From assembly GCF_004217545.1 (NCBI RefSeq), contig NZ_SHKY01000001.1, forward strand, positions 3,906,001 through 3,970,000: a stretch of DNA of 64,000 nt. Direction: 5' to 3'. Made by a program: the position numbers and the translations under genes. This DNA is from Krasilnikovia cinnamomea (lineage in GTDB: Bacteria > Actinomycetota > Actinomycetes > Mycobacteriales > Micromonosporaceae). Shown here piece by piece: positions 1 through 64,000 of this stretch. Under the pieces are notes generated by a model that saw only the letters and a program-made list of their open reading frames with translations, was not told the DNA's origin and did not search any database. Numbering within the stretch: the stretch's first letter is position 1; the number at the start of each line of letters is the position of its first letter.

Positions 1-652
1 CGCTGGTCCGCAGCGTGGTGACGTTGTTGCCCGGTGCGCCCAGCAGGATCGCGACGGTGCCCTTGTCGCCCATCGCCTTGGCCATCTCGTCGGCGGCCCG
101 CTTGCCCTGCTCGGCGAAGTCGGAGCCGATGAAGGTCAGATAGTCCTTGCAGGCCGCAGCGTTGATCTTGCGGTCGATGGTGACGATCGGGACCTTCCTG
201 GCCGACGCCTTCGCGAAGACCGAGTCCCAGCCGTCGGAGTTCAGCGGCGCCACGATCAGCAGCTGCACCCCGGAGTCCAGCATCTGCTCCACGTCGCTGA
301 TCTGCTTGTTGAACTGTGAGTTCGCGTTCGTCGTCGTGAGGTTCGTGATGCCCAGCTTGGCGGCCTCGTCCTTGATGGACTGCGTCTCGGCGATGCGGAA
401 CGGGTTGGCCTCCTTCTCCGACTGGGAGAAGCCCACCTTCGCCGTCCTGAGTTCGACCTTCGTGCCGCCGTACTGATCGAGGGTGCAGGTCGCGCCGCCC
501 GGCGCGGCGGACGCGACGACCTGGGCCCCGGCCGCGGAAGCGCCGCTGGTGGCCGTGTCGCCGTCCTCGGACTTCGCGCAGGCGCTGAGGAACAGCAGGG
601 CCGCACCGAGGATGGCGGCCGCCGGCCGCCAACGGCCGGACGCAACGCTCAT
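1..652 (-). CDS. ABC sugar-transporter substrate-binding lipoprotein, 3' end cut by window edge
   Basis: This is a solute receptor of the ribose/galactofuranose-type binding-protein family (periplasmic binding protein type 1). It would capture a sugar outside the membrane and deliver it to an ABC permease. The 217 visible residues begin with a signal peptide and a lipobox ending at Cys25 (LSAC), so it should be lipid-anchored. The mature start VGFSQSEKEANPFR and the later GTVAILLGAPGNN stretch are typical of YtfQ-like receptors. ATG at 652 has a GGAG element seven bases upstream. The C-terminal third lies outside the window, as would the ATPase and permease genes, so the transported sugar is unknown. 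Confidence 0.85.
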   Translation of the reverse strand, partial: MSVASGRWRPAAAILGAALLFLSACAKSEDGDTATSGASAAGAQVVASAAPGGATCTLDQYGGTKVELRTAKVGFSQSEKEANPFRIAETQSIKDEAAKLGITNLTTTNANSQFNKQISDVEQMLDSGVQLLIVAPLNSDGWDSVFAKASARKVPIVTIDRKINAAACKDYLTFIGSDFAEQGKRAADEMAKAMGDKGTVAILLGAPGNNVTTLRTS

Positions 653-813
653 GACGATCTCCTAACGAGCGGAAGGAATAGATCGATGGTGGTAACTGGC
701 CGGAAACACATTCACTCACTATCGAACTTTTCCTGTCAAGGTCAGTCGCCTTCGCCCATCACGGGGGTCCGATCCGCCCGAAATCGGCTTGCCGGGTCGG
801 CTTTGATGGAGAC

Positions 814-1860
814 ATGCGCCCCACGTTCCGTACGCCGCCGAAGCTGTCCCCGGGTGACCGCGTCGCGGTCGTCTCCCCGTCGTTCGCCGCCCCGGCCGAA
901 TTCCCGGACCTGCATGAGCAGGCGATGCGGCGGCTGCGCGACGACTTCGGCCTCGAACCGGTCGAGTACCCCACCACCCGGCAGCTCGGGGCCGCCCCCG
1001 CCGAGCGGGCCCGCGACCTGATGGCCGCGTACGCGGACCCCGGCATCCGGGCCGTGCTGGCCACGATCGGCGGCGACGACCAGATCACCGTGCTGCCGCA
1101 CCTGGACCCGGCGCCGTTCCAAGCCGACCCGAAACCGTTCTTCGGGTACTCCGACAACACCAACCTGCTGATCTGGCTGTGGCACCACGGTGTCGCCGCC
1201 TACCACGGCGGCTCGACCATGGTGCATGTCGCCCGCGGTGCGGGCCCGCACCCGGTCTCCGCCGGATCACTGCGCGCCGCCCTGTTCACCCCGGGCGACC
1301 TGGAGATCACCCCGGTCGAGGAGTTCAGCGACGAGGAACTGAGCTGGCACGACCCCGCCTCGCTGACCAGCTCGCTGCCGCACGTACCGAGCCCCGGCTG
1401 GGTGTGGCACCAGCCCGACCGGGTGGTCACCGCGCCGACCTGGGGCGGCAACCTGGAGATCCTGCACTGGCAGCTCGCTGCCGACCGGTGGATCCGCCCG
1501 GTGGACGACTACGCGGGCTGCGTGCTCCTGCTGGAGACCTCGGAGGAGATGCCGCCGGACACCGAGGTGTTCCGGATCCTGCGCAACGCCGGAGAACGCG
1601 GACTGCTGGCGCAGTTCCCGGCCATCCTGGTGGGCACCGCCAAAGCGTCGTCGTTCTCCGCCCCGCGCCCGCCCGAGGAACGCGCCAGGTACCGCGACGA
1701 GCAGCGCGAGGCGGTGCTGCGCGCGCTACGCGACTACCACCCCGAGGCGATGGTGGTCTTCGGTGTCGACTTCGGACACACCGACCCGCAGTGGATCCTG
1801 CCGTACGGCGGCTCCGTCACCGTGGACGGCCCGGCCCGCCGGATCACCGCCCACCTCTGA
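814..1860 (+). CDS. S66-family LD-carboxypeptidase / MccF-like serine peptidase
   Basis: A 348-residue cytoplasmic serine peptidase of family S66. The family includes LD-carboxypeptidase, which trims the terminal D-Ala from murein tetrapeptides during recycling, and MccF, which cleaves aminoacyl-nucleotide antibiotics. The nucleophile motif GYSDNT (Ser near residue 113), a later Glu in LLLETSEEMPPDTE and His in DFGHTDPQ give the Ser-Glu-His triad of the family. There is no signal peptide. ATG at 814 follows TGGAGAC. It is divergent from the sugar-binding lipoprotein and convergent with the exporter at 1865. Murein recycling versus immunity cannot be decided from sequence. Confidence 0.88.
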   Translation: MRPTFRTPPKLSPGDRVAVVSPSFAAPAEFPDLHEQAMRRLRDDFGLEPVEYPTTRQLGAAPAERARDLMAAYADPGIRAVLATIGGDDQITVLPHLDPAPFQADPKPFFGYSDNTNLLIWLWHHGVAAYHGGSTMVHVARGAGPHPVSAGSLRAALFTPGDLEITPVEEFSDEELSWHDPASLTSSLPHVPSPGWVWHQPDRVVTAPTWGGNLEILHWQLAADRWIRPVDDYAGCVLLLETSEEMPPDTEVFRILRNAGERGLLAQFPAILVGTAKASSFSAPRPPEERARYRDEQREAVLRALRDYHPEAMVVFGVDFGHTDPQWILPYGGSVTVDGPARRITAHL

Positions 1861-1864
1861 CCCT

Positions 1865-3355
1865 TCAGACGTGTTCCGGGGTGGGGTGCCGGGGCGGCCC
1901 GGCGGGGTCGCAGAAGCTCCGGACCGGGGTCTCCGGCGTCCCCGCCGCCTCCGGCGTGGCCTCGTGCAGGCGGCGGGGCACGAAGACCGCGGCCACCGCG
2001 GCGCCCACGACCATCAGGCCCGCGGAGATCAGCAGGGCGGTCCGGTAGGTCGGGTGCAGCGCCACCGGATCGGTCAGGCTGCCGCCACCGATCCCGGCCG
2101 CGAGCGGCAGCACCGCCACCGACAGCAGCCCCGCCGCCCGCGCGACCGCGTTGTTGACGCCGCTGGCGATGCCCGCCCGGGTGTCGCCCAGCGCACCCAG
2201 CGCGGTCGCGGTCAGCGGCGCCACCAGCATCGCCAGGCCGAGACCGAACAGCACCACCGGCGGCAGCACGTCCACCGTGTACGACGCGCCCGGCCCGATC
2301 GCCGACAGCCAGGCCAGCGCCGCCGCACACACCAGCGGCCCGACCGTCATCGGGATGCGCGGCCCGATCCGCTGGGCCAGCATCCCGGCCCGGGCGGACA
2401 GCAACAGCATCAGTACGGTCACCGGCAGCAGTGCGATCCCGGCCGCCAGTGGCGGGAACCCGGCGACCACCTGAAGGTTCAGCACCACGAGGAAGAAGAC
2501 GCCGCCGTTGGCCGCGTACACCAGGAAGGTCACGACGTTCGCCGCGCTGAAGGCCCGCGACGCGAAAACGTCCAGCGGCAGCATCGGGTGCGCCACCCGG
2601 CGCTCGACCAGCACGAACGCGATCAGCCCGGCGATGCCGACGGCCAGCGAGGCGAGGACCACCGGGCTGTCCGCCCCGCGTTCCGGCCAGGCGGTGAACC
2701 CGTACGTGAGCCCGCCGAGCCCGGCCGCCCCGGTCAGCACCCCGGCGAGGTCGACACCACGGCCCGTGACCGTGGTGTCCCGCGACTCCGGCACGTGCCG
2801 GGCGGTGACCGCCAGGACCGCCAGGGCCAGCGGCACGTTGATGAGGAAGATCAGCCGCCAGCTCCCGAGCTGGACCAGCCAGCCACCGAGGAACGGCCCG
2901 AGCGCCCCGCCGATGCCGGCCAGCCCGGACCACGCGCCGATCGCCCGGGACCGGTCCTGGCGTACGAACGACGCCTCCAGGATGGCCAGCGCGCCCGGGG
3001 TGAGCAGCGCACCGCCCATGCCCTGCAGCACCCGGGCCACGATCAGCAACTCGGTCGTCGGGGCGAGCCCGCAGAGCAGTGACGAGGCGGCGAACCAGGC
3101 CACCCCGAGCTGGAAGATCCGGCGTCGGCCGTACCGGTCGCCGAGCGCGCCGCCGAGCAGGACCAGGGCGGCGAGGCTGAGCCCGTAGCCGTTCACGGTC
3201 CACTGCAGGCCGGCCGCGTCCGCGCCGAGGTCGCGGCCGATCGCGGGCAGCGCGATGTTGACCACGGTCGCGTCGATGAAGGCGAGGCTGGAGCCGAGTA
3301 CGGTGGCCAGCAGCACCCAGCGGCCGGTCGCGGTGCCGTACCGCACGAGAGCCAT
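1865..3355 (-). CDS. MFS drug exporter, DHA2 (EmrB/QacA) family
   Basis: A 496-residue integral membrane H+-coupled exporter of the 14-helix DHA2 family. The N-terminal LGSSLAFIDATVVNIALPAI segment is the family signature in helix 1, GDRYGRRRIF is the loop 2-3 motif A, and LTPGALAILEASF plus GPFLGGWLVQ match motif C. Substrate cannot be predicted. There is no Shine-Dalgarno sequence before ATG 3355. A TAGGGT hexamer ends six bases upstream, which suggests a leaderless transcript. A 21-bp inverted repeat (3380-3400) just upstream is a candidate operator. Confidence 0.93.
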   Translation of the reverse strand: MALVRYGTATGRWVLLATVLGSSLAFIDATVVNIALPAIGRDLGADAAGLQWTVNGYGLSLAALVLLGGALGDRYGRRRIFQLGVAWFAASSLLCGLAPTTELLIVARVLQGMGGALLTPGALAILEASFVRQDRSRAIGAWSGLAGIGGALGPFLGGWLVQLGSWRLIFLINVPLALAVLAVTARHVPESRDTTVTGRGVDLAGVLTGAAGLGGLTYGFTAWPERGADSPVVLASLAVGIAGLIAFVLVERRVAHPMLPLDVFASRAFSAANVVTFLVYAANGGVFFLVVLNLQVVAGFPPLAAGIALLPVTVLMLLLSARAGMLAQRIGPRIPMTVGPLVCAAALAWLSAIGPGASYTVDVLPPVVLFGLGLAMLVAPLTATALGALGDTRAGIASGVNNAVARAAGLLSVAVLPLAAGIGGGSLTDPVALHPTYRTALLISAGLMVVGAAVAAVFVPRRLHEATPEAAGTPETPVRSFCDPAGPPRHPTPEHV

Positions 3356-3379
3356 TCCCGGACCCTAGCCCGCCGGGGT

Positions 3380-3400
3380 GTTCGCGTTGTGCACGCGAAC
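3380..3400. promoter_or_regulatory. inverted repeat upstream of DHA2 exporter, candidate operator
   Basis: GTTCGCGT (3380-3387) and ACGCGAAC (3393-3400) are perfect 8-bp arms around a 5-bp spacer. The repeat sits 25 bases upstream of the exporter start and roughly over where its -35 region would be. A further GCGAAC half-site follows near 3409. Its binding protein is unknown; the HipB-like operators nearby have a different sequence. Confidence 0.45.
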
Positions 3401-3453
3401 CCGGTCGCGCGAACTCGAGGCCACGGCTTCGTCAAGTCGCGTCACCCGTCCCG

Positions 3454-3527
3454 TGAGCGCGTACGTTCTCAATTAGGTTGGTGTGCACGTACGTGCTCAG
3501 ATGGTAGGTTGAGCGCGTACGTTCTCA
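3454..3527. promoter_or_regulatory. three 18-bp palindromic operators at exact 28-bp spacing (hipB promoter)
   Basis: Sites lie at 3454-3471 (TGAGCGCGTACGTTCTCA), 3482-3499 (TGTGCACGTACGTGCTCA) and 3510-3527 (identical to the first). Each is an imperfect palindrome around a central GTAC, and start-to-start spacing is 28 bp both times. They occupy the promoter of the HipB-like gene, the third ending just before its ribosome-binding site. HipB proteins repress their own operon through repeated palindromes with TATCC-type half sites. Here the arrangement is similar but the sequence differs. Autoregulation is inferred. Confidence 0.75.
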
Positions 3528-3537
3528 GGGGGTGGCG

Positions 3538-3804
3538 ATGCGCATCGACACGGCGCACGATCTCAGCCTCTTTCTGCGCGAGGAGCGTCGCCACGCCGGG
3601 CTGAGCCAGTCCGACGTCGCCGCCCGTGCGGGGGTGAGCCGGCGATGGCTGTCCGACTTCGAGGGCGGCAAGGTCACGGCGGAGGTCGGCCTGGTCGTCA
3701 AGGTGATCCGGGCGCTCGGGCTCATGATGGAGGTGCGCCCCGCTCCCAAGCCCGAGATCGATCTCGACGAGTACCTGCGTCGCTTCGCGGGACCGCATGA
3801 CTGA
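3538..3804 (+). CDS. hipB: HipB-like XRE-family helix-turn-helix repressor
   Basis: An 88-residue DNA-binding protein. The HTH core GLSQSDVAARAGVSRRWLSDFEGG (quoted in two parts: GLSQSDVAARAGVS then RRWLSDFEGG) and the following VIRALGLMMEV beta-strand segment match HipB-type antitoxins. I chose ATG 3538 rather than GTG 3532 because the AGGGGG element at 3526-3531 abuts the GTG but is correctly spaced from the ATG. The stop overlaps a hipA-like start at 3797, which is broken after about 20 residues. With three operators in front it is probably an orphan autorepressor left after loss of the toxin. It could alternatively regulate the divergent exporter. Confidence 0.8.
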   Translation: MRIDTAHDLSLFLREERRHAGLSQSDVAARAGVSRRWLSDFEGGKVTAEVGLVVKVIRALGLMMEVRPAPKPEIDLDEYLRRFAGPHD

Positions 3805-3925
3805 CCAACTGGCCGTGTTGCTCGCGGGCCGCCGCGCGGCCACCCTCGACCAGGGCCCGGGCGGCTGGCCGACCGGGGTGTCGCAACACGTCAAGCGTTG
3901 CCGCGCGGCGCTCGCGACGAGGTGA
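3797..3925 (+). pseudogene. hipA: truncated hipA remnant (N-terminal stub)
   Basis: An ATG overlapping the hipB stop by eight bases opens a 42-codon frame beginning MTDQLAVLLAGRRAATLDQ. This resembles the first strand of HipA kinases (L-x-V-L-L-x-G-x-x-x-G-x-L). After that the frame reads an unrelated Gly/Arg-rich tail to a TGA at 3923 and runs into the 3' end of the opposite-strand gene at 3891. The kinase domain, including its catalytic Asp and ATP-binding residues, is absent. The start geometry is exactly that of hipBA operons, so decay of a full hipA is the simplest reading. Confidence 0.55.
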
Positions 3926-4994
3926 ATCGGGCGGTGGCGGGGCGGCGGCGGAGCCGTACGTATGCGGTCAGTCCCGGCGGGAGGATCAGCCAGAAGGAGA
4001 TGAGCCGGTAGGCCAGCACGACGGCGGCGGCGCCCGCCTCCGCGATCCCGCCGGTGACCAGCGCCGTGAGCAGGCTGGCCTCGATCAGCCCGATGCCGCC
4101 CGGGGTGAGCGGGATCTGCCGGGCGATCTGCACGGCCAGGTAGGCGGTGGCGAGATGCCGCCAGGGCACCTCGACGCCTACCGCGTGCGCGGCCGCGACC
4201 AGGCAGGCCAGGTCGAGCAGCCAGTTCACGGCCGCGTACGCGATGGTGGCGGCCCAGTCCCGCAGGCTGACGGAGCGCACGTCCCGGGCGGCCCGGCGCG
4301 CCTGCTCGACGGCGCGGGCCACCATGGACCACCGCGTCACGGTGCGGCCGACCGTGTGCCGCCACCGGTGCGCCGTGAGCGCGATGACGCCGACGACGGC
4401 GAGCGCCGCCAGCGAGGCGAGAAGCGGACCGGGCCGCTCGGTGGCGGCCCGGATCAGCCACGCCGTGGTCCGGGACGCGAAGGCGGCTCCGGCCAGCAGG
4501 GCGAGCCCGGCAGCGGAGGCCAGCCCGGAGAGCACGGTCACGGCGGTCGCGGTGCCGGTCGCCGCGCCGTGGCGCCGGTACTGACGAATCGCGAACGCGG
4601 CGGACATCGCACTCCCGGCGGGCAGCACCATGCTGATCGCGGAACGGCTGTACGTGATGGCCACCGCCTGCCGTACCGGCAGCCGGACGCCGGCGCCCGC
4701 CAGCAGGCGGCGCTGTTGCAGCGCGAACGCCACCTGGGACAGGAACTGCAGCAGGATGGCGGCGGCGATCCAGCGCAGGTCCGCGTCGGCCAGCATCCCG
4801 GCGACGTCGCGCGGCGCCGGGATGCGTCCGCGCAGCGTGAACCCGGCGGCGACGGTGGCGACCGCCAGCACCGTCAGGCGCAGCCACCACGGCGGCCGGC
4901 GGCGCCGTCGTGCCGTGGGTTGCGGGGCGGGGGTGGGCTCCGCCAGCTCAACGGATTCCCCGTCCTGATCGCGTATCCCCGTCGCCACAGTCAC
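3891..4994 (-). CDS. YbhN/UPF0104 family polytopic membrane protein (LPG synthase TM-domain-like)
   Basis: A 367-residue integral membrane protein with about eight hydrophobic helices, related to the flippase part of lysyl-phosphatidylglycerol synthases (family UPF0104, YbhN). Visible family motifs are LPAGSAMSAAFAIRQYRRHG in the middle and PLTPGGIGLIEASL near residue 300. The aminoacyl-transferase domain of MprF is absent. Members are thought to move or bind lipid intermediates, and the substrate here is unknown. GTG 4994 is the likely start. Its 3' end overlaps the hipA stub on the other strand. Confidence 0.8.
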   Translation of the reverse strand: MTVATGIRDQDGESVELAEPTPAPQPTARRRRRPPWWLRLTVLAVATVAAGFTLRGRIPAPRDVAGMLADADLRWIAAAILLQFLSQVAFALQQRRLLAGAGVRLPVRQAVAITYSRSAISMVLPAGSAMSAAFAIRQYRRHGAATGTATAVTVLSGLASAAGLALLAGAAFASRTTAWLIRAATERPGPLLASLAALAVVGVIALTAHRWRHTVGRTVTRWSMVARAVEQARRAARDVRSVSLRDWAATIAYAAVNWLLDLACLVAAAHAVGVEVPWRHLATAYLAVQIARQIPLTPGGIGLIEASLLTALVTGGIAEAGAAAVVLAYRLISFWLILPPGLTAYVRLRRRPATARFTSSRAPRGNA

Positions 4995-5019
4995 CTGGCC
5001 CCTCCCGTCAGCCGGCAGG

Positions 5020-6663
5020 TCAGCGGGAGGCCGGGGTGCTGTAGCGGTCGGTGTCCACGGGGACCTCGTCGAAGGCGGGAGCGCCGTCGAACGCGTCGGC
5101 GGCGACGGCGGCCGATCGGGTGGTGTCGTTCAGGTCGAGGCTGGTGCGCAGCGTGATCTGTGGCAGCAGCAGTGCGGCGACGACACCGATCGCGGCGATG
5201 GCGGCGGAGATCAGGAAGATGTGACCGGTCGCGTCGCCGTACGCGGCGCGGATGATGTGCCGGATCGGCTCGGGCAGCGCGCCGAGGTTGAGGCTGCCGC
5301 CGCCGGAACCGCCGGTGGGGTGCACGCCGATGGCGGCGAGGTCGCGCGTGACCCGGTCGGTGACCCGGTGGGCGAGAATCGCGCCCAGCACCGAGACGCC
5401 CATGGTGCCGCCCAGCGACCGGAAGAACGCCACCGTGCCGCTCGCCGCGCCGATGTCCTTGAGGGCGACGGTGTTCTGCACGGCCAGCACCAGGTTCTGC
5501 ATGGTCATGCCGACACCGACGCCGACGACGAACATGGCGGCGCCGACCAGCGTCAGCGAGGTCTCGTGGTCGATGGTGCCGAGGGCGGCGAAGCCGGCGA
5601 CCAGAATGAGCGAGCCGGCCACGATGTAGGGCTTGACCCGGCCGCTGCGGGTGATGAGCCGCCCGGCGATGACGGACGACAGGACGACGCCCGCCATCAT
5701 CGGGATGGTCAACATGCCCGCCTCGGTGGGGCTGTAGCCGCGGCCGATCTGGAAATACTGTCCGAGGAAGACGGCGCCGCCGAACATGGCCATGCCGACC
5801 GCGAGGCTGCCGAGGATCGCCAGGGCGGTGGTGCGTTCCCGGACGATGCCCAGCGGGACGACCGGGTCGGCCGCGCGGGACTCGACCCGGATGGCCAGCG
5901 CCAGCAACGCAACCGACGCACCCACCATGACCGCGGTCTGCCAGGAGAGCCAGCCGAAGGAGTCGTCGACGAAGGAAATCCAGATCATCAGTACGCTGAC
6001 GCTCGCGGCGATGAGGCTCGCGCCCAGGTAGTCGATCTTCACCTGGTCCCGCTTGAGCGTGGGCAGGTGCAGCGTGATCTGCAGCAGGATGAACGCGACC
6101 ACGGAGAACGGCACGCCGACGTAGAAGCACCACCGCCAGCCCAGCCACGACGTGTCCGCGATGACGCCGCCCAGCAGTGGGCCACCGACCGTGGCCAGCG
6201 CCATGACGCCACCGAGATAGCCGTTGTACCGGCCGCGCTCGCGGGGCGGGATCATCGCGGCGATCGCGACCTGCACGAGGGCCTGCAGGCCGCCGACCCC
6301 GAGGCCCTGGAACGCGCGGGCGGCGATGAGCTGTTCCGCGTTCTGCGACAGGCCCGCGATCACCGATCCGACCACGAAGATCACGATGGCGATCTGGATC
6401 AGCAGCTTCTTGTTGAACAGGTCGGCGAGCTTGCCCCAGATCGGCGTGGCCGCGGTGGCGGTCAGCAGCGTCGCGGTGACCACCCAGGTGTACTGGATCT
6501 GCGACCCGTTCAGCGCCCCCATGATCGTCGGCAGGGCCACCGACACGACGGTGCTGGACAGCATCGCGACGAACAGGACCATCAGCAGCCCGCTGAGCGC
6601 TTCCAGGGTCTGCCGGTGGGTCATCGGCTGCGCGTCGAGCGCGGCGGTGGTGCGAGCGCTCAT
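5020..6663 (-). CDS. MFS drug:H+ antiporter, DHA2 family, under divergent TetR
   Basis: A 547-residue exporter with about 14 transmembrane helices. Signature segments are LSSTVVSVALPTIMG (helix 1), KLADLFNKKLLIQ (motif A) and GGLQALVQVAIAAMIPPRERG (loop after helix 4). The hydrophilic C-terminal extension of about 50 residues is acidic. ATG 6663 follows GGAGG with six-base spacing. The divergent TetR gene at 6772 shares the short intergenic region, the standard arrangement for a locally repressed efflux pump. The ligand is not predictable. Confidence 0.93.
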   Translation of the reverse strand: MSARTTAALDAQPMTHRQTLEALSGLLMVLFVAMLSSTVVSVALPTIMGALNGSQIQYTWVVTATLLTATAATPIWGKLADLFNKKLLIQIAIVIFVVGSVIAGLSQNAEQLIAARAFQGLGVGGLQALVQVAIAAMIPPRERGRYNGYLGGVMALATVGGPLLGGVIADTSWLGWRWCFYVGVPFSVVAFILLQITLHLPTLKRDQVKIDYLGASLIAASVSVLMIWISFVDDSFGWLSWQTAVMVGASVALLALAIRVESRAADPVVPLGIVRERTTALAILGSLAVGMAMFGGAVFLGQYFQIGRGYSPTEAGMLTIPMMAGVVLSSVIAGRLITRSGRVKPYIVAGSLILVAGFAALGTIDHETSLTLVGAAMFVVGVGVGMTMQNLVLAVQNTVALKDIGAASGTVAFFRSLGGTMGVSVLGAILAHRVTDRVTRDLAAIGVHPTGGSGGGSLNLGALPEPIRHIIRAAYGDATGHIFLISAAIAAIGVVAALLLPQITLRTSLDLNDTTRSAAVAADAFDGAPAFDEVPVDTDRYSTPASR

Positions 6664-6735
6664 CGCGCGGCCTCCAGCCCAGATGGTTGGTCCGTACGAG
6701 CATCTACCGAATCTTGCTCAGTATGCAACTTTGCC

Positions 6736-6771
6736 TTGTGAGAATTAATTCACGTCGAGTAGCCTCAGGTC
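6736..6771 (+). promoter_or_regulatory. promoter of tetR gene with palindrome in spacer, apparently leaderless
   Basis: TTGTGA (6736-6741) and TAGCCT (6760-6765) are separated by 18 bp, and the GTG start at 6772 lies seven bases after the -10. This predicts transcription beginning at the start codon itself. The spacer contains the perfect 10-bp palindrome GAATTAATTC (6742-6751). It is AT-rich against the surrounding sequence and is a candidate TetR operator. On the other strand TTGCAT-16 bp-TAGATG could serve the exporter. Confidence 0.45.
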
Positions 6772-7368
6772 GTGACCCAGGCGATCGGACTGCGCGAACG
6801 CAAGAAGGCCGCCACGCGGCTGGCCCTGCACGAAGCGGCGATGCGCCTGGCCGCCGAGCACGGCTTCGACCACCTGACGGTCGAGGCGATCGCCGACGCG
6901 GCCAACGTCTCCCGGCGTACCTTCTTCAACTACTTCTCCGGCAAGGAGGAGGCCATCGCGTACGCCGACGCGGTCCGGGTGGCCTGCCTGGTGCGGCTCG
7001 TCCGCGCCCAGCCCGCCGACGAGGTGCCGTGGGTGGCGCTCACCCGGGTCGCCGACCAGCTCATCACGGAGTGGTACGCCGACCTCGACCCCGCCTGGCT
7101 GGCCCAGCGACGTCGGCTACGCGCCCATCCGGCGCTGGCCGCGCAGCAGATCGCGGCGTACGCGACGGTCGAGCGGGAGCTGGCCGCCGAGCTCGCCACC
7201 CGGCTCACCGGCCCGGACGCGGAGCTGCGTTCGCGGGTCCTCGCGGCCACGTACCTCACCACGGTGCGGGTGGCGATCCAGCACTGGACCGACCACCCGG
7301 ACGGCTCGGTCCGCGACATGATCCACACGGCGCTCGCCGCCGCGGCCCCGGCACCGCACGGCCGATGA
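6772..7368 (+). CDS. TetR/AcrR-family transcriptional regulator
   Basis: A 198-residue repressor with an N-terminal HTH, seen as LTVEAIADAANVSRRTFFNYF (quoted without its flanks; about residues 38-58), the standard TetR recognition helix. It is followed by an all-helical ligand-binding region with no recognisable ligand class. It is transcribed divergently from the DHA2 exporter at 5020-6663 and most likely represses that pump and itself. The start is GTG, with no good ribosome-binding site, consistent with the leaderless promoter described upstream. Confidence 0.92.
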   Translation: MTQAIGLRERKKAATRLALHEAAMRLAAEHGFDHLTVEAIADAANVSRRTFFNYFSGKEEAIAYADAVRVACLVRLVRAQPADEVPWVALTRVADQLITEWYADLDPAWLAQRRRLRAHPALAAQQIAAYATVERELAAELATRLTGPDAELRSRVLAATYLTTVRVAIQHWTDHPDGSVRDMIHTALAAAAPAPHGR

Positions 7369-7382
7369 CCGTGCCCTAGTGA

Positions 7383-7856
7383 TCAACTGTTCGGTGGCGT
7401 GCTCCGCGCGTGCTCCAGCAGCCGCTCGATGCGGGTCAGCTGCGCCTTGAGGTCGGCGAGCTGCGCGGCGATCGGATCCGCCTCCGCGTGCTGCTGGGCG
7501 TCGGCGCCGGCCGCGCGCTCCTGCCGGGCGCGTTCCACGAAGCTTGAGGTGATCGCGGCGGTCACGATCGCGACGAACGCGATGGCCTCCAGCATGAACA
7601 GCGCACCCACCACGCGGCCGACCGCCTTCTCGGGGACCACGTCGCCGTAGCCGACCGTGGTGACCGTTTGCAGGGCCCACCACAGTCCGGTGCCGACATC
7701 GGGAAACTCCTCGGGGTCGACGATCCGGATGAGGATGCCACCGGCGAGGACGCTGACCACGGTCGCGGAGACGATGACGGCCATCGCTGCGCGTACCGAC
7801 AATGGCGTGCGCATGAAGGCCGCGAACCTGCGTTCCACCAAGCTGAGCTTGAACAT
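7383..7856 (-). CDS. two-helix potassium channel (ion-channel family 2)
   Basis: A 157-residue membrane protein with two transmembrane helices (about residues 22-45 and 80-105). Between them is a pore loop carrying the selectivity filter TVGYGD, diagnostic of K+ channels. The C-terminal 45 residues, with AQLADLKAQLTRIERLLEHA, form a predicted coiled coil that would help tetramer assembly, as in KcsA-like channels. There is no RCK ligand domain. ATG 7856 has GGAG eight bases upstream. It is convergent with the TetR gene and not obviously in an operon. Confidence 0.9.
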   Translation of the reverse strand: MFKLSLVERRFAAFMRTPLSVRAAMAVIVSATVVSVLAGGILIRIVDPEEFPDVGTGLWWALQTVTTVGYGDVVPEKAVGRVVGALFMLEAIAFVAIVTAAITSSFVERARQERAAGADAQQHAEADPIAAQLADLKAQLTRIERLLEHARSTPPNS

Positions 7857-7939
7857 TGTCGGCTCCTCGCTGCCCGGGACCTGTCGTGGGACCAGTTAAC
7901 GGTGCGCGACTGTGCGGGGAAAGCCGAACCGGAGAGCCG

Positions 7940-8494
7940 TCAACCTTCTCGGGTGCGGTCGAGGAACTCGGCCACCGCCCGGCGTACCGCTGGGTCCGGG
8001 ACGCCGCCGGGCAGCTCCAGCAGCGCCGCCTCGGCCACCAGGGCGATGAACAGGCGGGCGCAGGTGCGCGGCTCGCGCCACCCCATCGCCGCGAAATGCG
8101 GTTCGGTCAGCACCGCGACCATCTCGTTGCGCGCCCCGATCTCCGCCTGGATCACCGGTTCGATCCGCGCCTCCAGCAGCAGCGCCTTGACCGCGCGTTC
8201 GTTCAGGCAGCCGTCGAGATACGCCAGCGCACCCGCCAACAGGGCGGCGCGACCCGGCGGCTGGTCTCCGACGGCGTCGCCCATGCCGCCGAGAACGCGT
8301 TCGTGGAACAGATGGTGCAGGGCGAGCAGATACTCGGCCCGCCCGGCGAAGTGCACGTAGAACGTACCTTTGGCCACACCGGCTTCGGCGGTGATGGCGT
8401 TGATGCTCCACCCCTGCAAACCCCGGCCGGCCAGGCGCAGCCCGGCCGCCAGCAGCGCCGCCCGCTTGCCTTCGGGGTCGCGGACCCGGGCCAT
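7940..8494 (-). CDS. TetR-family regulator, second gene of hydrolase operon
   Basis: A 184-residue repressor with the N-terminal HTH AITAEAGVAKGTFYVHF around residues 33-50. It is co-transcribed behind the alpha/beta hydrolase at 8494-9315, sharing an ATGA stop/start overlap. A near-perfect TGAC-GGTC-type 18-bp palindrome in the hydrolase promoter (9327-9344) is typical of TetR/AcrR operators, so the operon is probably autorepressed and induced by the hydrolase substrate or a related small molecule. Confidence 0.9.
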   Translation of the reverse strand: MARVRDPEGKRAALLAAGLRLAGRGLQGWSINAITAEAGVAKGTFYVHFAGRAEYLLALHHLFHERVLGGMGDAVGDQPPGRAALLAGALAYLDGCLNERAVKALLLEARIEPVIQAEIGARNEMVAVLTEPHFAAMGWREPRTCARLFIALVAEAALLELPGGVPDPAVRRAVAEFLDRTREG

Positions 8495-9315
8495 CAGATC
8501 CCCTGTCTGCCGCCGCGCCCATCCATCTGGTCACCGCGGGCGTGCGCGGCATCGCCTTCGACGCGGTCGAGGAACGGCTGCACCTCGGCGAGGAACGCCG
8601 CCGGATCCTCGGCGAACGGCACATGCCCGGTGTCGAAGGTGATCGTACTGGCCCGTGGCAGACTGCGGGCGACCTGGGCGCGGGCCCGGGCGCCGAAGAC
8701 CGGGTCGTGGCGTCCCCACGCGACCAGGGTGGGCGCGGTGATCTGGTCGGCCAATGACCGGAGGTCGAAGTCGGGGTCCCGGAAGCTGCGCCAGATCGCG
8801 GCGTCGATGACCGCCCGCACGTCACCGCGACGGTAGGTCGCGCGCTCGATGATCTGCCGGGTCAGTGGTGTACGCAGGTGCAGGTACGAGGAGGCGAACC
8901 GGCGGTTGATCAACCGGGTCACGCCGGGGCGTCCCCGCAGCGAGATGAACAACCGGTCGCCGAACCCCAGGACGGGGAATCCGCCGGGGCTGACCAGCAC
9001 CAGTGACCGGACCCGGTGCGGCGCCTCGATGGCCAGCCGGGCCGCCGCGTATCCGCCGATCGAGTTGCCGATGATGTGTGCCGCGGGCAGGTTCAGCCGC
9101 TCCACGAGCGCGGCCAGCTCCGCCGCGAACGCGCCCGCGCTGGCGCTGCCCGGCGGCTCCGGCGCGGGTGTGCGCCCGAAGCCGGGCCAGTCCACCGCGA
9201 TCACCCGGTTGCGGCCGCTCAGCGTCGGTACGACGCCCGCGTAGTCGCGGCTGTCGTGCCCGTTGGCCGGCAGCAGCAGGACCGGGGTGCCGGAGCCTTG
9301 ATCACTGAAGTACAT
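8494..9315 (-). CDS. alpha/beta-fold hydrolase, TetR-controlled, leaderless
   Basis: A 273-residue cytoplasmic hydrolase. The nucleophile elbow GNSIGG (Ser about 85), an Asp in AWGRHDPVFG and a His in DTGHVPFAEDP give the catalytic triad of the family, and LLLPANGHDSRDY holds the oxyanion-hole region. The substrate is unknown; the fold also fits C-C hydrolases, esterases and haloperoxidase-like enzymes. I start at ATG 9315 although the frame is open to 9360. The upstream segment carries the promoter and operator, and transcription should begin at this ATG. Coupled to the tetR gene downstream. Confidence 0.87.
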   Translation of the reverse strand: MYFSDQGSGTPVLLLPANGHDSRDYAGVVPTLSGRNRVIAVDWPGFGRTPAPEPPGSASAGAFAAELAALVERLNLPAAHIIGNSIGGYAAARLAIEAPHRVRSLVLVSPGGFPVLGFGDRLFISLRGRPGVTRLINRRFASSYLHLRTPLTRQIIERATYRRGDVRAVIDAAIWRSFRDPDFDLRSLADQITAPTLVAWGRHDPVFGARARAQVARSLPRASTITFDTGHVPFAEDPAAFLAEVQPFLDRVEGDAAHARGDQMDGRGGRQGI

Positions 9316-9322
9316 GTATGCG

Positions 9323-9351
9323 ATAGTGACTGACCGGTCGGTCATTAGCAA
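9323..9351 (-). promoter_or_regulatory. leaderless promoter with TetR operator in the spacer
   Basis: Reading the minus strand: TTGCTA (9351-9346) as -35, 17 bp, CACTAT (9328-9323) as -10, then seven bases to ATG 9315. The spacer is almost filled by the 18-bp palindrome TGACTGACCGGTCGGTCA (9327-9344, two mismatched positions), the classic TetR/AcrR operator form in actinobacteria. Binding there would block RNA polymerase directly. The operator is seen; the regulator assignment to the gene at 7940 is inference from operon context. Confidence 0.7.
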
Positions 9352-9524
9352 GGGCGGCACGTCTTCCCACGTCAGGGCCGAGACCGTCGTGACGTCGCTC
9401 GATTCACATCCGTCTAACCCATCGACAGTTGGCGTTGTCCCGCTGCCCGCCAGGGCGCTTCGTCCTGGCCTCGTACAAGGAGCTCATCATCACCACATCA
9501 GTACGCCGCGGGCGCCATGCCGTG

Positions 9525-10544
9525 ATGCGGGTCGGTGTCGTCGCCAGCCTGCTGGCGATGTCGGCCATCGTGAGTGCCGCGCCGGCCGCCGCGGCTGAGC
9601 CGCCCTACTCGGTCAGCGCGACACCGTCCACAACGACCATCCAGCCGGGTGGCACCGTGACCGTAGCGGTGCAGACCGAGATGAGCACGGACCGGCAGCC
9701 CGTCGCCCTGGAGCTGAGCGCCTTCACCGGCATCTCGGCGGAGGTGACGTTCGAGCGCCCGAAGCTGACCGCGGGTGAGTCGACGACGATGACGATGCGT
9801 GTCAACCCGGACGCGCGGTCCGGGACGCATCGGATCGAGGTCATGGCGCACATGAACGGCCCCGAGTTCTTCACGCAGTACGCCACCTTCGACCTCACCG
9901 TCACGGGCTTCACCATGGCCGTCGGCCCCCAGGCGGCCACCGTCGAACCCGGGGGATCGGCCACCACCACCATCACCGCGGCCGGCGAGGGCCACAACAT
10001 CTCGTTCTTCGCGCCCAAGCTCCCCGCCGACATGACGGCGACGCTCAGCCCCTGGAGTGTCGGTGAAGGCGGAACCTCCACGTTGACGGTCCAGACCACG
10101 AAGTACACGCCTCCCGGCACCTATCCGATCCGGGTGGTCGGCCGGAGTTCCGTCAACGAACAGGAGTCGATCTTCACGCTCACCATTCCCGGACATCAGC
10201 CGGGCTGCTCCGGCCGCACCGATGTTCCGGTCTGGGCGCCATGGATCACGACCGCGAAGAGCTGGGTGAATGTGTCCGGCTGTGACCGACGCGCATCCAG
10301 CCGGACCACGGTGGAGCTCCACCTGCGGGGCAAGAACGTCGAACCCCTGCAGGTCGTCCTGTTGACCCCGAACGGTTACAGCCGAGTGGTCAAGAAGGCC
10401 AACTACGACCGGCACCGGGCAAGCCTCGACGAGACCTTCACGGTGGATGCCTCAACGGAACCGGCGAACGGGGTGTGGGAGCTGCGGCTCTTCAACGGCG
10501 ACACGCACTCGACCCAACTGGTCGGGTGGACCGTCAATCCGTGA
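9525..10544 (+). CDS. secreted protein: two Ig-like domains plus C-terminal P-domain-like module
   Basis: About 339 residues, exported. ATG 9525 is chosen because it directly opens a signal peptide (MRVGVVASLLAMSAIVSAAP, cut near APAAAA). Two beta-sandwich repeats follow, each starting like TTTIQPGGTVTV and AATVEPGGSATT (about residues 30-110 and 115-200). They resemble NEW3/COG1470-type Ig folds. The last 110 residues, with VELHLRGKNVEPLQVVLLTPNG and NGVWELRLFNGD...LVGWTV, resemble the P domain of subtilisin-like proprotein convertases. No protease domain is present. Its role is unknown; adhesion or carbohydrate contact is possible. Confidence 0.7.
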   Translation: MRVGVVASLLAMSAIVSAAPAAAAEPPYSVSATPSTTTIQPGGTVTVAVQTEMSTDRQPVALELSAFTGISAEVTFERPKLTAGESTTMTMRVNPDARSGTHRIEVMAHMNGPEFFTQYATFDLTVTGFTMAVGPQAATVEPGGSATTTITAAGEGHNISFFAPKLPADMTATLSPWSVGEGGTSTLTVQTTKYTPPGTYPIRVVGRSSVNEQESIFTLTIPGHQPGCSGRTDVPVWAPWITTAKSWVNVSGCDRRASSRTTVELHLRGKNVEPLQVVLLTPNGYSRVVKKANYDRHRASLDETFTVDASTEPANGVWELRLFNGDTHSTQLVGWTVNP

Positions 10545-10576
10545 GCCGCCGCCCGGGAAACTGACCCGGGCCCTCT

Positions 10577-10617
10577 GATGGCGGAGTTCCGGCCCGAGAG
10601 GCCCGGACTCCGCCATC
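10577..10617. terminator. bidirectional hairpin terminator between convergent genes
   Basis: An 18-bp imperfect inverted repeat (10577-10594 with 10600-10617, about 16 of 18 positions paired, 5-base loop) lies midway between the secreted protein ending at 10544 and the small ORF ending at 10636. There is no U-run, which is usual for GC-rich actinobacterial terminators. Confidence 0.65.
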
Positions 10618-10635
10618 GCGGTGCCGGCGGGCTGG

Positions 10636-10827
10636 TCACCAGGAATCGGGGAAGGTGTCATCCGCGACGGCGTGCACCGGGATTCCTGCGGTTTTCAGGA
10701 AGGAGCCGAGGGTGTCGGCCAGCGCCTCCACCTTGTCATCCTCGACGAAGGCGTAGCCGCGTTCCGAGAAGCAGAACGCGACCTTCTCAGCGATCTCGAT
10801 CAGTGGATCACAGCCGTTCGCATTCAT
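10636..10827 (-). CDS. small conserved-looking hypothetical protein, divergent from GntR regulator
   Basis: A 63-residue soluble protein that I do not recognise. ATG 10827 is supported by a GGACAGGAC Shine-Dalgarno region. The long open frame further upstream runs through the divergent promoter and is unlikely to be translated. The protein begins MNANGCDPLIEIAEK and contains one Cys near residue 6 and another in AFCFSERG, an acidic middle (VEDDKVEALADTL) and an amphipathic helix. It is divergent from the GntR/UTRA regulator and may be its target. Confidence 0.55.
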   Translation of the reverse strand: MNANGCDPLIEIAEKVAFCFSERGYAFVEDDKVEALADTLGSFLKTAGIPVHAVADDTFPDSW

Positions 10828-10948
10828 GTCCTGTCCAATCTCAGCCGAAACGGCCGCTGGAGAGTCGGAATCCGTCGCGCGCCTCGGTCGTTGTGCGCGC
10901 GGTGTGGACCCACAAGCCGGATGATCCGCAGTGGAGGCTCGGTTCTCG

Positions 10949-11023
10949 AAGATTGTCGGAGGATAATGTGTGCGTATAGTCTGGGGACAATCTTGAGGGG
11001 TGTCAAGCTTGTCTTGGGATAAT
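10949..11023. promoter_or_regulatory. repeated TTGTC-N3-GGATAAT elements and 9-bp inverted repeat, candidate GntR operator/promoter region
   Basis: TTGTC-N3-GGATAAT occurs at 10953-10967 and again at 11009-11023, 56 bp apart on the plus strand, each ending in a -10-like GGATAAT. AAGATTGTC (10949-10957) is exactly complementary to GACAATCTT (10986-10994). The region lies between the divergent small ORF and the GntR gene, so it plausibly holds the regulator's promoter(s) and binding sites. HutC-type regulators bind palindromic sites; which of these elements is bound is unknown. Confidence 0.45.
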
Positions 11024-11043
11024 CGCGAAGAAGAGGGGTTGTC

Positions 11044-11847
11044 TTGCCCGTGCACTCGCGCTATCGCGATATTGCTTCCAAGATTCGTGCACGTATCGAG
11101 GCCGGGGAGTGGGCGCCGGGCACCCGGCTACCCCGCTTGGATGACTTCGCGTCGGAGTACGGCGCCAACCGGGACACGATCGGCCGAGCCGTCGCCGTGC
11201 TCGAGGCGGAGGGCTACGTCTGGGCGGTCCAGGGCCGAGGCATCACGGTGCGGCTCGGAATGGTGCGCCCGCGTCCTCCTCGTGGCGACCTGGTCAGGCG
11301 CAACGAACAGGTCATCGGCTACTCGTTTCCGTCGGCGAGTGGTCAGGAGGTCTGGGTTCGTCACGGTGACGCCGTCAACGCCCCGGCGCCACTCGACGAC
11401 CCGCGACTCGCCACGCTCCTCGGCGTCAAGCCCGGCACGTCGGTGCTGCGCAGGTTCCGGGTGACCGGACCCGCGTCCGAGGCGCCGTTTCAGATCAACA
11501 TTTCCTGGATTCATCCCCGCGTCGCCGACATCGTCGCCGACGTCGATGCGAACCCCGCGGCGGGTGAGTGGCTCTATCGCATCGAACAGTCCGGGCACTG
11601 GCCGATCAGCTGGACGGAGATCCACCGAGCGCGCATGCCTACCAAGGACGAGGCCGCTCTCCTCGACATCCCCACCAGCCTGCCGGTTCTGGAGATCGTG
11701 CGGGTGGGCACGTCCGGAACCGACCACCAACCGGTCGAGGTCACCGAGTACGTCATCGCCAGCGATCGTGTCGAGACCGTGCATGTCCTGCACCGCGACG
11801 AGAGTGCCAAGGACCCGTGGCCTGACGCACCGGGAGGTCGGTCGTGA
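11044..11847 (+). CDS. GntR-family regulator, HutC subfamily (UTRA effector domain)
   Basis: A 267-residue one-component regulator. Residues 5-72 form a winged HTH: YRDIASKIRARIEAGEW, then LPRLDDFASEYGANRDTIGR and the wing GYVWAVQGRGITV. Residues 85-250 match the UTRA effector-binding domain, with INISWIHPRVADIV and VTEYVIASDRVETVHVLHRD. TTG 11044 sits six bases behind AGAGGGG; GTG 11050 is the alternative. The effector is unknown. It flanks the pseudaminate operon, but that operon points toward it and ends at 11865, so a link is not established. Confidence 0.88.
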   Translation: MPVHSRYRDIASKIRARIEAGEWAPGTRLPRLDDFASEYGANRDTIGRAVAVLEAEGYVWAVQGRGITVRLGMVRPRPPRGDLVRRNEQVIGYSFPSASGQEVWVRHGDAVNAPAPLDDPRLATLLGVKPGTSVLRRFRVTGPASEAPFQINISWIHPRVADIVADVDANPAAGEWLYRIEQSGHWPISWTEIHRARMPTKDEAALLDIPTSLPVLEIVRVGTSGTDHQPVEVTEYVIASDRVETVHVLHRDESAKDPWPDAPGGRS

Positions 11848-11864
11848 CCGCCGTACCTGATGTT

Positions 11865-12929
11865 CTAGCAGCCTTTCCGGTGTGACACGGACGTGGAGCG
11901 GATCGTGGCCAGGAGCGCGGCGGCGGTTCGTTCCGGGCCGCGCCCGTCCACCGCGGCCCACGCGCGCGCACCCAGGGCGGCCCGGGCGGCCGGATCGGTG
12001 AGCAGGTCGCGCAGCACCCGCACGGCCGTGTCCGCCGCGATTCCGGGCACGCGCAGGGCGGGCAGATGCCCGAGCCCGGCCGCGAGCCCGCGCACGATCG
12101 TGCGCTCGTACCCGAGGATCTGGTTATCGACGACCCGGACCAGCGCGGCCGGCAGGCCGAGGCAGAGCAGTTCCCAGGTGGAGGTGCCGCTGGCGCTGAC
12201 CGCCAGGTCGGCGTTCGCCAGCAGGGCGGGCAGGTCGTCGGTGGGGGCGATCACCCGCAGCCGCTGACCGGCGGCGGGCGCCACCGCCAGCAGGTCGTCG
12301 CGCAGGCCGTCGTCGGCGGCCACGAGGGTCGCGTCGAAGGGCGCCCCGGTCGCGACCAGCAGGCGCCCGATCACGGGGGCGGCGCGGAAGGCGTCGGTCC
12401 CGCCGAAAAACGCCACCACCTTCGGCGTACGGCCGGAGCCCGTGTCCCGGGGCGCGGCCGGACGGCGTGCGCGCACCGCCGTTCGCAGCAGCGCGTAGTC
12501 CAGCCCGGCCAGCCGGACCGCGCCCGGCGGCAGGTCCGGCGCGACCAGCTCGGCGTCGAGGTTCTGGTCGACGTACACGTCGGCGGGCTGGCCGAGCAGG
12601 TCGCCGTCCACGATGGTCAGGACGACGCGTCCGGTGGCCCGGACGGCTGCCGCGTGTGCCGGTGGCAGTTCGTACGAGTCGGTCACCAGCGCGTCCAGGC
12701 CCAGCCGCGCGGCGGCCGCGACCAGCCCGACCTCGTCGTACGGGGCCGGATGCCAGGGCAGGCCGCGCTGCTCCAACTGGGCCCGCGCCCAGGCGACACC
12801 GCCCAGGTCGCTGAGGAAATGCACCGTCACGCCCCGGCCCACGAGTTCCTCGGCCAGTGCCACGCAACGCACCAGATGCCCCACCCCGGTACGCGGCCCG
12901 GCGTCACAACGGATCCCGACGGTAATCAA
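11865..12929 (-). CDS. pseG: PseG-like UDP-sugar hydrolase
   Basis: A 354-residue GT-B-fold hydrolase that would release UDP from UDP-2,4-diacetamido-2,4,6-trideoxy-L-altrose, step 4 of CMP-pseudaminate synthesis. The N-terminal GVGHLVRCVALAEEL places His18 at the catalytic position known in PseG. FFGGTDAF near residue 190 and SASGTSTWELLCLGLP near 265 are UDP-binding elements shared with MurG-type folds. The start is TTG 12929, which overlaps the pseF stop as TTGA; ITVGIRCDAG immediately after it is the conserved first strand. It is the last gene of the first pse operon. Confidence 0.85.
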   Translation of the reverse strand: MITVGIRCDAGPRTGVGHLVRCVALAEELVGRGVTVHFLSDLGGVAWARAQLEQRGLPWHPAPYDEVGLVAAAARLGLDALVTDSYELPPAHAAAVRATGRVVLTIVDGDLLGQPADVYVDQNLDAELVAPDLPPGAVRLAGLDYALLRTAVRARRPAAPRDTGSGRTPKVVAFFGGTDAFRAAPVIGRLLVATGAPFDATLVAADDGLRDDLLAVAPAAGQRLRVIAPTDDLPALLANADLAVSASGTSTWELLCLGLPAALVRVVDNQILGYERTIVRGLAAGLGHLPALRVPGIAADTAVRVLRDLLTDPAARAALGARAWAAVDGRGPERTAAALLATIRSTSVSHRKGC

Positions 12930-13654
12930 GCTTGCTGCAGCTCCTTCTGGCGTACGTGGGCATTGAGCGTGGTCAGTTCCGGCCGGTCGGCGAGCCAGTC
13001 CGCGAGGACGCGAACGTCGACCGGCTCGTCGCCGAAATGCTCCACGATCGCCTCGATGAGCCGCCAGTCGTCCTCGGTGTCCAGGGTGAGCCGCAGCTCC
13101 GACAGGTCCGGCTGCAGGGTCAGGCCGAGCACCGCGAAGTCGCGCGGGTGGGCGTACACGTAGGAGGTGACGTGGGTGCGGTGGTGTGCGGTGGCCAGCG
13201 GGTCGATGGTGCGCAGCACGTCGGCGCGGACCACCTCGACGTCCAGGCCGCGCGGCAGGGTGCGGGCGATCGAGGTACTCAGGTAGTCCAGGCCGGGCGT
13301 CGCGGCGAACACCGTGGCGGCCAGCCGCACCAGGCGCGGGTCGAGCAGGGGACAGTCGGCCGTGAAGCGCAGCACCGCGTCCGCCGGGTGCGCGTCGAGG
13401 ACGCCCAGGAACCGGGTCAGCACGTCGTCGGTGGGCCCGCGCCGGCACGCCACCTTCAGCCGGGCGCATTCGGCCTCGACGGCGTCGTCGCGGGACTCGT
13501 CGGTGGTGGCCACGACGACGCCGTCCAGCACGCCGGCGGCCTGCGCGGCGCGGACGACCCGTTCCAGCACCGTACGGCCGCCAAGCCGACGTAGCACCTT
13601 GCCGGGCAGCCGGGACGAGCCCATCCGGGCCTGGACGATTCCGAGGGTGCGCAT
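12926..13654 (-). CDS. pseF: SpsF/PseF-type cytidylyltransferase (CMP-nonulosonate synthase)
   Basis: A 242-residue nucleotidyltransferase of the SpsF/NeuA class that activates a nonulosonic acid with CTP. The first residues GIVQARMGSSRLPGKVL form the nucleotide-binding loop characteristic of the family. FTADCPLLDP carries the metal-binding acidic motif, and DTEDDWRLIEAI lies near the C-terminus. It overlaps pseG by four bases, and fused or adjacent PseF-PseG is common, which supports the assignment. B. subtilis SpsF, a spore-coat glycan gene, is the other close family label. Confidence 0.85.
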   Translation of the reverse strand: MRTLGIVQARMGSSRLPGKVLRRLGGRTVLERVVRAAQAAGVLDGVVVATTDESRDDAVEAECARLKVACRRGPTDDVLTRFLGVLDAHPADAVLRFTADCPLLDPRLVRLAATVFAATPGLDYLSTSIARTLPRGLDVEVVRADVLRTIDPLATAHHRTHVTSYVYAHPRDFAVLGLTLQPDLSELRLTLDTEDDWRLIEAIVEHFGDEPVDVRVLADWLADRPELTTLNAHVRQKELQQA

Positions 13655-13684
13655 GGATTTCCTCCGCTGGTGACCGATGGCGGG

Positions 13685-15298
13685 TCAGGTCCGGGACCGG
13701 CGCAGGGCCCGCCGCGCGGCGGTCAGGCCGAGCCGGGCCAGCCGGTGCCCGAGGCCGCCGCTGAACACGGCGATCTGCAGGTGGGCGCGGCGCAACTCGG
13801 CGTCGCGCAGGGCCAGCTCCCGCTCGTACCAGTCGGTGCGGGCGGTCGCGTCCGCGAGCTGTGCGCGCAGGGCGCGCAGTTGTTCCTCGTGCTCGCGCAG
13901 CGAGTCCGGTTCGGCCGGTCCGGTGCGCGGCGGCGTGCCGGGCAGGTCCGGGCCGAGGCCCGCCGCTCCGGCCAGCACGGCGGTCAGGGTGTCCGGGTCG
14001 GTGGCGGCCGGCCAGGGGTGGGCGTATCCGCCGGTGATCAGGGTGTGGGCGAGTCGGCGCAGCGCCGCCACGGCGGCCTCGGGGGCGCCGGGCGGGTCCG
14101 GGTCGCGCGGGCTGGGGTCGAGCAGGGCGTACGCCTCGCCGTCGAGCAGCACGTTGTCGGCGGTCGCGTACGCCCGCTGCCCGTCCAGCGTCGCCAGCCA
14201 TGCCGACCAGCCGCTGAGCAGCCGCCGGATCCGGGGAAGGTCGTGCCGCAGGCACGCGCTGATCAGGAGTTCTTCGAGTAGCCGCCCGCCGGGCATCGGC
14301 CCGTCCAGGGCGGCGGGATCGCGGTGCGGTGTCGGCTCGGTGGTCCCGCCGACCACCCGCCGCGTCCAGCCACCGTCCCGGTCGCGGCTCAGCTCAAGCA
14401 CCGTCGCGCTTCCGTCGGTGCCGCCGCTCAGCAGGGCGGGGGGCAGGGGCAGGGAGGGGGCCGGGCGCGGTGACCGGTGGGCGAGGACGATCCACGCGGC
14501 GGCGAACTCCGCGCCGAGGCCGCCCCGGACGGCCGCCGCGGCCAGGCGGCGCGGGTCGCTGAGCACGGGCCGCCGCGCGTACGCGGCACCGACCGCGCCC
14601 GCGGCGGCCCCGGCGAGCGCGCCCACCGGGCCGTCCTGCAGGGCGTAAGGGGTGGCCGCCAGGGTCGGTGCCGAGGGCAGCGGCCAGACCGCGGCGAGCC
14701 AGGAGACCGCCAGCCCCTCGGCGGCCAGCCGGGTGGACAGCCGGGCCGGGTTTCCCGGCCTGGACTCGTCGAACTCGCCCAGCGGCCGCCAGACGCCGTC
14801 GGTGTGCGCGGACGTGGCAGCGGTGCGGTCGACCAGCCGGTGCACGCCCAGCTCGTTCTCCACGGTGAGCAGGAGGGTGCCGCCGGGGCGCAACGTGCGG
14901 CGTAGCACCTGCAGGGCCTCGGCCCAGTCGTACTGGGGGCCCTCCACGGAACAGAGCCGGTCGAGTCCGTCGAGCGCGACCACGATGTCGTACCGGTCGG
15001 TGTCGGTGAGTTTGGCCAGAGTGCCACACAGGACGGTGACGCCGCGCCCGGTCAGCCCGTCCGCGTCGGGCTGCGACCGGAGCAGGCACGTGACGTCGGT
15101 GTGCGCGGCCAACCCGGCCAGGATCGCGTCGTCGTGCGGTCCGGCGATCAGGGCCCGGCCCCCGGCGGGCAGCAGGGCGGCCAGCCGCCCGAGCAGATGG
15201 GCGAGGACCGGCCCACCGGCGGGTGGCCGCTCGCCGGGCCGCCGGTCGGACCAGGCGGGCATCTCCCCGCCGATCAGCCGCACCGTCTGTGGAGTCAC
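13685..15298 (-). CDS. methyltransferase-like protein fused to kinase-like region and coiled coil
   Basis: A 537-residue cytoplasmic protein with three parts. Residues about 30-240 resemble a Rossmann SAM-dependent methyltransferase: LAALLPAGGRALIAGP, then DIVVALDGLDRL and LRRTLRPGGTLLLTVENELG. Residues about 350-450 contain YATADNVLLDGEAYALLDPS, similar to the metal-binding end of aminoglycoside-phosphotransferase-like kinases. The last 80 residues are a predicted coiled coil with a basic tip. GTG 15298 overlaps the preceding stop as GTGA. It lies inside the pse operon, so glycan methylation or assembly is likely. Function is not established, and the catalytic kinase Asp region is not clearly visible. 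Confidence 0.6.
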   Translation of the reverse strand: MTPQTVRLIGGEMPAWSDRRPGERPPAGGPVLAHLLGRLAALLPAGGRALIAGPHDDAILAGLAAHTDVTCLLRSQPDADGLTGRGVTVLCGTLAKLTDTDRYDIVVALDGLDRLCSVEGPQYDWAEALQVLRRTLRPGGTLLLTVENELGVHRLVDRTAATSAHTDGVWRPLGEFDESRPGNPARLSTRLAAEGLAVSWLAAVWPLPSAPTLAATPYALQDGPVGALAGAAAGAVGAAYARRPVLSDPRRLAAAAVRGGLGAEFAAAWIVLAHRSPRPAPSLPLPPALLSGGTDGSATVLELSRDRDGGWTRRVVGGTTEPTPHRDPAALDGPMPGGRLLEELLISACLRHDLPRIRRLLSGWSAWLATLDGQRAYATADNVLLDGEAYALLDPSPRDPDPPGAPEAAVAALRRLAHTLITGGYAHPWPAATDPDTLTAVLAGAAGLGPDLPGTPPRTGPAEPDSLREHEEQLRALRAQLADATARTDWYERELALRDAELRRAHLQIAVFSGGLGHRLARLGLTAARRALRRSRT

Positions 15299-16140
15299 GA
15301 GACGGCCTCGGCGACCCGCCGCTTCGGCCCGCGGTGGGTGTGCCAGCCGAGGATGGCGCGCAGTTCGGCGGGCGAGGCGAGGCTGTCCGCGCCGAGTTCG
15401 GCGGCCGCGCTCGCGGCGGCCGCGACCGGATCGGGGTGTACGCCGTGCAGTTCGGGCCACTGGCGGCGGATGCGTTCGGCGGTCGCCCGGTCCTCACCGG
15501 CCAGGCGCATCGGGTCGCCGTACACGGCGGGCTCGCAGCCGGTCGCGGCCCCGTACAGGATGGCGCTGCCCAGGCGGTTCGACGCGACCCGGCGGTGGCG
15601 GCGCAGTTCGGTGAGCTGCCGGCGCAGGAACTCCGGGTCGGTGTCGCGCCACCGGTGGCCGCGGTAGCCGTGGCAGATGACCCGCCCGGCCGCCTCGTAC
15701 ACCGCCCGGATCCGCTCGTCGCGGTATTCGTGCCAGTACAGGCAGAAGGTGACCGGGCCCGGCTCGGTGGCCCTGATCTCGTCGATGAGCCGCCGGTGGT
15801 CGCCGTGCACGCGCTGGCTCTCCCAGCCGTGGAACGGATACCAGAGCGTCCCCTCGCGCGGCCCTGGCCGCGCCTCGGGCCGCAGCGCCATCAGATAGAG
15901 GAACGGCGCCCCGACGACGGTCGCCTGCCGCCGCCCCATCGACCACGCCCGCCGCCGGGTCTGCTCGGACCACACGAGGATGGGCCGCCCGGACACGTAC
16001 GGCGTCCCGGCGCCGAGACCGTCCAGCACGTTCCAGCCGTGCTGCAGGTAGCCCTCGATGCGCGGCGGGTCGTCCGGATCCAGCCCGCAGTACGCGGCCA
16101 GCACGTGGGCGTGGCCGTAGAAGTGGTTGGCGTGGTGCAC
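15295..16140 (-). CDS. unknown protein of the pse operon, possibly GT-B-type transferase domain
   Basis: A 281-residue soluble protein that I cannot assign to a named family. It starts at GTG 16140 (MHHANHFYGHAHVLAAYCGL), five bases after the pseC stop and behind GGGGAG. The ordered segments YLQHGWNVLDG, ILVWSEQTRRRAW, LWYPFHGWESQRV and VTFCLYWHEYRD, together with CHGYRGHRW, are reminiscent of half a GT-B fold as found in surface-polysaccharide transferases. His- and Trp-rich loops are notable. Coupling to pseC and the next gene implies a role in using or modifying the nonulosonate. This is inference from context. Confidence 0.55.
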   Translation of the reverse strand: MHHANHFYGHAHVLAAYCGLDPDDPPRIEGYLQHGWNVLDGLGAGTPYVSGRPILVWSEQTRRRAWSMGRRQATVVGAPFLYLMALRPEARPGPREGTLWYPFHGWESQRVHGDHRRLIDEIRATEPGPVTFCLYWHEYRDERIRAVYEAAGRVICHGYRGHRWRDTDPEFLRRQLTELRRHRRVASNRLGSAILYGAATGCEPAVYGDPMRLAGEDRATAERIRRQWPELHGVHPDPVAAAASAAAELGADSLASPAELRAILGWHTHRGPKRRVAEAVS

Positions 16141-16145
16141 CGGCC

Positions 16146-17270
16146 TCAGCTCCCCAGCACGGTGCGCAGGGTGTCGACGACGCGGTCCTGGTCGGTGTCG
16201 GTCAGGTCCGCGAACAGCGGCAGCGACAGCTGCTCGGCGTAGAACGCCTCGGCCACGGGACACAGGCCGCGCCGGTACCCGAGATCCTCGAACACCGGAT
16301 GCCGGTACGCGGGCAGGTAGTTCACCTGCACGCCGATGCCCGCGGCGCGCATCCGCTCGTACACCTCGCGGCGCCGGCCGCCGAGAACCCGTACGGGATA
16401 GAGGTGCCGCATCGGGTCCGCCCACGCCCGGCGGGCGGGCAGCCGCAGGCCGGGAACGTCCGCCAGCAGCTCGTCGTAGCGGGCGGCCAGCCGGGCCCGG
16501 CTGGCCTTGAAGTCCGCGAGGCGCCGCAACTGGGCGCTGCCGAGGGCGCACAGTACGTCGGGCAGCCGGTAGTTGAGGCCGAACTCGTGCACCTCCTGGT
16601 GCCAGCCGCCCTCGTCGGGGTGGCGCAGCCGGGCCGGGTCGCGCACCAGCCCGACCGTGCGGAACGTGCGGGCCCGCTCCAGCAGCGCCGGATCGGTCGA
16701 CGCGACCGCGCCGCCCTCGCCGGTGGTGAGGTTCTTGGTGGGGAAGAAGGAGAAGGTGGTCAGGTCGGCCAGCGCCCCGACCGGCCGCCCCCGGTACGCC
16801 GACCCGACGGCGTGCGCCGCGTCCGCGATCAGCACCGCTCCGGCGCTGTCGGCCACCTTGCGGAGCTGGTCGTACTCGGCGGGATGCCCGGCGTAGTCGA
16901 CCGCGGTGACCGCCCTGGTGCGCGAGGTCACGGCGGCCTCGGCGGCGGCCGGGTCCAGGTTCGCGGTGTCGTCCTCCACGTCGGCGAAGACCACGGTCGC
17001 CCCGAGCATGGCGGCGGTGGCCGCGGTGGTCACGAACGTCATGGGCGTGGTGACCACCTCGTCGCCGGGGCCGATCCCGGCGGCCGCGTACGCGGTGTGC
17101 AGGGCGGCGGTGCCGTTGCTGACCGTCACGCACGGGGCCCCGGCGACGGCTTGCAGGTCCCGCTCGAAGCGGGTGACCCGGGGTCCGGTGGTGAGCCAGT
17201 CGCTGCGCAGCGCCTCGACGACCGCGGCCACGTCGGACCCGTCGACGGACTGCCGCCCGTACGGCAGCAT
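16146..17270 (-). CDS. pseC: PseC-like aminotransferase (DegT/DnrJ/EryC1)
   Basis: A 374-residue PLP enzyme that would aminate C4 of UDP-2-acetamido-2,6-dideoxy-4-keto-L-arabino-hexose, step 2 of the pathway. The PLP lysine is in FFPTKNLTTGEGG (about residue 184), with SNGTAALH binding the phosphate and DAAHAVGS holding the PLP-ring Asp. The C-terminal GIGVQVNYLPAYRHPVF loop is characteristic of PseC/ArnB-like sugar aminotransferases. ATG 17270 shares its A with the pseB stop (TGATG), so pseB and pseC are translationally coupled. Confidence 0.9.
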   Translation of the reverse strand: MLPYGRQSVDGSDVAAVVEALRSDWLTTGPRVTRFERDLQAVAGAPCVTVSNGTAALHTAYAAAGIGPGDEVVTTPMTFVTTAATAAMLGATVVFADVEDDTANLDPAAAEAAVTSRTRAVTAVDYAGHPAEYDQLRKVADSAGAVLIADAAHAVGSAYRGRPVGALADLTTFSFFPTKNLTTGEGGAVASTDPALLERARTFRTVGLVRDPARLRHPDEGGWHQEVHEFGLNYRLPDVLCALGSAQLRRLADFKASRARLAARYDELLADVPGLRLPARRAWADPMRHLYPVRVLGGRRREVYERMRAAGIGVQVNYLPAYRHPVFEDLGYRRGLCPVAEAFYAEQLSLPLFADLTDTDQDRVVDTLRTVLGS

Positions 17271-18250
17271 CACGGAACCTTCAGCAGGTCGCGCATCTCG
17301 TCGACCTCCAGCCACAGGTCGTTGTTGTCGGAGCGGTAGTTGAAGCCGTCCGGCACCGGCTCGCCGCCGGTCGGGGTCTGGTAGCCCCAGCTGGCGACGA
17401 CGGGCTGGACCACGTACCGGTCGGGGAAGCGCAGGGTGCGGCGGCTGTCGTCGGCGGAGATCATCTCCTCGTGCAGCTTCTCGCCGGGGCGCATGCCGAC
17501 CTCGTGCGTGGGTGCGTCCGGGGCCACGGCCTCGACCAGGTCGAGGATGCGCATGCTGGGGATGCGCGGCACGAACAGCTCGCCGCCCTGCATCCGGTCG
17601 AACGAGTCCACGACGAACTTCACGGCCTGCTCCAGCGTGATCCAGAACCGGGTCATCCGCTTGTCCGTGACGGGCAGGCTGCGTCCTTCGGCGTTCAGGG
17701 TGCGGAACAGCGGGACCACCGAGCCGCGGCTGCCCATCACGTTGCCGTAGCGCACGACCGCGAACCGGGTGGGGTGCTGGGCGGCGTAGTGGTTGCCCGC
17801 GATGAACAGCTTGTCCGCGACCAGCTTGGTGGCGCCGTACAGGTTGATCGGGCTGGAGGCCTTGTCGGTGGAGAGCGCCACGACCTTCTGCACGCCCGCG
17901 GTGATGGCGGCGTCGATGACGTTCTGCGAGCCGTCGATGTTGGTGGCGACGAACTCCGACGGGTTGTACTCGGCGGTGTCGACCTGCTTGAGCGCGGCGG
18001 CGTGCACCACGTGGTCGATGCCGTGCATGGCGCGGACGAGGCGGTCGCGGTCGCGGATGTCGCCGATGAAGAACCGCAGCCGCGGGTCGTCGCCGAACAT
18101 CTGCCGCAGCTCGTACTGCTTCAGCTCGTCGCGGGAGAACACGACGATGCGCTGGGGGTCCAGGTTGGCCAGTGCGTGCCGCAGGAAGGCCTTGCCGAAC
18201 GAGCCGGTGGCTCCGGTCACGAGGATCGACGATCCGCTCGAAATGGTCAC
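17270..18250 (-). CDS. pseB: PseB, UDP-GlcNAc 4,6-dehydratase (inverting)
   Basis: A 326-residue extended SDR starting the pseudaminate pathway: dehydration at C4/C6 with C5 inversion of UDP-GlcNAc. TGATGSFGKAF is the NAD(P)-binding loop, and STDKASSPINLYGATK contains the catalytic Asp-Lys and YxxxK that distinguish inverting dehydratases. RPGEKLHEEMIS near the C-terminus is also typical. I chose GTG 18250 because GGAGTTATAC gives a correct ribosome-binding site. The ATG at 18262 has none, and an open frame further upstream is promoter sequence. First gene of the operon, divergent from the ACP operon. Confidence 0.93.
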   Translation of the reverse strand: MTISSGSSILVTGATGSFGKAFLRHALANLDPQRIVVFSRDELKQYELRQMFGDDPRLRFFIGDIRDRDRLVRAMHGIDHVVHAAALKQVDTAEYNPSEFVATNIDGSQNVIDAAITAGVQKVVALSTDKASSPINLYGATKLVADKLFIAGNHYAAQHPTRFAVVRYGNVMGSRGSVVPLFRTLNAEGRSLPVTDKRMTRFWITLEQAVKFVVDSFDRMQGGELFVPRIPSMRILDLVEAVAPDAPTHEVGMRPGEKLHEEMISADDSRRTLRFPDRYVVQPVVASWGYQTPTGGEPVPDGFNYRSDNNDLWLEVDEMRDLLKVP

Positions 18251-18438
18251 GTATAACTCCATGGGGGTGGCTGCCGAAGGGCGACTCGGCCGGAAGCATA
18301 ACTGCGTGTCGGACCAATTCCAGGGGCTGTGGAAAACGCCAACATCCATTCACATCCTGTTCAGCTTCGATTGGTCGCGAGGACTAGGGTGGTGGGGGAC
18401 GTTGGTTGCCTTCACCCTTGACCCCCTGGAGTAACACC
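18251..18438. promoter_or_regulatory. divergent promoter region between pseB and ACP operons
   Basis: These 188 bases hold the 5' regions of two opposite operons. They are AT-richer than the flanks (for example 18300-18375). Both first genes have clear ribosome-binding sites (GGAG before GTG 18250 and GTG 18439). I could not identify a convincing -35/-10 pair or a palindrome. The shared region makes coordinated expression of the pseudaminate and ACP/LuxC/LuxE operons plausible. Confidence 0.5.
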
Positions 18439-18699
18439 GTGACTGACCTGCAGAGACTGCGCGACGTGTTCCGTGCGGCGCTGGACCTGCCCGCGGACGC
18501 GCCCGTGGACGATCTGCACTACCAGGACCACGAGAAGTGGGACTCGCTCGCCCACATGTCGCTGATCGCGGCCCTGGAAGATGAATTCTCGGTAATGATC
18601 GACACCGAGGACGTCATCAATATGTCCAGCTTTAGCGAGGCAATGAAAATTCTGGGTAAATACGGGGTTGCCAGCGACGGGTGGTCGAGCCGTGGCTGA
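18439..18699 (+). CDS. dedicated acyl carrier protein
   Basis: An 86-residue carrier protein. The phosphopantetheine attachment site is Ser36 in KWDSLAHMSL, followed by the acidic helix LIAALEDEFSVMIDTEDV. GTG 18439 follows GGAGTAACACC; an upstream in-frame ATG lacks support. Its position as first gene before a ketoreductase, AMP ligase and LuxE/LuxC proteins shows that this is a specialised carrier rather than the fatty-acid AcpP. The last 35 codons (from about 18580) use AT-rich codons (AAT, TTT, AAA, ATT) unlike the neighbours. Confidence 0.9.
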   Translation: MTDLQRLRDVFRAALDLPADAPVDDLHYQDHEKWDSLAHMSLIAALEDEFSVMIDTEDVINMSSFSEAMKILGKYGVASDGWSSRG

Positions 18700-19429
18700 T
18701 CGGGTCGCCCTGGTCACCGGGGCTTCCCGCGGCATCGGCCTGGCCACGGCGCACCGCCTCGCCGAGACCGGCCACGACCTGGTCCTGCACGGCCACCGCC
18801 CCGAGCCGGTCGCCGCGGTGGCCGCCGCGATCGCGGACAAGTACGGCGTGTCCGCGGTCAGTGCCGCCGGGGACATCGCCGACCCGGCGACCAGCCGGGC
18901 CGTGATGCGGCTGGCGTTCGAGACGTTCCGCCGCCTGGACGCCCTCGTGGTCAACGCGGGCACCCACGCCGCCGGGGTGCTCGGCATGATCGACGACGCC
19001 ACGGTGCAGCGGCTGTTCGCGGTGAACGCGGCCGGTGCGGCGTACACATTGCAGGGTGCGGTCCGGCTGCTCGGCCGTGGCAAGGAGCCCGCGGTGGTGC
19101 TCGTGGCGTCGGTCACCGGCGAGGTCGGCGCGGCCGGTCAGTCCGTGTACGCCGCGTCCAAGGCGGCCGTGAGCGGCCTGGCCCGCTCCGCCGCCAAGGA
19201 GCTCGGGCCGCGCGGCATCCGGGTCAACGCGGTGGCCCCCGGCTTCATCGCCACCGACATGCTGGACAGCCTCGACGACGCGGGCCGGGCCCGGCGGATC
19301 GCGGACACCCCGCTGGGGCGGCTCGGTGAGCCCGCCGAGGTCGCCGACGTGATCGCGTTCCTGCTGTCGCGGCGGGCCCGCTTCGTCACCGGCCAGGTGC
19401 TGGGCGTCGACGGGGGACTGACGCTGTGA
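18692..19429 (+). CDS. SDR-family 3-oxoacyl-ACP reductase-like (FabG-like)
   Basis: A 245-residue classical short-chain dehydrogenase. TGASRGIG is the NADP-binding loop, NAG follows at about residue 88, and the catalytic Ser (VASVTGEVG), Tyr and Lys (YAASKAA) are all present. GFIATDML and the terminal GVDGGLTL are FabG hallmarks. GTG 18692 overlaps the ACP stop by eight bases. It probably acts on an ACP-bound acyl group made by the following ligase. No ketosynthase gene is in the operon, so a 3-keto substrate would have to come from elsewhere. Confidence 0.88.
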   Translation: MADRVALVTGASRGIGLATAHRLAETGHDLVLHGHRPEPVAAVAAAIADKYGVSAVSAAGDIADPATSRAVMRLAFETFRRLDALVVNAGTHAAGVLGMIDDATVQRLFAVNAAGAAYTLQGAVRLLGRGKEPAVVLVASVTGEVGAAGQSVYAASKAAVSGLARSAAKELGPRGIRVNAVAPGFIATDMLDSLDDAGRARRIADTPLGRLGEPAEVADVIAFLLSRRARFVTGQVLGVDGGLTL

Positions 19430-20778
19430 ACCTGCTCCACCCGGACGCCCGCGTCCTCGACGCGGCGACCGGCGCCACCCTGGATCACGCCCAGGTCGAC
19501 GCCGCCGCCGCCGACTTCGCCCGGCACGCCCCCGGGGTCGCGTTCGCGCTCACCCCGACCGAGCTGCCCGCCGTCGCCCGCTACCTGGGTGCGCTGCGCG
19601 CCGGTCGCCCGGTCGCCCTGCTCGACCCGGAGCTGACCGCGCCCGTGCTGCACGACCTGATCGCGCGGTTCGCGCCCGCCCTGGTCACCGGCGTCACCGG
19701 CGCCCCGCCCGACGGCTACCGGGCCGAGCCCGCCGCCCACCGGGCCGGGGCGGACACGTGGGTCCGGCAGGCCCCGGCCGCCCCGGTGCACCCCGACCTG
19801 GCCCTGCTGCTCACCACCAGCGGCTCCACCGGCAACCCGAAGCTGGTGCGGCTGTCGGCCGCCGCGGTGCGGGCCAACGCCGAGGCCATCGCCGCCAGCC
19901 TGGGCATCACCGGCGCCGAGACCGCGCCGACCACCCTGCCGCTGTTCTACACGTACGGGCTGTCCGTGCTGCACAGTCACCTGCTGCGCGGCGCGACCGT
20001 GGTGCTGGAACGCTCCGGCATGCTGCACCGCGACTTCTGGGCGGCGGTGGACACCCACCGGGTCACGTCCCTGGCCGCCGTGCCGTACCAGTACGAGATG
20101 CTGCGGCGGCTGCGCTTCGACCCGGCCCGCTACCCGCACCTGCGCACCCTCACCCAGGCGGGCGGGCGGCTGCGCACGGAACTGGTCGCCGACTTCGGCG
20201 ACCGGATGGCCGCCGCCGGGGGCTGGCTGTTCGTCATGTACGGCCAGACCGAGGCGACCGCCCGGATGACCGTGCTGCCCCCCGACCGGCTGGCCGACAA
20301 GCTCGGCTCGGCCGGGCTGCCCATCCCCGGCGGCGCGCTGGCCACCCGCGACGGCGAGGTCGTCTACACCGGACCGAACGTCATGATGGGGTACGCCGAG
20401 ACGGCGCGGGACCTGGCGCGCGGCGACGACCTGGGCGGCGTGCTGCGCACCGGCGACCTGGGCCACCTCGACGACGACGGGTTCCTGTTCCTCACCGGGC
20501 GGCTCAAGCGGATCGGCAAGGTCTTCGGGGTCCGGGTCAACCTCGACGACGTGGAACGCGGCCTCGCGACGCACGGCGCCGTCGCGGCCGTCGCGGGCGA
20601 CGACCGGATCCACGTCTTCGTCGAGGGGGCGGACGCGGAGCACGCCCGGGCCGTGCGCGGGGAGCTGGCCGGGTGGCTCGACACCCACTTCTCCGGGCTG
20701 GACGTGCGCGGGGTCGACGCCCTGCCGCTGCTGCCCACCGGAAAAATCGACTACCGCAGGCTGGAAGCGTCGCTGTGA
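19426..20778 (+). CDS. AMP-dependent acyl ligase (adenylate-forming, ACP loading)
   Basis: A 450-residue ANL-superfamily enzyme. Core motifs are intact: TTSGSTGNPK (A3, phosphate loop, about residue 130), YGQTEAT (A5), TGDLGHLDDDGFLFLTGR (A7), RIGKVFGVRVNLDDVE (A8) and PTGKIDY with the C-terminal catalytic lysine (A10). It should activate a carboxylic acid as acyl-AMP and pass it to a thiol. With the ACP as first gene, that thiol is probably the carrier. GTG 19426 overlaps the SDR stop as GTGA. The acid is not predictable; 450 residues is short for a CoA ligase and fits small or medium substrates. Confidence 0.87.
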   Translation: MNLLHPDARVLDAATGATLDHAQVDAAAADFARHAPGVAFALTPTELPAVARYLGALRAGRPVALLDPELTAPVLHDLIARFAPALVTGVTGAPPDGYRAEPAAHRAGADTWVRQAPAAPVHPDLALLLTTSGSTGNPKLVRLSAAAVRANAEAIAASLGITGAETAPTTLPLFYTYGLSVLHSHLLRGATVVLERSGMLHRDFWAAVDTHRVTSLAAVPYQYEMLRRLRFDPARYPHLRTLTQAGGRLRTELVADFGDRMAAAGGWLFVMYGQTEATARMTVLPPDRLADKLGSAGLPIPGGALATRDGEVVYTGPNVMMGYAETARDLARGDDLGGVLRTGDLGHLDDDGFLFLTGRLKRIGKVFGVRVNLDDVERGLATHGAVAAVAGDDRIHVFVEGADAEHARAVRGELAGWLDTHFSGLDVRGVDALPLLPTGKIDYRRLEASL

Positions 20779-21818
20779 GCGTGTTCACCCGTACCCAGAA
20801 GGAGCGCGAGCCGGTGCTGCTGGCCGAGCTGTCCGCGCTCGTGGCGCACCACCGCGCCCACTGCCCCCCGTACGATCGGATCCTCGCGGCCGAGGGTTTC
20901 ACCACCGCGAGTGCCGTCGCGGAGCTGCCGTGGCTGCCGGTCCGGCTGTTCAAGCACCTGGTGCTGAAGAGCATCCCGGACGACGCGGTGTTCAAGGTGC
21001 TCACCTCCAGCGGCACCACCGGCGAGGTGAGCCGCATCCACCTCGACAAGCAGGCCGCCGCCACGCAGACCCGGCAGCTCGGCGCGACGCTGCGGACCGT
21101 GCTCGGCGACAAGCGGCTGCCCATGCTGCTGGTCGACTCCCGGGGCATCCTCACCGACCGCCGCTCCTTCAGCGCCCGTGGCGCCGGGGTGCTCGGCATG
21201 GCCACCTTCGGCCGCGACCACGTGTGGGCCCTCGACCCCGAGGGGCGTCCCGACCTCGAGGCGGTGCGCGGCTTCCTCGCCAGGCACGGCGACGCCCCGT
21301 TCCTCATCTTCGGCTTCACCTACCTGGTCTGGCTGCACCTGTACGAGGTGGCCCGCGACGCCGGGCTCGATCTGAGCAACGGCATCCTGATCCACTCCGG
21401 CGGCTGGAAGAAGCTCGTCGACCGGGCGGTGCCGCCCGCCGAGTTCCGGCGCCGCCTCGCCGCCGACGTCGGCCTGAGCCGGGTGCACAACTTCTACGGC
21501 ATGGTCGAGCAGATCGGCACGATCTTCCTGGAGGGACCCTCGGGCGGTTCGCTGTACTGCCCGGACTTCGCGGACGTGGTGATCCGCGACCCGCACACCT
21601 GGGCGGAGCAGCCGACCGGCGAGCCCGGCCTGATCGAGGTGGTGAGCACCCTGCCCACCTCGTATCCGGGGAATGTGCTGCTCACCGAGGACCTCGGGGT
21701 GGTGCACGGCGTCGACGACGGTGACTGGCCGGGCAAGCGGTTCTCCGTGCTGGGGCGGCTGCCCCGGGCCGAGGCGCGCGGCTGCTCCGACACCTACCGT
21801 TCGGGGAGGGCCGCGTGA
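20775..21818 (+). CDS. LuxE-like acyl-protein synthetase
   Basis: A 347-residue member of the LuxE/PaaK-type family. TSSGTTGEVSRIHLD is the adenylation loop, and FGFTYLVWLHL, GGWKKL and RVHNFYGMVEQIGTIF match the family core. In bioluminescence LuxE activates a fatty acid and carries it on a Cys close to its C-terminus for LuxC. Here Cys337 in RGCSDTY lies ten residues from the end, the equivalent place. GTG 20775 overlaps the ligase stop. With LuxC next, the pair should reduce a carboxylic acid or ACP thioester to an aldehyde. No luxAB is present. Confidence 0.85.
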   Translation: MSVFTRTQKEREPVLLAELSALVAHHRAHCPPYDRILAAEGFTTASAVAELPWLPVRLFKHLVLKSIPDDAVFKVLTSSGTTGEVSRIHLDKQAAATQTRQLGATLRTVLGDKRLPMLLVDSRGILTDRRSFSARGAGVLGMATFGRDHVWALDPEGRPDLEAVRGFLARHGDAPFLIFGFTYLVWLHLYEVARDAGLDLSNGILIHSGGWKKLVDRAVPPAEFRRRLAADVGLSRVHNFYGMVEQIGTIFLEGPSGGSLYCPDFADVVIRDPHTWAEQPTGEPGLIEVVSTLPTSYPGNVLLTEDLGVVHGVDDGDWPGKRFSVLGRLPRAEARGCSDTYRSGRAA

Positions 21819-22993
21819 GGTTTCGGTTCGGTGAGCCGGGGGATGTGACCGAGCCGTCGCACGAGCGGCTGGCGGTCGGCGACGAGCGGGTGGTGGACTT
21901 CCTGGCCCGCTTCGCCCGCCGCCTGCTGTCTCCGGCGGTCGCCCGGCAGCACCCGGAGCTGGGGTCGCTCGGCTACTTCCTGCGCCCCGCCGAACTGGCG
22001 CGTGCGGTGGCCCGGATGCGCCACGACGACGCGCTGGTCTTCCCCCGGGGCAACGTCTTCCACGTCCCACCCGCCAACGTGGACACCATCTTCGTGTACT
22101 CGTGGGCGCTGTCCGCCCTCGCCGGAAACCACAACGTCGTCCGCATCTCGGAACGCTCCGCGGCCGCCGCCGACGTGGTGCTGGAAGCGTTGCACGCCAC
22201 GGAAGCCGACCCGGTCATCGGCCGCACCCAGCGGATGGTCACGTACGGCCGGGACGACGCCGTCACCGCTGCGCTCAGTGCGTGGTGCGACCTGCGGGTC
22301 ATCTGGGGCGGGGACACCGCCGTGGACACCATCCGGGCGCACCCGCTGCGCCCGTCCGCGCGCGATCTCACGTTCCCCGACCGTACGTCCTGGGCGGTGC
22401 TGTCGGTGCCCGGGTGGCGGGTCGCCGACCGGGCCGCCCGGCGCGCGGCCGTGCTCGGCTTCGCCAACGACGCGTACTGGTTCGACCAGGCCGCCTGCTC
22501 GTCACCGCGCACGGTGTTCCTGGTCGGTCCGCGCCCCGACGGGGTCGCCGACGAGTTCCTGACCCTGCTCGGCGAGGCCGTCGCGGAGAAGGGCTGGAGC
22601 GTGGACGCGGCGATGGCGGTGGAGAAGCGGGTCCACGCGTACGGGCTGGCCGCCACCGGCGCGGCCACCGGGCTGCGGCACGCGGGCAACGCGGTCACCG
22701 GACTCACCCTCAGCGGGGTGTCCGCCGCACCCCGGCGCTGGATCGGGGCGGGGGCGTTCCCGTTCGCCGCCGTGGAGTCGCTGACCGACCTGGTACCGGC
22801 CATGACCCGGCAGGACCAGACCGTCAGCCACTTCGGCTTCACCCCCGACGAGCTGCGGGCCTTCGCCGTGGCGCTCGGCGGGCGCGGCGTGGACCGGATC
22901 GTGCCGTTCGGGTCGGCGCTCACTTTCAGCGCGATCTGGGACGGCTACGACCTGCCCCGCGAATTCACCCGCCTCACGACCGTGAAGACATAG
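21815..22993 (+). CDS. LuxC-like acyl reductase
   Basis: A 392-residue NADPH-dependent acyl reductase related to aldehyde dehydrogenases (LuxC family). FPRGNVFHVPPANVDTIF is the family-specific N-terminal block, and FDQAACSSPRTVFLVG holds the catalytic cysteine at about residue 228. SHFGFTPDEL and RIVPFGSAL lie near the C-terminus. GTG 21815 overlaps the LuxE stop. In luminous bacteria LuxC and LuxE form a fatty-acid reductase complex; the adjacent genes suggest the same partnership here. The aldehyde's fate is unknown and no aminotransferase or alcohol dehydrogenase is in this operon. Confidence 0.87.
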   Translation: MRFRFGEPGDVTEPSHERLAVGDERVVDFLARFARRLLSPAVARQHPELGSLGYFLRPAELARAVARMRHDDALVFPRGNVFHVPPANVDTIFVYSWALSALAGNHNVVRISERSAAAADVVLEALHATEADPVIGRTQRMVTYGRDDAVTAALSAWCDLRVIWGGDTAVDTIRAHPLRPSARDLTFPDRTSWAVLSVPGWRVADRAARRAAVLGFANDAYWFDQAACSSPRTVFLVGPRPDGVADEFLTLLGEAVAEKGWSVDAAMAVEKRVHAYGLAATGAATGLRHAGNAVTGLTLSGVSAAPRRWIGAGAFPFAAVESLTDLVPAMTRQDQTVSHFGFTPDELRAFAVALGGRGVDRIVPFGSALTFSAIWDGYDLPREFTRLTTVKT

Positions 22994-23000
22994 GAATCCG

Positions 23001-23999
23001 ATGACACCCCCCGTGCTCTCCGTCGTCGTCCCGATGTTCAACGAGGAGGCGGTGATCCCGGCGTTCGTCGCCCGGCTCCGGCCGGTCCTCGACGACCTGG
23101 ACCTGCCGTACGAGGTCGTCGCGGTCGACGACGGCAGCGCCGACGGCACCGCAGGGCTGCTCGCCCAGCAGGCAAGCGACTGGCCCGAACTGCGGCTGGT
23201 ACGGCTGCGTCGCAACAGCGGCCACCAGGCCGCGCTCACGGCGGGCCTGCACCGGGCGTACGGCGACTGGGTGGTCAGCATCGACGCGGACCTGCAGGAC
23301 CCGCCCGAGACGATCCCGCGCATGCTGCGGCTGGCCCGCGAGCAGGGCCTCGACGTCGTGTACGGGGTCCGCACCGACCGCAGCACCGACACCGCGTTCA
23401 AACGGCACACCGCCGGGGTCTACTACCGGTTGATGCGCCGCCTCGTCGGCGTCGAGGTGCCCGCGCAGGCCGGGGATTTCCGGCTGCTCAGCCGCGAGGT
23501 GGTGGAGGTGCTGCGCGGCCTGCCCGAGCGCGCCCCGGTGTACCGGCTGCTGGTGCCCTCGCTCGGCTTCGCCGCAGGTGAGGTGTCCTACGCCCGGGCG
23601 CCCCGGGCGGCCGGGACGACGAAGTACCCGCTGCGCAGGATGGTCGCGCTGGCGTGGGACAGCGCCGCCGACTTCTCCGCCGCGCCGCTGCGGCTGGCCA
23701 CCTGGCTGGGGGCGGCGGCCTTCGTGCTGTGCCTGGCGCTGATCGTGTTCGGCGTGGCGGTGTGGGCCAACGGGGCGGTGATCCCCGGCTGGACGTCGCT
23801 CTTCCTCGCCGTGCTGCTGCTGTCGGCGGTGCAGCTGATCTGCCTCGGCCTGCTCGGCGAATACGTCAGCCGGATCTACCGTACGGTGCAGAACCGGCCC
23901 ACGTTCCACATCGGATACGACTCGGCGGACGAGGCCGGGCACCCCGTGGAGATCCCCGGCCAGCGGCGCGCCGACCGCGCCCCGGCCGCCGCCCGATGA
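23001..23999 (+). CDS. GtrB/DPM1-like polyprenyl-phosphate glycosyltransferase (GT2)
   Basis: A 332-residue GT2 enzyme that transfers a sugar from a nucleotide donor to polyprenyl phosphate on the cytoplasmic face. It has the N-terminal VVVPMFNEEAVIPAF, the VDDGSADGT nucleotide motif, DADLQDPPE (metal-binding DxD region) and two C-terminal hydrophobic helices (about residues 235-260 and 270-295), the GtrB topology. ATG 23001 follows AGGAATCCG, eight bases after the LuxC stop. It is coupled to the large membrane protein downstream, the usual partner type for periplasmic sugar transfer. Confidence 0.88.
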   Translation: MTPPVLSVVVPMFNEEAVIPAFVARLRPVLDDLDLPYEVVAVDDGSADGTAGLLAQQASDWPELRLVRLRRNSGHQAALTAGLHRAYGDWVVSIDADLQDPPETIPRMLRLAREQGLDVVYGVRTDRSTDTAFKRHTAGVYYRLMRRLVGVEVPAQAGDFRLLSREVVEVLRGLPERAPVYRLLVPSLGFAAGEVSYARAPRAAGTTKYPLRRMVALAWDSAADFSAAPLRLATWLGAAAFVLCLALIVFGVAVWANGAVIPGWTSLFLAVLLLSAVQLICLGLLGEYVSRIYRTVQNRPTFHIGYDSADEAGHPVEIPGQRRADRAPAAAR

Positions 24000-26431
24000 C
24001 CGCCGCGCCGCTGGCGGACGTAGCGGATCGGGAGTCGCCCGCGCGGCAGGCCAGGCCGACCGGGCGGGAGCGCTGGCCGCGACGGGTCCGGTCCCGGCGC
24101 CACCTCCTGGCCGTGGCGCCGTGGCCGGTGGTCGCCGTCGTCGGCGGCTACACGCTGCACGCCACCGGCACCCCGGCCGTGGACGCCGCCGCGTACGCGT
24201 CGTACTGGGCGCTCTGCGTGGTGCTGCCCGGCACCCTGGTCTTCCGGGCGCTGCGCGGCAGCCGGGGCAATCTGCCCGAGGACCTCGGCCTCGGCGCGGC
24301 CACCGGCCTGGTGCTGGAGCTCGCCGCGTGGGCGGTGTCCGCCGCAGCCGGATGGCAGCCCGCGCTGCGCTGGTGGCCCGTACCCGTGGTCGTCGCGTTC
24401 CTGGCGGTGCCGCGGCTGCGGCGGCACTGGCGGATCGGTGACCGGCGCCCGCTGCCGGTCGCCTGGTCGTGGCTCATGGCCGTGGTCGTGCTGCTGATCG
24501 TCGGCTGGGCCGGGTATCCGATGCTCGGCAACCCGTTGCCGCCCGCCACGGCCGTCTACTACCAGGATCTGATGTACCACCTGGCGCTCGTGCGGGAGCT
24601 GACCCGCACGATGCCGTTCGAGGTGCCGCAGCTCGCCGGGCAGGCCCTGCGCTACCACTACCTGTCGGACGCGCACATGGCCACCGCCAGCATGATCACC
24701 GGAGTTCCGGCCAGCACCGTGCTGCTGCGGCTGTGGATGGTGCCGATCCTGGCCACGGCCGCGTTCGTGGTCGCCGTACTGGGTCGGGACCTGGCGGGGC
24801 GCTGGTGGGCCGGACCGGCGGCGGCCGGCGCGGCGTTCGTCGGGCTGCCGGTGACCCTGGGCGCCCCGGGCGGCTTCCTCGCCGGCAGCCCGGCCGTCTT
24901 CGCCAGCCCCTCGCAGATGTACGCGCTGCCGCTGGCCGCGCTGCTCGTCGTGCTGGCCGTGGACGTGCTGCGCGGGCGGCCCCTGGGCTGGGGGTGGACG
25001 CTGGTGCCCGCGCTGGCGTTCGCCTGCGCCGGGGCGAAGTCGAGCATCCTGCCGCCCCTGGTCGTGGGTGTGGTCCTGGCTGGGGTGGTCGTCTGGTGGC
25101 GGGCCCGGGCGGTCTCCTGGCCGGTGCTGGGGCTGTTCGCCGCGTTGGTGGGGGCGATGGCCCTCGGGTTTCGCGTCTTCGCGGGCGGGGGCGCGGGCAC
25201 CCTGGCGGTGCAGGCGCTGGCCGCGCTCGACTGGATGGCGCCGTACCAGCGCACCCTGGGCCTGCGCGACGGGCCGGGCCACGACGGGCTGGTGCTGCCG
25301 AGCGCTGCCGGGGCCACGGGCGCCGAACGGTGGTTCATCGTCTGGGTGGTCGGGTGGTGGCTGCTCACCCAGACGCCCCGGCTGCTCGGTCTCGCCGCGC
25401 TGGGGGTCCGGCCCACCCGTGGTGACCCGGCGGCGTGGCTGCTGGCCGGGGTCACCCTCGCCGGTGTGGGCGGCACCTGGCTGTTGTGGCATCCATCGTC
25501 CAGCCAGGTGTACTTCTTCACGGGCGTGGTGCCGTTCGGCGCGGTGCTCACGGTGTGGCTGCTGGCGACGCTCACTGCGCCGGGCGGGGGGTGGCAGCGG
25601 GTCGCGGCCCTGGTCGGGGCGGCCGTGGGGGCTCTGTGGGGCGCCTTCGCGCCGCGTGTGGCCGCGCCTGGCCGCTCCACCGTGGACGGCTGGGCCCACG
25701 CTCTTGCCGTACCGGCGTGGCGAGCGGCGGCCGGGCTGGCGGTCCTGCTGGTCGTGGTCGCCGTGCTGGGCCGCGCCGAGCTTCCGACCGGACGGGCGGG
25801 CCTCCGTAGGGTCGGCCGGTTCCTCGGCGCGTCGCGGGCGCCCGGCGCGGCACCGGAGCGCCGGGCGGTCGCACGCCTGGTCGCCGCCACGGCCGTGGCC
25901 GCGGTGCTGGGCTGCGGAATCGGCACCGGCGCCGCTGCCATCGTGGACAATCTGCGGACGGCGCAGCGCAGTCCGGTCCCGCTGTCGAACAGGTTGGTCA
26001 CGGCGGCGGAGATGCGGGCGGCCCAGTGGCTCGACGCGCACGCCGGCCTGGACGACGTGGTCGCCACGAACGTGCACTGCCAGCCGGTACGCACCCGGCC
26101 CGGGTGCGACGCGCGGGCCTTCTGGGTCGCCGGGCTCGGCGGGCGCCGGACGCTCGTGGAGAGCTGGGGCTACTCCGACGCCGCGGTCGCCGCGAACGGT
26201 GTCGGCGACGTCAAGTACATGTTCCAGCCGCCCCCGGACCCCGCGGTGTACGCCCTCAACGAGCGTGCCTTCACCGCGCCGACCACCGCGGACCTGGCCG
26301 AACTGCGCCGGGTGCACCGGGTCCGCTGGCTGTTCGCGGACCGGCGGGCGGGCCCGGTCTCACCGCAGCTCCCGGAACTGGCCGTGGTCCGCCTGACCGA
26401 CGGGCCGGTCACGATCTACGAGCTGCGCTGA
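23996..26431 (+). CDS. large polytopic membrane protein, probable GT-C-type glycosyltransferase
   Basis: An 811-residue protein with roughly 14 or more hydrophobic segments between residues 35 and 660, then an extracytoplasmic C-terminal domain of about 150 residues. The early loop YYQDLMYHLALVRELT, with acidic and His residues before an RYHYLSDAH motif, is like the first exoplasmic loop of GT-C enzymes, where an Asp activates the acceptor. The ATG overlaps the GtrB-like stop (ATGA), so it likely uses the polyprenyl-linked sugar made by that gene. I cannot name a characterised family. The soluble end (ASVVAT-like DDVVATNVHCQP) resembles C-termini of uncharacterised actinobacterial glycan polymerases/transferases. 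Confidence 0.65.
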   Translation: MTAAPLADVADRESPARQARPTGRERWPRRVRSRRHLLAVAPWPVVAVVGGYTLHATGTPAVDAAAYASYWALCVVLPGTLVFRALRGSRGNLPEDLGLGAATGLVLELAAWAVSAAAGWQPALRWWPVPVVVAFLAVPRLRRHWRIGDRRPLPVAWSWLMAVVVLLIVGWAGYPMLGNPLPPATAVYYQDLMYHLALVRELTRTMPFEVPQLAGQALRYHYLSDAHMATASMITGVPASTVLLRLWMVPILATAAFVVAVLGRDLAGRWWAGPAAAGAAFVGLPVTLGAPGGFLAGSPAVFASPSQMYALPLAALLVVLAVDVLRGRPLGWGWTLVPALAFACAGAKSSILPPLVVGVVLAGVVVWWRARAVSWPVLGLFAALVGAMALGFRVFAGGGAGTLAVQALAALDWMAPYQRTLGLRDGPGHDGLVLPSAAGATGAERWFIVWVVGWWLLTQTPRLLGLAALGVRPTRGDPAAWLLAGVTLAGVGGTWLLWHPSSSQVYFFTGVVPFGAVLTVWLLATLTAPGGGWQRVAALVGAAVGALWGAFAPRVAAPGRSTVDGWAHALAVPAWRAAAGLAVLLVVVAVLGRAELPTGRAGLRRVGRFLGASRAPGAAPERRAVARLVAATAVAAVLGCGIGTGAAAIVDNLRTAQRSPVPLSNRLVTAAEMRAAQWLDAHAGLDDVVATNVHCQPVRTRPGCDARAFWVAGLGGRRTLVESWGYSDAAVAANGVGDVKYMFQPPPDPAVYALNERAFTAPTTADLAELRRVHRVRWLFADRRAGPVSPQLPELAVVRLTDGPVTIYELR

Positions 26432-26446
26432 CACATGCGGGCGGGC

Positions 26447-27496
26447 TCAACGGCGCCAGTGCACCGGGGTTTCGCCGTCGGGGGTCAGTGTTCCGGACGC
26501 CGCGAGGTGGTGCAGGTGGGCGACCGTCTCGGCCAGCGCCAGCCGCCGGGTCAGCCCCTGCAGCGTGGCCCACCCCCGGGACCAGGTCAGCTCGGCCGCG
26601 ATGGTCCACGCGGTCGGCGCGACCAGCCTGTCCACCACCGCCACGATCTCGGCGGACCGTTCCCGATGATGGGCGATCAGGTCCGCGGCCCGGGCGGGCA
26701 CCCGCCGGAACCGGTACTCGTGCGCGGGCAGCGCCTCGTCCCCGGCGAACGCGGCCACCTTCGCCAACGACTCCAGGTACGCCGTCAGCGGATCCGCGTC
26801 GCGTCCCTGGTGCACCCCGATCGTCGGGCTGATTCGGGGCAGCAGGTGGTCTCCGGTGAGCAGCACCCCCGCCGCGGTGTCGCGCAGGCACAGATGCCCC
26901 GGCGTGTGCCCGGGGGTCCACACGGCCCGGACTTCCCGGCCGGGGACCGGCAGCAGGTCGCCGTCCTCGATGAGCCGGTCCGGCTCCGCCAGCGCCATCA
27001 GGTGCGCGATCCCGGTCTCGGCGAAGAACAGGCCCTCGACCGCGTCCTCCGGCACGCCGTGCCCCCGCAGCCAGGCCGGGTCGTTGGCGCTGTGCTCGTC
27101 CCGCCAGGCCCGCGCGGGCAGGGTCCGCGCCTCGGCGGGGTGCATCGCCACCCAGGCTCCCGCGGTCTCCCGCAGCCAGCCGCTGAGGCCGTGGTGGTCC
27201 AGGTGGATGTGGGTGGCCACGATCCCGGTGACGTCGGCGACGGCGGCGCCCGCGGCGGCCAGCCCGTCGGCCAGTGCAGCCCGCCCCTGCGGGGTGTCCC
27301 ACCCGGGGTCGACGACGACCACCCCGGCATCGGTGACGAACGCGTACGACAGCGTGTAGCGCAGCGGATTGTGCGGGATCGGCACCGGGATGGACCACAG
27401 GCCGGGGCGTACCTGTTCGACCGGGGGCAGCACCCGGCGCCGCCACGCGTCCTGCTGCGCCACGCCGGTGACCGCGACGCCCGTTGCCGTCTCCAT
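26447..27496 (-). CDS. metallo-beta-lactamase-fold hydrolase
   Basis: A 349-residue MBL-fold protein. THIHLDHHG is the HxHxDH metal motif (about residue 91), DPGWDTPQG is the first metal strand, TPGHTPGHLCL provides the next His, and LTGDHLLPRISPTIG the bridging Asp. The C-terminal third is helical and extends beyond the minimal fold, as in lactonase/thioesterase-like actinobacterial members. ATG 27496 is preferred to TTG 27499. The substrate is unknown. It is a monocistronic gene convergent with the glycan operon and probably unrelated to it. Confidence 0.88.
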   Translation of the reverse strand: METATGVAVTGVAQQDAWRRRVLPPVEQVRPGLWSIPVPIPHNPLRYTLSYAFVTDAGVVVVDPGWDTPQGRAALADGLAAAGAAVADVTGIVATHIHLDHHGLSGWLRETAGAWVAMHPAEARTLPARAWRDEHSANDPAWLRGHGVPEDAVEGLFFAETGIAHLMALAEPDRLIEDGDLLPVPGREVRAVWTPGHTPGHLCLRDTAAGVLLTGDHLLPRISPTIGVHQGRDADPLTAYLESLAKVAAFAGDEALPAHEYRFRRVPARAADLIAHHRERSAEIVAVVDRLVAPTAWTIAAELTWSRGWATLQGLTRRLALAETVAHLHHLAASGTLTPDGETPVHWRR

Positions 27497-27550
27497 CAAC
27501 GAACGCTAACCGCGGGCCCGCCGCCCGCAACCCCCGCTGTGACCATCTCC

Positions 27551-28663
27551 TCAGTGCCCGGAGTTGGCCACCGCCGCGTGGATCATTGCGGCGATGCCCT
27601 CCATCGGATCACCGTCGTCCACCCCGAGGTAGTTCTTCAAACAGGCCACCGCCAGCCCGTGCGCCGGGTAGAAGCCGCCCAGGCTGCCGCCCATCCCGCT
27701 CCAGCCGAAGCGGGTACCGCCGATCTCGGCCGCGTACCCGAGGGTCTTGGGGCCGTCGCCGCCGTACGCCCAGTCCGGGCCCTGGGTGACCACCTTGGTG
27801 ACCTCCTTGAGCCGTTCCGGCGAGATCAGCCGGACGCCGTTCACCTCGCCCATCAGGGCCGCGTACATGCGGGCGAGGCCCCGGGCGCTGACCGTGCCCA
27901 CGGCGGGGATGTCGGCGTTCAGCAGTTCACGGCGGTTCGCGAGGGCCGCGTCGGGGCGAACCCCGGGCGGGGCGATCTTGTCGAAGTTCGCGAGGTGGGT
28001 GCTGGCCAGGGCGACCGCGGCGGCCCAGTTGCGGTCCTCCAGCCGGGCCATCCGGGCCAACTGGTTGGCGGGGACCCCGAAGTACAGCTCCCGTTCGGCG
28101 TCCAGCGGCCGGGCCACGTCCTCGGCCAGGACCCGGGACAGGGGACGGCCGGTGGCCCGGTGTACGGTCTCGCCGACCAGCCAGCCCCACGTCCACATGT
28201 GATATCCGTGCCGGGTGCCCGGCTCCCACAGCGGCGCGGAGGAGGCGATCGTCCGGCACATCCGGTCCCAGTCGAGCAGGTCCTCCGGCATCGTGTACGA
28301 GGGCAGCGCGGGCACCCCCGCCGAGTGGCTGAGCACGTGCCGCAGCGTGGTGGCCTCCTTGCCGTGACGGCCGTACTCGGGCCACACGTCGGCCAGCCGC
28401 AGGTCGTAGTCGAGGTCGCCGCGCTCAACCAGCACGTGTACGGCCGTGGCGGCCAGCCCCTTGCCCGTGGAGTAGCCGAAGAACGGGGTGTCCGGGGTGA
28501 CCGGCTGGCCGGTGAGCGGGTTGGCCATCCCCGACACCGCGTTGACGATCAACCGGCCGTCGAGGTAGGCGGCCACCTGCACGCCGCGCTCACGTCCGGA
28601 CGCGACGAGCCCGTCGACCGTCTTCTGCACCCGGCCCTGCAGGGCACTCCAATTCTGCGTCAT
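27551..28663 (-). CDS. serine hydrolase of the class C beta-lactamase/esterase family
   Basis: A 370-residue beta-lactamase-fold serine hydrolase without a signal peptide, so probably a cytoplasmic esterase (EstB/LipL-like) rather than a drug-resistance enzyme. The nucleophile motif is STGK in FFGYSTGKGLAA (Ser about 79), the Tyr motif lies in RHGYHMWTWG, and FGWSGMGGSLGGFYP is the family KTG-equivalent loop (here SGMGG). GAGACC is followed by ATG 28663 with AAGG six bases upstream. The natural substrate is unknown. Divergent from nothing; it lies behind the crcB pair on the same strand. Confidence 0.86.
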   Translation of the reverse strand: MTQNWSALQGRVQKTVDGLVASGRERGVQVAAYLDGRLIVNAVSGMANPLTGQPVTPDTPFFGYSTGKGLAATAVHVLVERGDLDYDLRLADVWPEYGRHGKEATTLRHVLSHSAGVPALPSYTMPEDLLDWDRMCRTIASSAPLWEPGTRHGYHMWTWGWLVGETVHRATGRPLSRVLAEDVARPLDAERELYFGVPANQLARMARLEDRNWAAAVALASTHLANFDKIAPPGVRPDAALANRRELLNADIPAVGTVSARGLARMYAALMGEVNGVRLISPERLKEVTKVVTQGPDWAYGGDGPKTLGYAAEIGGTRFGWSGMGGSLGGFYPAHGLAVACLKNYLGVDDGDPMEGIAAMIHAAVANSGH

Positions 28664-28715
28664 CACCCACCTTCCGGGACCACCATCTCACCTACGGGCG
28701 GGGCACAGCGGCGGG

Positions 28716-29075
28716 TCAGCCGACCACGCCCGCGATGAGCAGGCCCGCGTACGCCGCCCCTAGGCCCGCCAGCAGGCCGCCCACCGCGTTCGCCACGGCC
28801 AGCAGGCGGGCGCCGTCGCGGGCCAGCTTCAGCGTCTCGAAGCTGAACGTCGAGTACGTGGTGAGCGCCCCGCAGAAGCCCGTACCCAGCAGTGCGGACC
28901 AGCCGGGCCCCAGGGGTAGCCCGGCGAGCAGGCCGAGCAGCAGCGAACCGAACACGTTCACCGCGAACGTGCCCCACGGGAACAGCGAATCGTGACGGGC
29001 CTGCACCGCCCGGTCCGCGAGGTACCGCGCCGGGGCCCCGACCGCCGCACCGAGCGCCACCAGCAGCACCGTCAT
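28716..29075 (-). CDS. crcB: CrcB/Fluc fluoride channel subunit (second of pair)
   Basis: A 119-residue four-helix membrane protein of the Fluc family, which exports fluoride passively as a dual-topology dimer. GAPARYLADR opens helix 1, TFAVNVFGSLLLG holds the conserved pore Asn, and GFCGALTTYSTFSFE the phenylalanine/threonine track. ATG 29075 overlaps the upstream crcB stop as ATGA. Tandem pairs like this are thought to make fixed-topology heterodimers. Confidence 0.93.
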   Translation of the reverse strand: MTVLLVALGAAVGAPARYLADRAVQARHDSLFPWGTFAVNVFGSLLLGLLAGLPLGPGWSALLGTGFCGALTTYSTFSFETLKLARDGARLLAVANAVGGLLAGLGAAYAGLLIAGVVG

Positions 29076-29593
29076 CGGGCGTGCCCGGGCCGGTGGTCGC
29101 CGGTGGTGGGCGGCGTGCCGCGCGCCCCGCTCCGGCGCCCGACGAGCGCCTCCGTCGCGGCGGTGCCCGCCCACACCGCCAGCAGGGCGCCGATGAGAGT
29201 GGTGCCCAGGTAGAGCAGGGCGGTGCCGGGGTTGCCGCGCGCGGCGGCCTGCTGGACGTCGACGATCGACGTGGAGAACGTCGTGTACCCACCCAGCACA
29301 CCGACGCCGAAGAAGGGCCGCACCAGCCGGCGGCCGGGGAACACCTCGGCGATCAGGACCATGAGTACGCCGATGAGCAGTGACCCGCTGACATTGATCA
29401 CCCAGATGGACCAGGCGAACGACCCCGGCTGGTGCGGCCAGGCCACGGTCACGCCGTACCGGGTCAGGGCACCGACGACGCCGCCCGCCGCGATCACGCC
29501 GAGCAGCCGCGCGGGGTGCGGGCGCAGTTCCGCCCGCTCGGCGGGCAGGTGCAGGTCGACGTCCGGGTCGATCGGGAACAGGGGACCGTGCAC
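29072..29593 (-). CDS. crcB: CrcB/Fluc fluoride channel subunit (first of pair, N-terminal extension)
   Basis: A 173-residue Fluc homologue. After a roughly 35-residue hydrophilic N-terminal tail the core shows GGVVGALTRYGVT, WVINVSGSLLIGVL with the pore Asn, and GVLGGYTTFSTSIVD with the TTFST track. GTG 29593 is chosen because GGGAGGAGGC lies six bases upstream; GTG 29608 lies within that element. It is translationally coupled to the second subunit. I looked for a fluoride riboswitch in the leader and did not find one. Confidence 0.9.
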   Translation of the reverse strand: MHGPLFPIDPDVDLHLPAERAELRPHPARLLGVIAAGGVVGALTRYGVTVAWPHQPGSFAWSIWVINVSGSLLIGVLMVLIAEVFPGRRLVRPFFGVGVLGGYTTFSTSIVDVQQAAARGNPGTALLYLGTTLIGALLAVWAGTAATEALVGRRSGARGTPPTTGDHRPGHAR

Positions 29594-29993
29594 ACCGCCT
29601 CCTCCCACCGTCTGCCCAGGCTAACCGACCCCACCTCCCACCCCGACCCAGCCCGCACCTCCCGCACACCCGCCGACGCCGTCGTCGAGACCCAGGCTTC
29701 CCATCGCCATCCCCCCAAGCGGCTCCTCGCCGTCGCCCGTGGGCGATCTTGGACGCCACCGGCCCCTCCAGGGGCCGCCTCGCTCCAAGATCGCGCTGGC
29801 CCTGGTCGACTGGGGTTACGGGGCGGGGGGCCGGGGCGGGCGTGGCGGCGCCCACCCCGGCCGTTTCGGGGCCGCAGGGGGCCGGTGGCCGCGTGGAGGG
29901 TGGCGGGGGTGACGCGGCGGTGGGCCGTGCGGCGGTTGGTTCTGCTGGCCGTCCACTGTAGGCGACGGCGCTGAACGTTGTCCCACACCGGGT
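29594..29993. other. 400-bp non-coding gap with leader of crcB pair and nested palindrome
   Basis: No gene is supported here. The part next to 29594 is the crcB leader. The remainder holds the nested palindrome at 29743-29794 and a G-rich stretch (29815-29945) with no convincing open frame. The end of the beta-helix operon lies at 29994, so this gap separates two minus-strand units. Confidence 0.6.
29743..29794. repeat. nested palindrome, CGATCTTGGA-type interspersed element or terminator
   Basis: Outer arms GCGATCTTGGA (29743-29753) and TCCAAGATCGC (29784-29794) are perfectly complementary over 11 bp. They enclose an inner hairpin GGCCCCT/AGGGGCC (29761-29767 with 29770-29776). Just downstream of the beta-helix operon end it might act as a terminator. 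The outer arm resembles a short palindrome frequently interspersed in Micromonosporaceae genomes (from memory, unverified). Confidence 0.6.
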
Positions 29994-31004
29994 TTACGCG
30001 CGCGCGCCGAGCGGGCAGCAGTCGTCCGTGGCCGTGTCGAACCGGACGCCGCGCAGCTCGACGCCGGCCGCCCGTTCCACCACGATCGGCGACCACGAGT
30101 CGGCCCCCCCGATCCCGGCCAGGCGGCAATCGCGGATCACGGTCTCGGTGTACCGGAGCAGGCTGACCACGCCGTCCACCTCGCTGCGCCCCCAGCCGGC
30201 GATCCGTACGGCGTACCGGGGGCCGTGCCAGCGCACGCACACGTCGGCGATCTCGATCCGGGCGCCGACGTCGGGGACCGCCACGAAGCGGTCCGTGTTG
30301 TCGCCGGGCAGCAGCCGGAAGCCCATCTCGACGTCGCGCAGGCAGGCCCCGGCCACCCGGACGTCGTGCACCGAACTGAGGTAGAAGCCCTCGACCGCAT
30401 CGCGGACCCGCAGGTCGGTGACGGTGAGCCGGTGCGGGTGGTACGTGGGCCCGGAGATCGTGGCGACACCGGTGCCGACGGCACCCCAGTGCACCGCGAC
30501 GCCCGTGTAGCCGCCGCGCACCGTGATGTCGTGCAGCGTGACGTCGCGGACCGCCCCCATGACGGCGATGCAGTTGGCGTGGCGTTCCGCGGGCCGGGAC
30601 ACGTGCACCCGGCGTACGTCGACGCGGGCCAGCCAGGTCGGCGGCGCGGCGTACAGGTACTCGCCGATGGTGATCGCGGTGCCCCGGTCGCCGCCGTGCT
30701 CGCCGGGGTCGGCGGGGGGCGGGCGCAGCCCGAGGTCGCTGATCGACACGTCCGAGCCGAGGACGTGCAGCACCGGATGCCCCGTGGCGCCCGTGCCGAC
30801 CAGCCAGGTGCCCGGGGCGCCGCCGTTCGCGCCGGTGACCTCGCCGCCCCGCAGCGTCCAGCCGGTGGGCACCCGCAGGCCGTCATCGATCGGGTGGGTA
30901 CCGGGCGGCAGTTCCAGCTTGCCGCCCGGCGCGCTGTCCAGCGCCTCCTGCAGGACGCGGCGGTTGCGCGCCGCGTCAGCGGACAGTACGGGACGGTGGA
31001 TCAT
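29994..31004 (-). CDS. right-handed parallel beta-helix protein (pectate-lyase-like fold)
   Basis: A 336-residue repeat protein. After LQEALDSAPGGKLELPPGTH, the standard cap of Pectate_lyase_3-type beta-helices, come short regularly spaced strands such as VTLHDITVRGG, HRLTVTDLRVRD, HDVRVAGACLRDV and VELRGVRFDTA. These stack into a helix. No signal peptide is present, so it is cytoplasmic or exported by another route. It is the last gene of the second pse operon, with an ATGA overlap. It may act on or bind the glycan; lyase residues are not evident. Confidence 0.7.
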   Translation of the reverse strand: MIHRPVLSADAARNRRVLQEALDSAPGGKLELPPGTHPIDDGLRVPTGWTLRGGEVTGANGGAPGTWLVGTGATGHPVLHVLGSDVSISDLGLRPPPADPGEHGGDRGTAITIGEYLYAAPPTWLARVDVRRVHVSRPAERHANCIAVMGAVRDVTLHDITVRGGYTGVAVHWGAVGTGVATISGPTYHPHRLTVTDLRVRDAVEGFYLSSVHDVRVAGACLRDVEMGFRLLPGDNTDRFVAVPDVGARIEIADVCVRWHGPRYAVRIAGWGRSEVDGVVSLLRYTETVIRDCRLAGIGGADSWSPIVVERAAGVELRGVRFDTATDDCCPLGARA

Positions 31005-32050
31005 CGCGACAGCGCCCCGGCGTCGGGCTGCGCCCCGGCGTCGGGCTGGACCCCAGCAGGTGCCGGGGGGCCGGGTTCGGTGTCGGAGGCTGGTCGCAGG
31101 CGTAGCGACAGGGCGGGTGCGGGGTCGGCGAGGCCGAGCAGGACCGGGCTCGCGACCGGTGTGGTGAGGCGCAGGTCCAGCCCGCCGGGATGGCGCGCCA
31201 CCACCTCCACCTCGACCACGGCGCCGGTACCCAGGTCGGTGGCGTACACGTCGGGGCGGCCGGGGGCGCGCGCGGGGAGCACCCGCGCGCGGGCCCGCAG
31301 CGCGACACGCCGGGCCAGCCGCAGCCCCTTGAAGGCGGCCCGGGCCGGTTTGCGGCGGGTCCACCGGTTCGACGGCGAACGCGGCACCGGCGGGGCCGGT
31401 GGCACCGGCGCCACGTCGAGCCGGAACACCCCGGACGCCCCGGGCGGCAGCAGGGCCAGGTCGCACCCGGATGCCTGCCCGGTCGCGGGGGCGGTGGCGC
31501 CTGCGGTCGGGGCGGGGGCCGGCCGTACCGTGATGCGGTCGATCCGCAGGCCCACCGCGGACCGCGCGCAGAACCGGTCGCCGGCCCACGACGGACGCGG
31601 GGGGTCGGCCAGCTCCACCACGAGCAGACCGTCGGCGTCCAGCTCGTCCGCCGCCAGGTCGAACGAGACCTGGGCAACCGCCCCGGCGGCCGCGCGCCAG
31701 CCCTGGCGGCGGGCCAGCAGCGTGGCGGCGCGGAGCCTGCCCTGCGCGCGGACCAGGACCAGCCGGGGGCGTTCGGCGTCGGTGCGCGGGGGCCGGACCC
31801 GGTCGGACCACCAGCGGGTGCCGAGCTCGTCGAGGTGCAGCTCGACCGTCACGCGGACGGACCCGGCCGGGCCGTGGATCTTGAGCGCGACCGCGCCGAA
31901 GTCGCCGGTCACCCGGCCCACGATGCCGGTGCCGCGCACCACCTGATCGACGATGCACAGGCCGGGGGCGCGGCCGCTGCTGACCTCGGCGGGCAGGTCG
32001 AGGACCGGCGCGGGGCCGTCGTAGTCGGTACGGAACCAGGTGCCGATCAC
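31001..32050 (-). CDS. unknown protein of second pse operon (beta-rich, two-part)
   Basis: A 349-residue soluble protein that I do not recognise. The first 180 residues are beta-rich with alternating hydrophobic strands (VALKIHGPAGSVRVTVELHL, RPRLVLVRAQGRL). A basic linker around residues 225-265 (RRKPARAAFKGLRLARR) follows. A second beta-rich part ends in a Pro/Ala-rich tail with two PDAGAQ repeats. GTG 32050 overlaps the preceding stop. The design, without membrane or catalytic motifs, looks more like a binding or scaffold protein than an enzyme. Confidence 0.5.
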   Translation of the reverse strand: MIGTWFRTDYDGPAPVLDLPAEVSSGRAPGLCIVDQVVRGTGIVGRVTGDFGAVALKIHGPAGSVRVTVELHLDELGTRWWSDRVRPPRTDAERPRLVLVRAQGRLRAATLLARRQGWRAAAGAVAQVSFDLAADELDADGLLVVELADPPRPSWAGDRFCARSAVGLRIDRITVRPAPAPTAGATAPATGQASGCDLALLPPGASGVFRLDVAPVPPAPPVPRSPSNRWTRRKPARAAFKGLRLARRVALRARARVLPARAPGRPDVYATDLGTGAVVEVEVVARHPGGLDLRLTTPVASPVLLGLADPAPALSLRLRPASDTEPGPPAPAGVQPDAGAQPDAGALSR

Positions 32051-33630
32051 GCCGGGAAGTCCGTCCGGGTCAGCATCGGCTCCTGGCGGGTCCACATCCG
32101 GCGCACCGCGTCGAACAGCGGGTCCGCGTCCGCCTCGATGTGCCGGTACGCGGCCCGCATCGTCTTGAGCAGCGTGTCGGCGGGCCACACCTCCCACTGC
32201 GGGACGAGCGGGGTCACCACGTCGGTGCCGCTGCGGTACAGCCACAGCCACAGCCTTGCGCGGCGGACCTGCTCCTCGGTCACCAGGTCGGCGCCGTCGC
32301 GGATCGCGGCGATGGTGCCCTCCAGGGTCTTCCAGTACGCGTCGGTGTCGTCCACGACCGTGGACAGCCCGCACGAGCTCCACTCCGACCACCCGGCCTG
32401 GATCACGGGGATGCCGTACGCGGGCAGCTCGTTGCTGACGCTGCCGCGCACCGTGACGCCGAGGTCGGTGAGGCTCCACAGGGCGTTCTTGCTGAGTGTG
32501 GCGCTGGGCCGGAACACCATGTGCTTCGCCGCGCGGTGGCGTCCGGCGACCGTGTCGAAGAAGCCGGTGGAGTCGTACAGGGCCTGGCTTGGGTGGTCGA
32601 GGAAGAGCCACTGGGCGTCGGTGTTCTCCGCCGCGTGGGCGGCCGTGTCGGCGAACCAGTCGGCCAGACTCGGGAACAGTTCGCGGTTGGTGCCGAGGGC
32701 GTCGGATACGGCGTGGTTGAACACTGTCACCACGGGACGGTTTGCGTCCAAGCCCAGCCGTGACACGACGCTCTCGCGCAGGCGGCGGCGGTCGGCCGGG
32801 TTGTTGAGGTCCACCGAGGCGGTGACCCCGCCGCGCCACCAGCTCGGGCGGCCCAGGTTGACCTTGGCGCGCCAGGCGACCAGCTCGGCGGCGGGGCGCA
32901 GTTCGTCGCGCCGGGGCCACACCCGGGTCTCGAACGCGTCGCCGATCTGCCGGGTCAGCTCCTCGCGGAACGTGCCGGTGTGGGTGTCGCGCCCGGGGAA
33001 CAGCCCGTACGCCTTGAGGCAGCCGGTCTGCTGGGTGTGGATGATCGGCACGCGGCGGCGCCGGGCCACCTCCACGGCCAGGCCCCACTGGTCGTAGTCG
33101 ACGTGGCTGGTGACCAGGGCGACCACGTCACCGGTCAGGGCGCGCTCGTAGCCGACGGCGAGCCCGCGGGCGTACCGGCGGCGGAGCTGGTAGTCGGGCC
33201 GGGTGGCGTGGTCGGCGGGCAGCCGGGGCACCTTGGCGAGGCGGCAGTAGGTGGCGTCCGTGTACGCGGTCACGGTGGCGTCGTCCAGCTCCGGCGTCCC
33301 GGTCTGCTGGCGGGCCGCCGCCCATACGTCGACGACGTCGTCCGCCCCGTAGGCGAGCGCGAGCTGGCGTACCTTGTCGAGGTCGAAGTCGGACCACAGG
33401 GTCCGGTGCCACTGTTCCTCGACGCCGGTGAAGACCACGAGCCGGGCCGGGCGCAGCCGCCGGATCGCGTTGGCGACGGCCAGGTTGCGCAGGTTGACGC
33501 GGATGTCCTGGTGGAACATCTCCACCGCGATGATCGCGTCGCCGTCCGCGCGGGGAAGGTTCTTCTCCCAGTAGACCGCCGCGGCTTCCAGGAACCACTG
33601 CAGTTCCCGGCTGTTCGCCTTGAGCCACAT
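32047..33630 (-). CDS. large GT-B-like surface-glycan protein, candidate nonulosonate transferase
   Basis: A 527-residue soluble protein starting at ATG 33630, coupled to pseI by TGATG. Its layout fits two Rossmann-like halves: IIAVEMFHQDIRVN and RPARLVVFTGVEE in the first; VVTVFNHAVSD, AQWLFLDHPSQ and a C-terminal GVTVRGSVSNELPAYGIPVIQAG in the second. The last motif, a Ser/Glu loop before a GIPV strand, resembles donor-binding ends of capsule-type KpsS/CDP-glycerol transferases. Being directly next to pseI, it is a good candidate for the enzyme transferring the CMP-sugar. This is inference; no family is certain. Confidence 0.55.
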   Translation of the reverse strand: MWLKANSRELQWFLEAAAVYWEKNLPRADGDAIIAVEMFHQDIRVNLRNLAVANAIRRLRPARLVVFTGVEEQWHRTLWSDFDLDKVRQLALAYGADDVVDVWAAARQQTGTPELDDATVTAYTDATYCRLAKVPRLPADHATRPDYQLRRRYARGLAVGYERALTGDVVALVTSHVDYDQWGLAVEVARRRRVPIIHTQQTGCLKAYGLFPGRDTHTGTFREELTRQIGDAFETRVWPRRDELRPAAELVAWRAKVNLGRPSWWRGGVTASVDLNNPADRRRLRESVVSRLGLDANRPVVTVFNHAVSDALGTNRELFPSLADWFADTAAHAAENTDAQWLFLDHPSQALYDSTGFFDTVAGRHRAAKHMVFRPSATLSKNALWSLTDLGVTVRGSVSNELPAYGIPVIQAGWSEWSSCGLSTVVDDTDAYWKTLEGTIAAIRDGADLVTEEQVRRARLWLWLYRSGTDVVTPLVPQWEVWPADTLLKTMRAAYRHIEADADPLFDAVRRMWTRQEPMLTRTDFPA

Positions 33631-34670
33631 CAGATGAGCTCCCAGGTCAGCGGCGTGCCCTTCGCCGCGTCGTGCCGGAAGGTGCGGCCGAGCACGGCGC
33701 CGATCGCGTCGGGGGCCAGGCCGCCGGTGGGCCGGATCGAGCGGACGTTCGCCCCGGTCAGCGTGTCGCCCGCGCGGACGTCGGCGACGACGTACAGGGA
33801 ACGGCGGAAGCGCAGGCTCTCGCGTTCGGCCTCGGTGGGGCCGATCCGGGTGGTGCCGAGCGCCTGCCAGGCCCGCTCCGACTCGGTCACCAGCGCCGTG
33901 ACCTCGTGCGGTTCCAGGGAGAACGCGGAGTCGACGCCGCCGTCGCCCCGGTCCAGCGTGACGTGCTTCTCGATCAGGCAGGCGCCGAAGGCCACCGAGG
34001 CGATGGGTACGCCGATGCCGAGCGTGTGGTCGCTGAGCCCGACGGGCACGCCGAACGTCTCGGCCAGCACCGGGATGCGGCGCAGGTTGGTCTCCTGCGG
34101 CGGCGCCGGGTAGGAGGCGGTGCAGGAGAGTACGACCAGCTCGGTGCAGCCCGCCCCGCGCGCCGCGTCCACCGCCGCGCCGATCTCCGCCACGCTGGCC
34201 ATCCCCGTCGAGATGATCACCGGCTTGCCCGTGCTCGCCGCCAGCCGGATCAGCGGCAGGTCGGTGATCTCCGAGGAAGCTATCTTGTACAGCGGCGCGT
34301 CCAGCTTCTCCAGCAGTTCCACCGCGGTCGCGTCGAACGGGCTGGAGAATGCGGTGATCCCGTGCGCACGGGCCCGCTCGAAGATCGCCTCGTGCCACTC
34401 CCACGGCGTGTGCGCCCGCTGGAACAGCTGGTACAGGTACTCACCGGACCACAGGTCGTGCCCGGTCGACACCCGGAACCGCTCGTCCGGCACGTCCACG
34501 GTCATGGTGTCCGCGGTGTACGTCTGCAGCTTGATCGCGTGCGCCCCCGCCGCCGCGACCGCGTCGACCAGCCGCAGCGCGGTGTCCAGTGAGCCGTTGT
34601 GGTTGCCCGACATCTCGGCCACGACGTACGGCCGGTGTCCCGTGCCGATCTCCACGCCGTTGACGATCAT
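33630..34670 (-). CDS. pseI: PseI, pseudaminic acid synthase (NeuB family)
   Basis: A 346-residue PEP-dependent synthase condensing 2,4-diacetamido-2,4,6-trideoxy-L-altrose with phosphoenolpyruvate. AEMSGNHNG is the NeuB/PseI N-terminal motif, IKLQTYTADTMT and KIASSEITDLPLI line the barrel, and GLSDHTLG and EKHVTLDR carry metal and substrate residues. The C-terminal 65 residues (FRRSLYVVADVRAGDTLT) are the SAF antifreeze-like domain. ATG 34670 is preferred over 34673 for spacing from GAGAGG. The first motif reads as PseI rather than legionaminate synthase, in line with PseB. Confidence 0.93.
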   Translation of the reverse strand: MIVNGVEIGTGHRPYVVAEMSGNHNGSLDTALRLVDAVAAAGAHAIKLQTYTADTMTVDVPDERFRVSTGHDLWSGEYLYQLFQRAHTPWEWHEAIFERARAHGITAFSSPFDATAVELLEKLDAPLYKIASSEITDLPLIRLAASTGKPVIISTGMASVAEIGAAVDAARGAGCTELVVLSCTASYPAPPQETNLRRIPVLAETFGVPVGLSDHTLGIGVPIASVAFGACLIEKHVTLDRGDGGVDSAFSLEPHEVTALVTESERAWQALGTTRIGPTEAERESLRFRRSLYVVADVRAGDTLTGANVRSIRPTGGLAPDAIGAVLGRTFRHDAAKGTPLTWELI

Positions 34671-35191
34671 CATTTGCCTCTCTCGGTCCACACCACGGTC
34701 TGCGCCGTGCCGTCGACCTGTCGTTCGTATCTGCGGATCTCGCGGAAGCCGAAGCGCCGGTGCAGCGCCAGCACGGGGGTGTTCCAGGCCAGGGTCTCGC
34801 CGCCGAGCCGGTCCAGGCCCAGCTCGCCGAACGCGTACCGCACCGCCTCGTCCTCCAGCCGCAGCCAGGCGGGCAGCAGCGCGCCGCCGCCCAGCCCCGC
34901 CACGTCCAGGTAGAAGGACCAGGTGGCCGGGGTCTCCCGGAGGTCGAAGATCACCACCCCGGCCGGGACGCCGTCGTCGCCGGAGAACACCAGCACCCGC
35001 CGGTCCGGGTCGGCCGTGGCGGCCCGCCACCAGGCCGCGTGCTCGGACGCGGTGATGACGTGGGTGGTCAGGCTGACCCGCCGGACCTCGGGATGGTTAC
35101 GCCAGGACAGCACGGTGTCGCGGTCGGCGTCGACGGCAGCGCGCAGCACGCGGGGCAGCACCTTTCTCGACGAGGGATCGGAGCGCGTCAC
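34670..35191 (-). CDS. pseH: PseH-like GNAT N-acetyltransferase
   Basis: A 173-residue GNAT enzyme expected to acetylate the 4-amino group made by PseC. DTVLSWRNHPEVRRVSL is the opening seen in PseH and related sugar-nucleotide acetyltransferases, followed by HAAWWRAA and GVVIFDLRETPATWSFYL. GETLAWNTPVLALHRRFGF corresponds to the acetyl-CoA binding end. GTG 35191 overlaps the stop of the upstream glycosyltransferase, and its own stop overlaps pseI. It supplies the step missing from the first operon. Confidence 0.87.
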   Translation of the reverse strand: MTRSDPSSRKVLPRVLRAAVDADRDTVLSWRNHPEVRRVSLTTHVITASEHAAWWRAATADPDRRVLVFSGDDGVPAGVVIFDLRETPATWSFYLDVAGLGGGALLPAWLRLEDEAVRYAFGELGLDRLGGETLAWNTPVLALHRRFGFREIRRYERQVDGTAQTVVWTERGK

Positions 35192-36279
35192 CGTATGGGC
35201 GCCGGCTTGACCTCTTGTGGCGCCGGGGCGAGGTGCGGGGAAACCGCCGGTGTCGAATCGGCGTCGGCGTGCCCCCGCCCCGCCGCCCGGTACGCCTGCC
35301 GCAGGGCGGCGTACAACACGTAGCTGTTCAGGCCGACCAGCCGGTGCTTGAGCCCGGCCGTCCCGGCGGGCGGCAGGTAACCGGCGGGACGGTAGCGCCG
35401 GTAGTGCCGGGCGAGGCGGCGGAAGAACGCACGGCGCCGGTTCGGCGGCAGCCGGCTGTCGTTGCCCGCCACCACGAGCAGGTGATTGATCATCAAGGTG
35501 AACACGACGAGACGCAGCCACGGCTCGACGGCCTGCCGGTCCAGCCACTCGTGCAGCCGGTCGTACTGGCCGAACGCCTCGAAGTGGCGGTCGCTGCGGG
35601 TCGCGGTGATCGCCCCGATCCGGCCGACCCGGTAGTGGTAGCAGACCTGGTCGAGCACGGCGAGACGCTCGGCGGCGATCAGCACCGGGTTGGTGAACGG
35701 CACGTCCTCGTACCAGCCGGGGAGGAACCGCAGGCTCAGGCGGCGCAGCAGCCCCACCCGCACGATCCTGTTCCAGGCGGTGTGCTGCACCCCGAGCAGC
35801 TCGCGCCGCTCGGACAGGGTGACCACCTCCGGCACGCCGTGCAGCAGGTGGCTGCTGGCGTCGATCTCCAGCCGCCCGTTCTCGTGCACCCGCAGATGGT
35901 CGACGAGCAGCACGTCGGGCCGGGTGTCACGCAACTTGCGCAACACGGCGCGCACGGCCCCCGCCGGTAGCCAGTCGTCGCTGTCGACGAACCAGACATA
36001 CGCGCCGCGAGCCCGTTCCAGCCCGGCGTTGCGGGCGCCGCCGAGGCCGACGTTGCGCTCCAGGTGCACGACCCGCAGATCGCCGTGGCGCTGCGCGTAC
36101 CCGTCGAGCATGGCGCCGCAGGCGTCGGGGGAGGCGTCGTCCACCGCGATCACCTCGACGCTGGCCGACTCGGCGGGGCTCAGCCCGGCCCGGATCGACT
36201 CCAGGCACTGGTACAGGTAGCCCTCGACCGCGTAGACGGGAACGACGATCGAGAGCAGTACGTTCTCCACCGGCCTCAC
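35188..36279 (-). CDS. GT2 glycosyltransferase, first gene of second pse operon
   Basis: About 363 residues. LSIVVPVYAVEGYLYQCLESI, IAVDDASPDACG and the metal-binding WFVDSDDW show a GT-A inverting transferase of family 2. The C-terminal 150 residues are helical with a basic stretch (NRRRAFFRRLARHYRRYR), as in wall- and capsule-polymer transferases. The start is uncertain: GTG 36279 and GTG 36270 both precede the conserved core, and the frame is open to ATG 36348 with an unlikely N-terminus. Coupled to pseH by GTGA. Confidence 0.82.
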   Translation of the reverse strand: MRPVENVLLSIVVPVYAVEGYLYQCLESIRAGLSPAESASVEVIAVDDASPDACGAMLDGYAQRHGDLRVVHLERNVGLGGARNAGLERARGAYVWFVDSDDWLPAGAVRAVLRKLRDTRPDVLLVDHLRVHENGRLEIDASSHLLHGVPEVVTLSERRELLGVQHTAWNRIVRVGLLRRLSLRFLPGWYEDVPFTNPVLIAAERLAVLDQVCYHYRVGRIGAITATRSDRHFEAFGQYDRLHEWLDRQAVEPWLRLVVFTLMINHLLVVAGNDSRLPPNRRRAFFRRLARHYRRYRPAGYLPPAGTAGLKHRLVGLNSYVLYAALRQAYRAAGRGHADADSTPAVSPHLAPAPQEVKPAPIR

Positions 36280-36376
36280 GTTCGCGGTCGCGGGTGAAGT
36301 GCCGTGAAACCCCGGTTGGCCGCCGCATGGCCCTTGAGTGCCCGCCATCGATCGACGTCCGCCGCAGGGGCGAGGT

Positions 36377-36411
36377 CCGGGGTGAAGGTCGCCGGAAATC
36401 CTTCACCCCGG
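36377..36411. promoter_or_regulatory. perfect 12-bp inverted repeat in GT2 / GGDEF-EAL intergenic region
   Basis: CCGGGGTGAAGG (36377-36388) and CCTTCACCCCGG (36400-36411) are exact complements around an 11-base loop. The repeat lies 50 bases before the GGDEF-EAL gene and about 100 bases upstream of the divergent GT2 operon. It could be an operator for both or an RNA hairpin in the plus-strand leader. It lacks the conserved cores of c-di-GMP riboswitches. Confidence 0.5.
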
Positions 36412-36460
36412 GACTGCCCGGTCGATCTGACCCGGCGAGAACCGTCGGAAGGGGCAGCGT

Positions 36461-38797
36461 ATGGGCGCGTCGGAGGTGCTGCATGCGCCCGGGGCCGGGG
36501 AACCCGCGCGAATGCGCGCGATGAGCGGGCAGCTGATGCTGTCCGGTCTGTTGCTGGTCGTGGCCGCTGTCTGGTTCACGGTCAATCTGGTGCAGCCCGT
36601 GGGTCCCGCCGCGCTGCTCTGGCTCACCACGCCGGTCGCGGCGGTGGTCTCCGTCGTCATCTGCGTACGGACGGCGCGCACGGACCACCTGCCCGAGCCG
36701 ACCCGCCGGTTCTGGCGGTCGGTGGCCATCGCCCTCGGGCTCGCCGGGGTGGCGCAGGTGGCGCAGGCGTACGACGCGCTGACTGATCCGCACGGCTCCC
36801 AGACCGGCCCCGTGATGCTGGCCGCGGGCACCGCGGCGATGCTGGTCGTCGGGCACGCGCTCTACAAGCTCCCGCTGGGCCGCCATTCGGTCGGCGCGCT
36901 GCTGCGGATCGTCCTGGACGCGGCCTCGGTCATTCTGGCGGCCACGGTCTTCCTGTGGCACTTCGTCACCCGTCAGCAGCTCGGCTCGACCCACGACGGC
37001 CTGCTGATGGCCTCGCTCGTGCTGACCGTGCTGGGGCTGGTCGCCGTCTTCACGGTCGTGAAGGTGCTGCTCTCCGGCTGCGCGTTCGTCGACGGTCAGG
37101 GGCTGCGGCTGGTCGCGCTCGCCCTGTTCGTCGGCGCGGTCGCCCCGGTGCTCCAGCCGTTCCTGAACGCGTTCGACCCCCGGCTCTCGCCGATGCAGGT
37201 CAGTGTCCCGATGGTGTTCTTCCTGGGCGCGTGGGCGGCCGAGCGGCAGCGGCACGCGCAGTTCGGCCCGCGGCGCGGCGCCGTGGCGCAGCGCCGCCGG
37301 GTGTACAGCGTGCTGCCGTACGCGGCGGTCGCCGCGGTCGACGGTCTGCTGCTGTTCGTCTTCCGGTCGGACGACCGGGCCGATGTGGCGGTCGTGGTGG
37401 GCGCGGCCGTGGCCCTCACCACGCTGGTGGTGCTGCGGCAGATGACCGCGTTCCGGGACAACGCCCGGCTGCTGCGCCAGCTCGACCACGGCGCCAACCA
37501 CGACGCGCTGACCGGGCTGCCCAACCGGATCCTGTTCCACAAGCGACTGAACAAGGCGCTGACCGCCCCGGGTGAGCGGCACGTCAGCGTGGCGCTGATC
37601 GACCTGGACGACTTCAAGGTGGTCAACGACTCGCTCGGCCACGAGGTGGGCGACCTGCTGCTGATCGCGGTGGCCCAGCGGCTGGCCGGCTGCATCCGCG
37701 CCGAGGACACCGTGGCCCGCCTGGGCGGCGACGAGTTCGTGGTGGTGCTGGACGGCGCCGACCCGGCCGCGGCCGACCTCGCGGCGGACCGCATGGTGGC
37801 GGCGCTGCGCGCGCCGGTGGTGGCGGACGGGCACGAGCTGCCGATCCGGGCCAGCATCGGCATCGCGGACGGCAACTCCGGCGACGAGGCCAGCCTGCTG
37901 CTGCGCCACGCCGACATCGCCATGTACGCGGCGAAGAACGTGGTCGGCACCGCCTACCTGCACTACCACCCGAGCATGGCGACCGGCACGGACCACGCGA
38001 ACATCGGCGCGGAGCTGCGCGAGGCGATCGACCGCGAGGAGCTGTTCCTGCTCTACCAGCCGATCGTGTCGCTGGACGACGGCAAGCTGATGGGCGCCGA
38101 GGCGCTGGTGCGCTGGGCGCACCCGACCCGGGGCACGCTGGGCCCGGACGCGTTCATCCCGGTCGCCGAGCGCACCGGTCTGGTGGTGCTGCTGGGCCGC
38201 TGGGTGATGAAGACGGCGTTCCGCCAGTTCCACGACTGGATCGCCGAGCACGGCGACGCGGCCCCGCAGGTCATGAACGTGAACGTGTCGGCCCGTGACC
38301 TGCGCGAGGAGGGATTCGCGGAGTTCGTCGGCGGCCTGCTGAAGGAGTACAAGCTGCCGGCGCACCGGATCACCCTGGAGATCACGGAGACGATGGCGCT
38401 GGAGCCGGGGCAGTCGATCACCAACCTGCACGACCTGCGTGAGCTGGGTCTGCGGGTGTCGCTGGACGACTTCGGCACCGGACACTCGACGCTGACGATG
38501 CTGCACGACTGCCCGATCGACGAGATCAAGCTGGACCGCTCGTTCACCCAGGCCAACATCGACGGCCGGGTGCCGATGGCCGCCGCCGTGATCCACCTGG
38601 CTCAGGTGCTGGGTCTGCACGCGGTGGCCGAGGGGGTGGAGACCTCGGAGCAGGCGGAGCTGCTGCTGTCGCTGGGCTACATCGCGGCCCAGGGGTACCA
38701 CTTCTCCCGCCCGATGTCGCCGGAGCAGTTCACCAAGCTGCTGATGGCCCCCCGGTCGGTCCGGACCGCACCGGCGGCCTGGCAGATGTCCGCCTGA
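36461..38797 (+). CDS. membrane GGDEF-EAL protein (c-di-GMP synthesis/turnover)
   Basis: A 778-residue protein with about eight to ten N-terminal transmembrane helices (residues 25-330), a GGDEF domain (about 340-500) and an EAL domain (about 515-765). Both look catalytically competent: RLGGDEFVVVL in the first; GAEALVRW, NVNVSARDL, ITETMAL, LDDFGTGHSTL, KLDRSF and EGVET in the second. The multi-helix sensor resembles MHYT/MASE-like membrane inputs, but I cannot assign it. Net activity is not predictable. ATG 36461 follows AAGGGG. In sporulating actinobacteria c-di-GMP controls development. Confidence 0.92.
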   Translation: MGASEVLHAPGAGEPARMRAMSGQLMLSGLLLVVAAVWFTVNLVQPVGPAALLWLTTPVAAVVSVVICVRTARTDHLPEPTRRFWRSVAIALGLAGVAQVAQAYDALTDPHGSQTGPVMLAAGTAAMLVVGHALYKLPLGRHSVGALLRIVLDAASVILAATVFLWHFVTRQQLGSTHDGLLMASLVLTVLGLVAVFTVVKVLLSGCAFVDGQGLRLVALALFVGAVAPVLQPFLNAFDPRLSPMQVSVPMVFFLGAWAAERQRHAQFGPRRGAVAQRRRVYSVLPYAAVAAVDGLLLFVFRSDDRADVAVVVGAAVALTTLVVLRQMTAFRDNARLLRQLDHGANHDALTGLPNRILFHKRLNKALTAPGERHVSVALIDLDDFKVVNDSLGHEVGDLLLIAVAQRLAGCIRAEDTVARLGGDEFVVVLDGADPAAADLAADRMVAALRAPVVADGHELPIRASIGIADGNSGDEASLLLRHADIAMYAAKNVVGTAYLHYHPSMATGTDHANIGAELREAIDREELFLLYQPIVSLDDGKLMGAEALVRWAHPTRGTLGPDAFIPVAERTGLVVLLGRWVMKTAFRQFHDWIAEHGDAAPQVMNVNVSARDLREEGFAEFVGGLLKEYKLPAHRITLEITETMALEPGQSITNLHDLRELGLRVSLDDFGTGHSTLTMLHDCPIDEIKLDRSFTQANIDGRVPMAAAVIHLAQVLGLHAVAEGVETSEQAELLLSLGYIAAQGYHFSRPMSPEQFTKLLMAPRSVRTAPAAWQMSA

Positions 38798-38904
38798 CCA
38801 GGGCGTCCGCCGGGAAACTTTCGACGTCCGCCTCGGCGTGGACAATCCGGATGTACGGTCCCACACCCGACGATATGTGCTGAAACACATACGAAAGGGT
38901 GGGA

Positions 38905-40500
38905 ATGAAGAGACTTCTGGCGGCCGCCGCCGTCCTCGGGCTCGCGGCCGGCGCCCTCGTGGCAACCGGGGCCCAGGCCGACCCCGTCCGCGGCGAGGAC
39001 GGCTACGCGCCCGGCCCGATCACCTGGGGCACCTGCGACAACCCGGCCCTCAGGTCGCGCGGCGCACAGTGTGGCCTGCTCACCGTGCCGCTGGACTACG
39101 CGAACCCGTCCGGCGACACGATCAAACTGGCGGTGTCCCGGATCCGGCACAAGGTCCCGGCCGACAAGTACCAGGGCGTCGTGCTGGTCAACCCGGGCGG
39201 TCCCGGCGGCTCCGGGCTGGTGCTCTCGGTGCTGGGCGAGTTCGTCCCGGACCACGCGGGGGACGCGTACGACTGGATCGGCTTCGACCCGCGCGGCGTG
39301 GGCGACAGCCAGCCGTCGCTGAGCTGCGACGGGAACTACTTCTCGTACAACCGGCCGGACTACGTGCCGACCACCCGCAAGCTGGAGAAGACCTGGCTGG
39401 CCCGGGCCGCCCGGTACGCCAAGGCGTGCGGCGCGGCGGGCGGCAAGCTGCTCAACCACCTGCGCACCACGGACACCGTGCAGGACATGGACAGCATCCG
39501 CAAGGCGCTGGGCGCTGAAAAGATCAACTTCTACGGCTTCTCGTACGGCACGTACCTGGGCCAGGTCTACGCGACCCTGCACCCCACCCGGGTCCGCCGG
39601 ATGGTCCTCGACGGCAACGTCGACCCGCGCCGCGTCTGGTACGCCGCCAACCTCGACCAGGACATCGCGTTCGACCGCAACATCGGCATCTACTTCAAGT
39701 GGGTCGCCAAGTACGACGACGTCTACCACCTCGGGAAGACCGGCCGGGCCGTGGCGAAGCTGTTCTACGCCCAGCGCGCGAAGCTGCTGCGCCACCCCGC
39801 CGGGGGCATCATCGGCGGCGACGAGCTGACCGACGTCTTCCTGCAGGCCGGGTACTACGTCTTCGGCTGGGAGGCGGTCGCCCAGGCGTTCGCCGCATGG
39901 GTGCACGACCAGGACTTCAGCGGCCTCAAGACCCTGTACGACCAGGGTCAGCCGCAGGGCCCTGGCGCCGACAACGGGTACGCCATCTACCTGGCCGTGC
40001 AGTGCACCGACGCCCAGTGGCCGAAGAAGTTCTCGACCTGGCGCCGGGACAACGACCGGCTGCACCGGACCCACCCGTTCCTGACCTGGGCCAACGCCTG
40101 GTTCAACGCGCCGTGCCTGACCTGGCCCGCCAAGGCCGGCACCCCGGTCCAGGTGGACGGGGACCAGGCCCCGCCGATCCTGCTGATCAGCGAGACCTTC
40201 GACGCGGCCACCCCGTTCGCGGGCAGCCTGGAGGTCCGCAAGCGGTTCCCGCGCTCGGTCCTGGTCGAGGGCGTCGGCGGCACCACCCACTCGGGCTCGC
40301 TGTTCGGCGCCGCCTGCGTCGACGACACCGTCGCCGCGTACCTGGCCACCGGTGCCCTGCCCAAGCGGGTCGCCGGGCACCGCTCCGACAAGCGGTGCCC
40401 GCCGCTGCCCCAGCCCGTACCGTCGGCGGCCGCCAGCAAGCAGGCGTCTGCGGCCAAGGCGGTCCGTGCGGACTTGCAGCGGTCCGTCCGGGCCGGCTGA
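38905..40500 (+). CDS. secreted alpha/beta hydrolase, SlpD/E-type tripeptidyl aminopeptidase
   Basis: A 531-residue exported peptidase. ATG 38905 opens a signal peptide (MKRLLAAAAVLGLAAGALVA, cut near AQA-DP). VLVNPGGPGGSGL is the oxyanion-hole segment, YGFSYGTYLG the nucleophile elbow (Ser about 213), ISETFDAATPF the catalytic Asp and GGTTHSGSL the catalytic His. The C-terminal TAP-like domain is present. The family cleaves tripeptides from extracellular proteins. The ribosome-binding site AAAGGG suits ATG rather than GTG 38899. Monocistronic, ending in a nested hairpin. Confidence 0.9.
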   Translation: MKRLLAAAAVLGLAAGALVATGAQADPVRGEDGYAPGPITWGTCDNPALRSRGAQCGLLTVPLDYANPSGDTIKLAVSRIRHKVPADKYQGVVLVNPGGPGGSGLVLSVLGEFVPDHAGDAYDWIGFDPRGVGDSQPSLSCDGNYFSYNRPDYVPTTRKLEKTWLARAARYAKACGAAGGKLLNHLRTTDTVQDMDSIRKALGAEKINFYGFSYGTYLGQVYATLHPTRVRRMVLDGNVDPRRVWYAANLDQDIAFDRNIGIYFKWVAKYDDVYHLGKTGRAVAKLFYAQRAKLLRHPAGGIIGGDELTDVFLQAGYYVFGWEAVAQAFAAWVHDQDFSGLKTLYDQGQPQGPGADNGYAIYLAVQCTDAQWPKKFSTWRRDNDRLHRTHPFLTWANAWFNAPCLTWPAKAGTPVQVDGDQAPPILLISETFDAATPFAGSLEVRKRFPRSVLVEGVGGTTHSGSLFGAACVDDTVAAYLATGALPKRVAGHRSDKRCPPLPQPVPSAAASKQASAAKAVRADLQRSVRAG

Positions 40501-40515
40501 CCCGGGAGAGTGAGC

Positions 40516-40582
40516 AGCGCCGGGTGGCCCCACGCCTGCCGCCCGGCGCCGCCGCTGTCGGCAGGCTCACACCCCCGGCGCT
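40516..40582 (+). terminator. nested GC hairpin after the secreted peptidase
   Basis: Outer arms AGCGCCGGG (40516-40524) and CCCGGCGCT (40574-40582) enclose inner arms GCCTGCCG (40534-40541) and CGGCAGGC (40559-40566), all exact. It begins 16 bases after the stop codon and ends before the Mn2+ riboswitch, so it should insulate the two units. No U-run. Confidence 0.55.
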
Positions 40583-40621
40583 GGCCGCCCGCCCTTGTCC
40601 GGCCGCTATCGTCGAGGCAGC

Positions 40622-40746
40622 GAAGGGGAGTAGCTCCCAACGTCGTGGTCGACATACTGGTGCGTTCGCGTGCCCGGCCCGGCGGCCTCTCGCGAGAGGC
40701 GAGCAAGACCTTCGACTCTGGCTGCACACGCGGCCGGGTCGAGGTC
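40622..40746 (+). promoter_or_regulatory. yybP-ykoY manganese riboswitch
   Basis: The leader starts with AAGGGGAGTAGCTCC, the conserved 5' loop of the yybP-ykoY aptamer. About 85 bases later comes GCAAGACCTTCGACTCTGGC, the second conserved segment containing the AGACCTT core. Between them are helices including GCCTCTCGCGAGAGGC. In this class Mn2+ bridges the two conserved loops and turns on exporters. The next gene is a TMEM165-type cation exporter, a standard target. The expression platform lies in the 40 bases before ATG 40786. Confidence 0.88.
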
Positions 40747-40785
40747 GCCCAGCGCCCAGGCCCGGCCCGAGACCGGGAAGGCACC

Positions 40786-41373
40786 ATGGACGGTTTTCTC
40801 TCCGCGCTGGCGATCAGCTTCGCCGTCATCTTCGTCGCCGAGTTGGGCGACAAATCCCAGCTCATGGCGCTCACGTTCGCCACCCGCTTCCGGCCGTGGA
40901 TCGTGCTGGTCGCCATCACCGCCGCCACCGCGGTGGTGCACGCCGTGTCCGTCGGCATCGGGTACGGCCTGGGCGCCGCGCTGCCCACCGGCTGGATCTC
41001 GCTGCTGGCCGGGCTCGCCTTCCTCGCCTTCGGCGCGTGGACCCTGCGCGGCGACACCCTCACGGAGGCCGAGCGGGGCAAGGCCGAACAGGCCTCCGGG
41101 TCGGCGATGCTCGCCGTGGGCGGGGCGTTCTTCCTGGCCGAACTCGGCGACAAGACCATGCTGGCGACGATCACCCTGGCCACCCAGCACGGCTGGTTCG
41201 GCACCTGGCTCGGCTCCACCGTGGGCATGGTCGCCGCAGACGCGTTGGCGATCATGGTGGGCCGCCTGCTCGGCCGTCACCTGCCGGAAAAGGCGATCAA
41301 GTACGGCGCCGCCGCCCTGTTCGCTATCTTCGGCATCTGGCTCATCGCGGAGGCGGTGGCCGAACTGACCTGA
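40786..41373 (+). CDS. TMEM165/GDT1 (UPF0016) manganese exporter
   Basis: A 195-residue membrane protein with six helices in two inverted halves, each carrying the family metal motif E-x-G-D-K-[ST]: ELGDKSQLMAL (about residue 19) and ELGDKTMLAT (about residue 120). This family moves Mn2+ (and Ca2+) in exchange for protons. The upstream Mn2+ riboswitch supports Mn2+ efflux here. ATG 40786. The cyclase gene follows after nine bases behind GGAGAGG, so they are likely co-transcribed. Confidence 0.93.
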   Translation: MDGFLSALAISFAVIFVAELGDKSQLMALTFATRFRPWIVLVAITAATAVVHAVSVGIGYGLGAALPTGWISLLAGLAFLAFGAWTLRGDTLTEAERGKAEQASGSAMLAVGGAFFLAELGDKTMLATITLATQHGWFGTWLGSTVGMVAADALAIMVGRLLGRHLPEKAIKYGAAALFAIFGIWLIAEAVAELT

Positions 41374-41382
41374 GGAGAGGCC

Positions 41383-42357
41383 GTGCTGCAGCACCGGGCC
41401 GAGTTCGACGCCACGGTCACCTTCCGCAACGGCGGCGCCCTGCAGACCCAGGGCTTCCGGGTGGACGTGCCGCACGCGGACGTCACCCACGCCGACATCA
41501 GCGCGCTGTTCGTCGCGTCGCTGGGCCTGCTCATGGTCGACCGTGTCGAACTGCAGCGGGTCCGGGTCTTCGCCGAGCAGCACAAGGGGACCCGGGGCGG
41601 CCCGTCCGACACCACCGCCCTGCCGCGCCCCGGCGCCCGCGAACGGCTGGTCGAGCTGAGCCACGTCATCACCGACGGCATGATCACGTATCCGGGGCTG
41701 CCCGGACCCGAGATCCGCCCCTACCTGACCCACGAGCAGTCCCGGGACCGGTACGCGCCCGGCACGGAGTTCCTCATCGGCAGCATCACCATGGTCGGCA
41801 ACACCGGCACCTATCTGGACAGCCCGATCCACCGGTACGCCGACGGCACCGACCTCGCCGGGTTGCCGCTGGAGCGGCTGGCCGACCTGCCCGCCGTGGT
41901 GGTGCGCACGCTGGACAGTGGCCAGCGCGGGATCGACGCGGCCGCGCTGGCCGGGTACGACGTCGCCGGGCGGGCGGTGCTGCTGCACACCGGCGGCGAC
42001 GCCCACTGGGGCACCCCCGGGTACGCGGTCGACGCGCCGTACCTCACCCGGGACGGGGCGGCGTGGCTGGTCGAGCACGGCGCCGCGCTGGTCGGCATCG
42101 ACGCGGTCAACATCGACGACATCGCCGGGGAGGGGCCCGGCGAGCGGCCCGCGCACACGCTGTTGCTGGCCGCCGGGATCCCGATCGTGGAACACCTGAC
42201 CGGCCTCGCCGAGCTGCCGCCGACCGGGGCACGGTTCACCGCCGCGCCGCCCCGGGTGGCGGGTTTCGGCACCTTCCCGGTACGGGCGTACGCCGCGGTC
42301 CCGGCCGTCGAGCCGCACGATCACACCCGGTCGGCCGGATGGCTGCCCACCGGGTGA
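41383..42357 (+). CDS. cyclase-family (kynurenine formamidase-like) protein with N-terminal extension
   Basis: A 324-residue protein. Residues 95-310 match the cyclase/kynurenine formamidase family (LVELSHVITDGMITYPG at the start). The usual metal motif HxGTHxDxPxH reads NTGTYLDSPIH, so two of the three His ligands are Asn and Tyr. Either the metal site differs or the enzyme is atypical. The first 90 residues (FDATVTFRNGGALQTQGFRVD...) form a separate small alpha/beta domain not found in short cyclases. GTG 41383. Probably in one operon with the Mn exporter; substrate unknown. Confidence 0.75.
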   Translation: MLQHRAEFDATVTFRNGGALQTQGFRVDVPHADVTHADISALFVASLGLLMVDRVELQRVRVFAEQHKGTRGGPSDTTALPRPGARERLVELSHVITDGMITYPGLPGPEIRPYLTHEQSRDRYAPGTEFLIGSITMVGNTGTYLDSPIHRYADGTDLAGLPLERLADLPAVVVRTLDSGQRGIDAAALAGYDVAGRAVLLHTGGDAHWGTPGYAVDAPYLTRDGAAWLVEHGAALVGIDAVNIDDIAGEGPGERPAHTLLLAAGIPIVEHLTGLAELPPTGARFTAAPPRVAGFGTFPVRAYAAVPAVEPHDHTRSAGWLPTG

Positions 42358-42456
42358 CCCGGCCGGGGGTCTTTCCGCCGATTCGGCTCAGAAAATCGGC
42401 ACCACTGCCGAAGATGACCGTGTGAGCCGTACCCTTCCGCAGGCCGGAGCGACCCG

Positions 42457-43149
42457 ATGACCGATCTCGCGCAGGCCCCGAGCCAGACTCACTCCGCACC
42501 GACCAACCCCACCGAGCTGGGTATCGCGCGCGCCGCGGCGCTGTTCGAACGCGTCGATCCCGCCTCGGCCGCCAGCCACCTCGAACTGGTGCTCGCGCAG
42601 GACGCCCGCGCCGCCGACGGCTGGATCCTCATGGCCCGGATCCGGCTCACGCTGGGCCAGGCGGAGCACGCGCTGGTCGCGGCGACCAAGGCGATCGAGC
42701 TGGTTCCGGAGGACCCGCGCCCGATGGCCTCGGCCAGCCGCGCGCTGACCCTGCTCGGGCGGCACGAGGAGGCCGTGACGATGGCCTACCGCGCGGTGAT
42801 CGCGGAGCCGAAGAACCCGCTGTGGCACGACCGGGTCGCCTGGGCGCTGCTGGCCGCCGACCGCCAGATCGGGGACGCGGAGCAGGCCGCCCGTACCTCG
42901 ATCGGGCTCGATCCGCACGAGGCGCACTACTACTTCACGCACGGCGTGACGCTGGACGCGCTCGGCCACACCGACCAGGCCCGGCAGGCGTTCCTGACCT
43001 CGCTGCGGCTGGAGCCGGAGAACCCGGTCGCCCAGCACCGCCTCGCGGTGCTCAACGGAGAGGCCACCCGGGCGCCGGAGAAGAAGCGCCGGGGCTTCCG
43101 GCTCTTCGGCAAGCGCGGCGGCGACCATGGGGGCGACGTACTCCCGTAA
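42457..43149 (+). CDS. TPR-repeat protein
   Basis: A 230-residue soluble protein made of about four tetratricopeptide repeats (residues 35-195), for example AADGWILMARIRLTLGQAEH and AHYYFTHGVTLDALGHTDQA. These mediate protein-protein contacts. The C-terminus is strongly basic (EKKRRGFRLFGKRGG). The first 20 residues are Thr/Pro/Ser-rich. ATG 42457 is preceded by GGAGCGACCCG. The partner is unknown and neighbours give no hint; it may form a pair with the flavoprotein downstream, 82 bases away. Confidence 0.8.
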   Translation: MTDLAQAPSQTHSAPTNPTELGIARAAALFERVDPASAASHLELVLAQDARAADGWILMARIRLTLGQAEHALVAATKAIELVPEDPRPMASASRALTLLGRHEEAVTMAYRAVIAEPKNPLWHDRVAWALLAADRQIGDAEQAARTSIGLDPHEAHYYFTHGVTLDALGHTDQARQAFLTSLRLEPENPVAQHRLAVLNGEATRAPEKKRRGFRLFGKRGGDHGGDVLP

Positions 43150-43231
43150 CGGGGCGGTTTGTCGCTAGCGTGGGCGGGGCAGGCATCGGAGGTCCCCGGC
43201 GCCCCGGCGCCCGTCCACGGAAGGACGCCCC

Positions 43232-44533
43232 ATGGCTCGCCCCCGGATCGTGATCGTCGGCGCCGGCTTCGCCGGCTTCCAGGCCGCCCGTACGCTGTCG
43301 AAGCTGTCCCGCGGCGGCGCCGAGATCGTCGTCATCAACCCGACCGACTACTTCCTCTACCTGCCGCTGCTGCCCGAGGTGGCCGCCGGGATCCTCGAAC
43401 CCCGCCGGGTCTCGGTCTCGCTGGCCGCCACGCTGCCCGGGGTCCGGCTGGTCCTCGGCGAGGCGGACGGATTCGACCTGGACGCCCGTACGGTCAGCTA
43501 CGTCGACCCGGACGGCGGCAAGGGGACCCTGGACTACCACCGGCTGGTCATCGCGGCCGGCAGCGTCAACAAGCTGCTGCCGGTGCCGGGGGTGACGGAG
43601 TTCGCGCACGGCTTCCGCGGCATCCCCGAGGCGCTGTACCTGCGCGATCACGTCACCCGGCAGATCGAGATGGCCGGGGGCGCCGCCGACGCGGCCGAAC
43701 GCGCCGCCCGGTCGACGTTCGTGGTGGTGGGCGCCGGGTACACCGGCACCGAGGTGGCCGCCCAGGGGGTGCTGCTCACCGAGGAGCTGGTCCGGCACCG
43801 GGAGGCGCTGCGCGGCCTGCCCCGGTGGTTGCTCGTCGACATCGAGGACCGGGTGCTGCCGCAGCTCGACGAGCGGCTGTCCGTCGCCGCGGACCGGGTG
43901 CTGCGCGCCCGCGGCGTCGAACTGCGCCTCGGTACGGGCGTCGCGGCGGCCACCGGCCAGGGGGTGCGGCTCAGCGACGGCGAGTTCGTGCCCACCCGCT
44001 CGCTGATCTGGTGCGTGGGCGTGCGCCCGGACCCGCTGGTGGCCACGCTGGGGCTGCCGATGACGCAGGGCCGGCTGGTGGTGGACGAGTTCCTCACCGT
44101 GCCGGGCCACCCCGACGTGTACGCCTGCGGCGACGCGGCCGCGGTGCCCGACCTGACCCGCCCGGGGGAGATCACCGGAATGACGGCGCAGCACGCGACC
44201 CGCCAGGGCGCCACGGCGGCGCGCAACATCGCCGCGTCGTACGGCCAGGGGCGGCGGCGCGCGTACCGGCATCATGACCTCGGTTTCGTGGTGGACCTCG
44301 GCGGGCTGGACGCGGCGGCGAACCCGCTGGGGGTGCCGCTGTCCGGCCTGCCCGCGAAGGTGGTGACGCGCGGGTACCACCTGCTGTCGATGCCCGGCAA
44401 CCGGGTGCGGGTGGCGGCGGACTGGCTGCTGGACACGCTGCTGCCGCGCCAGGGGGTCCAGCTCGGCCTGGTGACGGCCGGGGCCGTCCCGTTGGACAGC
44501 GAGTACCCGGAGGTGCCACCGGGGGCGCGCTGA
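43232..44533 (+). CDS. type II NADH dehydrogenase-like FAD oxidoreductase
   Basis: A 433-residue two-dinucleotide-binding flavoprotein. VIVGAGFAGFQAA binds FAD (residues 6-18), VVVGAGYTGTEVA binds NAD(P)H (about residue 165), and VYACGDAAAVPD near residue 295 is the FAD ribityl motif. The QHATRQGATAARNIAA segment is shared with NDH-2 enzymes, which pass electrons from NADH to quinone at the membrane surface. The C-terminal amphipathic part is present but short. Cysteine pairs of disulfide reductases are missing. ATG 43232 follows GGAAGGACGCCCC. Confidence 0.87.
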   Translation: MARPRIVIVGAGFAGFQAARTLSKLSRGGAEIVVINPTDYFLYLPLLPEVAAGILEPRRVSVSLAATLPGVRLVLGEADGFDLDARTVSYVDPDGGKGTLDYHRLVIAAGSVNKLLPVPGVTEFAHGFRGIPEALYLRDHVTRQIEMAGGAADAAERAARSTFVVVGAGYTGTEVAAQGVLLTEELVRHREALRGLPRWLLVDIEDRVLPQLDERLSVAADRVLRARGVELRLGTGVAAATGQGVRLSDGEFVPTRSLIWCVGVRPDPLVATLGLPMTQGRLVVDEFLTVPGHPDVYACGDAAAVPDLTRPGEITGMTAQHATRQGATAARNIAASYGQGRRRAYRHHDLGFVVDLGGLDAAANPLGVPLSGLPAKVVTRGYHLLSMPGNRVRVAADWLLDTLLPRQGVQLGLVTAGAVPLDSEYPEVPPGAR

Positions 44534-44623
44534 ATGTCCCGGCGTGGGGGATTAGGCCAATCGGGCCACTACGATCGACCGTTCCGGTAGTCCGTTTGAT
44601 AACGCCGAAACATTATTAAAAGC

Positions 44624-44635
44624 CATAATTTCGTC
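44624..44635 (+). promoter_or_regulatory. -10 element and start of leaderless transcript for lectin-like gene
   Basis: CATAAT (44624-44629) is followed by six bases and ATG 44636, with no Shine-Dalgarno sequence. The 45 bases before the start are conspicuously AT-rich. TTGATA lies at 44596-44601 but 22 bp away from the -10, too far for an ordinary -35. Confidence 0.4.
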
Positions 44636-45427
44636 ATGCGTTACCATTCGTACACACTGGCGACTGCCATGACGGCCGGCCTGATCGCCCCCGTCCTGGC
44701 CGCCGCCCCGGCGCAAGCGCAACTTCCGATGCCGGCCAGAGCGCCCGGCTCCGCCCCGAGCCCGGCGGCCGCACCGGCCCCGCCGGGCGGTCCGGGCGCC
44801 GGGGCGCTGATCGCCCGGTACGACTTCGAGAACAATCCGGCCATCGACGACTCCGGCAACGGGCACAATCTGCGGATCGTCGCCCGCAACCGCGGCACGG
44901 TCCGGGCGACCCCGCACGCCAACGGCCATGCCGTCGCGTTCCCCGCCAAGTGCCGGGGCGGCCGGTGCCCTCAGGTCGTGCTCCAGACCCGCAGCGCGGC
45001 GTCGCTCAACCCCGGCCCGCTGCCGCTCGCGTTCGGCGCCACGGTGCTGCTCACCCCCACCCAGACCAGCAAGGGCCAGAACATCGTCCAGAAGGGCTAC
45101 TCCCGCACGAGCAGTCAGTACAAGCTGCAGATCGACGGCGCCGCCGGACGGCCGAGTTGCGTGCTCGTCGGCGTACAGCGGCCCCGCATCCGGATGGTCC
45201 GCAGCCGGGTCAGCGTCGCCGACGGCCGGTGGCACACCCTGGAATGCCAGCGCCGTGGCCGCTGGCTGCGGATCATCGTGGACGGTGTGGTGCAGGGCCG
45301 GCGACCCGTACCGGTCACGCTGGCGATCGCCAACTGGAGCCCACTGAGCATCGGCGGCAAGGGCGCCTACCACGACAACGACCAGTTCCACGGCAGCGTC
45401 GACGATGTCTGGGTCCGGATCGGCTGA
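44636..45427 (+). CDS. secreted LamG/concanavalin-like lectin-domain protein
   Basis: A 263-residue exported protein. A signal peptide (residues 1-31, ending APAQAQ) precedes a Pro/Ala-rich linker and one jelly-roll domain (about 60-263): LIARYDFENNPAIDDSGNGHNLRI at the start, VQKGYSRTSSQYKLQID and VADGRWHTLECQRRGRWLRIIVDG in the middle, and FHGSVDDVWVRIG at the end. This order is the LamG/pentraxin-like fold that binds glycans or proteins. No catalytic domain is attached. Its transcript appears leaderless. Confidence 0.85.
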   Translation: MRYHSYTLATAMTAGLIAPVLAAAPAQAQLPMPARAPGSAPSPAAAPAPPGGPGAGALIARYDFENNPAIDDSGNGHNLRIVARNRGTVRATPHANGHAVAFPAKCRGGRCPQVVLQTRSAASLNPGPLPLAFGATVLLTPTQTSKGQNIVQKGYSRTSSQYKLQIDGAAGRPSCVLVGVQRPRIRMVRSRVSVADGRWHTLECQRRGRWLRIIVDGVVQGRRPVPVTLAIANWSPLSIGGKGAYHDNDQFHGSVDDVWVRIG

Positions 45428-45429
45428 TC

Positions 45430-45492
45430 TCACTCCACTGTGCCGATCGTCGCCGCGACCACGGCGAGACACAGGATCTTGGCGGGTCGCAC
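45430..45492 (-). CDS. possible 20-residue hydrophobic peptide
   Basis: GTG 45492 stands five bases behind GGAGAGGG, and the frame runs 20 codons to TGA at 45430. The peptide has two basic residues at the start (MRPAK) and then a hydrophobic stretch ILCLAVVAATIGTV long enough to enter a membrane. It lies opposite the gap between the lectin-like and phosphodiesterase genes. The ribosome-binding site is better than that of many annotated genes here, but size alone makes chance likely. Confidence 0.25.
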   Translation of the reverse strand: MRPAKILCLAVVAATIGTVE

Positions 45493-45664
45493 GGAACCCT
45501 CTCCCGCTGCGGACGGCGGTGACATTAACGCGTACGACGGGCCCGCGCCCGCCCCGGTACCACCGTCCGGGTGACCCGGGACGGGTGTCATCGGTGCCCC
45601 GCCGGCCGGGTGGCGTTGGCGACGACGGGGACCGTGGCGAGCCCGCTTGTGCGATCGTTGCCGA

Positions 45665-47929
45665 GTGGCCGTTGGTGCGCCCACCCCGCGCGACCCCGTG
45701 CCCGTCCCGGCCACCCGGGGCTGGGTCGCGGAGTTGCGCGCGCTGCTGGCCTGGCGGCGGGTGAGCCACCGGCTGCGCCGGGCGCTGCGCAGCGCGCTCG
45801 TCACGTTCGTCGTGCTCTCCCTGACCCTGTGGCTCATGCCCGGGGTACGCAGCACGGACGTCTTCGACACCCTCGGCCTGGTCGTCCTCGTGGCCGTGGT
45901 CGGCGCGGTGCTGCGGCCCCTGCTGTTGGCCGGGGTGGTCGCGATCGGCGGCTGGGGTGCCATGCTGCTGGGCGTCGTCGCCCAGGTGACGATCATCGCG
46001 GTCGCCCTGGAACTCGATCCCGCCCAGCGGGTCAGCGGATTCCCCGGCGTGGTGCTGGCCGCCATTCTCGCTGTGATCTTCGCGGCGATCCTGGACTGGA
46101 TGGCCGACAGCGGCAGCGACGCCACGTTCGTCCAGGAGGCCCAGCGGCTGATGCGCGGGGTCCGCCGCCGCGAGTCCGGCCGCCGCCTGTTCACGCTGCG
46201 CCGGACCTACCCCGGCACCGAGCCCGGCATGCTCGTGGTGCAGCTCGACGGCGTGGCCGAGCCGGTGCTGCGCTGGGCCGTACGCGCGGGCAACCTGCCC
46301 ACCATCGGGACGTGGCTGCGCTCGGGCAGCCACACGATGCGCGGCTGGCACACCGGCCTGCCCTCCACCACCCCGGCCGCCCAGGCGGGCATCCTGCACG
46401 GCGCCTCCCAGCAGATCCCCGCGTTCCGCTGGTACGAGAAGGACGTCGGGCGGCTCATGGTCGCCAACCGCCCCCGGGACGCGGCCGTCGTGGAGACCCG
46501 GCTCAGTGACGGCCGTGGCCTGCTGGCCGACGGCGGGGTCAGCATCGGCAACGCCTTCTCCGGCGACGCGACGATCAACCTGCTGACGGTCAGCCACGCC
46601 GCCCTGCCGGGCCGCTCGGCGCGCGGCTGGGCGGCGTTCATGGCCAGCCCGTACGGATTCACCCGCGCCCTCGTGCTCGGCGTGGCCGAGGTCCTCACCG
46701 AGCTGCACCAGGCCCGGCTGCAGCGCCGCCGCAACCTGCTGCCCCGGGTGAGCCGCTCCGGCGCCTTCCTCGCGCTGCGGCCCGCGTCGATGCTGCTGCG
46801 CGACGTGAACGTGTCGCTGGTCGCGGAGCAGATGGCCCGGGGTGCCCCGGTGATCTACTGCGACCTGGTCGACTACGACGAGGTGGCACACCACGCGGGC
46901 CCGGCCCGGCCGGAGTCGATGCGCCAGCTGGAGAACCTCGACCGGATGCTCGGCGCCCTGGAGCGCCTGGCCCCCGAGGCGGCCCGCCGGTACCACCTCG
47001 TCGTGCTCTCCGACCACGGGCAGAGCCAGGGCGCCACCTTCCGCCAGCGCTACGGCGAGACCCTGTCCCGGGTCGTGGACCGGATCGCCGCCACGCCGGT
47101 GGACGAGCCGGAATCCCCCGCCGAGCTGGAGGTGACCCAGGAGCCCGAGTTCCCCAAGGGCCCGGTCGCGCCGCTGCTGGTCGTGTCGTCCGGCAACCTG
47201 GCCCTGCTCTACCTGACCCAGCATCCGCAGCGGCTGGAGCGGGAGGCGATCGAGCAGGCGTACCCGAACCTGATCGCCGGGCTCGCCGCGCATCCCGGCA
47301 TCGGGCTGGTCGTGGTCGCGGACACCGACGGGCCGGTGGCGGTCGGCGGCGAGGGCAGCCACCGGCTGCGCGACGGGCGGGTCGAGGGGGTGGACCCACT
47401 GCTGGCGTACGGGCCGCGCGCCCGGGCGGACCTGCTGCGCCATCAGGAGTCGGCGCACCTGGGCGATCTCGTGCTGATCAGCGCGGTGGACCCGGTGACC
47501 AAAGAGGTCGCGGCGTTCGAGGAACTGGTCGGCTCGCACGGCGGCCTCGGAGGTTGGCAGACCGACGCGGTGCTCGTACACCCGGCGGACTGGCCCGTGC
47601 GCCCCGACGCGCTGGCCGGACCGGACGGCGTGCACCGCCAGCTCGTCGCGTGGCTCGACATGCTCGGGCTGCGAGCGGCCAACGCCAGCATTCCGGTGCG
47701 GACACCCGAAGCCCCAACCCCCGAGGAGGGCCCGGCGCCCGAGGAGGGCCCAGCCCCCGACGAGACCCCGGCACCCGACGAAGGCCCGGCGCGGGTGCCG
47801 CGGTCGAGCAATTCGCCCGCCACGGTGAATCCCGGGTCGCCGGTGGGTTCGCCGGGCGGGAATCCGCTGCCGCAAGCGGCGGGTCACGACGGCGCGCCGA
47901 CGAGACTTTCGCGCAGCCGTCAGGCTTAA
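45665..47929 (+). CDS. phage-holin-like membrane domain fused to alkaline-phosphatase-type phosphodiesterase
   Basis: A 754-residue protein. Residues 35-150 form four helices of the phage holin/DUF-type membrane module. Residues 180-660 resemble the alkaline phosphatase superfamily: LVVQLDGVAEPVL (metal Asp), GLPSTTPAAQAGILHG (nucleophile Thr), CDLVDYDEVAHHAGP and VLSDHGQSQG (metal Asp/His). The last 85 residues are Pro/Glu-rich with PEEGPAPEEGPAPDE repeats. This fusion is common in actinobacteria; nucleotide-pyrophosphatase or phosphodiester activity at the membrane is expected. The start is GTG 45665 or TTG 45647; neither has a ribosome-binding site. Confidence 0.8.
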   Translation: MAVGAPTPRDPVPVPATRGWVAELRALLAWRRVSHRLRRALRSALVTFVVLSLTLWLMPGVRSTDVFDTLGLVVLVAVVGAVLRPLLLAGVVAIGGWGAMLLGVVAQVTIIAVALELDPAQRVSGFPGVVLAAILAVIFAAILDWMADSGSDATFVQEAQRLMRGVRRRESGRRLFTLRRTYPGTEPGMLVVQLDGVAEPVLRWAVRAGNLPTIGTWLRSGSHTMRGWHTGLPSTTPAAQAGILHGASQQIPAFRWYEKDVGRLMVANRPRDAAVVETRLSDGRGLLADGGVSIGNAFSGDATINLLTVSHAALPGRSARGWAAFMASPYGFTRALVLGVAEVLTELHQARLQRRRNLLPRVSRSGAFLALRPASMLLRDVNVSLVAEQMARGAPVIYCDLVDYDEVAHHAGPARPESMRQLENLDRMLGALERLAPEAARRYHLVVLSDHGQSQGATFRQRYGETLSRVVDRIAATPVDEPESPAELEVTQEPEFPKGPVAPLLVVSSGNLALLYLTQHPQRLEREAIEQAYPNLIAGLAAHPGIGLVVVADTDGPVAVGGEGSHRLRDGRVEGVDPLLAYGPRARADLLRHQESAHLGDLVLISAVDPVTKEVAAFEELVGSHGGLGGWQTDAVLVHPADWPVRPDALAGPDGVHRQLVAWLDMLGLRAANASIPVRTPEAPTPEEGPAPEEGPAPDETPAPDEGPARVPRSSNSPATVNPGSPVGSPGGNPLPQAAGHDGAPTRLSRSRQA

Positions 47930-47935
47930 TGAAAT

Positions 47936-49213
47936 GTGCGATTCTTCTGCTTTGCCCGTCGCGTCGCGCGTGTTCCCCGGCTGCGTCGCGCCATCGTCGC
48001 CGGGGTCGCGATCGCTGTGGCCGCAGGAGGTTCACCGGCCCTCGCCGCAGGCCCGGCCAAGACCCGGGCGATCACCGCGGAAACATCCCGGGCACCGCTG
48101 GGCGCGGCCCACCGGGCGGGACCGCCCGGTGCCCCCGCCGGCCGCCTGGCAAGGCTGGCGGTCGGCGTCCGGCCGCTGGTCACTCCACAGTTCAACGGCT
48201 CCGTGTACGCGCTCGCCCTCCGTGGCAGCACGGTCTACGTCGGCGGATCGTTCACCCGGGCGACCTCCGGCGGCCGGACGTTCGTCCGGCAACGGCTGGC
48301 CGCCTTCGACGCCGCCACGGGCGCGCTGCTGAGCTGGGCACCTACCGCCAACGCCACGGTACGGGCGCTGGCCGTCGACGGCAGCTCCGTGTACGCGGGC
48401 GGCGACTTCGGAACCGTCTCGGGGCGCCGCCGCGACGCCCTGGCCCGCCTCGACGCCGTCACCGGAGCGCTCGGCCCGTTCGCGCACCAGGTCACCGGCG
48501 CGCCGTACGCCCTGGCGATCGGCCACGGCCGCCTGTACGCGGGCGGCAGCCTCCGCGCGGTGGACGGTCAGCCCCGGTCGGGCCTGGCCGCGTTCAGCCT
48601 CACCACCGGGGCGCTGGACGTGGGCTGGCGCCCGTACGCCGACGACGTGGTGCACGCCGTCACGGTGGCCGGCGCCCGGGTGTACGTGGGCGGCGCCTTC
48701 CACCGCATCAACGGCGTGCCGGGCACGCTGCGGATCGCCGTGGTGACCGCCACCGGCGCCGTCTTCACCGGGTTCCGGCCCACCAGGGCGCCCGCCGAGG
48801 TCAACGGGATCGCGGTGGACGGCGCCGGGGTCTACGCGGCCACCGGCGGCCAGGGCGGCCGGGCGGTCGGGTACACCACCGAGGGGGAGATCCGCTGGCA
48901 GCGGGTCTTCGACGGCGACGCGGTGACGGTCGCCGCGCTGAACGGCGTCACGTACGTCGGCGGCCACTTCGACACCGCCTGCCTCACCATGCGCAACGGC
49001 GCGCACGGCACCTGCCTCGACGGGTCGGTACCGCGGGTGAAGCTGGCCGCGGTGACCGCCACGGGCCAGCTGTCCGACTGGGCGCCGCAGGCGAACGGCA
49101 TCGTCGGTGTCCGCGTCCTCAGGGCGGAGTCCGGCATCGGCACACTCGCCGCGGGCGGCGACTTCACCGTGATCAACGGCCAGGCCCGCCGCCGCGTCGC
49201 CACCTTCCGCTGA
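47936..49213 (+). CDS. secreted beta-propeller repeat protein
   Basis: A 425-residue exported protein with a signal peptide ending near ALAAG (residue 39). From residue 85 on, blades of about 45-50 residues recur: [68 protein letters not shown], and so on. Each is followed by [16 protein letters not shown] strands. About six or seven blades give a closed propeller of the delta-60/PQQ-like kind. No catalytic residues are evident; it is probably a binding protein at the surface. It ends at a 19-bp tandem repeat. Confidence 0.85.
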
Positions 49214-49224
49214 CCGAGCCTCCC

Positions 49225-49294
49225 GGTCCGGGCGGGCGCTGCTGGTCCGGGCGGGCGCTGCTGGTCCGGGCGGGCGCTGCTGGTCCGGGCGGGC
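49225..49294. repeat. 19-bp tandem repeat (3.7 copies) between convergent genes
   Basis: GGTCCGGGCGGGCGCTGCT repeats exactly at 49225-49243, 49244-49262 and 49263-49281, with a partial copy to 49294. It fills the 80-bp gap between the propeller protein and the SDR gene, ending at the latter's stop codon. Slippage-prone; it may also help stop transcription. Confidence 0.9.
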
Positions 49295-50131
49295 TCAGTG
49301 GACGCCGCGGGCGCCCGCGGCGCGGCTGGCGATCTCCCAGTACCGGGCGGGCATGAGCCGGGCCAGCAGGTCGGCGGCCTTCGCCGCGCGGGTGATGACC
49401 AGCCGGGGCTTGCGGGCCTGGATCGCCGCGACGATCAACCGGGCGGCCTCCTCGGGTGGCATCCGCAGCGCCGCCTCCGCGAAGGCCCGCGCCCGGGCGG
49501 CCTGCTCCCCACCCGGGTCCACGCCGCTGAGGCGGGCGTTGGCGGCGATGTTGGTCCGGATCCCGCCGGGATGCACGACGGTCACCCCGACCTCGCGACC
49601 GGCCAGCTCGTGCCGCAGCGCCTCGGTGAAGCCGCGCACGCCGAACTTGCTCGTCGCGTACGCGACCTGGGACGGCGGGGCGATCAGGCCGAACAGGCTG
49701 GAGATGGCGACCACGTGGGAGCCCGGGCGGCTCAGCAGCTGAGGCAGGAACGCCTTGGTCGTGCGGATCACCGCGTGCAGGTTGATCTCCAGTAGCCAGT
49801 CGAAGTCCGCCATGCTGACCTGCTCGAACGTGCCGCTCAGGGCCACCCCGGCATTGTTGACCAGCAGGTCCACCCCGCCGTGGCGGGCCGCCACCTCGGC
49901 GGCCAGGTCGAGCCGGTCACCGCCGTCGGCGAGATCCACCACGTACGTGCTGACGTCAGCCGCGCCCACCTCCCGGGCCAGTTCGGCCACCCGGGCGAGC
50001 CCGTCGGCGTCGCGGTCGAGCAGAGCCAGCACGGCCCGGCGTTTCGCCAGGTTCAGGGCCAGGGCCGCGCCGATCCCGCTGGCCGCGCCGGTGATCAGGC
50101 AGGTCCGCCCCGCGAACGCGAACCGCTGCAC
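49295..50131 (-). CDS. short-chain dehydrogenase/reductase
   Basis: A 278-residue classical SDR. TGAASGIG (about residues 13-20) binds the cofactor, VDLAD gives the adenine-contact Asp, NNAGVA follows, and the catalytic Ser-Tyr-Lys is in SSLFGLIAPPSQVAYATSKFG. HPGGIRTNIA follows the active site. The C-terminal extension of about 60 residues (AARLIVAAIQARKPRLVIT) places it with the DltE-like/acyl-lipid SDRs common in actinobacteria. GTG 50131 is preceded by GGGGGCC. Substrate unknown. A 30-codon ORF lies directly upstream on the same strand. Confidence 0.88.
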   Translation of the reverse strand: MQRFAFAGRTCLITGAASGIGAALALNLAKRRAVLALLDRDADGLARVAELAREVGAADVSTYVVDLADGGDRLDLAAEVAARHGGVDLLVNNAGVALSGTFEQVSMADFDWLLEINLHAVIRTTKAFLPQLLSRPGSHVVAISSLFGLIAPPSQVAYATSKFGVRGFTEALRHELAGREVGVTVVHPGGIRTNIAANARLSGVDPGGEQAARARAFAEAALRMPPEEAARLIVAAIQARKPRLVITRAAKAADLLARLMPARYWEIASRAAGARGVH

Positions 50132-50132
50132 C

Positions 50133-50225
50133 TCAGGCCCCCGCCCGGGGCCGGATCGGGGATGCGGCGGCGGCCGGGGTCCGGCCCGTGCCACCCGGAA
50201 CGGGGACGTCGACGTACGCGCTCAT
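50133..50225 (-). CDS. possible leaderless 30-residue leader ORF before SDR gene
   Basis: ATG 50225 stands six bases after a GATAAT hexamer and has no ribosome-binding site, the geometry of a leaderless start. The frame encodes about 30 residues (MSAYVDVPVPGG then a Pro/Ala-rich run) and stops one base before the SDR start codon. It could couple translation into the SDR gene. It might equally be promoter-proximal chance sequence; no homology is known to me. Confidence 0.3.
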   Translation of the reverse strand: MSAYVDVPVPGGTGRTPAAAASPIRPRAGA

Positions 50226-50296
50226 CGGTCGATTATCGAGGCGGGTCGGTCCGGTCGCGCGGGCGGCACGGGCAGACGTGCGGCAATGGCGAAAAC

Positions 50297-51022
50297 TCAG
50301 CCCGTCGGGTCGCCGGCCTGGCGCGGCGAGCGGCCGTTCGCCCGGCTGGCGGGCCGGCGCGCCGGGGCCCGGCGCGTGGTCGCCGCACCCGAGGCGGCGT
50401 TCTTCGCGGGCGTCGCCTGCGTAGCGGAGGCGGACTGCGAAGTGGAGGCGGGCGGCGTGGTGGACGCGGGCTGCGTAACCGAAGCGGCGGGACCGGGCTG
50501 CGCCGCGGGCTTGGCGGGGGTCGACGCGGCTGACGCCGACACCGGCGCGGACCGCGCGGAGGCCGGGGTGGTGGATCGCGGCGCGTCCGGTGCGGACCGT
50601 GCGGGGGCCGCGGTGGCGACGACCCGGCCGTTGCCGCGTGCCCGGTCGCGTTCCTTCTCCCGGCGGACGAGATCGGCCAGCACGACCTTCTCGTACTTCG
50701 CCTCGGCGCTCTTGACCTTGGCCTTGGCCTTCGCCGCCTTGGCGACGGCCTTCTTGCGCGCGGCGGTGAGCCGCTCGCCTTCCTTGGTGGTGCTCTTGAG
50801 GGCGCGCTTGAGGCGGCTCAGCTCGGCCTCGGCGTTGCGCAGCGCCTGGGTGTGCTGGCGGGTCAGCTGCTTGATCGTGCCGAGCCGGTTGTCCAGGTCG
50901 CTGACGCCTGCCTCCGCCTTCTTCGCGGCGGCCGTGGCGGCCTCGGCCTTGGCGCGGCGGCTGTCGAGCGACGAGGGGCGGACAGTGGACTCCTCCGTGG
51001 TCGGGGGAGCTGATGCGGTCAC
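50297..51022 (-). CDS. coiled-coil protein with Ala/Ser/Pro-rich tail
   Basis: A 241-residue hypothetical protein. Residues 20-125 are predicted helical coiled coil rich in Ala, Lys and Glu (AEAATAAAKKAEAG, QALRNAEAELSRLKRALK, KAAKAKAKVKSAEAKYEKV). Residues 130-241 are disordered Ala/Ser/Pro/Thr repeats with a basic end (RRAPARRPASRANGR). The Lys/Ala-rich composition resembles nucleoid-associated or histone-like tails, but no HTH or HU domain is present. GTG 51022 is nine bases after GGAAGGAG. Function unknown. Confidence 0.65.
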   Translation of the reverse strand: MTASAPPTTEESTVRPSSLDSRRAKAEAATAAAKKAEAGVSDLDNRLGTIKQLTRQHTQALRNAEAELSRLKRALKSTTKEGERLTAARKKAVAKAAKAKAKVKSAEAKYEKVVLADLVRREKERDRARGNGRVVATAAPARSAPDAPRSTTPASARSAPVSASAASTPAKPAAQPGPAASVTQPASTTPPASTSQSASATQATPAKNAASGAATTRRAPARRPASRANGRSPRQAGDPTG

Positions 51023-51085
51023 GGAAATCACTCCTTCCGATGTCTCCAGCGACCGTACCCCGACCTCGGCGCGGAAACCGCCCGG

Positions 51086-51754
51086 CTAGCCGGCGCGCGA
51101 CTCCTCGCGCTCGACCTCGGCTTGGGCCCGGCGGCTGCGGATGTGACGCATGTGCAGCCCAGCGTACGCGGCAACGGCGATCAGGGCGGCCGCGATCGCC
51201 CACCACTTGTACTGGTGCACGTGGTCGACGACCTCGAAGATGTGCGTACCGAGCAGGTAGGACACAGTCGTCCACCAGCCGCACCACAGCGCCGCGCCGA
51301 TCGCGTTGTAGAGCAGGAACTGGCGCCACGGCATGTTGGTGAGGCCGGCGATGACACCGTTGAGCTGGCGCAGCCCCTCCACGAAGCGGGCGACGACCAC
51401 CACCTTGCTGCCGCGCTTGGCGAAGAACCGCTCGGCCTTCTCCAGCCGTTTCGGGGTGATCAGAATGTACTTGCCGAAGCGGTTGACCACCCTTCGGCCG
51501 CCGCGCTTTCCGATCCAGTAGCCGATGTTGTCGCCGAGCACCGCGGCAACGAACGCGATCAGCCCCACGGCGAAGACGTTGAGCCGGCCCGCGCCCGCGT
51601 ACACGGCGGCGATCATCATGATCGTCTGGCCGGGCGCGGGGACGCCGAAGCTCTCCACGCCGATGACGGCCCCCACGGCGAGGTAGCCCCATCGGTCGAG
51701 GATGGGAGCCACCCCGTGCAGGAAGCTCGGCAGGTCGTCCATCGGCACTGGCAT
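51086..51754 (-). CDS. DedA-family membrane protein
   Basis: A 222-residue membrane protein of the DedA/SNARE-associated family, implicated in recycling undecaprenyl phosphate and in membrane lipid homeostasis. GVESFGVPAPGQTIMM carries the conserved Glu and Pro of the first re-entrant region. FAKRGSKVVVVARFVEGLRQLNGVIAG has the family's Arg and GxxR-type motif, and MPWRQFLLYNAIGAALWCGWW follows. ATG 51754 is taken, with ATG 51742 possible. It is upstream of the coiled-coil gene on the same strand. Confidence 0.9.
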   Translation of the reverse strand: MPVPMDDLPSFLHGVAPILDRWGYLAVGAVIGVESFGVPAPGQTIMMIAAVYAGAGRLNVFAVGLIAFVAAVLGDNIGYWIGKRGGRRVVNRFGKYILITPKRLEKAERFFAKRGSKVVVVARFVEGLRQLNGVIAGLTNMPWRQFLLYNAIGAALWCGWWTTVSYLLGTHIFEVVDHVHQYKWWAIAAALIAVAAYAGLHMRHIRSRRAQAEVEREESRAG

Positions 51755-51829
51755 GACCCGCAACGTTAGCGGCCACCTGCTCGCGTTGCCGGACCAGAAC
51801 GGTCGCGAACGGGGTGCGGCCGCCACCGC

Positions 51830-54688
51830 TCAGTTCTGTGGCGGAGCGTCTCCAGGTCCGCTGCCCCAGGTCAGGCTGGGTGCCGTCGACAGGGTGTAGA
51901 TCAAGTGGCCGCCGGTGGTGACCGCCGATGCGGGCAGCCACGATCGGGTGGTGTGGTCGCCGTCGACGCTGAGCCGCTGGATGTAGATCGCCTCGGCGGA
52001 GTCGCGCGGCGCGTCGATGGTCAGGGTCCTGCCGCCGTCCAGCCGCAGCACCGCCCGGGGGAAGACCGGGGTGGTCAGGGCCAGCTCGGCCCGGGTCGGT
52101 ACGACCGGGTACAGCCCGAGCGCGGAGAAGACGTACCAGGCGCTCATCGTGCCCGCGTCGTCGTTGCCGGGAATGCCGCCGGTGCCGTCGGTCCACAGCC
52201 GGGTGATGATCGCGTGCACGGTCTCCTGCGTCCTGGCCGCCGCCCCCAGGTACGCGTACTGATAGGGGGTCTGGATGTCCGGCTCGTTCGTGGCGTCGAA
52301 GCGGGTCGCCTTCGTCGCGCTCAGGTCGAAGCTGCCGTCGGGGTTGCGGAAGAACGCGTCGAGGCGCCGGACGGCCACCTCCGGCCCGCCCATCGCGGCG
52401 GCCAGGCCCACCACGTCCGAGTAGACCATCCAGGTGTACTGCGCGCTGCTGCCCTCGACGAACCCGGTGCCCGTGGAGGGGCTGAAGCCGCCGGCCCAGT
52501 GCCCGTCGGCGTACCGGTCGCGCATCCAGCCGACGAACGACCCGTCCGCAGGTGCCGGGGTGGGCACGGCCGGGTCGGCCAGTTCAACTTCGGCGAGCTG
52601 CACGATGTCGGCGCCGGAGTTCGCGGTCACGTCCAGCCGGTAGTACCGGTACGGCTTCGGCTCGGCGACCGTGAACTCGCGGGTCTGTCCCCGTTCGGTG
52701 AACCGCTGGCCGGTGCGCGCGTCGACCGGCGACCACGTCTGTCCGTCGGCGGAGCCCAGCAGCAGCCAGTCCCTGGGGTCCCGGCCGGGCTCGTCGTTGG
52801 CGGAGGTGAGCGCGTAGTTGGTCACGGTCAGCGGGGTCTTGAGCCGGGCCTGCAGCCAGCCGGTCGTCGCGAAGGTGAGCCACTTGGTGCCCTTGTCGCC
52901 GTCGAACCCCTGCGCCTTGCCCTCGTACGGGGCGTTCTCGCCGCTGGCGGTGATCGCGTCGATCTGTTCCCGTACGTTGTGCGCGAGTCCCGGGTCGGCC
53001 TGGGCCGTGGGGTCGAACACGTGCCGCCAGTTGTGTGAGCGGGCCAGGAAGCGCTGCTGGCCGCCGGTGTCGCCGAGAGCCCCGGCGAGCTGGGACAGGC
53101 CGTAGTCGGCGGCCGCGTCCTCCAGCGTCTCGGCGGCGCCGCCCCAGCAGTGGCAGTCGTCGGCGGGCACGTACCCGAGGGTGAGGTACCTGTCGAGGGC
53201 CGGGCGCTGGCCGACGCACTCGACCGGGCACCCGGCGTCGCTGTCGTCGTTCGCCGTGGGCACGGTTGCCGCGCGCACCAGCGACTCGTACGCGCCGCGC
53301 ACGTCGAAGTCGCGGGCGCCGAACGCGTACATCCCGGCGATGGCGGCGGCGGACGGGTCGCCGGACATGACGCTGGTCTTGCCGTGCTGCAGCAGCCAGC
53401 GGTCCCACTCGCCGTCGCGCTGGCCCGCGTAGTTGTACAGCGACTGGGCGAAGTCACTGGCCATCCGGGTGTCCAGCAGCGCCAGCAACTGGACCTGTGC
53501 GCGGTAGACGTCCCAGCCGGAGAACGTGCCGTACTGCGCCTGCTGGGGCGCCCGGACCGCGTGCACCGCACCGTCCGCCCCCAGGTACCGGCCGTCGGCG
53601 TCGCTGGTCAGGGTGGGTTCGAGCTGGGCGTGGTACAGGGCGGTGTAGAACGTGGTCTGCTGCGCCTCGGTGCCGCCGCCGATCTCGATCTGCCGCAGCC
53701 GCCGGGTCCACGCCGCCCGGGCGTCGGCCGCCATCGTCTCGAAGGGCAGCGTGGCCGGGCTCTCCGTGGACAGGTTGGCCTGTGCCCCGCCCGCGCTCAC
53801 GTACGAGATCGCGACCCGGACCCCGACGGTGGTGGTGCCCGGTGCGAACGTGACGTACCCGCCGGAGCCCTTGCCCGCGACCGGGCGGCCCGACCCGCTG
53901 TACCCGCTGCCGCCCCGGGCGTCGGTGCCGCCCCGGGCCAGGGTCGCGTCGGTCCACGTGCCGGTCTCCGCGAAGGGCTGGTCGAGCGTCGCGACGAAGT
54001 GCAGCGTGTAGTACGCCTTGCGGTTGTTGGCGCTCTGTGGCCCGCAGAAGTTCCCCGCGGTGACCGAGCCGCTGACCGTCCGGCTGGACGGGTCGATGTG
54101 GACGCTGGCGTCGGTGCTGCCGGTCTCCGACATCGACGTACGGAACAGCAGGCTCGCGGGCTTGTCGGCGGGGAAGGTGAACCGCCCGTAGCCGGTGCGC
54201 GGGGTGACGGTCAGCTCCGCGCCCGCCCCGCTGTCCAGGCCGACCCGGTAGTAGCCCGGGCTGGCGGCCTCGTTGGCGTGCGCGAACGTGCTGGCGTACA
54301 CGGCGTCGGTGGTGTCCGCGGTGGGCGAGCTCGTGATCGCGCCGACCTGCGGCATGATCGGGATGTCGCCGTTGCCGCCCGAGCAGCCGACCCCGCTGAG
54401 GTGGGTGAGGCTGAAGCCGCGGATGCGGGTGGCGGTGTACTGGTAGCCACCCGGTGCGGGGGTGGCGACCTGGTTGCCGCGTGAGGTCTGCGGGCTGAAG
54501 GCCAGCATCCCGAACGGGGTGACCGCGCCCGGATAGGTGTTGCCCGAGTTGGTGGTGCCGATGAACGGGTCGACGTAGGCGGCCGGGTCGGTGATCAGGC
54601 GGGCCGGGGTGGCGCCCGCGGCGGCGGCGCCGAGCGGCACGGTCAGGACCACCCCGGCGAGCACGGCGACGGTACGGAATCCGAACAC
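51830..54688 (-). CDS. secreted GH92 alpha-mannosidase with inserted F5/8C (CBM32-like) domain
   Basis: A 952-residue exported glycoside hydrolase. The signal peptide ends near AAAAGA. The N-terminal beta-sandwich starts VDPFIGTTNSGNTYPGA, a GH92 hallmark. The barrel includes GYVPADDCHCWGGAAETLEDA (general-acid Glu region) and GGIPGNDDAGTMSAWYVFSALG with the paired Asp bases. Between RSHNWRHVFDPTA and VGWMRDRYADGHWAGGF a 130-residue discoidin-like domain is inserted (about residues 575-705; WLQARLKTPLTVTNYALTSANDE, YYRLDVTANSGADIVQLAEVEL). GTG 54688 follows GGGGGA. It would trim alpha-mannose from glycans. Confidence 0.92.
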   Translation of the reverse strand: MFGFRTVAVLAGVVLTVPLGAAAAGATPARLITDPAAYVDPFIGTTNSGNTYPGAVTPFGMLAFSPQTSRGNQVATPAPGGYQYTATRIRGFSLTHLSGVGCSGGNGDIPIMPQVGAITSSPTADTTDAVYASTFAHANEAASPGYYRVGLDSGAGAELTVTPRTGYGRFTFPADKPASLLFRTSMSETGSTDASVHIDPSSRTVSGSVTAGNFCGPQSANNRKAYYTLHFVATLDQPFAETGTWTDATLARGGTDARGGSGYSGSGRPVAGKGSGGYVTFAPGTTTVGVRVAISYVSAGGAQANLSTESPATLPFETMAADARAAWTRRLRQIEIGGGTEAQQTTFYTALYHAQLEPTLTSDADGRYLGADGAVHAVRAPQQAQYGTFSGWDVYRAQVQLLALLDTRMASDFAQSLYNYAGQRDGEWDRWLLQHGKTSVMSGDPSAAAIAGMYAFGARDFDVRGAYESLVRAATVPTANDDSDAGCPVECVGQRPALDRYLTLGYVPADDCHCWGGAAETLEDAAADYGLSQLAGALGDTGGQQRFLARSHNWRHVFDPTAQADPGLAHNVREQIDAITASGENAPYEGKAQGFDGDKGTKWLTFATTGWLQARLKTPLTVTNYALTSANDEPGRDPRDWLLLGSADGQTWSPVDARTGQRFTERGQTREFTVAEPKPYRYYRLDVTANSGADIVQLAEVELADPAVPTPAPADGSFVGWMRDRYADGHWAGGFSPSTGTGFVEGSSAQYTWMVYSDVVGLAAAMGGPEVAVRRLDAFFRNPDGSFDLSATKATRFDATNEPDIQTPYQYAYLGAAARTQETVHAIITRLWTDGTGGIPGNDDAGTMSAWYVFSALGLYPVVPTRAELALTTPVFPRAVLRLDGGRTLTIDAPRDSAEAIYIQRLSVDGDHTTRSWLPASAVTTGGHLIYTLSTAPSLTWGSGPGDAPPQN

Positions 54689-54700
54689 GTGATCCCCCAC

Positions 54701-54714
54701 TGACATCGATGTCA
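54701..54714. promoter_or_regulatory. 14-bp perfect palindrome before GH92 gene, candidate operator
   Basis: TGACATCGATGTCA is self-complementary over 14 bp and lies 13 bases before the chosen start of the mannosidase gene. A related ATGTCGATGG segment occurs about 25 bases further upstream. LacI-family sugar repressors bind palindromes with a central CG, so local sugar control is plausible; no such regulator is in the window. Confidence 0.5.
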
Positions 54715-54776
54715 TATCGACTACAGTGGCCAGCTTCCATCGACATTCACCAATGTGTCAACCGGCGGTTCCGGGA

Positions 54777-55550
54777 TCAGACGGGCTCCGCAGGGATGCT
54801 CGCGTACGCCGCGCGGAGCGACGCGATGATCGGATGCCCGGCACCGAACGAGACGCCGTCGATCCGGGCGATCTCCCGTACGCCGATGGCGGCGTTCGTC
54901 GCGAACGCCGCCGCCATGGACGGCAGGTCGGACACGCTGACCGGGGTGGTGCGATGCCGGTGGGCCGGTCGCAGCAGCCGCATGGTCACCCCGGACAGGC
55001 ACGTGGCGTCGGGCCAGATGACGTCGGCGCCGTCGAACAGCCCGATGTTCCACGTGGCGCCCTCCGCGACGTGCCGGGTCCCGTCGACGAACAGGGCGTC
55101 GTCGAACCCGTTCAGCCGGGCGGCGCGGCGCCGGTGCAGCGATCCGAACAGGCCGACGCTCTTGATCTCCGGCGCGTCGCGCACGTAAGTGGTGGTCTGG
55201 GCGGTGAACGCGGTCGGCGCGGCGGCGTCGGCCGCACGCCGGGTAACCAGGATGTGCGGGTCGCGGGCGAGCTCCGGGCGGCCCAGGTCGAGGGCCGGGT
55301 CGAACACCGTGACCCGGACGGTCGCGATGCCGCTCCCCGGGACCCCACGGGCGATGAACTCCCGTAGCCGGTCGACGCCCGGATCGGCGCCGAACAGCGC
55401 GTCGCAGTCCCGGACCAGCCGGTCCAGGTGCAGGCCGAGTCCGCGCACGCGCCCGTCCTCGACCCGGAAGCTGGTGAAGTGGCCGTAGTTCGCGAGGGCC
55501 AGCTTCTGCAGCTCCTCCGGCGTGACCGGCCGCCCGTTCAACTGCGACAT
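54777..55550 (-). CDS. class IV PLP aminotransferase / aminodeoxychorismate lyase-like
   Basis: A 257-residue fold-type IV PLP enzyme. SFRVEDGRVRGLGLHLDRL opens the family. The PLP lysine lies in APEIKSVGLFGSLHRRRAA (about residue 132), and GFDDALFVDGTRHVAEGATWNIG is the conserved cofactor-phosphate/substrate block. LSGVTMRLL follows. Members include branched-chain and D-amino-acid aminotransferases and ADC lyase. The sequence does not decide between them, and the unusual E-G-A-T-W-N for the common E-x-x-x-S-N points to a divergent subgroup. ATG 55550. Confidence 0.85.
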   Translation of the reverse strand: MSQLNGRPVTPEELQKLALANYGHFTSFRVEDGRVRGLGLHLDRLVRDCDALFGADPGVDRLREFIARGVPGSGIATVRVTVFDPALDLGRPELARDPHILVTRRAADAAAPTAFTAQTTTYVRDAPEIKSVGLFGSLHRRRAARLNGFDDALFVDGTRHVAEGATWNIGLFDGADVIWPDATCLSGVTMRLLRPAHRHRTTPVSVSDLPSMAAAFATNAAIGVREIARIDGVSFGAGHPIIASLRAAYASIPAEPV

Positions 55551-55620
55551 GGCTCCAGCATCGCAGCCGGGACGAGTTGTCCCCCTGTCGCGGCGGACCG
55601 CGACAGGGGGACGTCAGTTC

Positions 55621-56424
55621 TCAGAGGTTGTCGGCGGACAGGTGGTGGCGCAGTTTGCCCAGCGCCTTGGTGAGCAGGCGGGACACGTGCATCTGGGAGA
55701 TGCCGACCTGCGCGGCGATCTGGGACTGGGTGAGGTTGCCGTAGAACCGCAGGGTGAGGATCTTCTGCTCGCGGGCGTCGAGGGTGGCCAGGGCGGGGCC
55801 GAGCGCCACCCGTGTCTCCGCGATCTCGTACTCGTGGTCCTCGCTGCCGAGGGTGTCGCCGAGGGCGGTCGTGCCGTCGGCGTTGATCGGGGTGGACAGG
55901 CTGGTCGCGGTGTACGCGCGGGCGCCCTCCAGCCCCTCCAGGACCTCTTCCTCGGTCAGATCGAGGTGGGCGGCGATGTCGGCCACCGTCGGGGAGCGGC
56001 CCAGGGTGTGCGTGAGGTGCGCGTTGGCCTCGGTGATGGACAGGCGCAGCTCCTGCAGGCGGCGCGGCACCCGCACCGACCACGTACGGTCACGGAAGTG
56101 ACGCTTGAGCTCACCGATGATGGTGGGAATCGCGTATCCGGTGAAGTCGACGCCGCGCTCGGGGTCGAACCGGTCGATGGCCTTGATGAGTCCGATGGTG
56201 GCGGTCTGGATCAGGTCGTCGGTGGGCTCGCCGCGTCCGCTGTAGCGGTGTGCGAGGTGCCGGGCGAGCGGCAGCCACGCCTCGATCGTCCGGTCCCGCA
56301 GCCGGGCCCGGTCCGCGGCGGGGGCCGTGGCCAGGGCCTCAAGCAGTGCGGCGGCGTTGTCCGTCGGAGCGTCGGGCCGGATCGCGGTGGGCGCCTCAGC
56401 GGTCAGTGTCGCGGTAGCGGTCAT
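55621..56424 (-). CDS. SigB/SigF/SigG-family RNA polymerase sigma factor
   Basis: A 267-residue alternative sigma factor. Region 2 is DDLIQTATIGLIKAIDRFDPERG, with the DNA-melting FTGYAIPTIIGELKRHFRD. Region 3 contains GRSPTVADIAAHLDLTEEEV, and region 4 LTQSQIAAQVGISQMHVSRLL recognises the -35. This is the stress/sporulation class of actinobacteria, usually held by an RsbW-like anti-sigma factor, but no anti-sigma or antagonist gene is adjacent. ATG 56424 lies eight bases after GGAGG; an upstream frame to 56526 is ignored. Confidence 0.93.
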   Translation of the reverse strand: MTATATLTAEAPTAIRPDAPTDNAAALLEALATAPAADRARLRDRTIEAWLPLARHLAHRYSGRGEPTDDLIQTATIGLIKAIDRFDPERGVDFTGYAIPTIIGELKRHFRDRTWSVRVPRRLQELRLSITEANAHLTHTLGRSPTVADIAAHLDLTEEEVLEGLEGARAYTATSLSTPINADGTTALGDTLGSEDHEYEIAETRVALGPALATLDAREQKILTLRFYGNLTQSQIAAQVGISQMHVSRLLTKALGKLRHHLSADNL

Positions 56425-56834
56425 TTCGGTCGTCCTCCCTGGCACCTGCCCGCACAGCCGGATGAGGGGGAACTGCCGGCGGGGCCCGGTGTATCTATCT
56501 GCGCGGATCGATGACTGCCGAAGCAATCACCGGCGGCCCGCACGTGCTAGGCCGTTCGGATAAGAACAACTTAGCTGATAGGTCGAGCGATGACTAGCCG
56601 AAAGTATGAGTCACGTTCTGTAGTTGTTCCGTTACGCTGGATAACCCTCTCGTCTCCCCAGCGATCTCTCCGCCGCCCGCCGGTGTGCTGACCCCGGGGA
56701 AAGGGCTGACGGGCTCCCGGCGTGGGGATGGGCGACGGAGAGCGCTTCTCTGGAGTTTCATCGACGCTTGTCTTAACAAGCAAGCAATCCGAGTTCCGGA
56801 ACCCCGCTCCTCGTGGGGCGGGCTTGTATGCTGT
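56425..56834. other. non-coding region between sigma-factor gene and glyA riboswitch
   Basis: No gene is supported. It holds the sigma-factor leader and an AT-rich section at about 56560-56660, the likely site of the divergent promoters. The sequence TTGTTCCGTTACGCTGGATAAC near 56625-56646 contains a -10-like GATAAC but no correctly spaced -35. Small frames here are without ribosome-binding sites. Confidence 0.5.
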
Positions 56835-56918
56835 GCGGCGGGCCGTGACTGGCGCGTTCGGATGGGCAACCATCGGGGAGCGGTCCCGTCACCTGACGTA
56901 TGCCGTGCGCCTGGGCCT
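56835..56918 (+). promoter_or_regulatory. ZTP (pfl) riboswitch upstream of glyA
   Basis: GGGCCGTGACTGGCG (from about 56839) is the conserved 5' core of the pfl motif. It is followed by the stem-loop ATGGGCAACCATCGGGGAGC and, at the 3' side, GCCGTGCGCCTGGGC, which forms the pseudoknot. The ZTP aptamer senses the purine-pathway alarmone ZMP/ZTP that accumulates when 10-formyl-THF is short, and it commonly controls glyA, folD and purH. The gene 25 bases downstream is glyA. The short distance to the ribosome-binding site suggests translational control. Confidence 0.88.
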
Positions 56919-56942
56919 CTTCACCTGTGATAGGGAGGTCCG

Positions 56943-58364
56943 ATGCCTGCACTGAACGCCGAATCGACCGCATTCCGCTCCGCGCTGGAGGCGGTCCGCG
57001 CCGTCGAGCCCCGCATCGCCGACGCGATCGCCCAGGAGCTGCACGACCAGCGCGAATCCCTCAAGCTCATCGCCAGCGAGAACTACGCCTCCCCGGCCGT
57101 GCTGCTGGCCATGGGCAACTGGCTCTCCGACAAGTACGCCGAGGGCACCATCGGCCGCCGCTTCTACGCCGGCTGCCAGAACATCGACACCGTCGAGTCC
57201 GTCGCGGTCGAGCATGCCAAGGCGCTGTTCGGCGCCCCGTACGCGTACGTGCAGCCGCACTCCGGCATCGACGCCAACCTCGTCGCCTACTGGGCGGTGC
57301 TGGCGGACCGGATCGAGGCGCCGGCGCTGGCCAAGGTCGGCAAGCGCAACGTCAACGACATGACCGACGCCGAGTGGGCCGAACTGCGCGCCGCGTTCGG
57401 CAACCAGCGGATGCTCGGCATGTCCCTGGACGCGGGCGGCCACCTCACCCACGGCTTCCGCCCCAACATCAGCGGCAAGATGTTCGACCAGCGCAGCTAC
57501 GGCGTCGACCCGGCCACCGGCCAGATCGACTACGCGGCGCTGCGGGAGACCGCCCGCGAGTTCAAGCCGCTGATCATCGTGGGTGGCTACTCGGCGTACC
57601 CCCGGAAGGTGAACTTCCGCATCATGCGCGAGATCGCCGACGAGGTCGGCGCGACGTTCATGGTCGACATGGCGCACTTCGCGGGCCTGGTCGCGGGCAA
57701 GGTCTTCACCGGCGACTTCGACCCCGTGCCGCACGCGCACATCGTCACCACCACGACGCACAAGTCGCTGCGCGGCCCGCGCGGCGGTGCGGTGCTGTGC
57801 CAGCCCGAGCTCGCCGACCAGGTCGACCGCGGCTGCCCGATGGTGCTCGGCGGCCCGCTCGGCCACGTCATGGCCGCCAAGGCGCTCGCGTTCGCCGAGG
57901 CCCGGCAGCCCGAGTTCGCCGACTACGCCCAGCGCATCGTGGACAACTCGCAGGCGCTCGCCGAGGGTCTGGTCAAGCGCGGCGCCACCGTGGTCAGCGG
58001 CGGCACGGACAACCACCTCGTCCTGATCGACGTCGACAAGTACGGCCTCACCGGCCGCCAGGCCGAGCAGGCCCTGCTCGACTCCGGCATCGTGACCAAC
58101 CGCAACGCCATCCCGCAGGACCCCAACGGCGCCTGGTACACCTCCGGCATCCGGGTCGGCACGCCCGCCCTGACCACCCGGGGGCTCGGCACCGCCGAGA
58201 TGGACCAGATCGCCGAGCTGATGCACACCGTGCTCAGCCAGACCAAGGCGGGCGCGTCGAAGGCCAAGTTCGACCTGGACCCGGCGCTCGCCGACCGGAT
58301 CTCCAAGCAGGCCACCGAGCTGCTCTCCGCCTTCCCCCTCTACCCGGAGGTCGATCTCGGCTGA
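56943..58364 (+). CDS. glyA: serine hydroxymethyltransferase
   Basis: A 473-residue PLP enzyme interconverting serine and glycine with one-carbon transfer to tetrahydrofolate. [17 protein letters not shown] and [18 protein letters not shown] are family blocks, [12 protein letters not shown] contains the PLP-ring Asp, and [14 protein letters not shown] the Schiff-base lysine. About 35 extra residues ([16 protein letters not shown]...) after the PHSGIDANL segment make it longer than E. coli GlyA (about 417); such long forms occur in actinobacteria. ATG 56943 follows AGGGAGG. Expression should be under the ZTP riboswitch. Confidence 0.95.
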
Positions 58365-58395
58365 CGATTGCTGGTCGTCCGACCGCGCAGTCTCT

Positions 58396-58430
58396 GAAGA
58401 GTTCGGGTCAGCTGCTGACCCGAACTCTTC
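58396..58430 (+). terminator. 17-bp perfect inverted repeat, glyA terminator and first copy of repeat palindrome
   Basis: Arms of 17 bases around a single central T (58396-58430), beginning GAAGAGTTCGGGTCAGC, are fully complementary. The hairpin starts 32 bases after the glyA stop and is followed by AATTTCTG. It is also the palindrome found, less perfectly, at the head of every unit of the 135-bp array that follows. Confidence 0.75.
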
Positions 58431-59063
58431 AATTTCTGCCCCCATCGTTTGTGGCAGCTTCGTCGTGCGTCAGGCCGCCGCTTTGGCCGGGTTCGTGTGC
58501 GGGGTTCATTCGCCTGGCGGCGCAATCTTGAGGAGTTCGGGTGAGCTGCTGACCTGAACTCTTCAATCTTCTGGCGCGAGCATCGCTTGTCGCAGCTTCG
58601 TCGTGCGTCAGGCCGCCGCTTTGGCCGGGTTCGTGTGCGGGGTTCATTCGCCTGGCGGCGCAATCTTGAGGAGTTCGGGTGAGCTGCAGACCTGAACTCT
58701 TCAACTTTCCCCCATCGTTTGCGGCAGCTTCGTTGTGCATGAGGCCGCCGCTCTGGCCGGGTTCGTGTGCGGGGTTCATTCGCCTGGCGGCGCTATCTTG
58801 AGGAGTTCGGGTGAGCTGTTGACCTGAACTCTTCAACTTCTGAACCCGACATCGTTGTCGCGGGCTCGTCGTGCGTGAGGCCGCCGGTCGCGCAGGGTTC
58901 GTGTGCGGGATTACTCGTCTGGCGGTGCAATCTTGAGGAGTTCGGGTGAGCTGCTGACCCGTACTCTTCAACTTCTGGACCAACATCGTTTTGCGCAGGT
59001 TCGTCGGGCGTCAGACCGCTGCTCCCGCCGACAACGGGTGCGGGGATCCATTCGCCTGGCGGC
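58396..59063. repeat. tandem array of five ~135-bp units, each headed by a palindrome
   Basis: The segment GAGTTCGGGTNAGCT recurs at about 58399, 58533, 58671, 58803 and 58938, with unit spacing 134, 138, 132 and 135 bp. Units share the hairpin, a CATCGTTTG-type stretch, GTGCGTCAGGCCGCCGCTTTGGCCGGGTTCGTGTGCGGGGTTCATTCGCCTGGCGG (variants; quoted segments are consecutive short blocks) and CAATCTTGAG. Units 2 and 3 are nearly identical; 4 and 5 diverge. The array fills the 700-bp gap between glyA and the acyltransferase. No convincing gene lies in it. Confidence 0.9.
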
Positions 59064-60653
59064 TCATGGGCGGATCCCCGCACCCTGCCAGGTCCGTGCG
59101 TCCACAAGCGAGGAAACTGCGCTGGGCGTGCTGGTGTCACGATGTGACGGAGGGCAGTCGGCCAGATCTGGTTCGGCTGTTCGGGTGGCGTGGTCGGGGT
59201 GGGTGGTCGGGGTGGCTTGCGCTGGTTCGGCTGTTCGGGCGGCGCGGTCCGGGTCACTGGTCCAGGTGGCTTGCGACGGTTCGGGAGTTCGGGCGGCGCC
59301 GTGCGGGTCACTGGTCCAGGTGGCTTGCGACGGTTCGGTAGTTCGGGCGGCGCCGTGCGGGTCACTGGTCCAGGTGGCTTGCGACGGTTCGGTAGTTCGG
59401 GCGGCGGCGTGCGGGTTGGTGGGTCCGGCGGTGCGGTGTGGGTCGGTGGGTCCGGTGGTCTGTGGGTGGGGTGTGGCTGGGGGTTGGTGGGGGTGGGGTG
59501 GGCGAGCTTGGTGGGGTGTTGGGGTGCTTTGGGGGGTGGGGTCGGGGGTGCGGGCGGCTGTGAGGCCGCGGGTCAGGGCCGTTCGCAGTCGTGGGCCGAA
59601 TGGGCGCTCGACGAAGCGGTACACCAGCCACGCGGGTAGCAGCATGACCGCCATCGTGGCGGCGACCAGCAGTCCCACCGGGAGATGGGTGGCCTCGTAG
59701 GCGTGGCGGATGATGACGTATCCGATGCGCTGGTGCAGTAGGTAGTAGGGATAGGTCAGGGCGCCCGCGACCGTCAACCAGCGCCAGGTGATGCGGTCGG
59801 TGTAGCCCAGAGCGATCAGCAGGAGCAGCGCGTACACCGCCGTCATGATGAGGGCGGCGGGCCAGAGCGGTACCTTCCAGCCGGGGTCGAGGGTCACGCG
59901 TTCGCCGAGGCTGTAGAGGCTGATCAGCCAGGAGAAGCCGACGATGCCCCACAGCAGCGGGGTGGGGCCGAAGCGGTGCATCAGGTACATCGCGATGCCC
60001 GCGATGAAGTACGGGGCGTAGTGCCGGGCGGTGATCATCGTGAACACCGGGTTGTCGATGGCCGGGGCGACGACCGCGGCGGTCATCCACACCGCACAGA
60101 ACAGCACCGCCCGCCGGTACGTCAGACCCCGCCCCACCACCAGTGCGAACAGCAGGTAGAAGCGCATCTCCGTCCACAGTGTCCAGTAGACGTTGTCGAC
60201 CGGGTGCACCCCCAGCGGTTCCTGCAGCATGGTGAGGTTGACGCCGATGTCGGCCAGCGAGAAGTGGTCGTAGACCGGGACGTACCCGCCGATCGGCAGC
60301 AGGGTGGTCACCGTCAACGTGATGACGATGGCCGCCCAGTAGGCCGGGTAGAGGCGGGCGGCCCGGGACACGAAGAAGTCGCCCAGGCTGCGGCCCCACG
60401 CGCTCAGGCAGATCGCGAAACCGCTGATCATGAAGAACGTCTCGACGCCCAGGAAACCGTAGATCGTCACGCGGGTGGCGTCCGGCAGGAAGTACGCCGG
60501 GGTGTGCACCGCGTCGACCGTCCAGAACGTCGTGTAGTGGTAGAGCGCCACGGCCAGCGCGGCGACCAGGCGCAGCCCGTCGAGCGCGGCCAGCCGCGGA
60601 CGCCTGACGGAACGTGACTGCTCGACTCTTGTCGGCGCCTGCCCTGCTGACAC
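59064..60653 (-). CDS. OafA-type acyltransferase 3 with long repetitive C-terminal tail
   Basis: A 529-residue membrane acyltransferase (family 3) that O-acylates glycans or lipids. About ten helices span residues 25-350. ALDGLRLVAALAVALYHY carries the conserved His, and SRAARLYPAYW the RxxR/P motif. After FVERPFGPRLR the last 165 residues are a Thr/Pro/His/Ala-rich hydrophilic tail with near-identical 18-residue repeats AARTTEPSQATWTSDPHG (54-bp DNA units at about 59251, 59305 and 59359). GTG 60653 follows GGAGG, and the frame upstream is ignored. Target polymer unknown. Confidence 0.87.
   Translation of the reverse strand: MSAGQAPTRVEQSRSVRRPRLAALDGLRLVAALAVALYHYTTFWTVDAVHTPAYFLPDATRVTIYGFLGVETFFMISGFAICLSAWGRSLGDFFVSRAARLYPAYWAAIVITLTVTTLLPIGGYVPVYDHFSLADIGVNLTMLQEPLGVHPVDNVYWTLWTEMRFYLLFALVVGRGLTYRRAVLFCAVWMTAAVVAPAIDNPVFTMITARHYAPYFIAGIAMYLMHRFGPTPLLWGIVGFSWLISLYSLGERVTLDPGWKVPLWPAALIMTAVYALLLLIALGYTDRITWRWLTVAGALTYPYYLLHQRIGYVIIRHAYEATHLPVGLLVAATMAVMLLPAWLVYRFVERPFGPRLRTALTRGLTAARTPDPTPQSTPTPHQARPPHPHQPPATPHPQTTGPTDPHRTAGPTNPHAAARTTEPSQATWTSDPHGAARTTEPSQATWTSDPHGAARTPEPSQATWTSDPDRAARTAEPAQATPTTHPDHATRTAEPDLADCPPSHRDTSTPSAVSSLVDARTWQGAGIRP
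59197..59412. repeat. 54-bp in-frame tandem repeats in acyltransferase tail
   Basis: The block GGGTCACTGGTCCAGGTGGC recurs at 59251, 59305 and 59359 at exact 54-bp intervals, with degenerate copies on either side. On the minus strand each unit encodes 18 residues, so copy-number change keeps the reading frame. Confidence 0.85.
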
Positions 60654-60800
60654 GGAACCCTCCCCGAGCCGCGTCGCCGCGGCGTAGCTGACCAGTGCGG
60701 AGGCAATCCTGGACAACGGGCCGTACGGTCGGCGTCAGCAGATCATTGACGGAATCCTTATCCACCGTCGGTGACACGGGCCGGTGACGGGAGTGGATGG

Positions 60801-61460
60801 ATGCGGGTACTCGTGGCGGACGACGAGCGGCTGCTGGCGGACACCGTCGCCGAAGGGCTGCGCCGCTTGTCGATGGCGGTGGACGTCTGCTACGACGGCG
60901 ACGCCGCGCACGAGCGGATGAGCGTCGTCCGGTACGACGTGGCCGTGCTCGACCGCGACATGCCCGGCCGTACCGGTGACGAGCTGTGCCGGTGGACGGT
61001 CACGGAGAACGGTGCGACCCGGGTGCTGCTGCTGACCGCCGCCGCCGGGCTGCGGGACCGGGTGGAGGGTCTGGGCCTGGGAGCGGACGACTACCTGGCG
61101 AAACCCTTCGCGTTCGCGGAGCTGGCGGCGCGGATCCAGGCGCTGGGCCGCCGGGCGGCGCCCGCCGTCCCGCCGGTCCTGGAACACCGGGGCGTCGTGC
61201 TGGACGAGGCCCGGCACGTCGTCACCCGCGACGGTTCGGTGGTGGCGTTGACCCCGAAGGAGTTCGCGGTGCTGCACGTGCTCCTGCGGGCCCGTGGGCA
61301 GGTGGTGAGCGCCGAGGAACTGCTGGAACGGGCGTGGGACGAGCATGTGGACCCGTTCACCAACGTGGTGCGCGTGGTGATGATGACGCTGCGCCGCAAA
61401 CTGGGCGACCCGCCGCTCATCGAGACGCTGCCCCGCGTCGGATACCGGCTCGCCCCGTGA
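60801..61460 (+). CDS. OmpR-family response regulator
   Basis: A 219-residue regulator. The receiver domain has the acidic pair DDE near residues 8-10, the phospho-acceptor in VLDRDMPG (Asp about 51), Thr in LLLTAA and Lys in LAKPF. The winged-helix DNA-binding domain (about 125-219) shows LTPKEFAVLHVLLRARGQVVS and TLRRKLGDPPLIETLPRVGYRL. ATG 60801 is preferred over an upstream in-frame start. Its stop overlaps the histidine kinase start (GTGA), so it forms a two-component pair. The target is unknown; the divergent acyltransferase is a candidate. Confidence 0.94.
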   Translation: MRVLVADDERLLADTVAEGLRRLSMAVDVCYDGDAAHERMSVVRYDVAVLDRDMPGRTGDELCRWTVTENGATRVLLLTAAAGLRDRVEGLGLGADDYLAKPFAFAELAARIQALGRRAAPAVPPVLEHRGVVLDEARHVVTRDGSVVALTPKEFAVLHVLLRARGQVVSAEELLERAWDEHVDPFTNVVRVVMMTLRRKLGDPPLIETLPRVGYRLAP

Positions 61461-62581
61461 GCATGCGGGCCCGTACGGTCCGGCGGCGCCTGCTGGTGGT
61501 CTGCCTGGTGGTGGCGCTCGTGGTGATGGTGGTCGACCGCTACTCCGCCACGTTTACGTACTGGGTGACCTTCGCGCAGGTGTGTTCCCTCTGGGAGGAG
61601 CATCCCCGGCCGTACGAGACGTGCGACATGGTCAACGAGTACCTGCCGATCCAGTCGCCGCTGGCGTTCGCGCTGCTGGCCGTCGTGCTGTGGGCAGGAT
61701 CCCGGTGGGTGACCCGGTGGGTGCTGGGTCCCGCCCGTGATCTCGTTCCGGGGATCACGCAGATCGGGCCGCAGAACCTGGGCTACCGCATCGGCGCGGG
61801 CCGCCCGTCGCACGACGAGTTCGCCCCGGTGGTGCGTGCCCTGGACGACATGATGGAACGGATCGCCGGGGGATACGAGGCCCAGCGCCGTTTCTCGGCC
61901 AACGCCTCGCACGAGCTGCGTACGCCGCTGGCGGTGCAACGCGCGCTCATCGAGGTGGGCCTCGCGCAGGAGCCGACCGCCGACCAGCTGTCCCTGCTCA
62001 GCAGGCAGATGCTGCAGGCCAACGAACGCAACGAGCGGCTCATCGAGGGCCTGCTGGTGCTGAGCGAGGCCGACCAGGGCCTGGCCGCCAAACTGCCGCA
62101 ACGTCTCGACATCATCGCCCGCCAGGTCGTCGACGCGCAACGGGAGGCTTCCGTCGCGGTGTCGCTGACCTGCGACCTGTCCCCGCGCACCGTGGACGGC
62201 GAACGGGTACTGCTGGAACGGCTGGTCACCAACCTCGTGCAGAACGCGGTCAAGTACAACCGTCCCGGTGGGACCGTGCACGTGACGGTCGGCGGCGACC
62301 CCGCGCTGACCGTCGTCAACACCGGGCCGCCGGTGCCCGCGGACGCCGTGCCCCGGTTGTTCGAGCCGTTCCAGCGGCTGGCCGACCGGATCGACCACAG
62401 TGGCGGCAGCGGGCTGGGGCTGGCCATCGCCCGCTCCATTACCCGGGCCCACGGCGGCACGATCGTGGCCGAGCCCGCGGGGTCGCCGGAACACGGTGGC
62501 CTGCGGGTGACCGTACGCATGCCTGTGTCGCACGACGAAGCCGTGCCGCCCGCGCGAAGCCGGACCGGGAAGGTGCGCTGA
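61457..62581 (+). CDS. sensor histidine kinase
   Basis: A 374-residue membrane kinase. Two helices (about residues 9-28 and 70-92) flank a short extracytoplasmic loop of about 45 residues with two cysteines (VCSLWEEHPRPYETCD). A HAMP-like linker follows, then the H box ASHELRTPL (His about 153), N box NLVQNAVKYN and G2 box GGSGLGLAIA. GTG 61457 overlaps the response-regulator stop; ATG 61463 is possible. The small sensor loop with its Cys pair may form a disulfide. Signal unknown. Confidence 0.93.
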   Translation: MSMRARTVRRRLLVVCLVVALVVMVVDRYSATFTYWVTFAQVCSLWEEHPRPYETCDMVNEYLPIQSPLAFALLAVVLWAGSRWVTRWVLGPARDLVPGITQIGPQNLGYRIGAGRPSHDEFAPVVRALDDMMERIAGGYEAQRRFSANASHELRTPLAVQRALIEVGLAQEPTADQLSLLSRQMLQANERNERLIEGLLVLSEADQGLAAKLPQRLDIIARQVVDAQREASVAVSLTCDLSPRTVDGERVLLERLVTNLVQNAVKYNRPGGTVHVTVGGDPALTVVNTGPPVPADAVPRLFEPFQRLADRIDHSGGSGLGLAIARSITRAHGGTIVAEPAGSPEHGGLRVTVRMPVSHDEAVPPARSRTGKVR

Positions 62582-62692
62582 CCGCGGGCGAACGCCGCCC
62601 GCGGCGCCGCCCTTTCGGGCCGGACCACGGCCGCCACCCCTGATTACGATCATGCGGACGTGCGGTCGCCCGGACTGCTCCGGGAGGTGGTC

Positions 62693-63487
62693 ATGAACGT
62701 CGCCGGTGTGTTTCTCTGGCTCGGGCTCTTTCCCGGCGTGGTGGCGGCCCTCTCCGCCGCCATCGCGGCGGGGAGCGTCCGGCGCAGCCGACGGTTGCGG
62801 CGGGCCGTGCCCGTGACGTGCCGGGATCTGGCGGACATGCGCAAGCCGCCGAAGAAGGTGATCGTCGCGGGACGGGTGAACGCCGGTCCCGGTGGTCTGC
62901 TGACGGGCCCGGTCACCATGCGGCCATGCCTGTGGTGGCAGGTGGACGTGTACTCGACGCGGGAGTACCGGGACAACACCGTCACCCGGCAGCGCACCGT
63001 CCACGACCTGCGCCGGTCGGGAAACGCGGTGGAGCTCGCCGATGACACCGGCTCCGTGCTGCTCGACGGCGACGTGTTCGGCAAGGTCATCGTGGCGGCC
63101 GAGGACAGCGACTCCTCGTGGGGGGTCACGACGCAGGACATGGTGGAGGAGGGCAAGCGGCGGCACCGGCTGCTGCTCGGCCGGCTCCGGGACGCCGACA
63201 TCTGCGATTTCGTGGAGAACCGTCCGCTGGAATTCACCGTCTTCGAGAAGCGCCTGGAGCCGGAGCGGAAGGTGACCGTGCTCGCCACCCCGGTACGCCA
63301 CGAGCAGGGCTGGCGGCTGGCCGCCTGGCGCGGCGACGGCGCCATCGTGCACGACCTGGCGCAGCTACGGGCCGACGCCGACAAGGAGGCCCGGAAGAAC
63401 GCCCGCTTCGCGGTGGTGTTCACCAAGGTGACCGCCGTGGTGTTGGGTATCGCCGGGATCGCCCAGGTCGTGCAGTTCTACACGTGA
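62693..63487 (+). CDS. GIDE-domain (E3 ubiquitin ligase-like) membrane protein
   Basis: A 264-residue membrane protein with one N-terminal helix (residues 4-26) and one C-terminal helix (about 240-262). The middle matches the GIDE domain known from mitochondrial MUL1: GRVNAGPGGLLTGPVTMRPCLWWQVDVYS, then SVLLDGDVFGKVIV and FTVFEKRLEPERKVTVLAT. The RING domain that gives MUL1 ligase activity is absent, as in other bacterial members, whose function is unknown. ATG 62693 follows GGGAGGT; an upstream GTG-like frame is ignored. Confidence 0.8.
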   Translation: MNVAGVFLWLGLFPGVVAALSAAIAAGSVRRSRRLRRAVPVTCRDLADMRKPPKKVIVAGRVNAGPGGLLTGPVTMRPCLWWQVDVYSTREYRDNTVTRQRTVHDLRRSGNAVELADDTGSVLLDGDVFGKVIVAAEDSDSSWGVTTQDMVEEGKRRHRLLLGRLRDADICDFVENRPLEFTVFEKRLEPERKVTVLATPVRHEQGWRLAAWRGDGAIVHDLAQLRADADKEARKNARFAVVFTKVTAVVLGIAGIAQVVQFYT

Positions 63488-63500
63488 CGCCGCGTCACCG

Positions 63501-64000
63501 TCAGGCGCGCATGACGGTGGCGATGGGGATCCGGGCGGCCCGGATGGCCGGGACGAATCCACCGAGGACACCGGCGATGATGCCCGCGATGATGCCCGCC
63601 ACCCCGGCCTCCCACGGGAACTGCACGTTGTGCAGCAGCGGTTCGGAATCGCCGACCAGGGTGGTGAGCACCTTCAGGGCGGCGATGCTCGTACCGATCG
63701 CGGCGGCCGCGGTGAGCAGACCGGTCAGCAGCGTCTCGGCCAGCACGATGCCCGCCAGCAGCATGCGCGGGGTGCCGACGGCCCGGCGCAGCGCGAACTC
63801 CTCGACCCGCTCACCCACCGTGGCCAGGCCGACGTTGAGGATGCCCGCGACGCCGATCAGCAGAACGAGCCCGGCCATCGAGAAGAAGACCAGCCGGATC
63901 AGCTTCAGCTCGCCCTCGCGTTGCTTGCGCGAGTCGATGGTCTCCGTGTACATGTCCACGCCGGCGCCCTTGAGCCGGGAGGTCAGCACCTGCTCGACCG
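63501..64000 (-). CDS. ABC transporter permease, MacB/FtsX family (5' part outside window)
   Basis: The visible 166 residues are the C-terminal end of a MacB-type permease. After a periplasmic part they show three helices, the first LIRLVFFSMAGLVLLIGVAGILN, the signature VGERVEEFALRRAVGTPRMLL, and the ending GGFVPAIRAARIPIATVMRA. Such proteins work with a cytoplasmic ATPase in exporting peptides or lipoproteins or in mechanotransmission. The N-terminus and ATPase gene are beyond the window edge. Confidence 0.9.
   Translation of the reverse strand, partial: VEQVLTSRLKGAGVDMYTETIDSRKQREGELKLIRLVFFSMAGLVLLIGVAGILNVGLATVGERVEEFALRRAVGTPRMLLAGIVLAETLLTGLLTAAAAIGTSIAALKVLTTLVGDSEPLLHNVQFPWEAGVAGIIAGIIAGVLGGFVPAIRAARIPIATVMRA

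Follow-up and report, generated by a model that had tools for sequence, protein, structure and literature searches.

Described relatives of the five-gene set

The closest described relatives of the present locus lie in flagellar glycosylation islands. According to the accessible part of PMC7874193, the group II islands of Aeromonas carry the same five genes, for an acyl carrier protein (ACP), a short-chain dehydrogenase/reductase (SDR), an AMP-dependent ligase, LuxE and LuxC, adjoining the pse genes for pseudaminic acid (Pse). The same text reports that Aeromonas islands glycosylate flagellin, that Maf-2 follows pseI and that in 66 of 98 strains the island does not stand directly after polar flagellum region 2; a liposugar was proposed. 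For flagellin glycosylation islands of Enterobacteriaceae the accessible part of PMC4875605 lists the gene types Acp, LuxE, LuxC, CaiC ligase and FabG, all five shared with our locus, and proposes a fatty-acid contribution. The five-gene set is already described, in Aeromonas, and is not new as a system, contrary to the initial annotation, which had named the operon as a candidate undescribed system. In flagellar islands it was previously noted as a group of fatty-acid genes without a product, and our search of the open-licence PMC literature returned no product, substrate or structure for such a cassette.

For Vibrio cholerae O1 a 3-deoxytetronate (2,4-dihydroxybutanoate) pathway is attributed to Morona 1995 in the accessible parts of PMC4772473 and PMC12208996, where RfbL/RfbK are assigned to 2,4-dihydroxybutanoate and RfbN to tetronate. 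Shewanella sfmABCDE was considered as the same system and rejected, since the excerpts describe a NeuB-like protein, a TPP enzyme, an ACP-reductase, a methyltransferase and an ATP-grasp protein, without LuxE, LuxC or ACP. The sections seen of the Clostridium and Vibrionaceae/Moritella nonulosonate literature contained no cassette gene terms. Pse of Psychrobacter marincola bears a lactoyl group, and in the portion seen 4-hydroxybutanoyl occurs only in a cited Idiomarina title. Teichulosonic acid together with Actinoplanes was not found among the matches listed from the open-licence PMC literature.

The seven-gene operon

Seven genes were located at positions 18439..26431 on the forward strand of the window, i.e. 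the whole 64,000-nucleotide stretch of Krasilnikovia cinnamomea DNA that was analyzed, with intergenic gaps of -8, -4, -4, -4, +7 and -4 bases in this order. Coordinates, Pfam matches and gaps confirmed the tight packing, the gene identities and the residues that the initial annotation had given. The first gene (18439..18699) encodes an ACP with Ser36 within a WDSLAHM motif (PF00550, 25.7 bits), which is common to this ACP and the RfbK-like ACPs. It is followed by an SDR/FabG-like reductase, the proposed semialdehyde reductase (18692..19429; PF13561, 193 bits; PF00106), which scored under the NCBIfam cut-off for each of the 25 families among the matches listed, and by an AMP-dependent ligase, the proposed acyl-ACP ligase (19426..20778; PF00501, 118 bits). 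The next genes encode a LuxE-type acyl-protein synthetase (20775..21818; PF04443, 147 bits; solved relative 7xc6_E) and a LuxC-type acyl reductase (21815..22993; PF05893, 92.5 bits; solved relative 7xc6_A). Besides Ser36, Cys337 of LuxE and Cys228 of LuxC were present; both cysteines, which we take to be catalytic, align with cysteines of lux and RfbN-like proteins. No luciferase-family (luxAB) protein or ketosynthase was matched by Pfam among the 47 of 56 window proteins scanned, in agreement with the initial statement that luxAB is missing, and the operon itself contains neither a ketosynthase nor a thioesterase by Pfam.

The sixth gene (23001..23999) encodes a GtrB/ArnC/PgfS-type GT2 enzyme with two hydrophobic segments (PF00535, 118 bits). 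Its top NCBIfam matches are the PgfS and ArnC types, both far under cut-off, and it is probably linked to polyprenyl phosphate. The 811-aa product of the last gene (23996..26431) had no match in Pfam or NCBIfam. Its AlphaFold2 model (pLDDT 83) found GT-C enzymes as the best solved Foldseek matches, namely yeast OST and ArnT (E 1.3e-4 to 4.8e-4, TM 0.33-0.48), so that the earlier GT-C assignment is supported by the model, not proven. GtrB followed LuxC in 5 of 17 same-genus loci and the GT-C gene was found in 11, one locus being cut there; both genes look accessory to the five-gene core. In the accessible description of Aeromonas (PMC7874193), as in the window, the five genes stand in the published order with a GT2 gene (fgi-1) after luxC and with pse neighbours. 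Our GT2 at this position is GtrB/ArnC-like, and the GtrB/GT-C pair is extra in the window compared with the Aeromonas island.

Pseudaminic acid genes

The adjoining pseudaminate pathway, which had also been recognised initially, was recovered with homologues of PseB, C, F, G, H and I, all on the reverse strand; only PseB and PseI exceed their NCBIfam cut-offs. PseB, the inverting UDP-GlcNAc 4,6-dehydratase (17270..18262), reached 496 bits for TIGR03589 (cut-off 408) and the pseudaminic acid synthase PseI (33630..34673) 467 bits for TIGR03586 (cut-off 340). The PseC-type aminotransferase (16146..17273; TIGR03588, 395 bits), the PseG-type hydrolase (11865..12929; TIGR03590, 86 bits) and the PseH-type GNAT (34670..35161; TIGR03585, 71 bits) stayed under cut-offs of 423.5, 153.6 and 93.1, respectively, and the PseF-type cytidylyltransferase (12926..13654) was matched by Pfam only (PF02348). 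The GNAT, our candidate N-acyltransferase for the ACP-bound acyl group, matched the PseH structure 4xpk with E 0.002.

On the same strand, a 284-aa protein of actinobacterial pse loci (15295..16149) recurs beside PseC. It is at most weakly GT-B-like (model pLDDT 73; best PDB match E 1.5e-3, TM 0.3), and a GT-B identity was not adopted because the structural matches are weak. A 537-aa protein (13685..15298) without a match in Pfam and NCBIfam appeared methyltransferase-like at its N-terminus on inspection of the sequence by eye. The remaining genes encode a 527-aa protein recurring in part of the pse loci (32047..33630) and a GT2 glycosyltransferase (35188..36279; PF00535).

Recurrence and association with pseI

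The survey used the best 80 of 576 confirmed relatives, ranked against a Deinococcus LuxE and thus a sample of that clade only, which span about ten phyla. Genes were called with a simple program and labelled with home-made HMMs, of which that for PseB also takes other sugar dehydratases; ACPs can be missed. After exclusion of 7 loci with short flanks, all five genes stood together in 66 of the 73 evaluable loci, with median overlaps between cassette genes of 4-8 bases. This grouping is more than chance. In 54 of the 57 loci of this sample with at least 9 kb on both sides, the labels included a DegT aminotransferase or sugar acyltransferase, so that the homologues are not found mainly outside glycan loci. 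Acyltransferases of three unlike kinds (PseH-type GNATs; PglD; LpxA-like and other hexapeptide proteins) lay at most three genes away in 36 of the 80 loci; the other 44, short flanks included, had no labelled acyltransferase within this distance, which counts against the reading favoured below. Many cassettes of the sample sit in clusters without a recognised PseI, and Pse is apparently not the only acceptor. Some cassettes occur with a transketolase or TPP enzyme, or beside NeuB-like proteins. Apart from the lux locus itself, one luciferase-family protein (at L137) was seen in the searched neighbourhoods. Of 396 genomes drawn evenly from the phylum, with our own among them, 8 had a LuxE match, and besides our own only two matches exceeded 35% identity.

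Among 35 genomes of the Actinoplanes-type genus, high-identity LuxE occurred in 27 of the 28 with pseI and in none of the 7 without (Fisher 1.2e-6, shared ancestry ignored); neighbourhoods were read in 17 of these 27. Flagellin is present in our genome and in all 35 same-genus relatives, including the 8 without high-identity LuxE. LuxE of this type tracks pseI and not flagellin. Three same-order relatives have PseI and gave no LuxE match, hence Pse does not need the cassette. In one genome (G020), in which no LuxE was found, pseB directly faces the GT-C gene, and another ACP-ligase-SDR set without LuxE and LuxC lies beside a diverged PseH-type GNAT.

Probable kinship with the tetronate pathway

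The window LuxE is 30% identical to an RfbN-like fusion (164 bits) and 21% identical to a lux-type LuxE (62 bits). In an unrooted tree of 63 hand-chosen sequences, with only four of lux type (three of the ten lux-type loci tried, and L212), cassette LuxE grouped with RfbN-like LuxE with support of 98/96, the cassette clade standing apart from the fusions; the program warned that long branches, the RfbN-like ones included, may join falsely. By sequence, the window LuxE appears to join the RfbN-like LuxE-LuxC fusions and not the LuxE of bioluminescence. The lux operon has both protein families and the aligned cysteines in common with the window, but luxA and luxB were not found here and the two kinds of LuxE are far apart in the tree. 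The LuxE of an A. veronii strain of unspecified island group is 47% identical to that of the window.

Three genomes of the Aliivibrio family showed the order ACP, ligase, a 374-375-aa protein and an 825-827-aa LuxE-LuxC fusion. A scan of one of them, L201, identified the 374-aa protein as an iron alcohol dehydrogenase (ADH), which thus occupies the slot of the SDR, and resolved the fusion into LuxE (3-374) and LuxC (423-818). Cassette sequences, including those of the window, are matched at 27-34% by the ACP and ligase that accompany RfbN-like fusions. In V. cholerae O1, with a gene order that we take to be rfbK-L-M-N-O, the likeness lies in the functions encoded by rfbK-L-M-N(-O), namely ACP, AMP ligase, dehydrogenase, LuxE and LuxC. 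The differences are that the iron ADH RfbM is replaced by an SDR in the window operon, that LuxE and LuxC are separate proteins here and fused in the RfbN-like type, and that the window has a PseH-type GNAT as candidate acyltransferase, unlike the V. cholerae O1 rfb locus. The acceptor there is presumably perosamine, versus the proposed Pse acceptor here.

Proposed route and alternatives

We consider, with a probability of roughly 0.6, that the five-gene core forms a short hydroxy-acyl group and hands it over to N-acylate pseudaminic acid. Gene content, order, motifs, distribution and the tree are what the data show, whereas each reaction is inferred, as are the substrate, the amine that is acylated and the polymer. 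LuxE would activate one carboxylate of a small dicarboxylate, malate being the best guess, as acyl-AMP and transfer it onto Cys337; LuxC would reduce the thioester at Cys228 to the semialdehyde, and the SDR would turn the aldehyde into an alcohol. The AMP ligase would then activate the other carboxylate and load Ser36 of the ACP. From there the PseH-type GNAT, elsewhere a hexapeptide protein, may acylate the UDP-sugar intermediate at its 4-amino group, which becomes N7 of Pse. The predicted group is 2,4-dihydroxybutanoyl (3-deoxytetronyl) or a close relative, e.g. 4-hydroxybutanoyl, and GtrB and GT-C may form an accessory pair adding a further sugar outside the membrane. Two carboxyl-activating enzymes, accompanied by a single reductase and a single dehydrogenase but by no ketosynthase among the 47 window proteins scanned, argue for a two-ended small acid over chain building. 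The reading is also favoured by the tracking of pseI by LuxE, the swapped ACP module in G020, the RfbN kinship, the nearby acyltransferases, the close A. veronii LuxE and a published mass. PseH normally uses acetyl-CoA, which counts against it.

The mass is that of a Pse derivative of 376.14 Da in A. piscicola AH-3 (group II), given in the accessible part of PMC7874193. Mono-N-acetyl Pse (274.117) plus C4H6O3 (102.032) was computed as 376.148; the match concerns one strain at two decimals, and O-methylglyceroyl would fit equally, being of identical composition. According to the excerpts, the same AH-3 glycan contains a second unexplained 102-Da unit, so that 102 Da is not necessarily on Pse only, and the AH-1 paper gives a sugar of 403 Da, yet labels a '376 Da sugar' in one figure legend without explanation. 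The tetronate link replaces a vague lipid idea by an exact mass prediction, a Pse oxonium ion of m/z 377.155 (N-acetyl, N-dihydroxybutanoyl) versus 317.134 (diacetyl), which is searchable in existing glycoproteomic data.

The same route may start from another acid, with succinate yielding 4-hydroxybutanoyl and malonate 3-hydroxypropanoyl, or the acid may vary by lineage. The enzyme logic leaves the acid unfixed and the transketolase or TPP-enzyme versions suggest variation, but 4-hydroxybutanoyl Pse would have 360.15 instead of 376.14 Da and the closest lineage for which a product has been assigned is credited with 2,4-dihydroxybutanoate; we regard another acid as rather unlikely. It is improbable that a fatty acid is channelled to a fatty aldehyde or alcohol as lipid part of the glycan or as anchor. 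LuxC and LuxE of luminous bacteria use long-chain acids in the literature excerpts, and the published proposals of a liposugar and of a fatty-acid contribution point the same way. Against this stand the grouping of LuxE with the RfbN-like type, the operon without ketosynthase or thioesterase, the computed masses of hexanoyl, decanoyl, 3-hydroxydecanoyl and tetradecanoyl Pse, which all differ from 376 Da, and the Aeromonas glycan literature, whose consulted parts report no lipid mass. Thus, of the acyl unit initially suggested for the glycan or its lipid anchor, the glycan part is favoured, whereas the anchor appears a poorer candidate than a short N-acyl group.

The substrates of FabG are ACP-bound beta-ketoacyl groups, and the FabG-like annotation of the SDR counts against our N-acyl reading. 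It would suit a scheme in which a keto acid, once loaded on the ACP by the ligase, is reduced there by a true FabG, while LuxE and LuxC provide or recover an aldehyde for another use, e.g. as carbon block of a branched sugar. The LuxE/LuxC-free module of G020 and the transketolase or NeuB-like neighbours of some cassettes agree with this scheme, but LuxE and LuxC are kept with the overlapping other genes in nearly all evaluable loci, and it seems slightly less probable still than the lipid. The short N-acyl reading fits the initial suggestion, made from sequence, that the surface glycan receives a reduced or hydroxylated acyl unit built on the ACP, LuxC and LuxE working at the aldehyde stage.

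More tentatively, and at somewhat under even odds, the cassette may be an interchangeable module that supplies N-acyl groups to amino sugars in about ten phyla, making 2,4-dihydroxybutanoyl-ACP as the SDR-based equivalent of the tetronate pathway of cholera. In actinobacteria it would act on a pseudaminate envelope polymer without a flagellar link, and in Aeromonas it would account for the unassigned pseudaminate of 376 Da and perhaps for the 102-Da unit at the terminus. If true, N-acyl variation of Pse would be set by swappable ACP modules, also outside flagella.

Relation to flagellin

Flagellin was searched in the genomes of 40 of the best 80 (of 576) loci, with a control positive in 4 of 14 known genomes, including E. 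coli and B. subtilis. It was absent from 12 of 12 tested genomes of Micromonospora, Salinispora, Nonomuraea and Actinomadura with pseBC and cassette, and present in six genomes from other groups that have both pse genes and cassette (L127-L130, L157, L158) and in five of the Actinoplanes type. PF01973, to which we take Maf to belong, gave no match in our genome, a weak result as the control was positive only in four archaea. That the locus modifies the flagellin of motile spores, in the manner of the published islands and compatible with the flagellin of all same-genus relatives, is quite improbable in view of those flagellin-less genomes and of the relatives that have flagellin without high-identity LuxE. 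While the Aeromonas cassette sits within flagellin islands, the set is kept in flagellin-less relatives of our strain, whose own flagellin genes lie 1.47 Mb from the locus.

The operon and the pse genes of the window

The seven-gene operon proposed in the initial annotation (18439–26431, plus strand) was borne out by coding statistics, Pfam and NCBIfam. Neighbouring genes overlap by 4–8 bases, the sole exception being a 7-base gap 5' of the GT2 gene. The active-site residues Cys337 of LuxE and Cys228 of LuxC are present, likewise Ser36 of the ACP, and the last protein (811 aa) was again predicted to be GT-C-like. The ACP gene is separated by 176 bases from a divergent run which comprises, in order, pseB, pseC, genes for unknown proteins of 284 and 537 aa, a cytidylyltransferase gene and a gene resembling pseG. 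The genes for PseI and a PseH-type GNAT are located at 33630–35161. No acyltransferase other than this GNAT was recognised in the genes scanned from 9.4 to 40.5 kb of the window. Upstream of pseI lie three genes without Pfam match (29994–33630; 336, 349 and 527 aa). A pair of adjoining crcB/Fluc-type genes occupies 28716–29593. A relative of the 527-aa protein adjoins the cassette in an Actinomadura locus (L155). At several Nonomuraea loci (e.g., L036:12655–13086) gene calling gives a far shorter relative (90–217 aa) of the 284-aa protein, which may be an artefact of the calling.

The genes for the GtrB-type GT2 and the GT-C-like protein had been regarded as operon members. Their adjacency was confirmed; membership in the core was not, as GtrB was found 3' of LuxC in 5 and GT-C in 11 of 17 same-genus loci, one of which is cut there. 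N. gerenzanensis possesses both in reversed order. The two proteins of the window resemble an ArnC/ArnT-like pair. GtrB and GT-C are outside the core cassette of ACP, SDR, AMP ligase, LuxE and LuxC.

The cassette belongs to a known gene set

The suggestion of an undescribed system does not hold. According to the available text of PMC7874193, 98 Aeromonas group II islands carry genes for an acyl carrier protein, a 3-oxoacyl-ACP reductase and an AMP-dependent synthetase together with luxE and luxC between their pse genes. A 'liposugar' was put forward for this set, which is followed by the glycosyltransferase gene fgi-1 in all strains but one. The same gene types were reported for islands of Enterobacteriaceae (available text of PMC4875605). 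A search identified an A. veronii LuxE with 47% identity to LuxE of the window. The cassette of the window is a further member of this known gene set; its actinobacterial, probably non-flagellar setting is new.

LuxE kinship was analyzed in an unrooted tree of 63 rows, for which the program warned of long branches. All 49 cassette-type rows grouped together (99/99), including four from rearranged sets (three vibrio rows and Rhizobium). With rooting and long branches as stated, cassette-type LuxE was joined (98/96) to RfbN-like LuxE, the LuxE-LuxC fusion type of the V. cholerae tetronate pathway. The four lux-type rows stood apart from both; by inspection, one of them (L212) is part of a lux operon.

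Of 247 genomes from the family to which an Aliivibrio MAG belongs, 40 encode a LuxE-family protein. Three of them encode a protein of 825–827 aa in the order ACP, AMP ligase, 374–375-aa protein, fusion; the surrounding clusters contain NeuB-like or related sugar genes. The scan of one of the three revealed an iron ADH in the 374-aa slot and a fusion of LuxE (residues 3–374) and LuxC (423–818). We take this order to match V. cholerae rfbK-L-M-N. The substrate of RfbL is given as 2,4-dihydroxybutanoic acid, putatively attached to CoA or RfbK (available text of PMC12208996). At two loci of the Aliivibrio family (L204, L206) LuxE/LuxC lie beside a NeuB-like protein and another of 594 aa. The 594-aa protein of L204, the locus that was scanned, is a TPP enzyme adjoined by a FabA-like dehydratase; the arrangement is reminiscent of the Shewanella sfmAB NeuB/TPP pair.

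Distribution and gene partners

LuxE is rare in the phylum, with matches in 8 of 396 drawn genomes including the own genome (7.6 Mb), apart from which just two exceeded 35% identity. The first named matches of the LuxE search were Krasilnikovia, Couchioplanes and Actinoplanes. A scan using a seven-sequence LuxE alignment yielded 80 named loci, the best 80 of 576 relatives, distributed over Actinomycetota, Bacillota, Pseudomonadota, Acidobacteriota, Myxococcota, Bacteroidota, Spirochaetota, Chloroflexi and others. Among the 73 of these best 80 with enough flank, LuxE was accompanied by LuxC in 72, the ligase in 72, ACP in 70 and SDR in 68 loci; all five genes occurred in 66. Among the 57 with flanks of at least 9 kb on each side, a DegT aminotransferase was found in 50, PseI in 19, a labelled sugar acyltransferase in 31, and DegT or an acyltransferase in 54. 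At most three genes from the cassette, a labelled acyltransferase was present in 36 and DegT in 37 of the best 80 loci. The acyltransferases beside the cassette differ in kind (PseH-type GNAT, PglD-type, LpxA-like or other hexapeptide proteins). An AcpS-type phosphopantetheinyl-transferase label occurred in 5 of the 80; at L068 the Pfam-confirmed gene adjoins LuxC.

A transketolase N/C pair lies in or beside the cassette of Lysinibacillus fusiformis, a Rhodospirillales MAG and Rhizobium plasmids (L130, L132, L039), which may point to a variant whose acyl product is altered. On a Streptomyces europaeiscabiei plasmid (L042) a distant LuxE/LuxC pair adjoins YcaO, MBL and DUF692 genes, an arrangement suggestive of a cluster for a peptide natural product.

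Association with pseudaminic acid rather than flagellin

PseI with at least 76% identity was detected in 28 of 35 same-genus relatives. High-identity LuxE was present in 27 of these 28 versus none of the 7 genomes without PseI, two of which (G016, G031) have a LuxE of 53% identity in a cassette beside a PglD-like hexapeptide protein. In all 17 neighbourhoods compared among the 27 LuxE genomes, homologues of pseB, C, F and G adjoin the cassette. Three same-order relatives possess PseI (57–60%) and no LuxE; thus, Pse is possible without the cassette.

Flagellin was found in all 35 same-genus relatives. It was tested in 40 genomes, half of those behind the 80 loci, and 20 were above the cut-off. 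Flagellin accompanied pse genes and cassette in five Actinoplanes-type genomes and in six from Bacillales or proteobacteria. No flagellin was detected in the 12 tested actinobacterial genomes with high-identity pseBC and cassette from Micromonospora (2), Salinispora (3), Nonomuraea (5) and Actinomadura (2, one filed as [Actinomadura] parvosata). The flagellin genes of the own genome are located 1.47 Mb from the cassette. The glycan made in actinobacteria is therefore probably a polymer of the envelope. A search of the own genome for PF01973 yielded no protein, a weak result since the control does not show that the model detects Maf.

Proposed function of the cassette

Together, two carboxyl-activating steps, a thioester reduction and a dehydrogenase would convert a dicarboxylate to an omega-hydroxy acid and load it onto the carrier, with the SDR presumably taking the slot of the iron ADH in RfbN-like sets. 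The acceptor is probably a sugar amine, which would explain why the kinds of acyltransferase vary and why DegT adjoins. The cassette product now has a sharper, testable hypothesis.

The sole exception among the 28 same-genus PseI genomes, G020 (one genome, contamination estimate 8%), has no LuxE match. Its GT-C gene is faced directly by pseB, and the five cassette genes between them are missing (L213–L214). Elsewhere in its pse locus lies another set of ACP (83 aa), ligase (422), SDR (247) and a 150-aa protein, which has no NCBIfam match and on inspection looks like a phosphopantetheinyl transferase. The PseH-type GNAT beside this set shows 48% identity to that of the window, versus 64–80% in the 16 other same-genus loci compared. 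We read G020 as a probable natural swap of ACP modules, the pattern to be expected of a cassette that feeds PseH.

A. piscicola AH-3 (group II) has a Pse derivative of 376.14 Da as linking sugar, which stands alone in an fgi-1 mutant (available text of PMC7874193). The 376.14-Da sugar is also present on lateral flagellin. Adding C4H6O3 (102.0317) to mono-N-acetyl Pse (274.1165) gives a calculated mass of 376.1482. Among the acyl groups compared, dihydroxybutanoyl and O-methylglyceroyl, which are isobaric, were alone in fitting 376.14 Da; this match is a single data point from one strain. Strain AH-1 has a single Pse-like sugar of 403 Da, and its pse genes are not interspersed with glycosyltransferase genes. 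The label '376 Da sugar', unexplained in the available part of the AH-1 paper, appears in a figure legend there and calls for caution on the mass match. The terminus of the AH-3 glycan carries an unexplained 102-Da unit (PMC7874193, available text).
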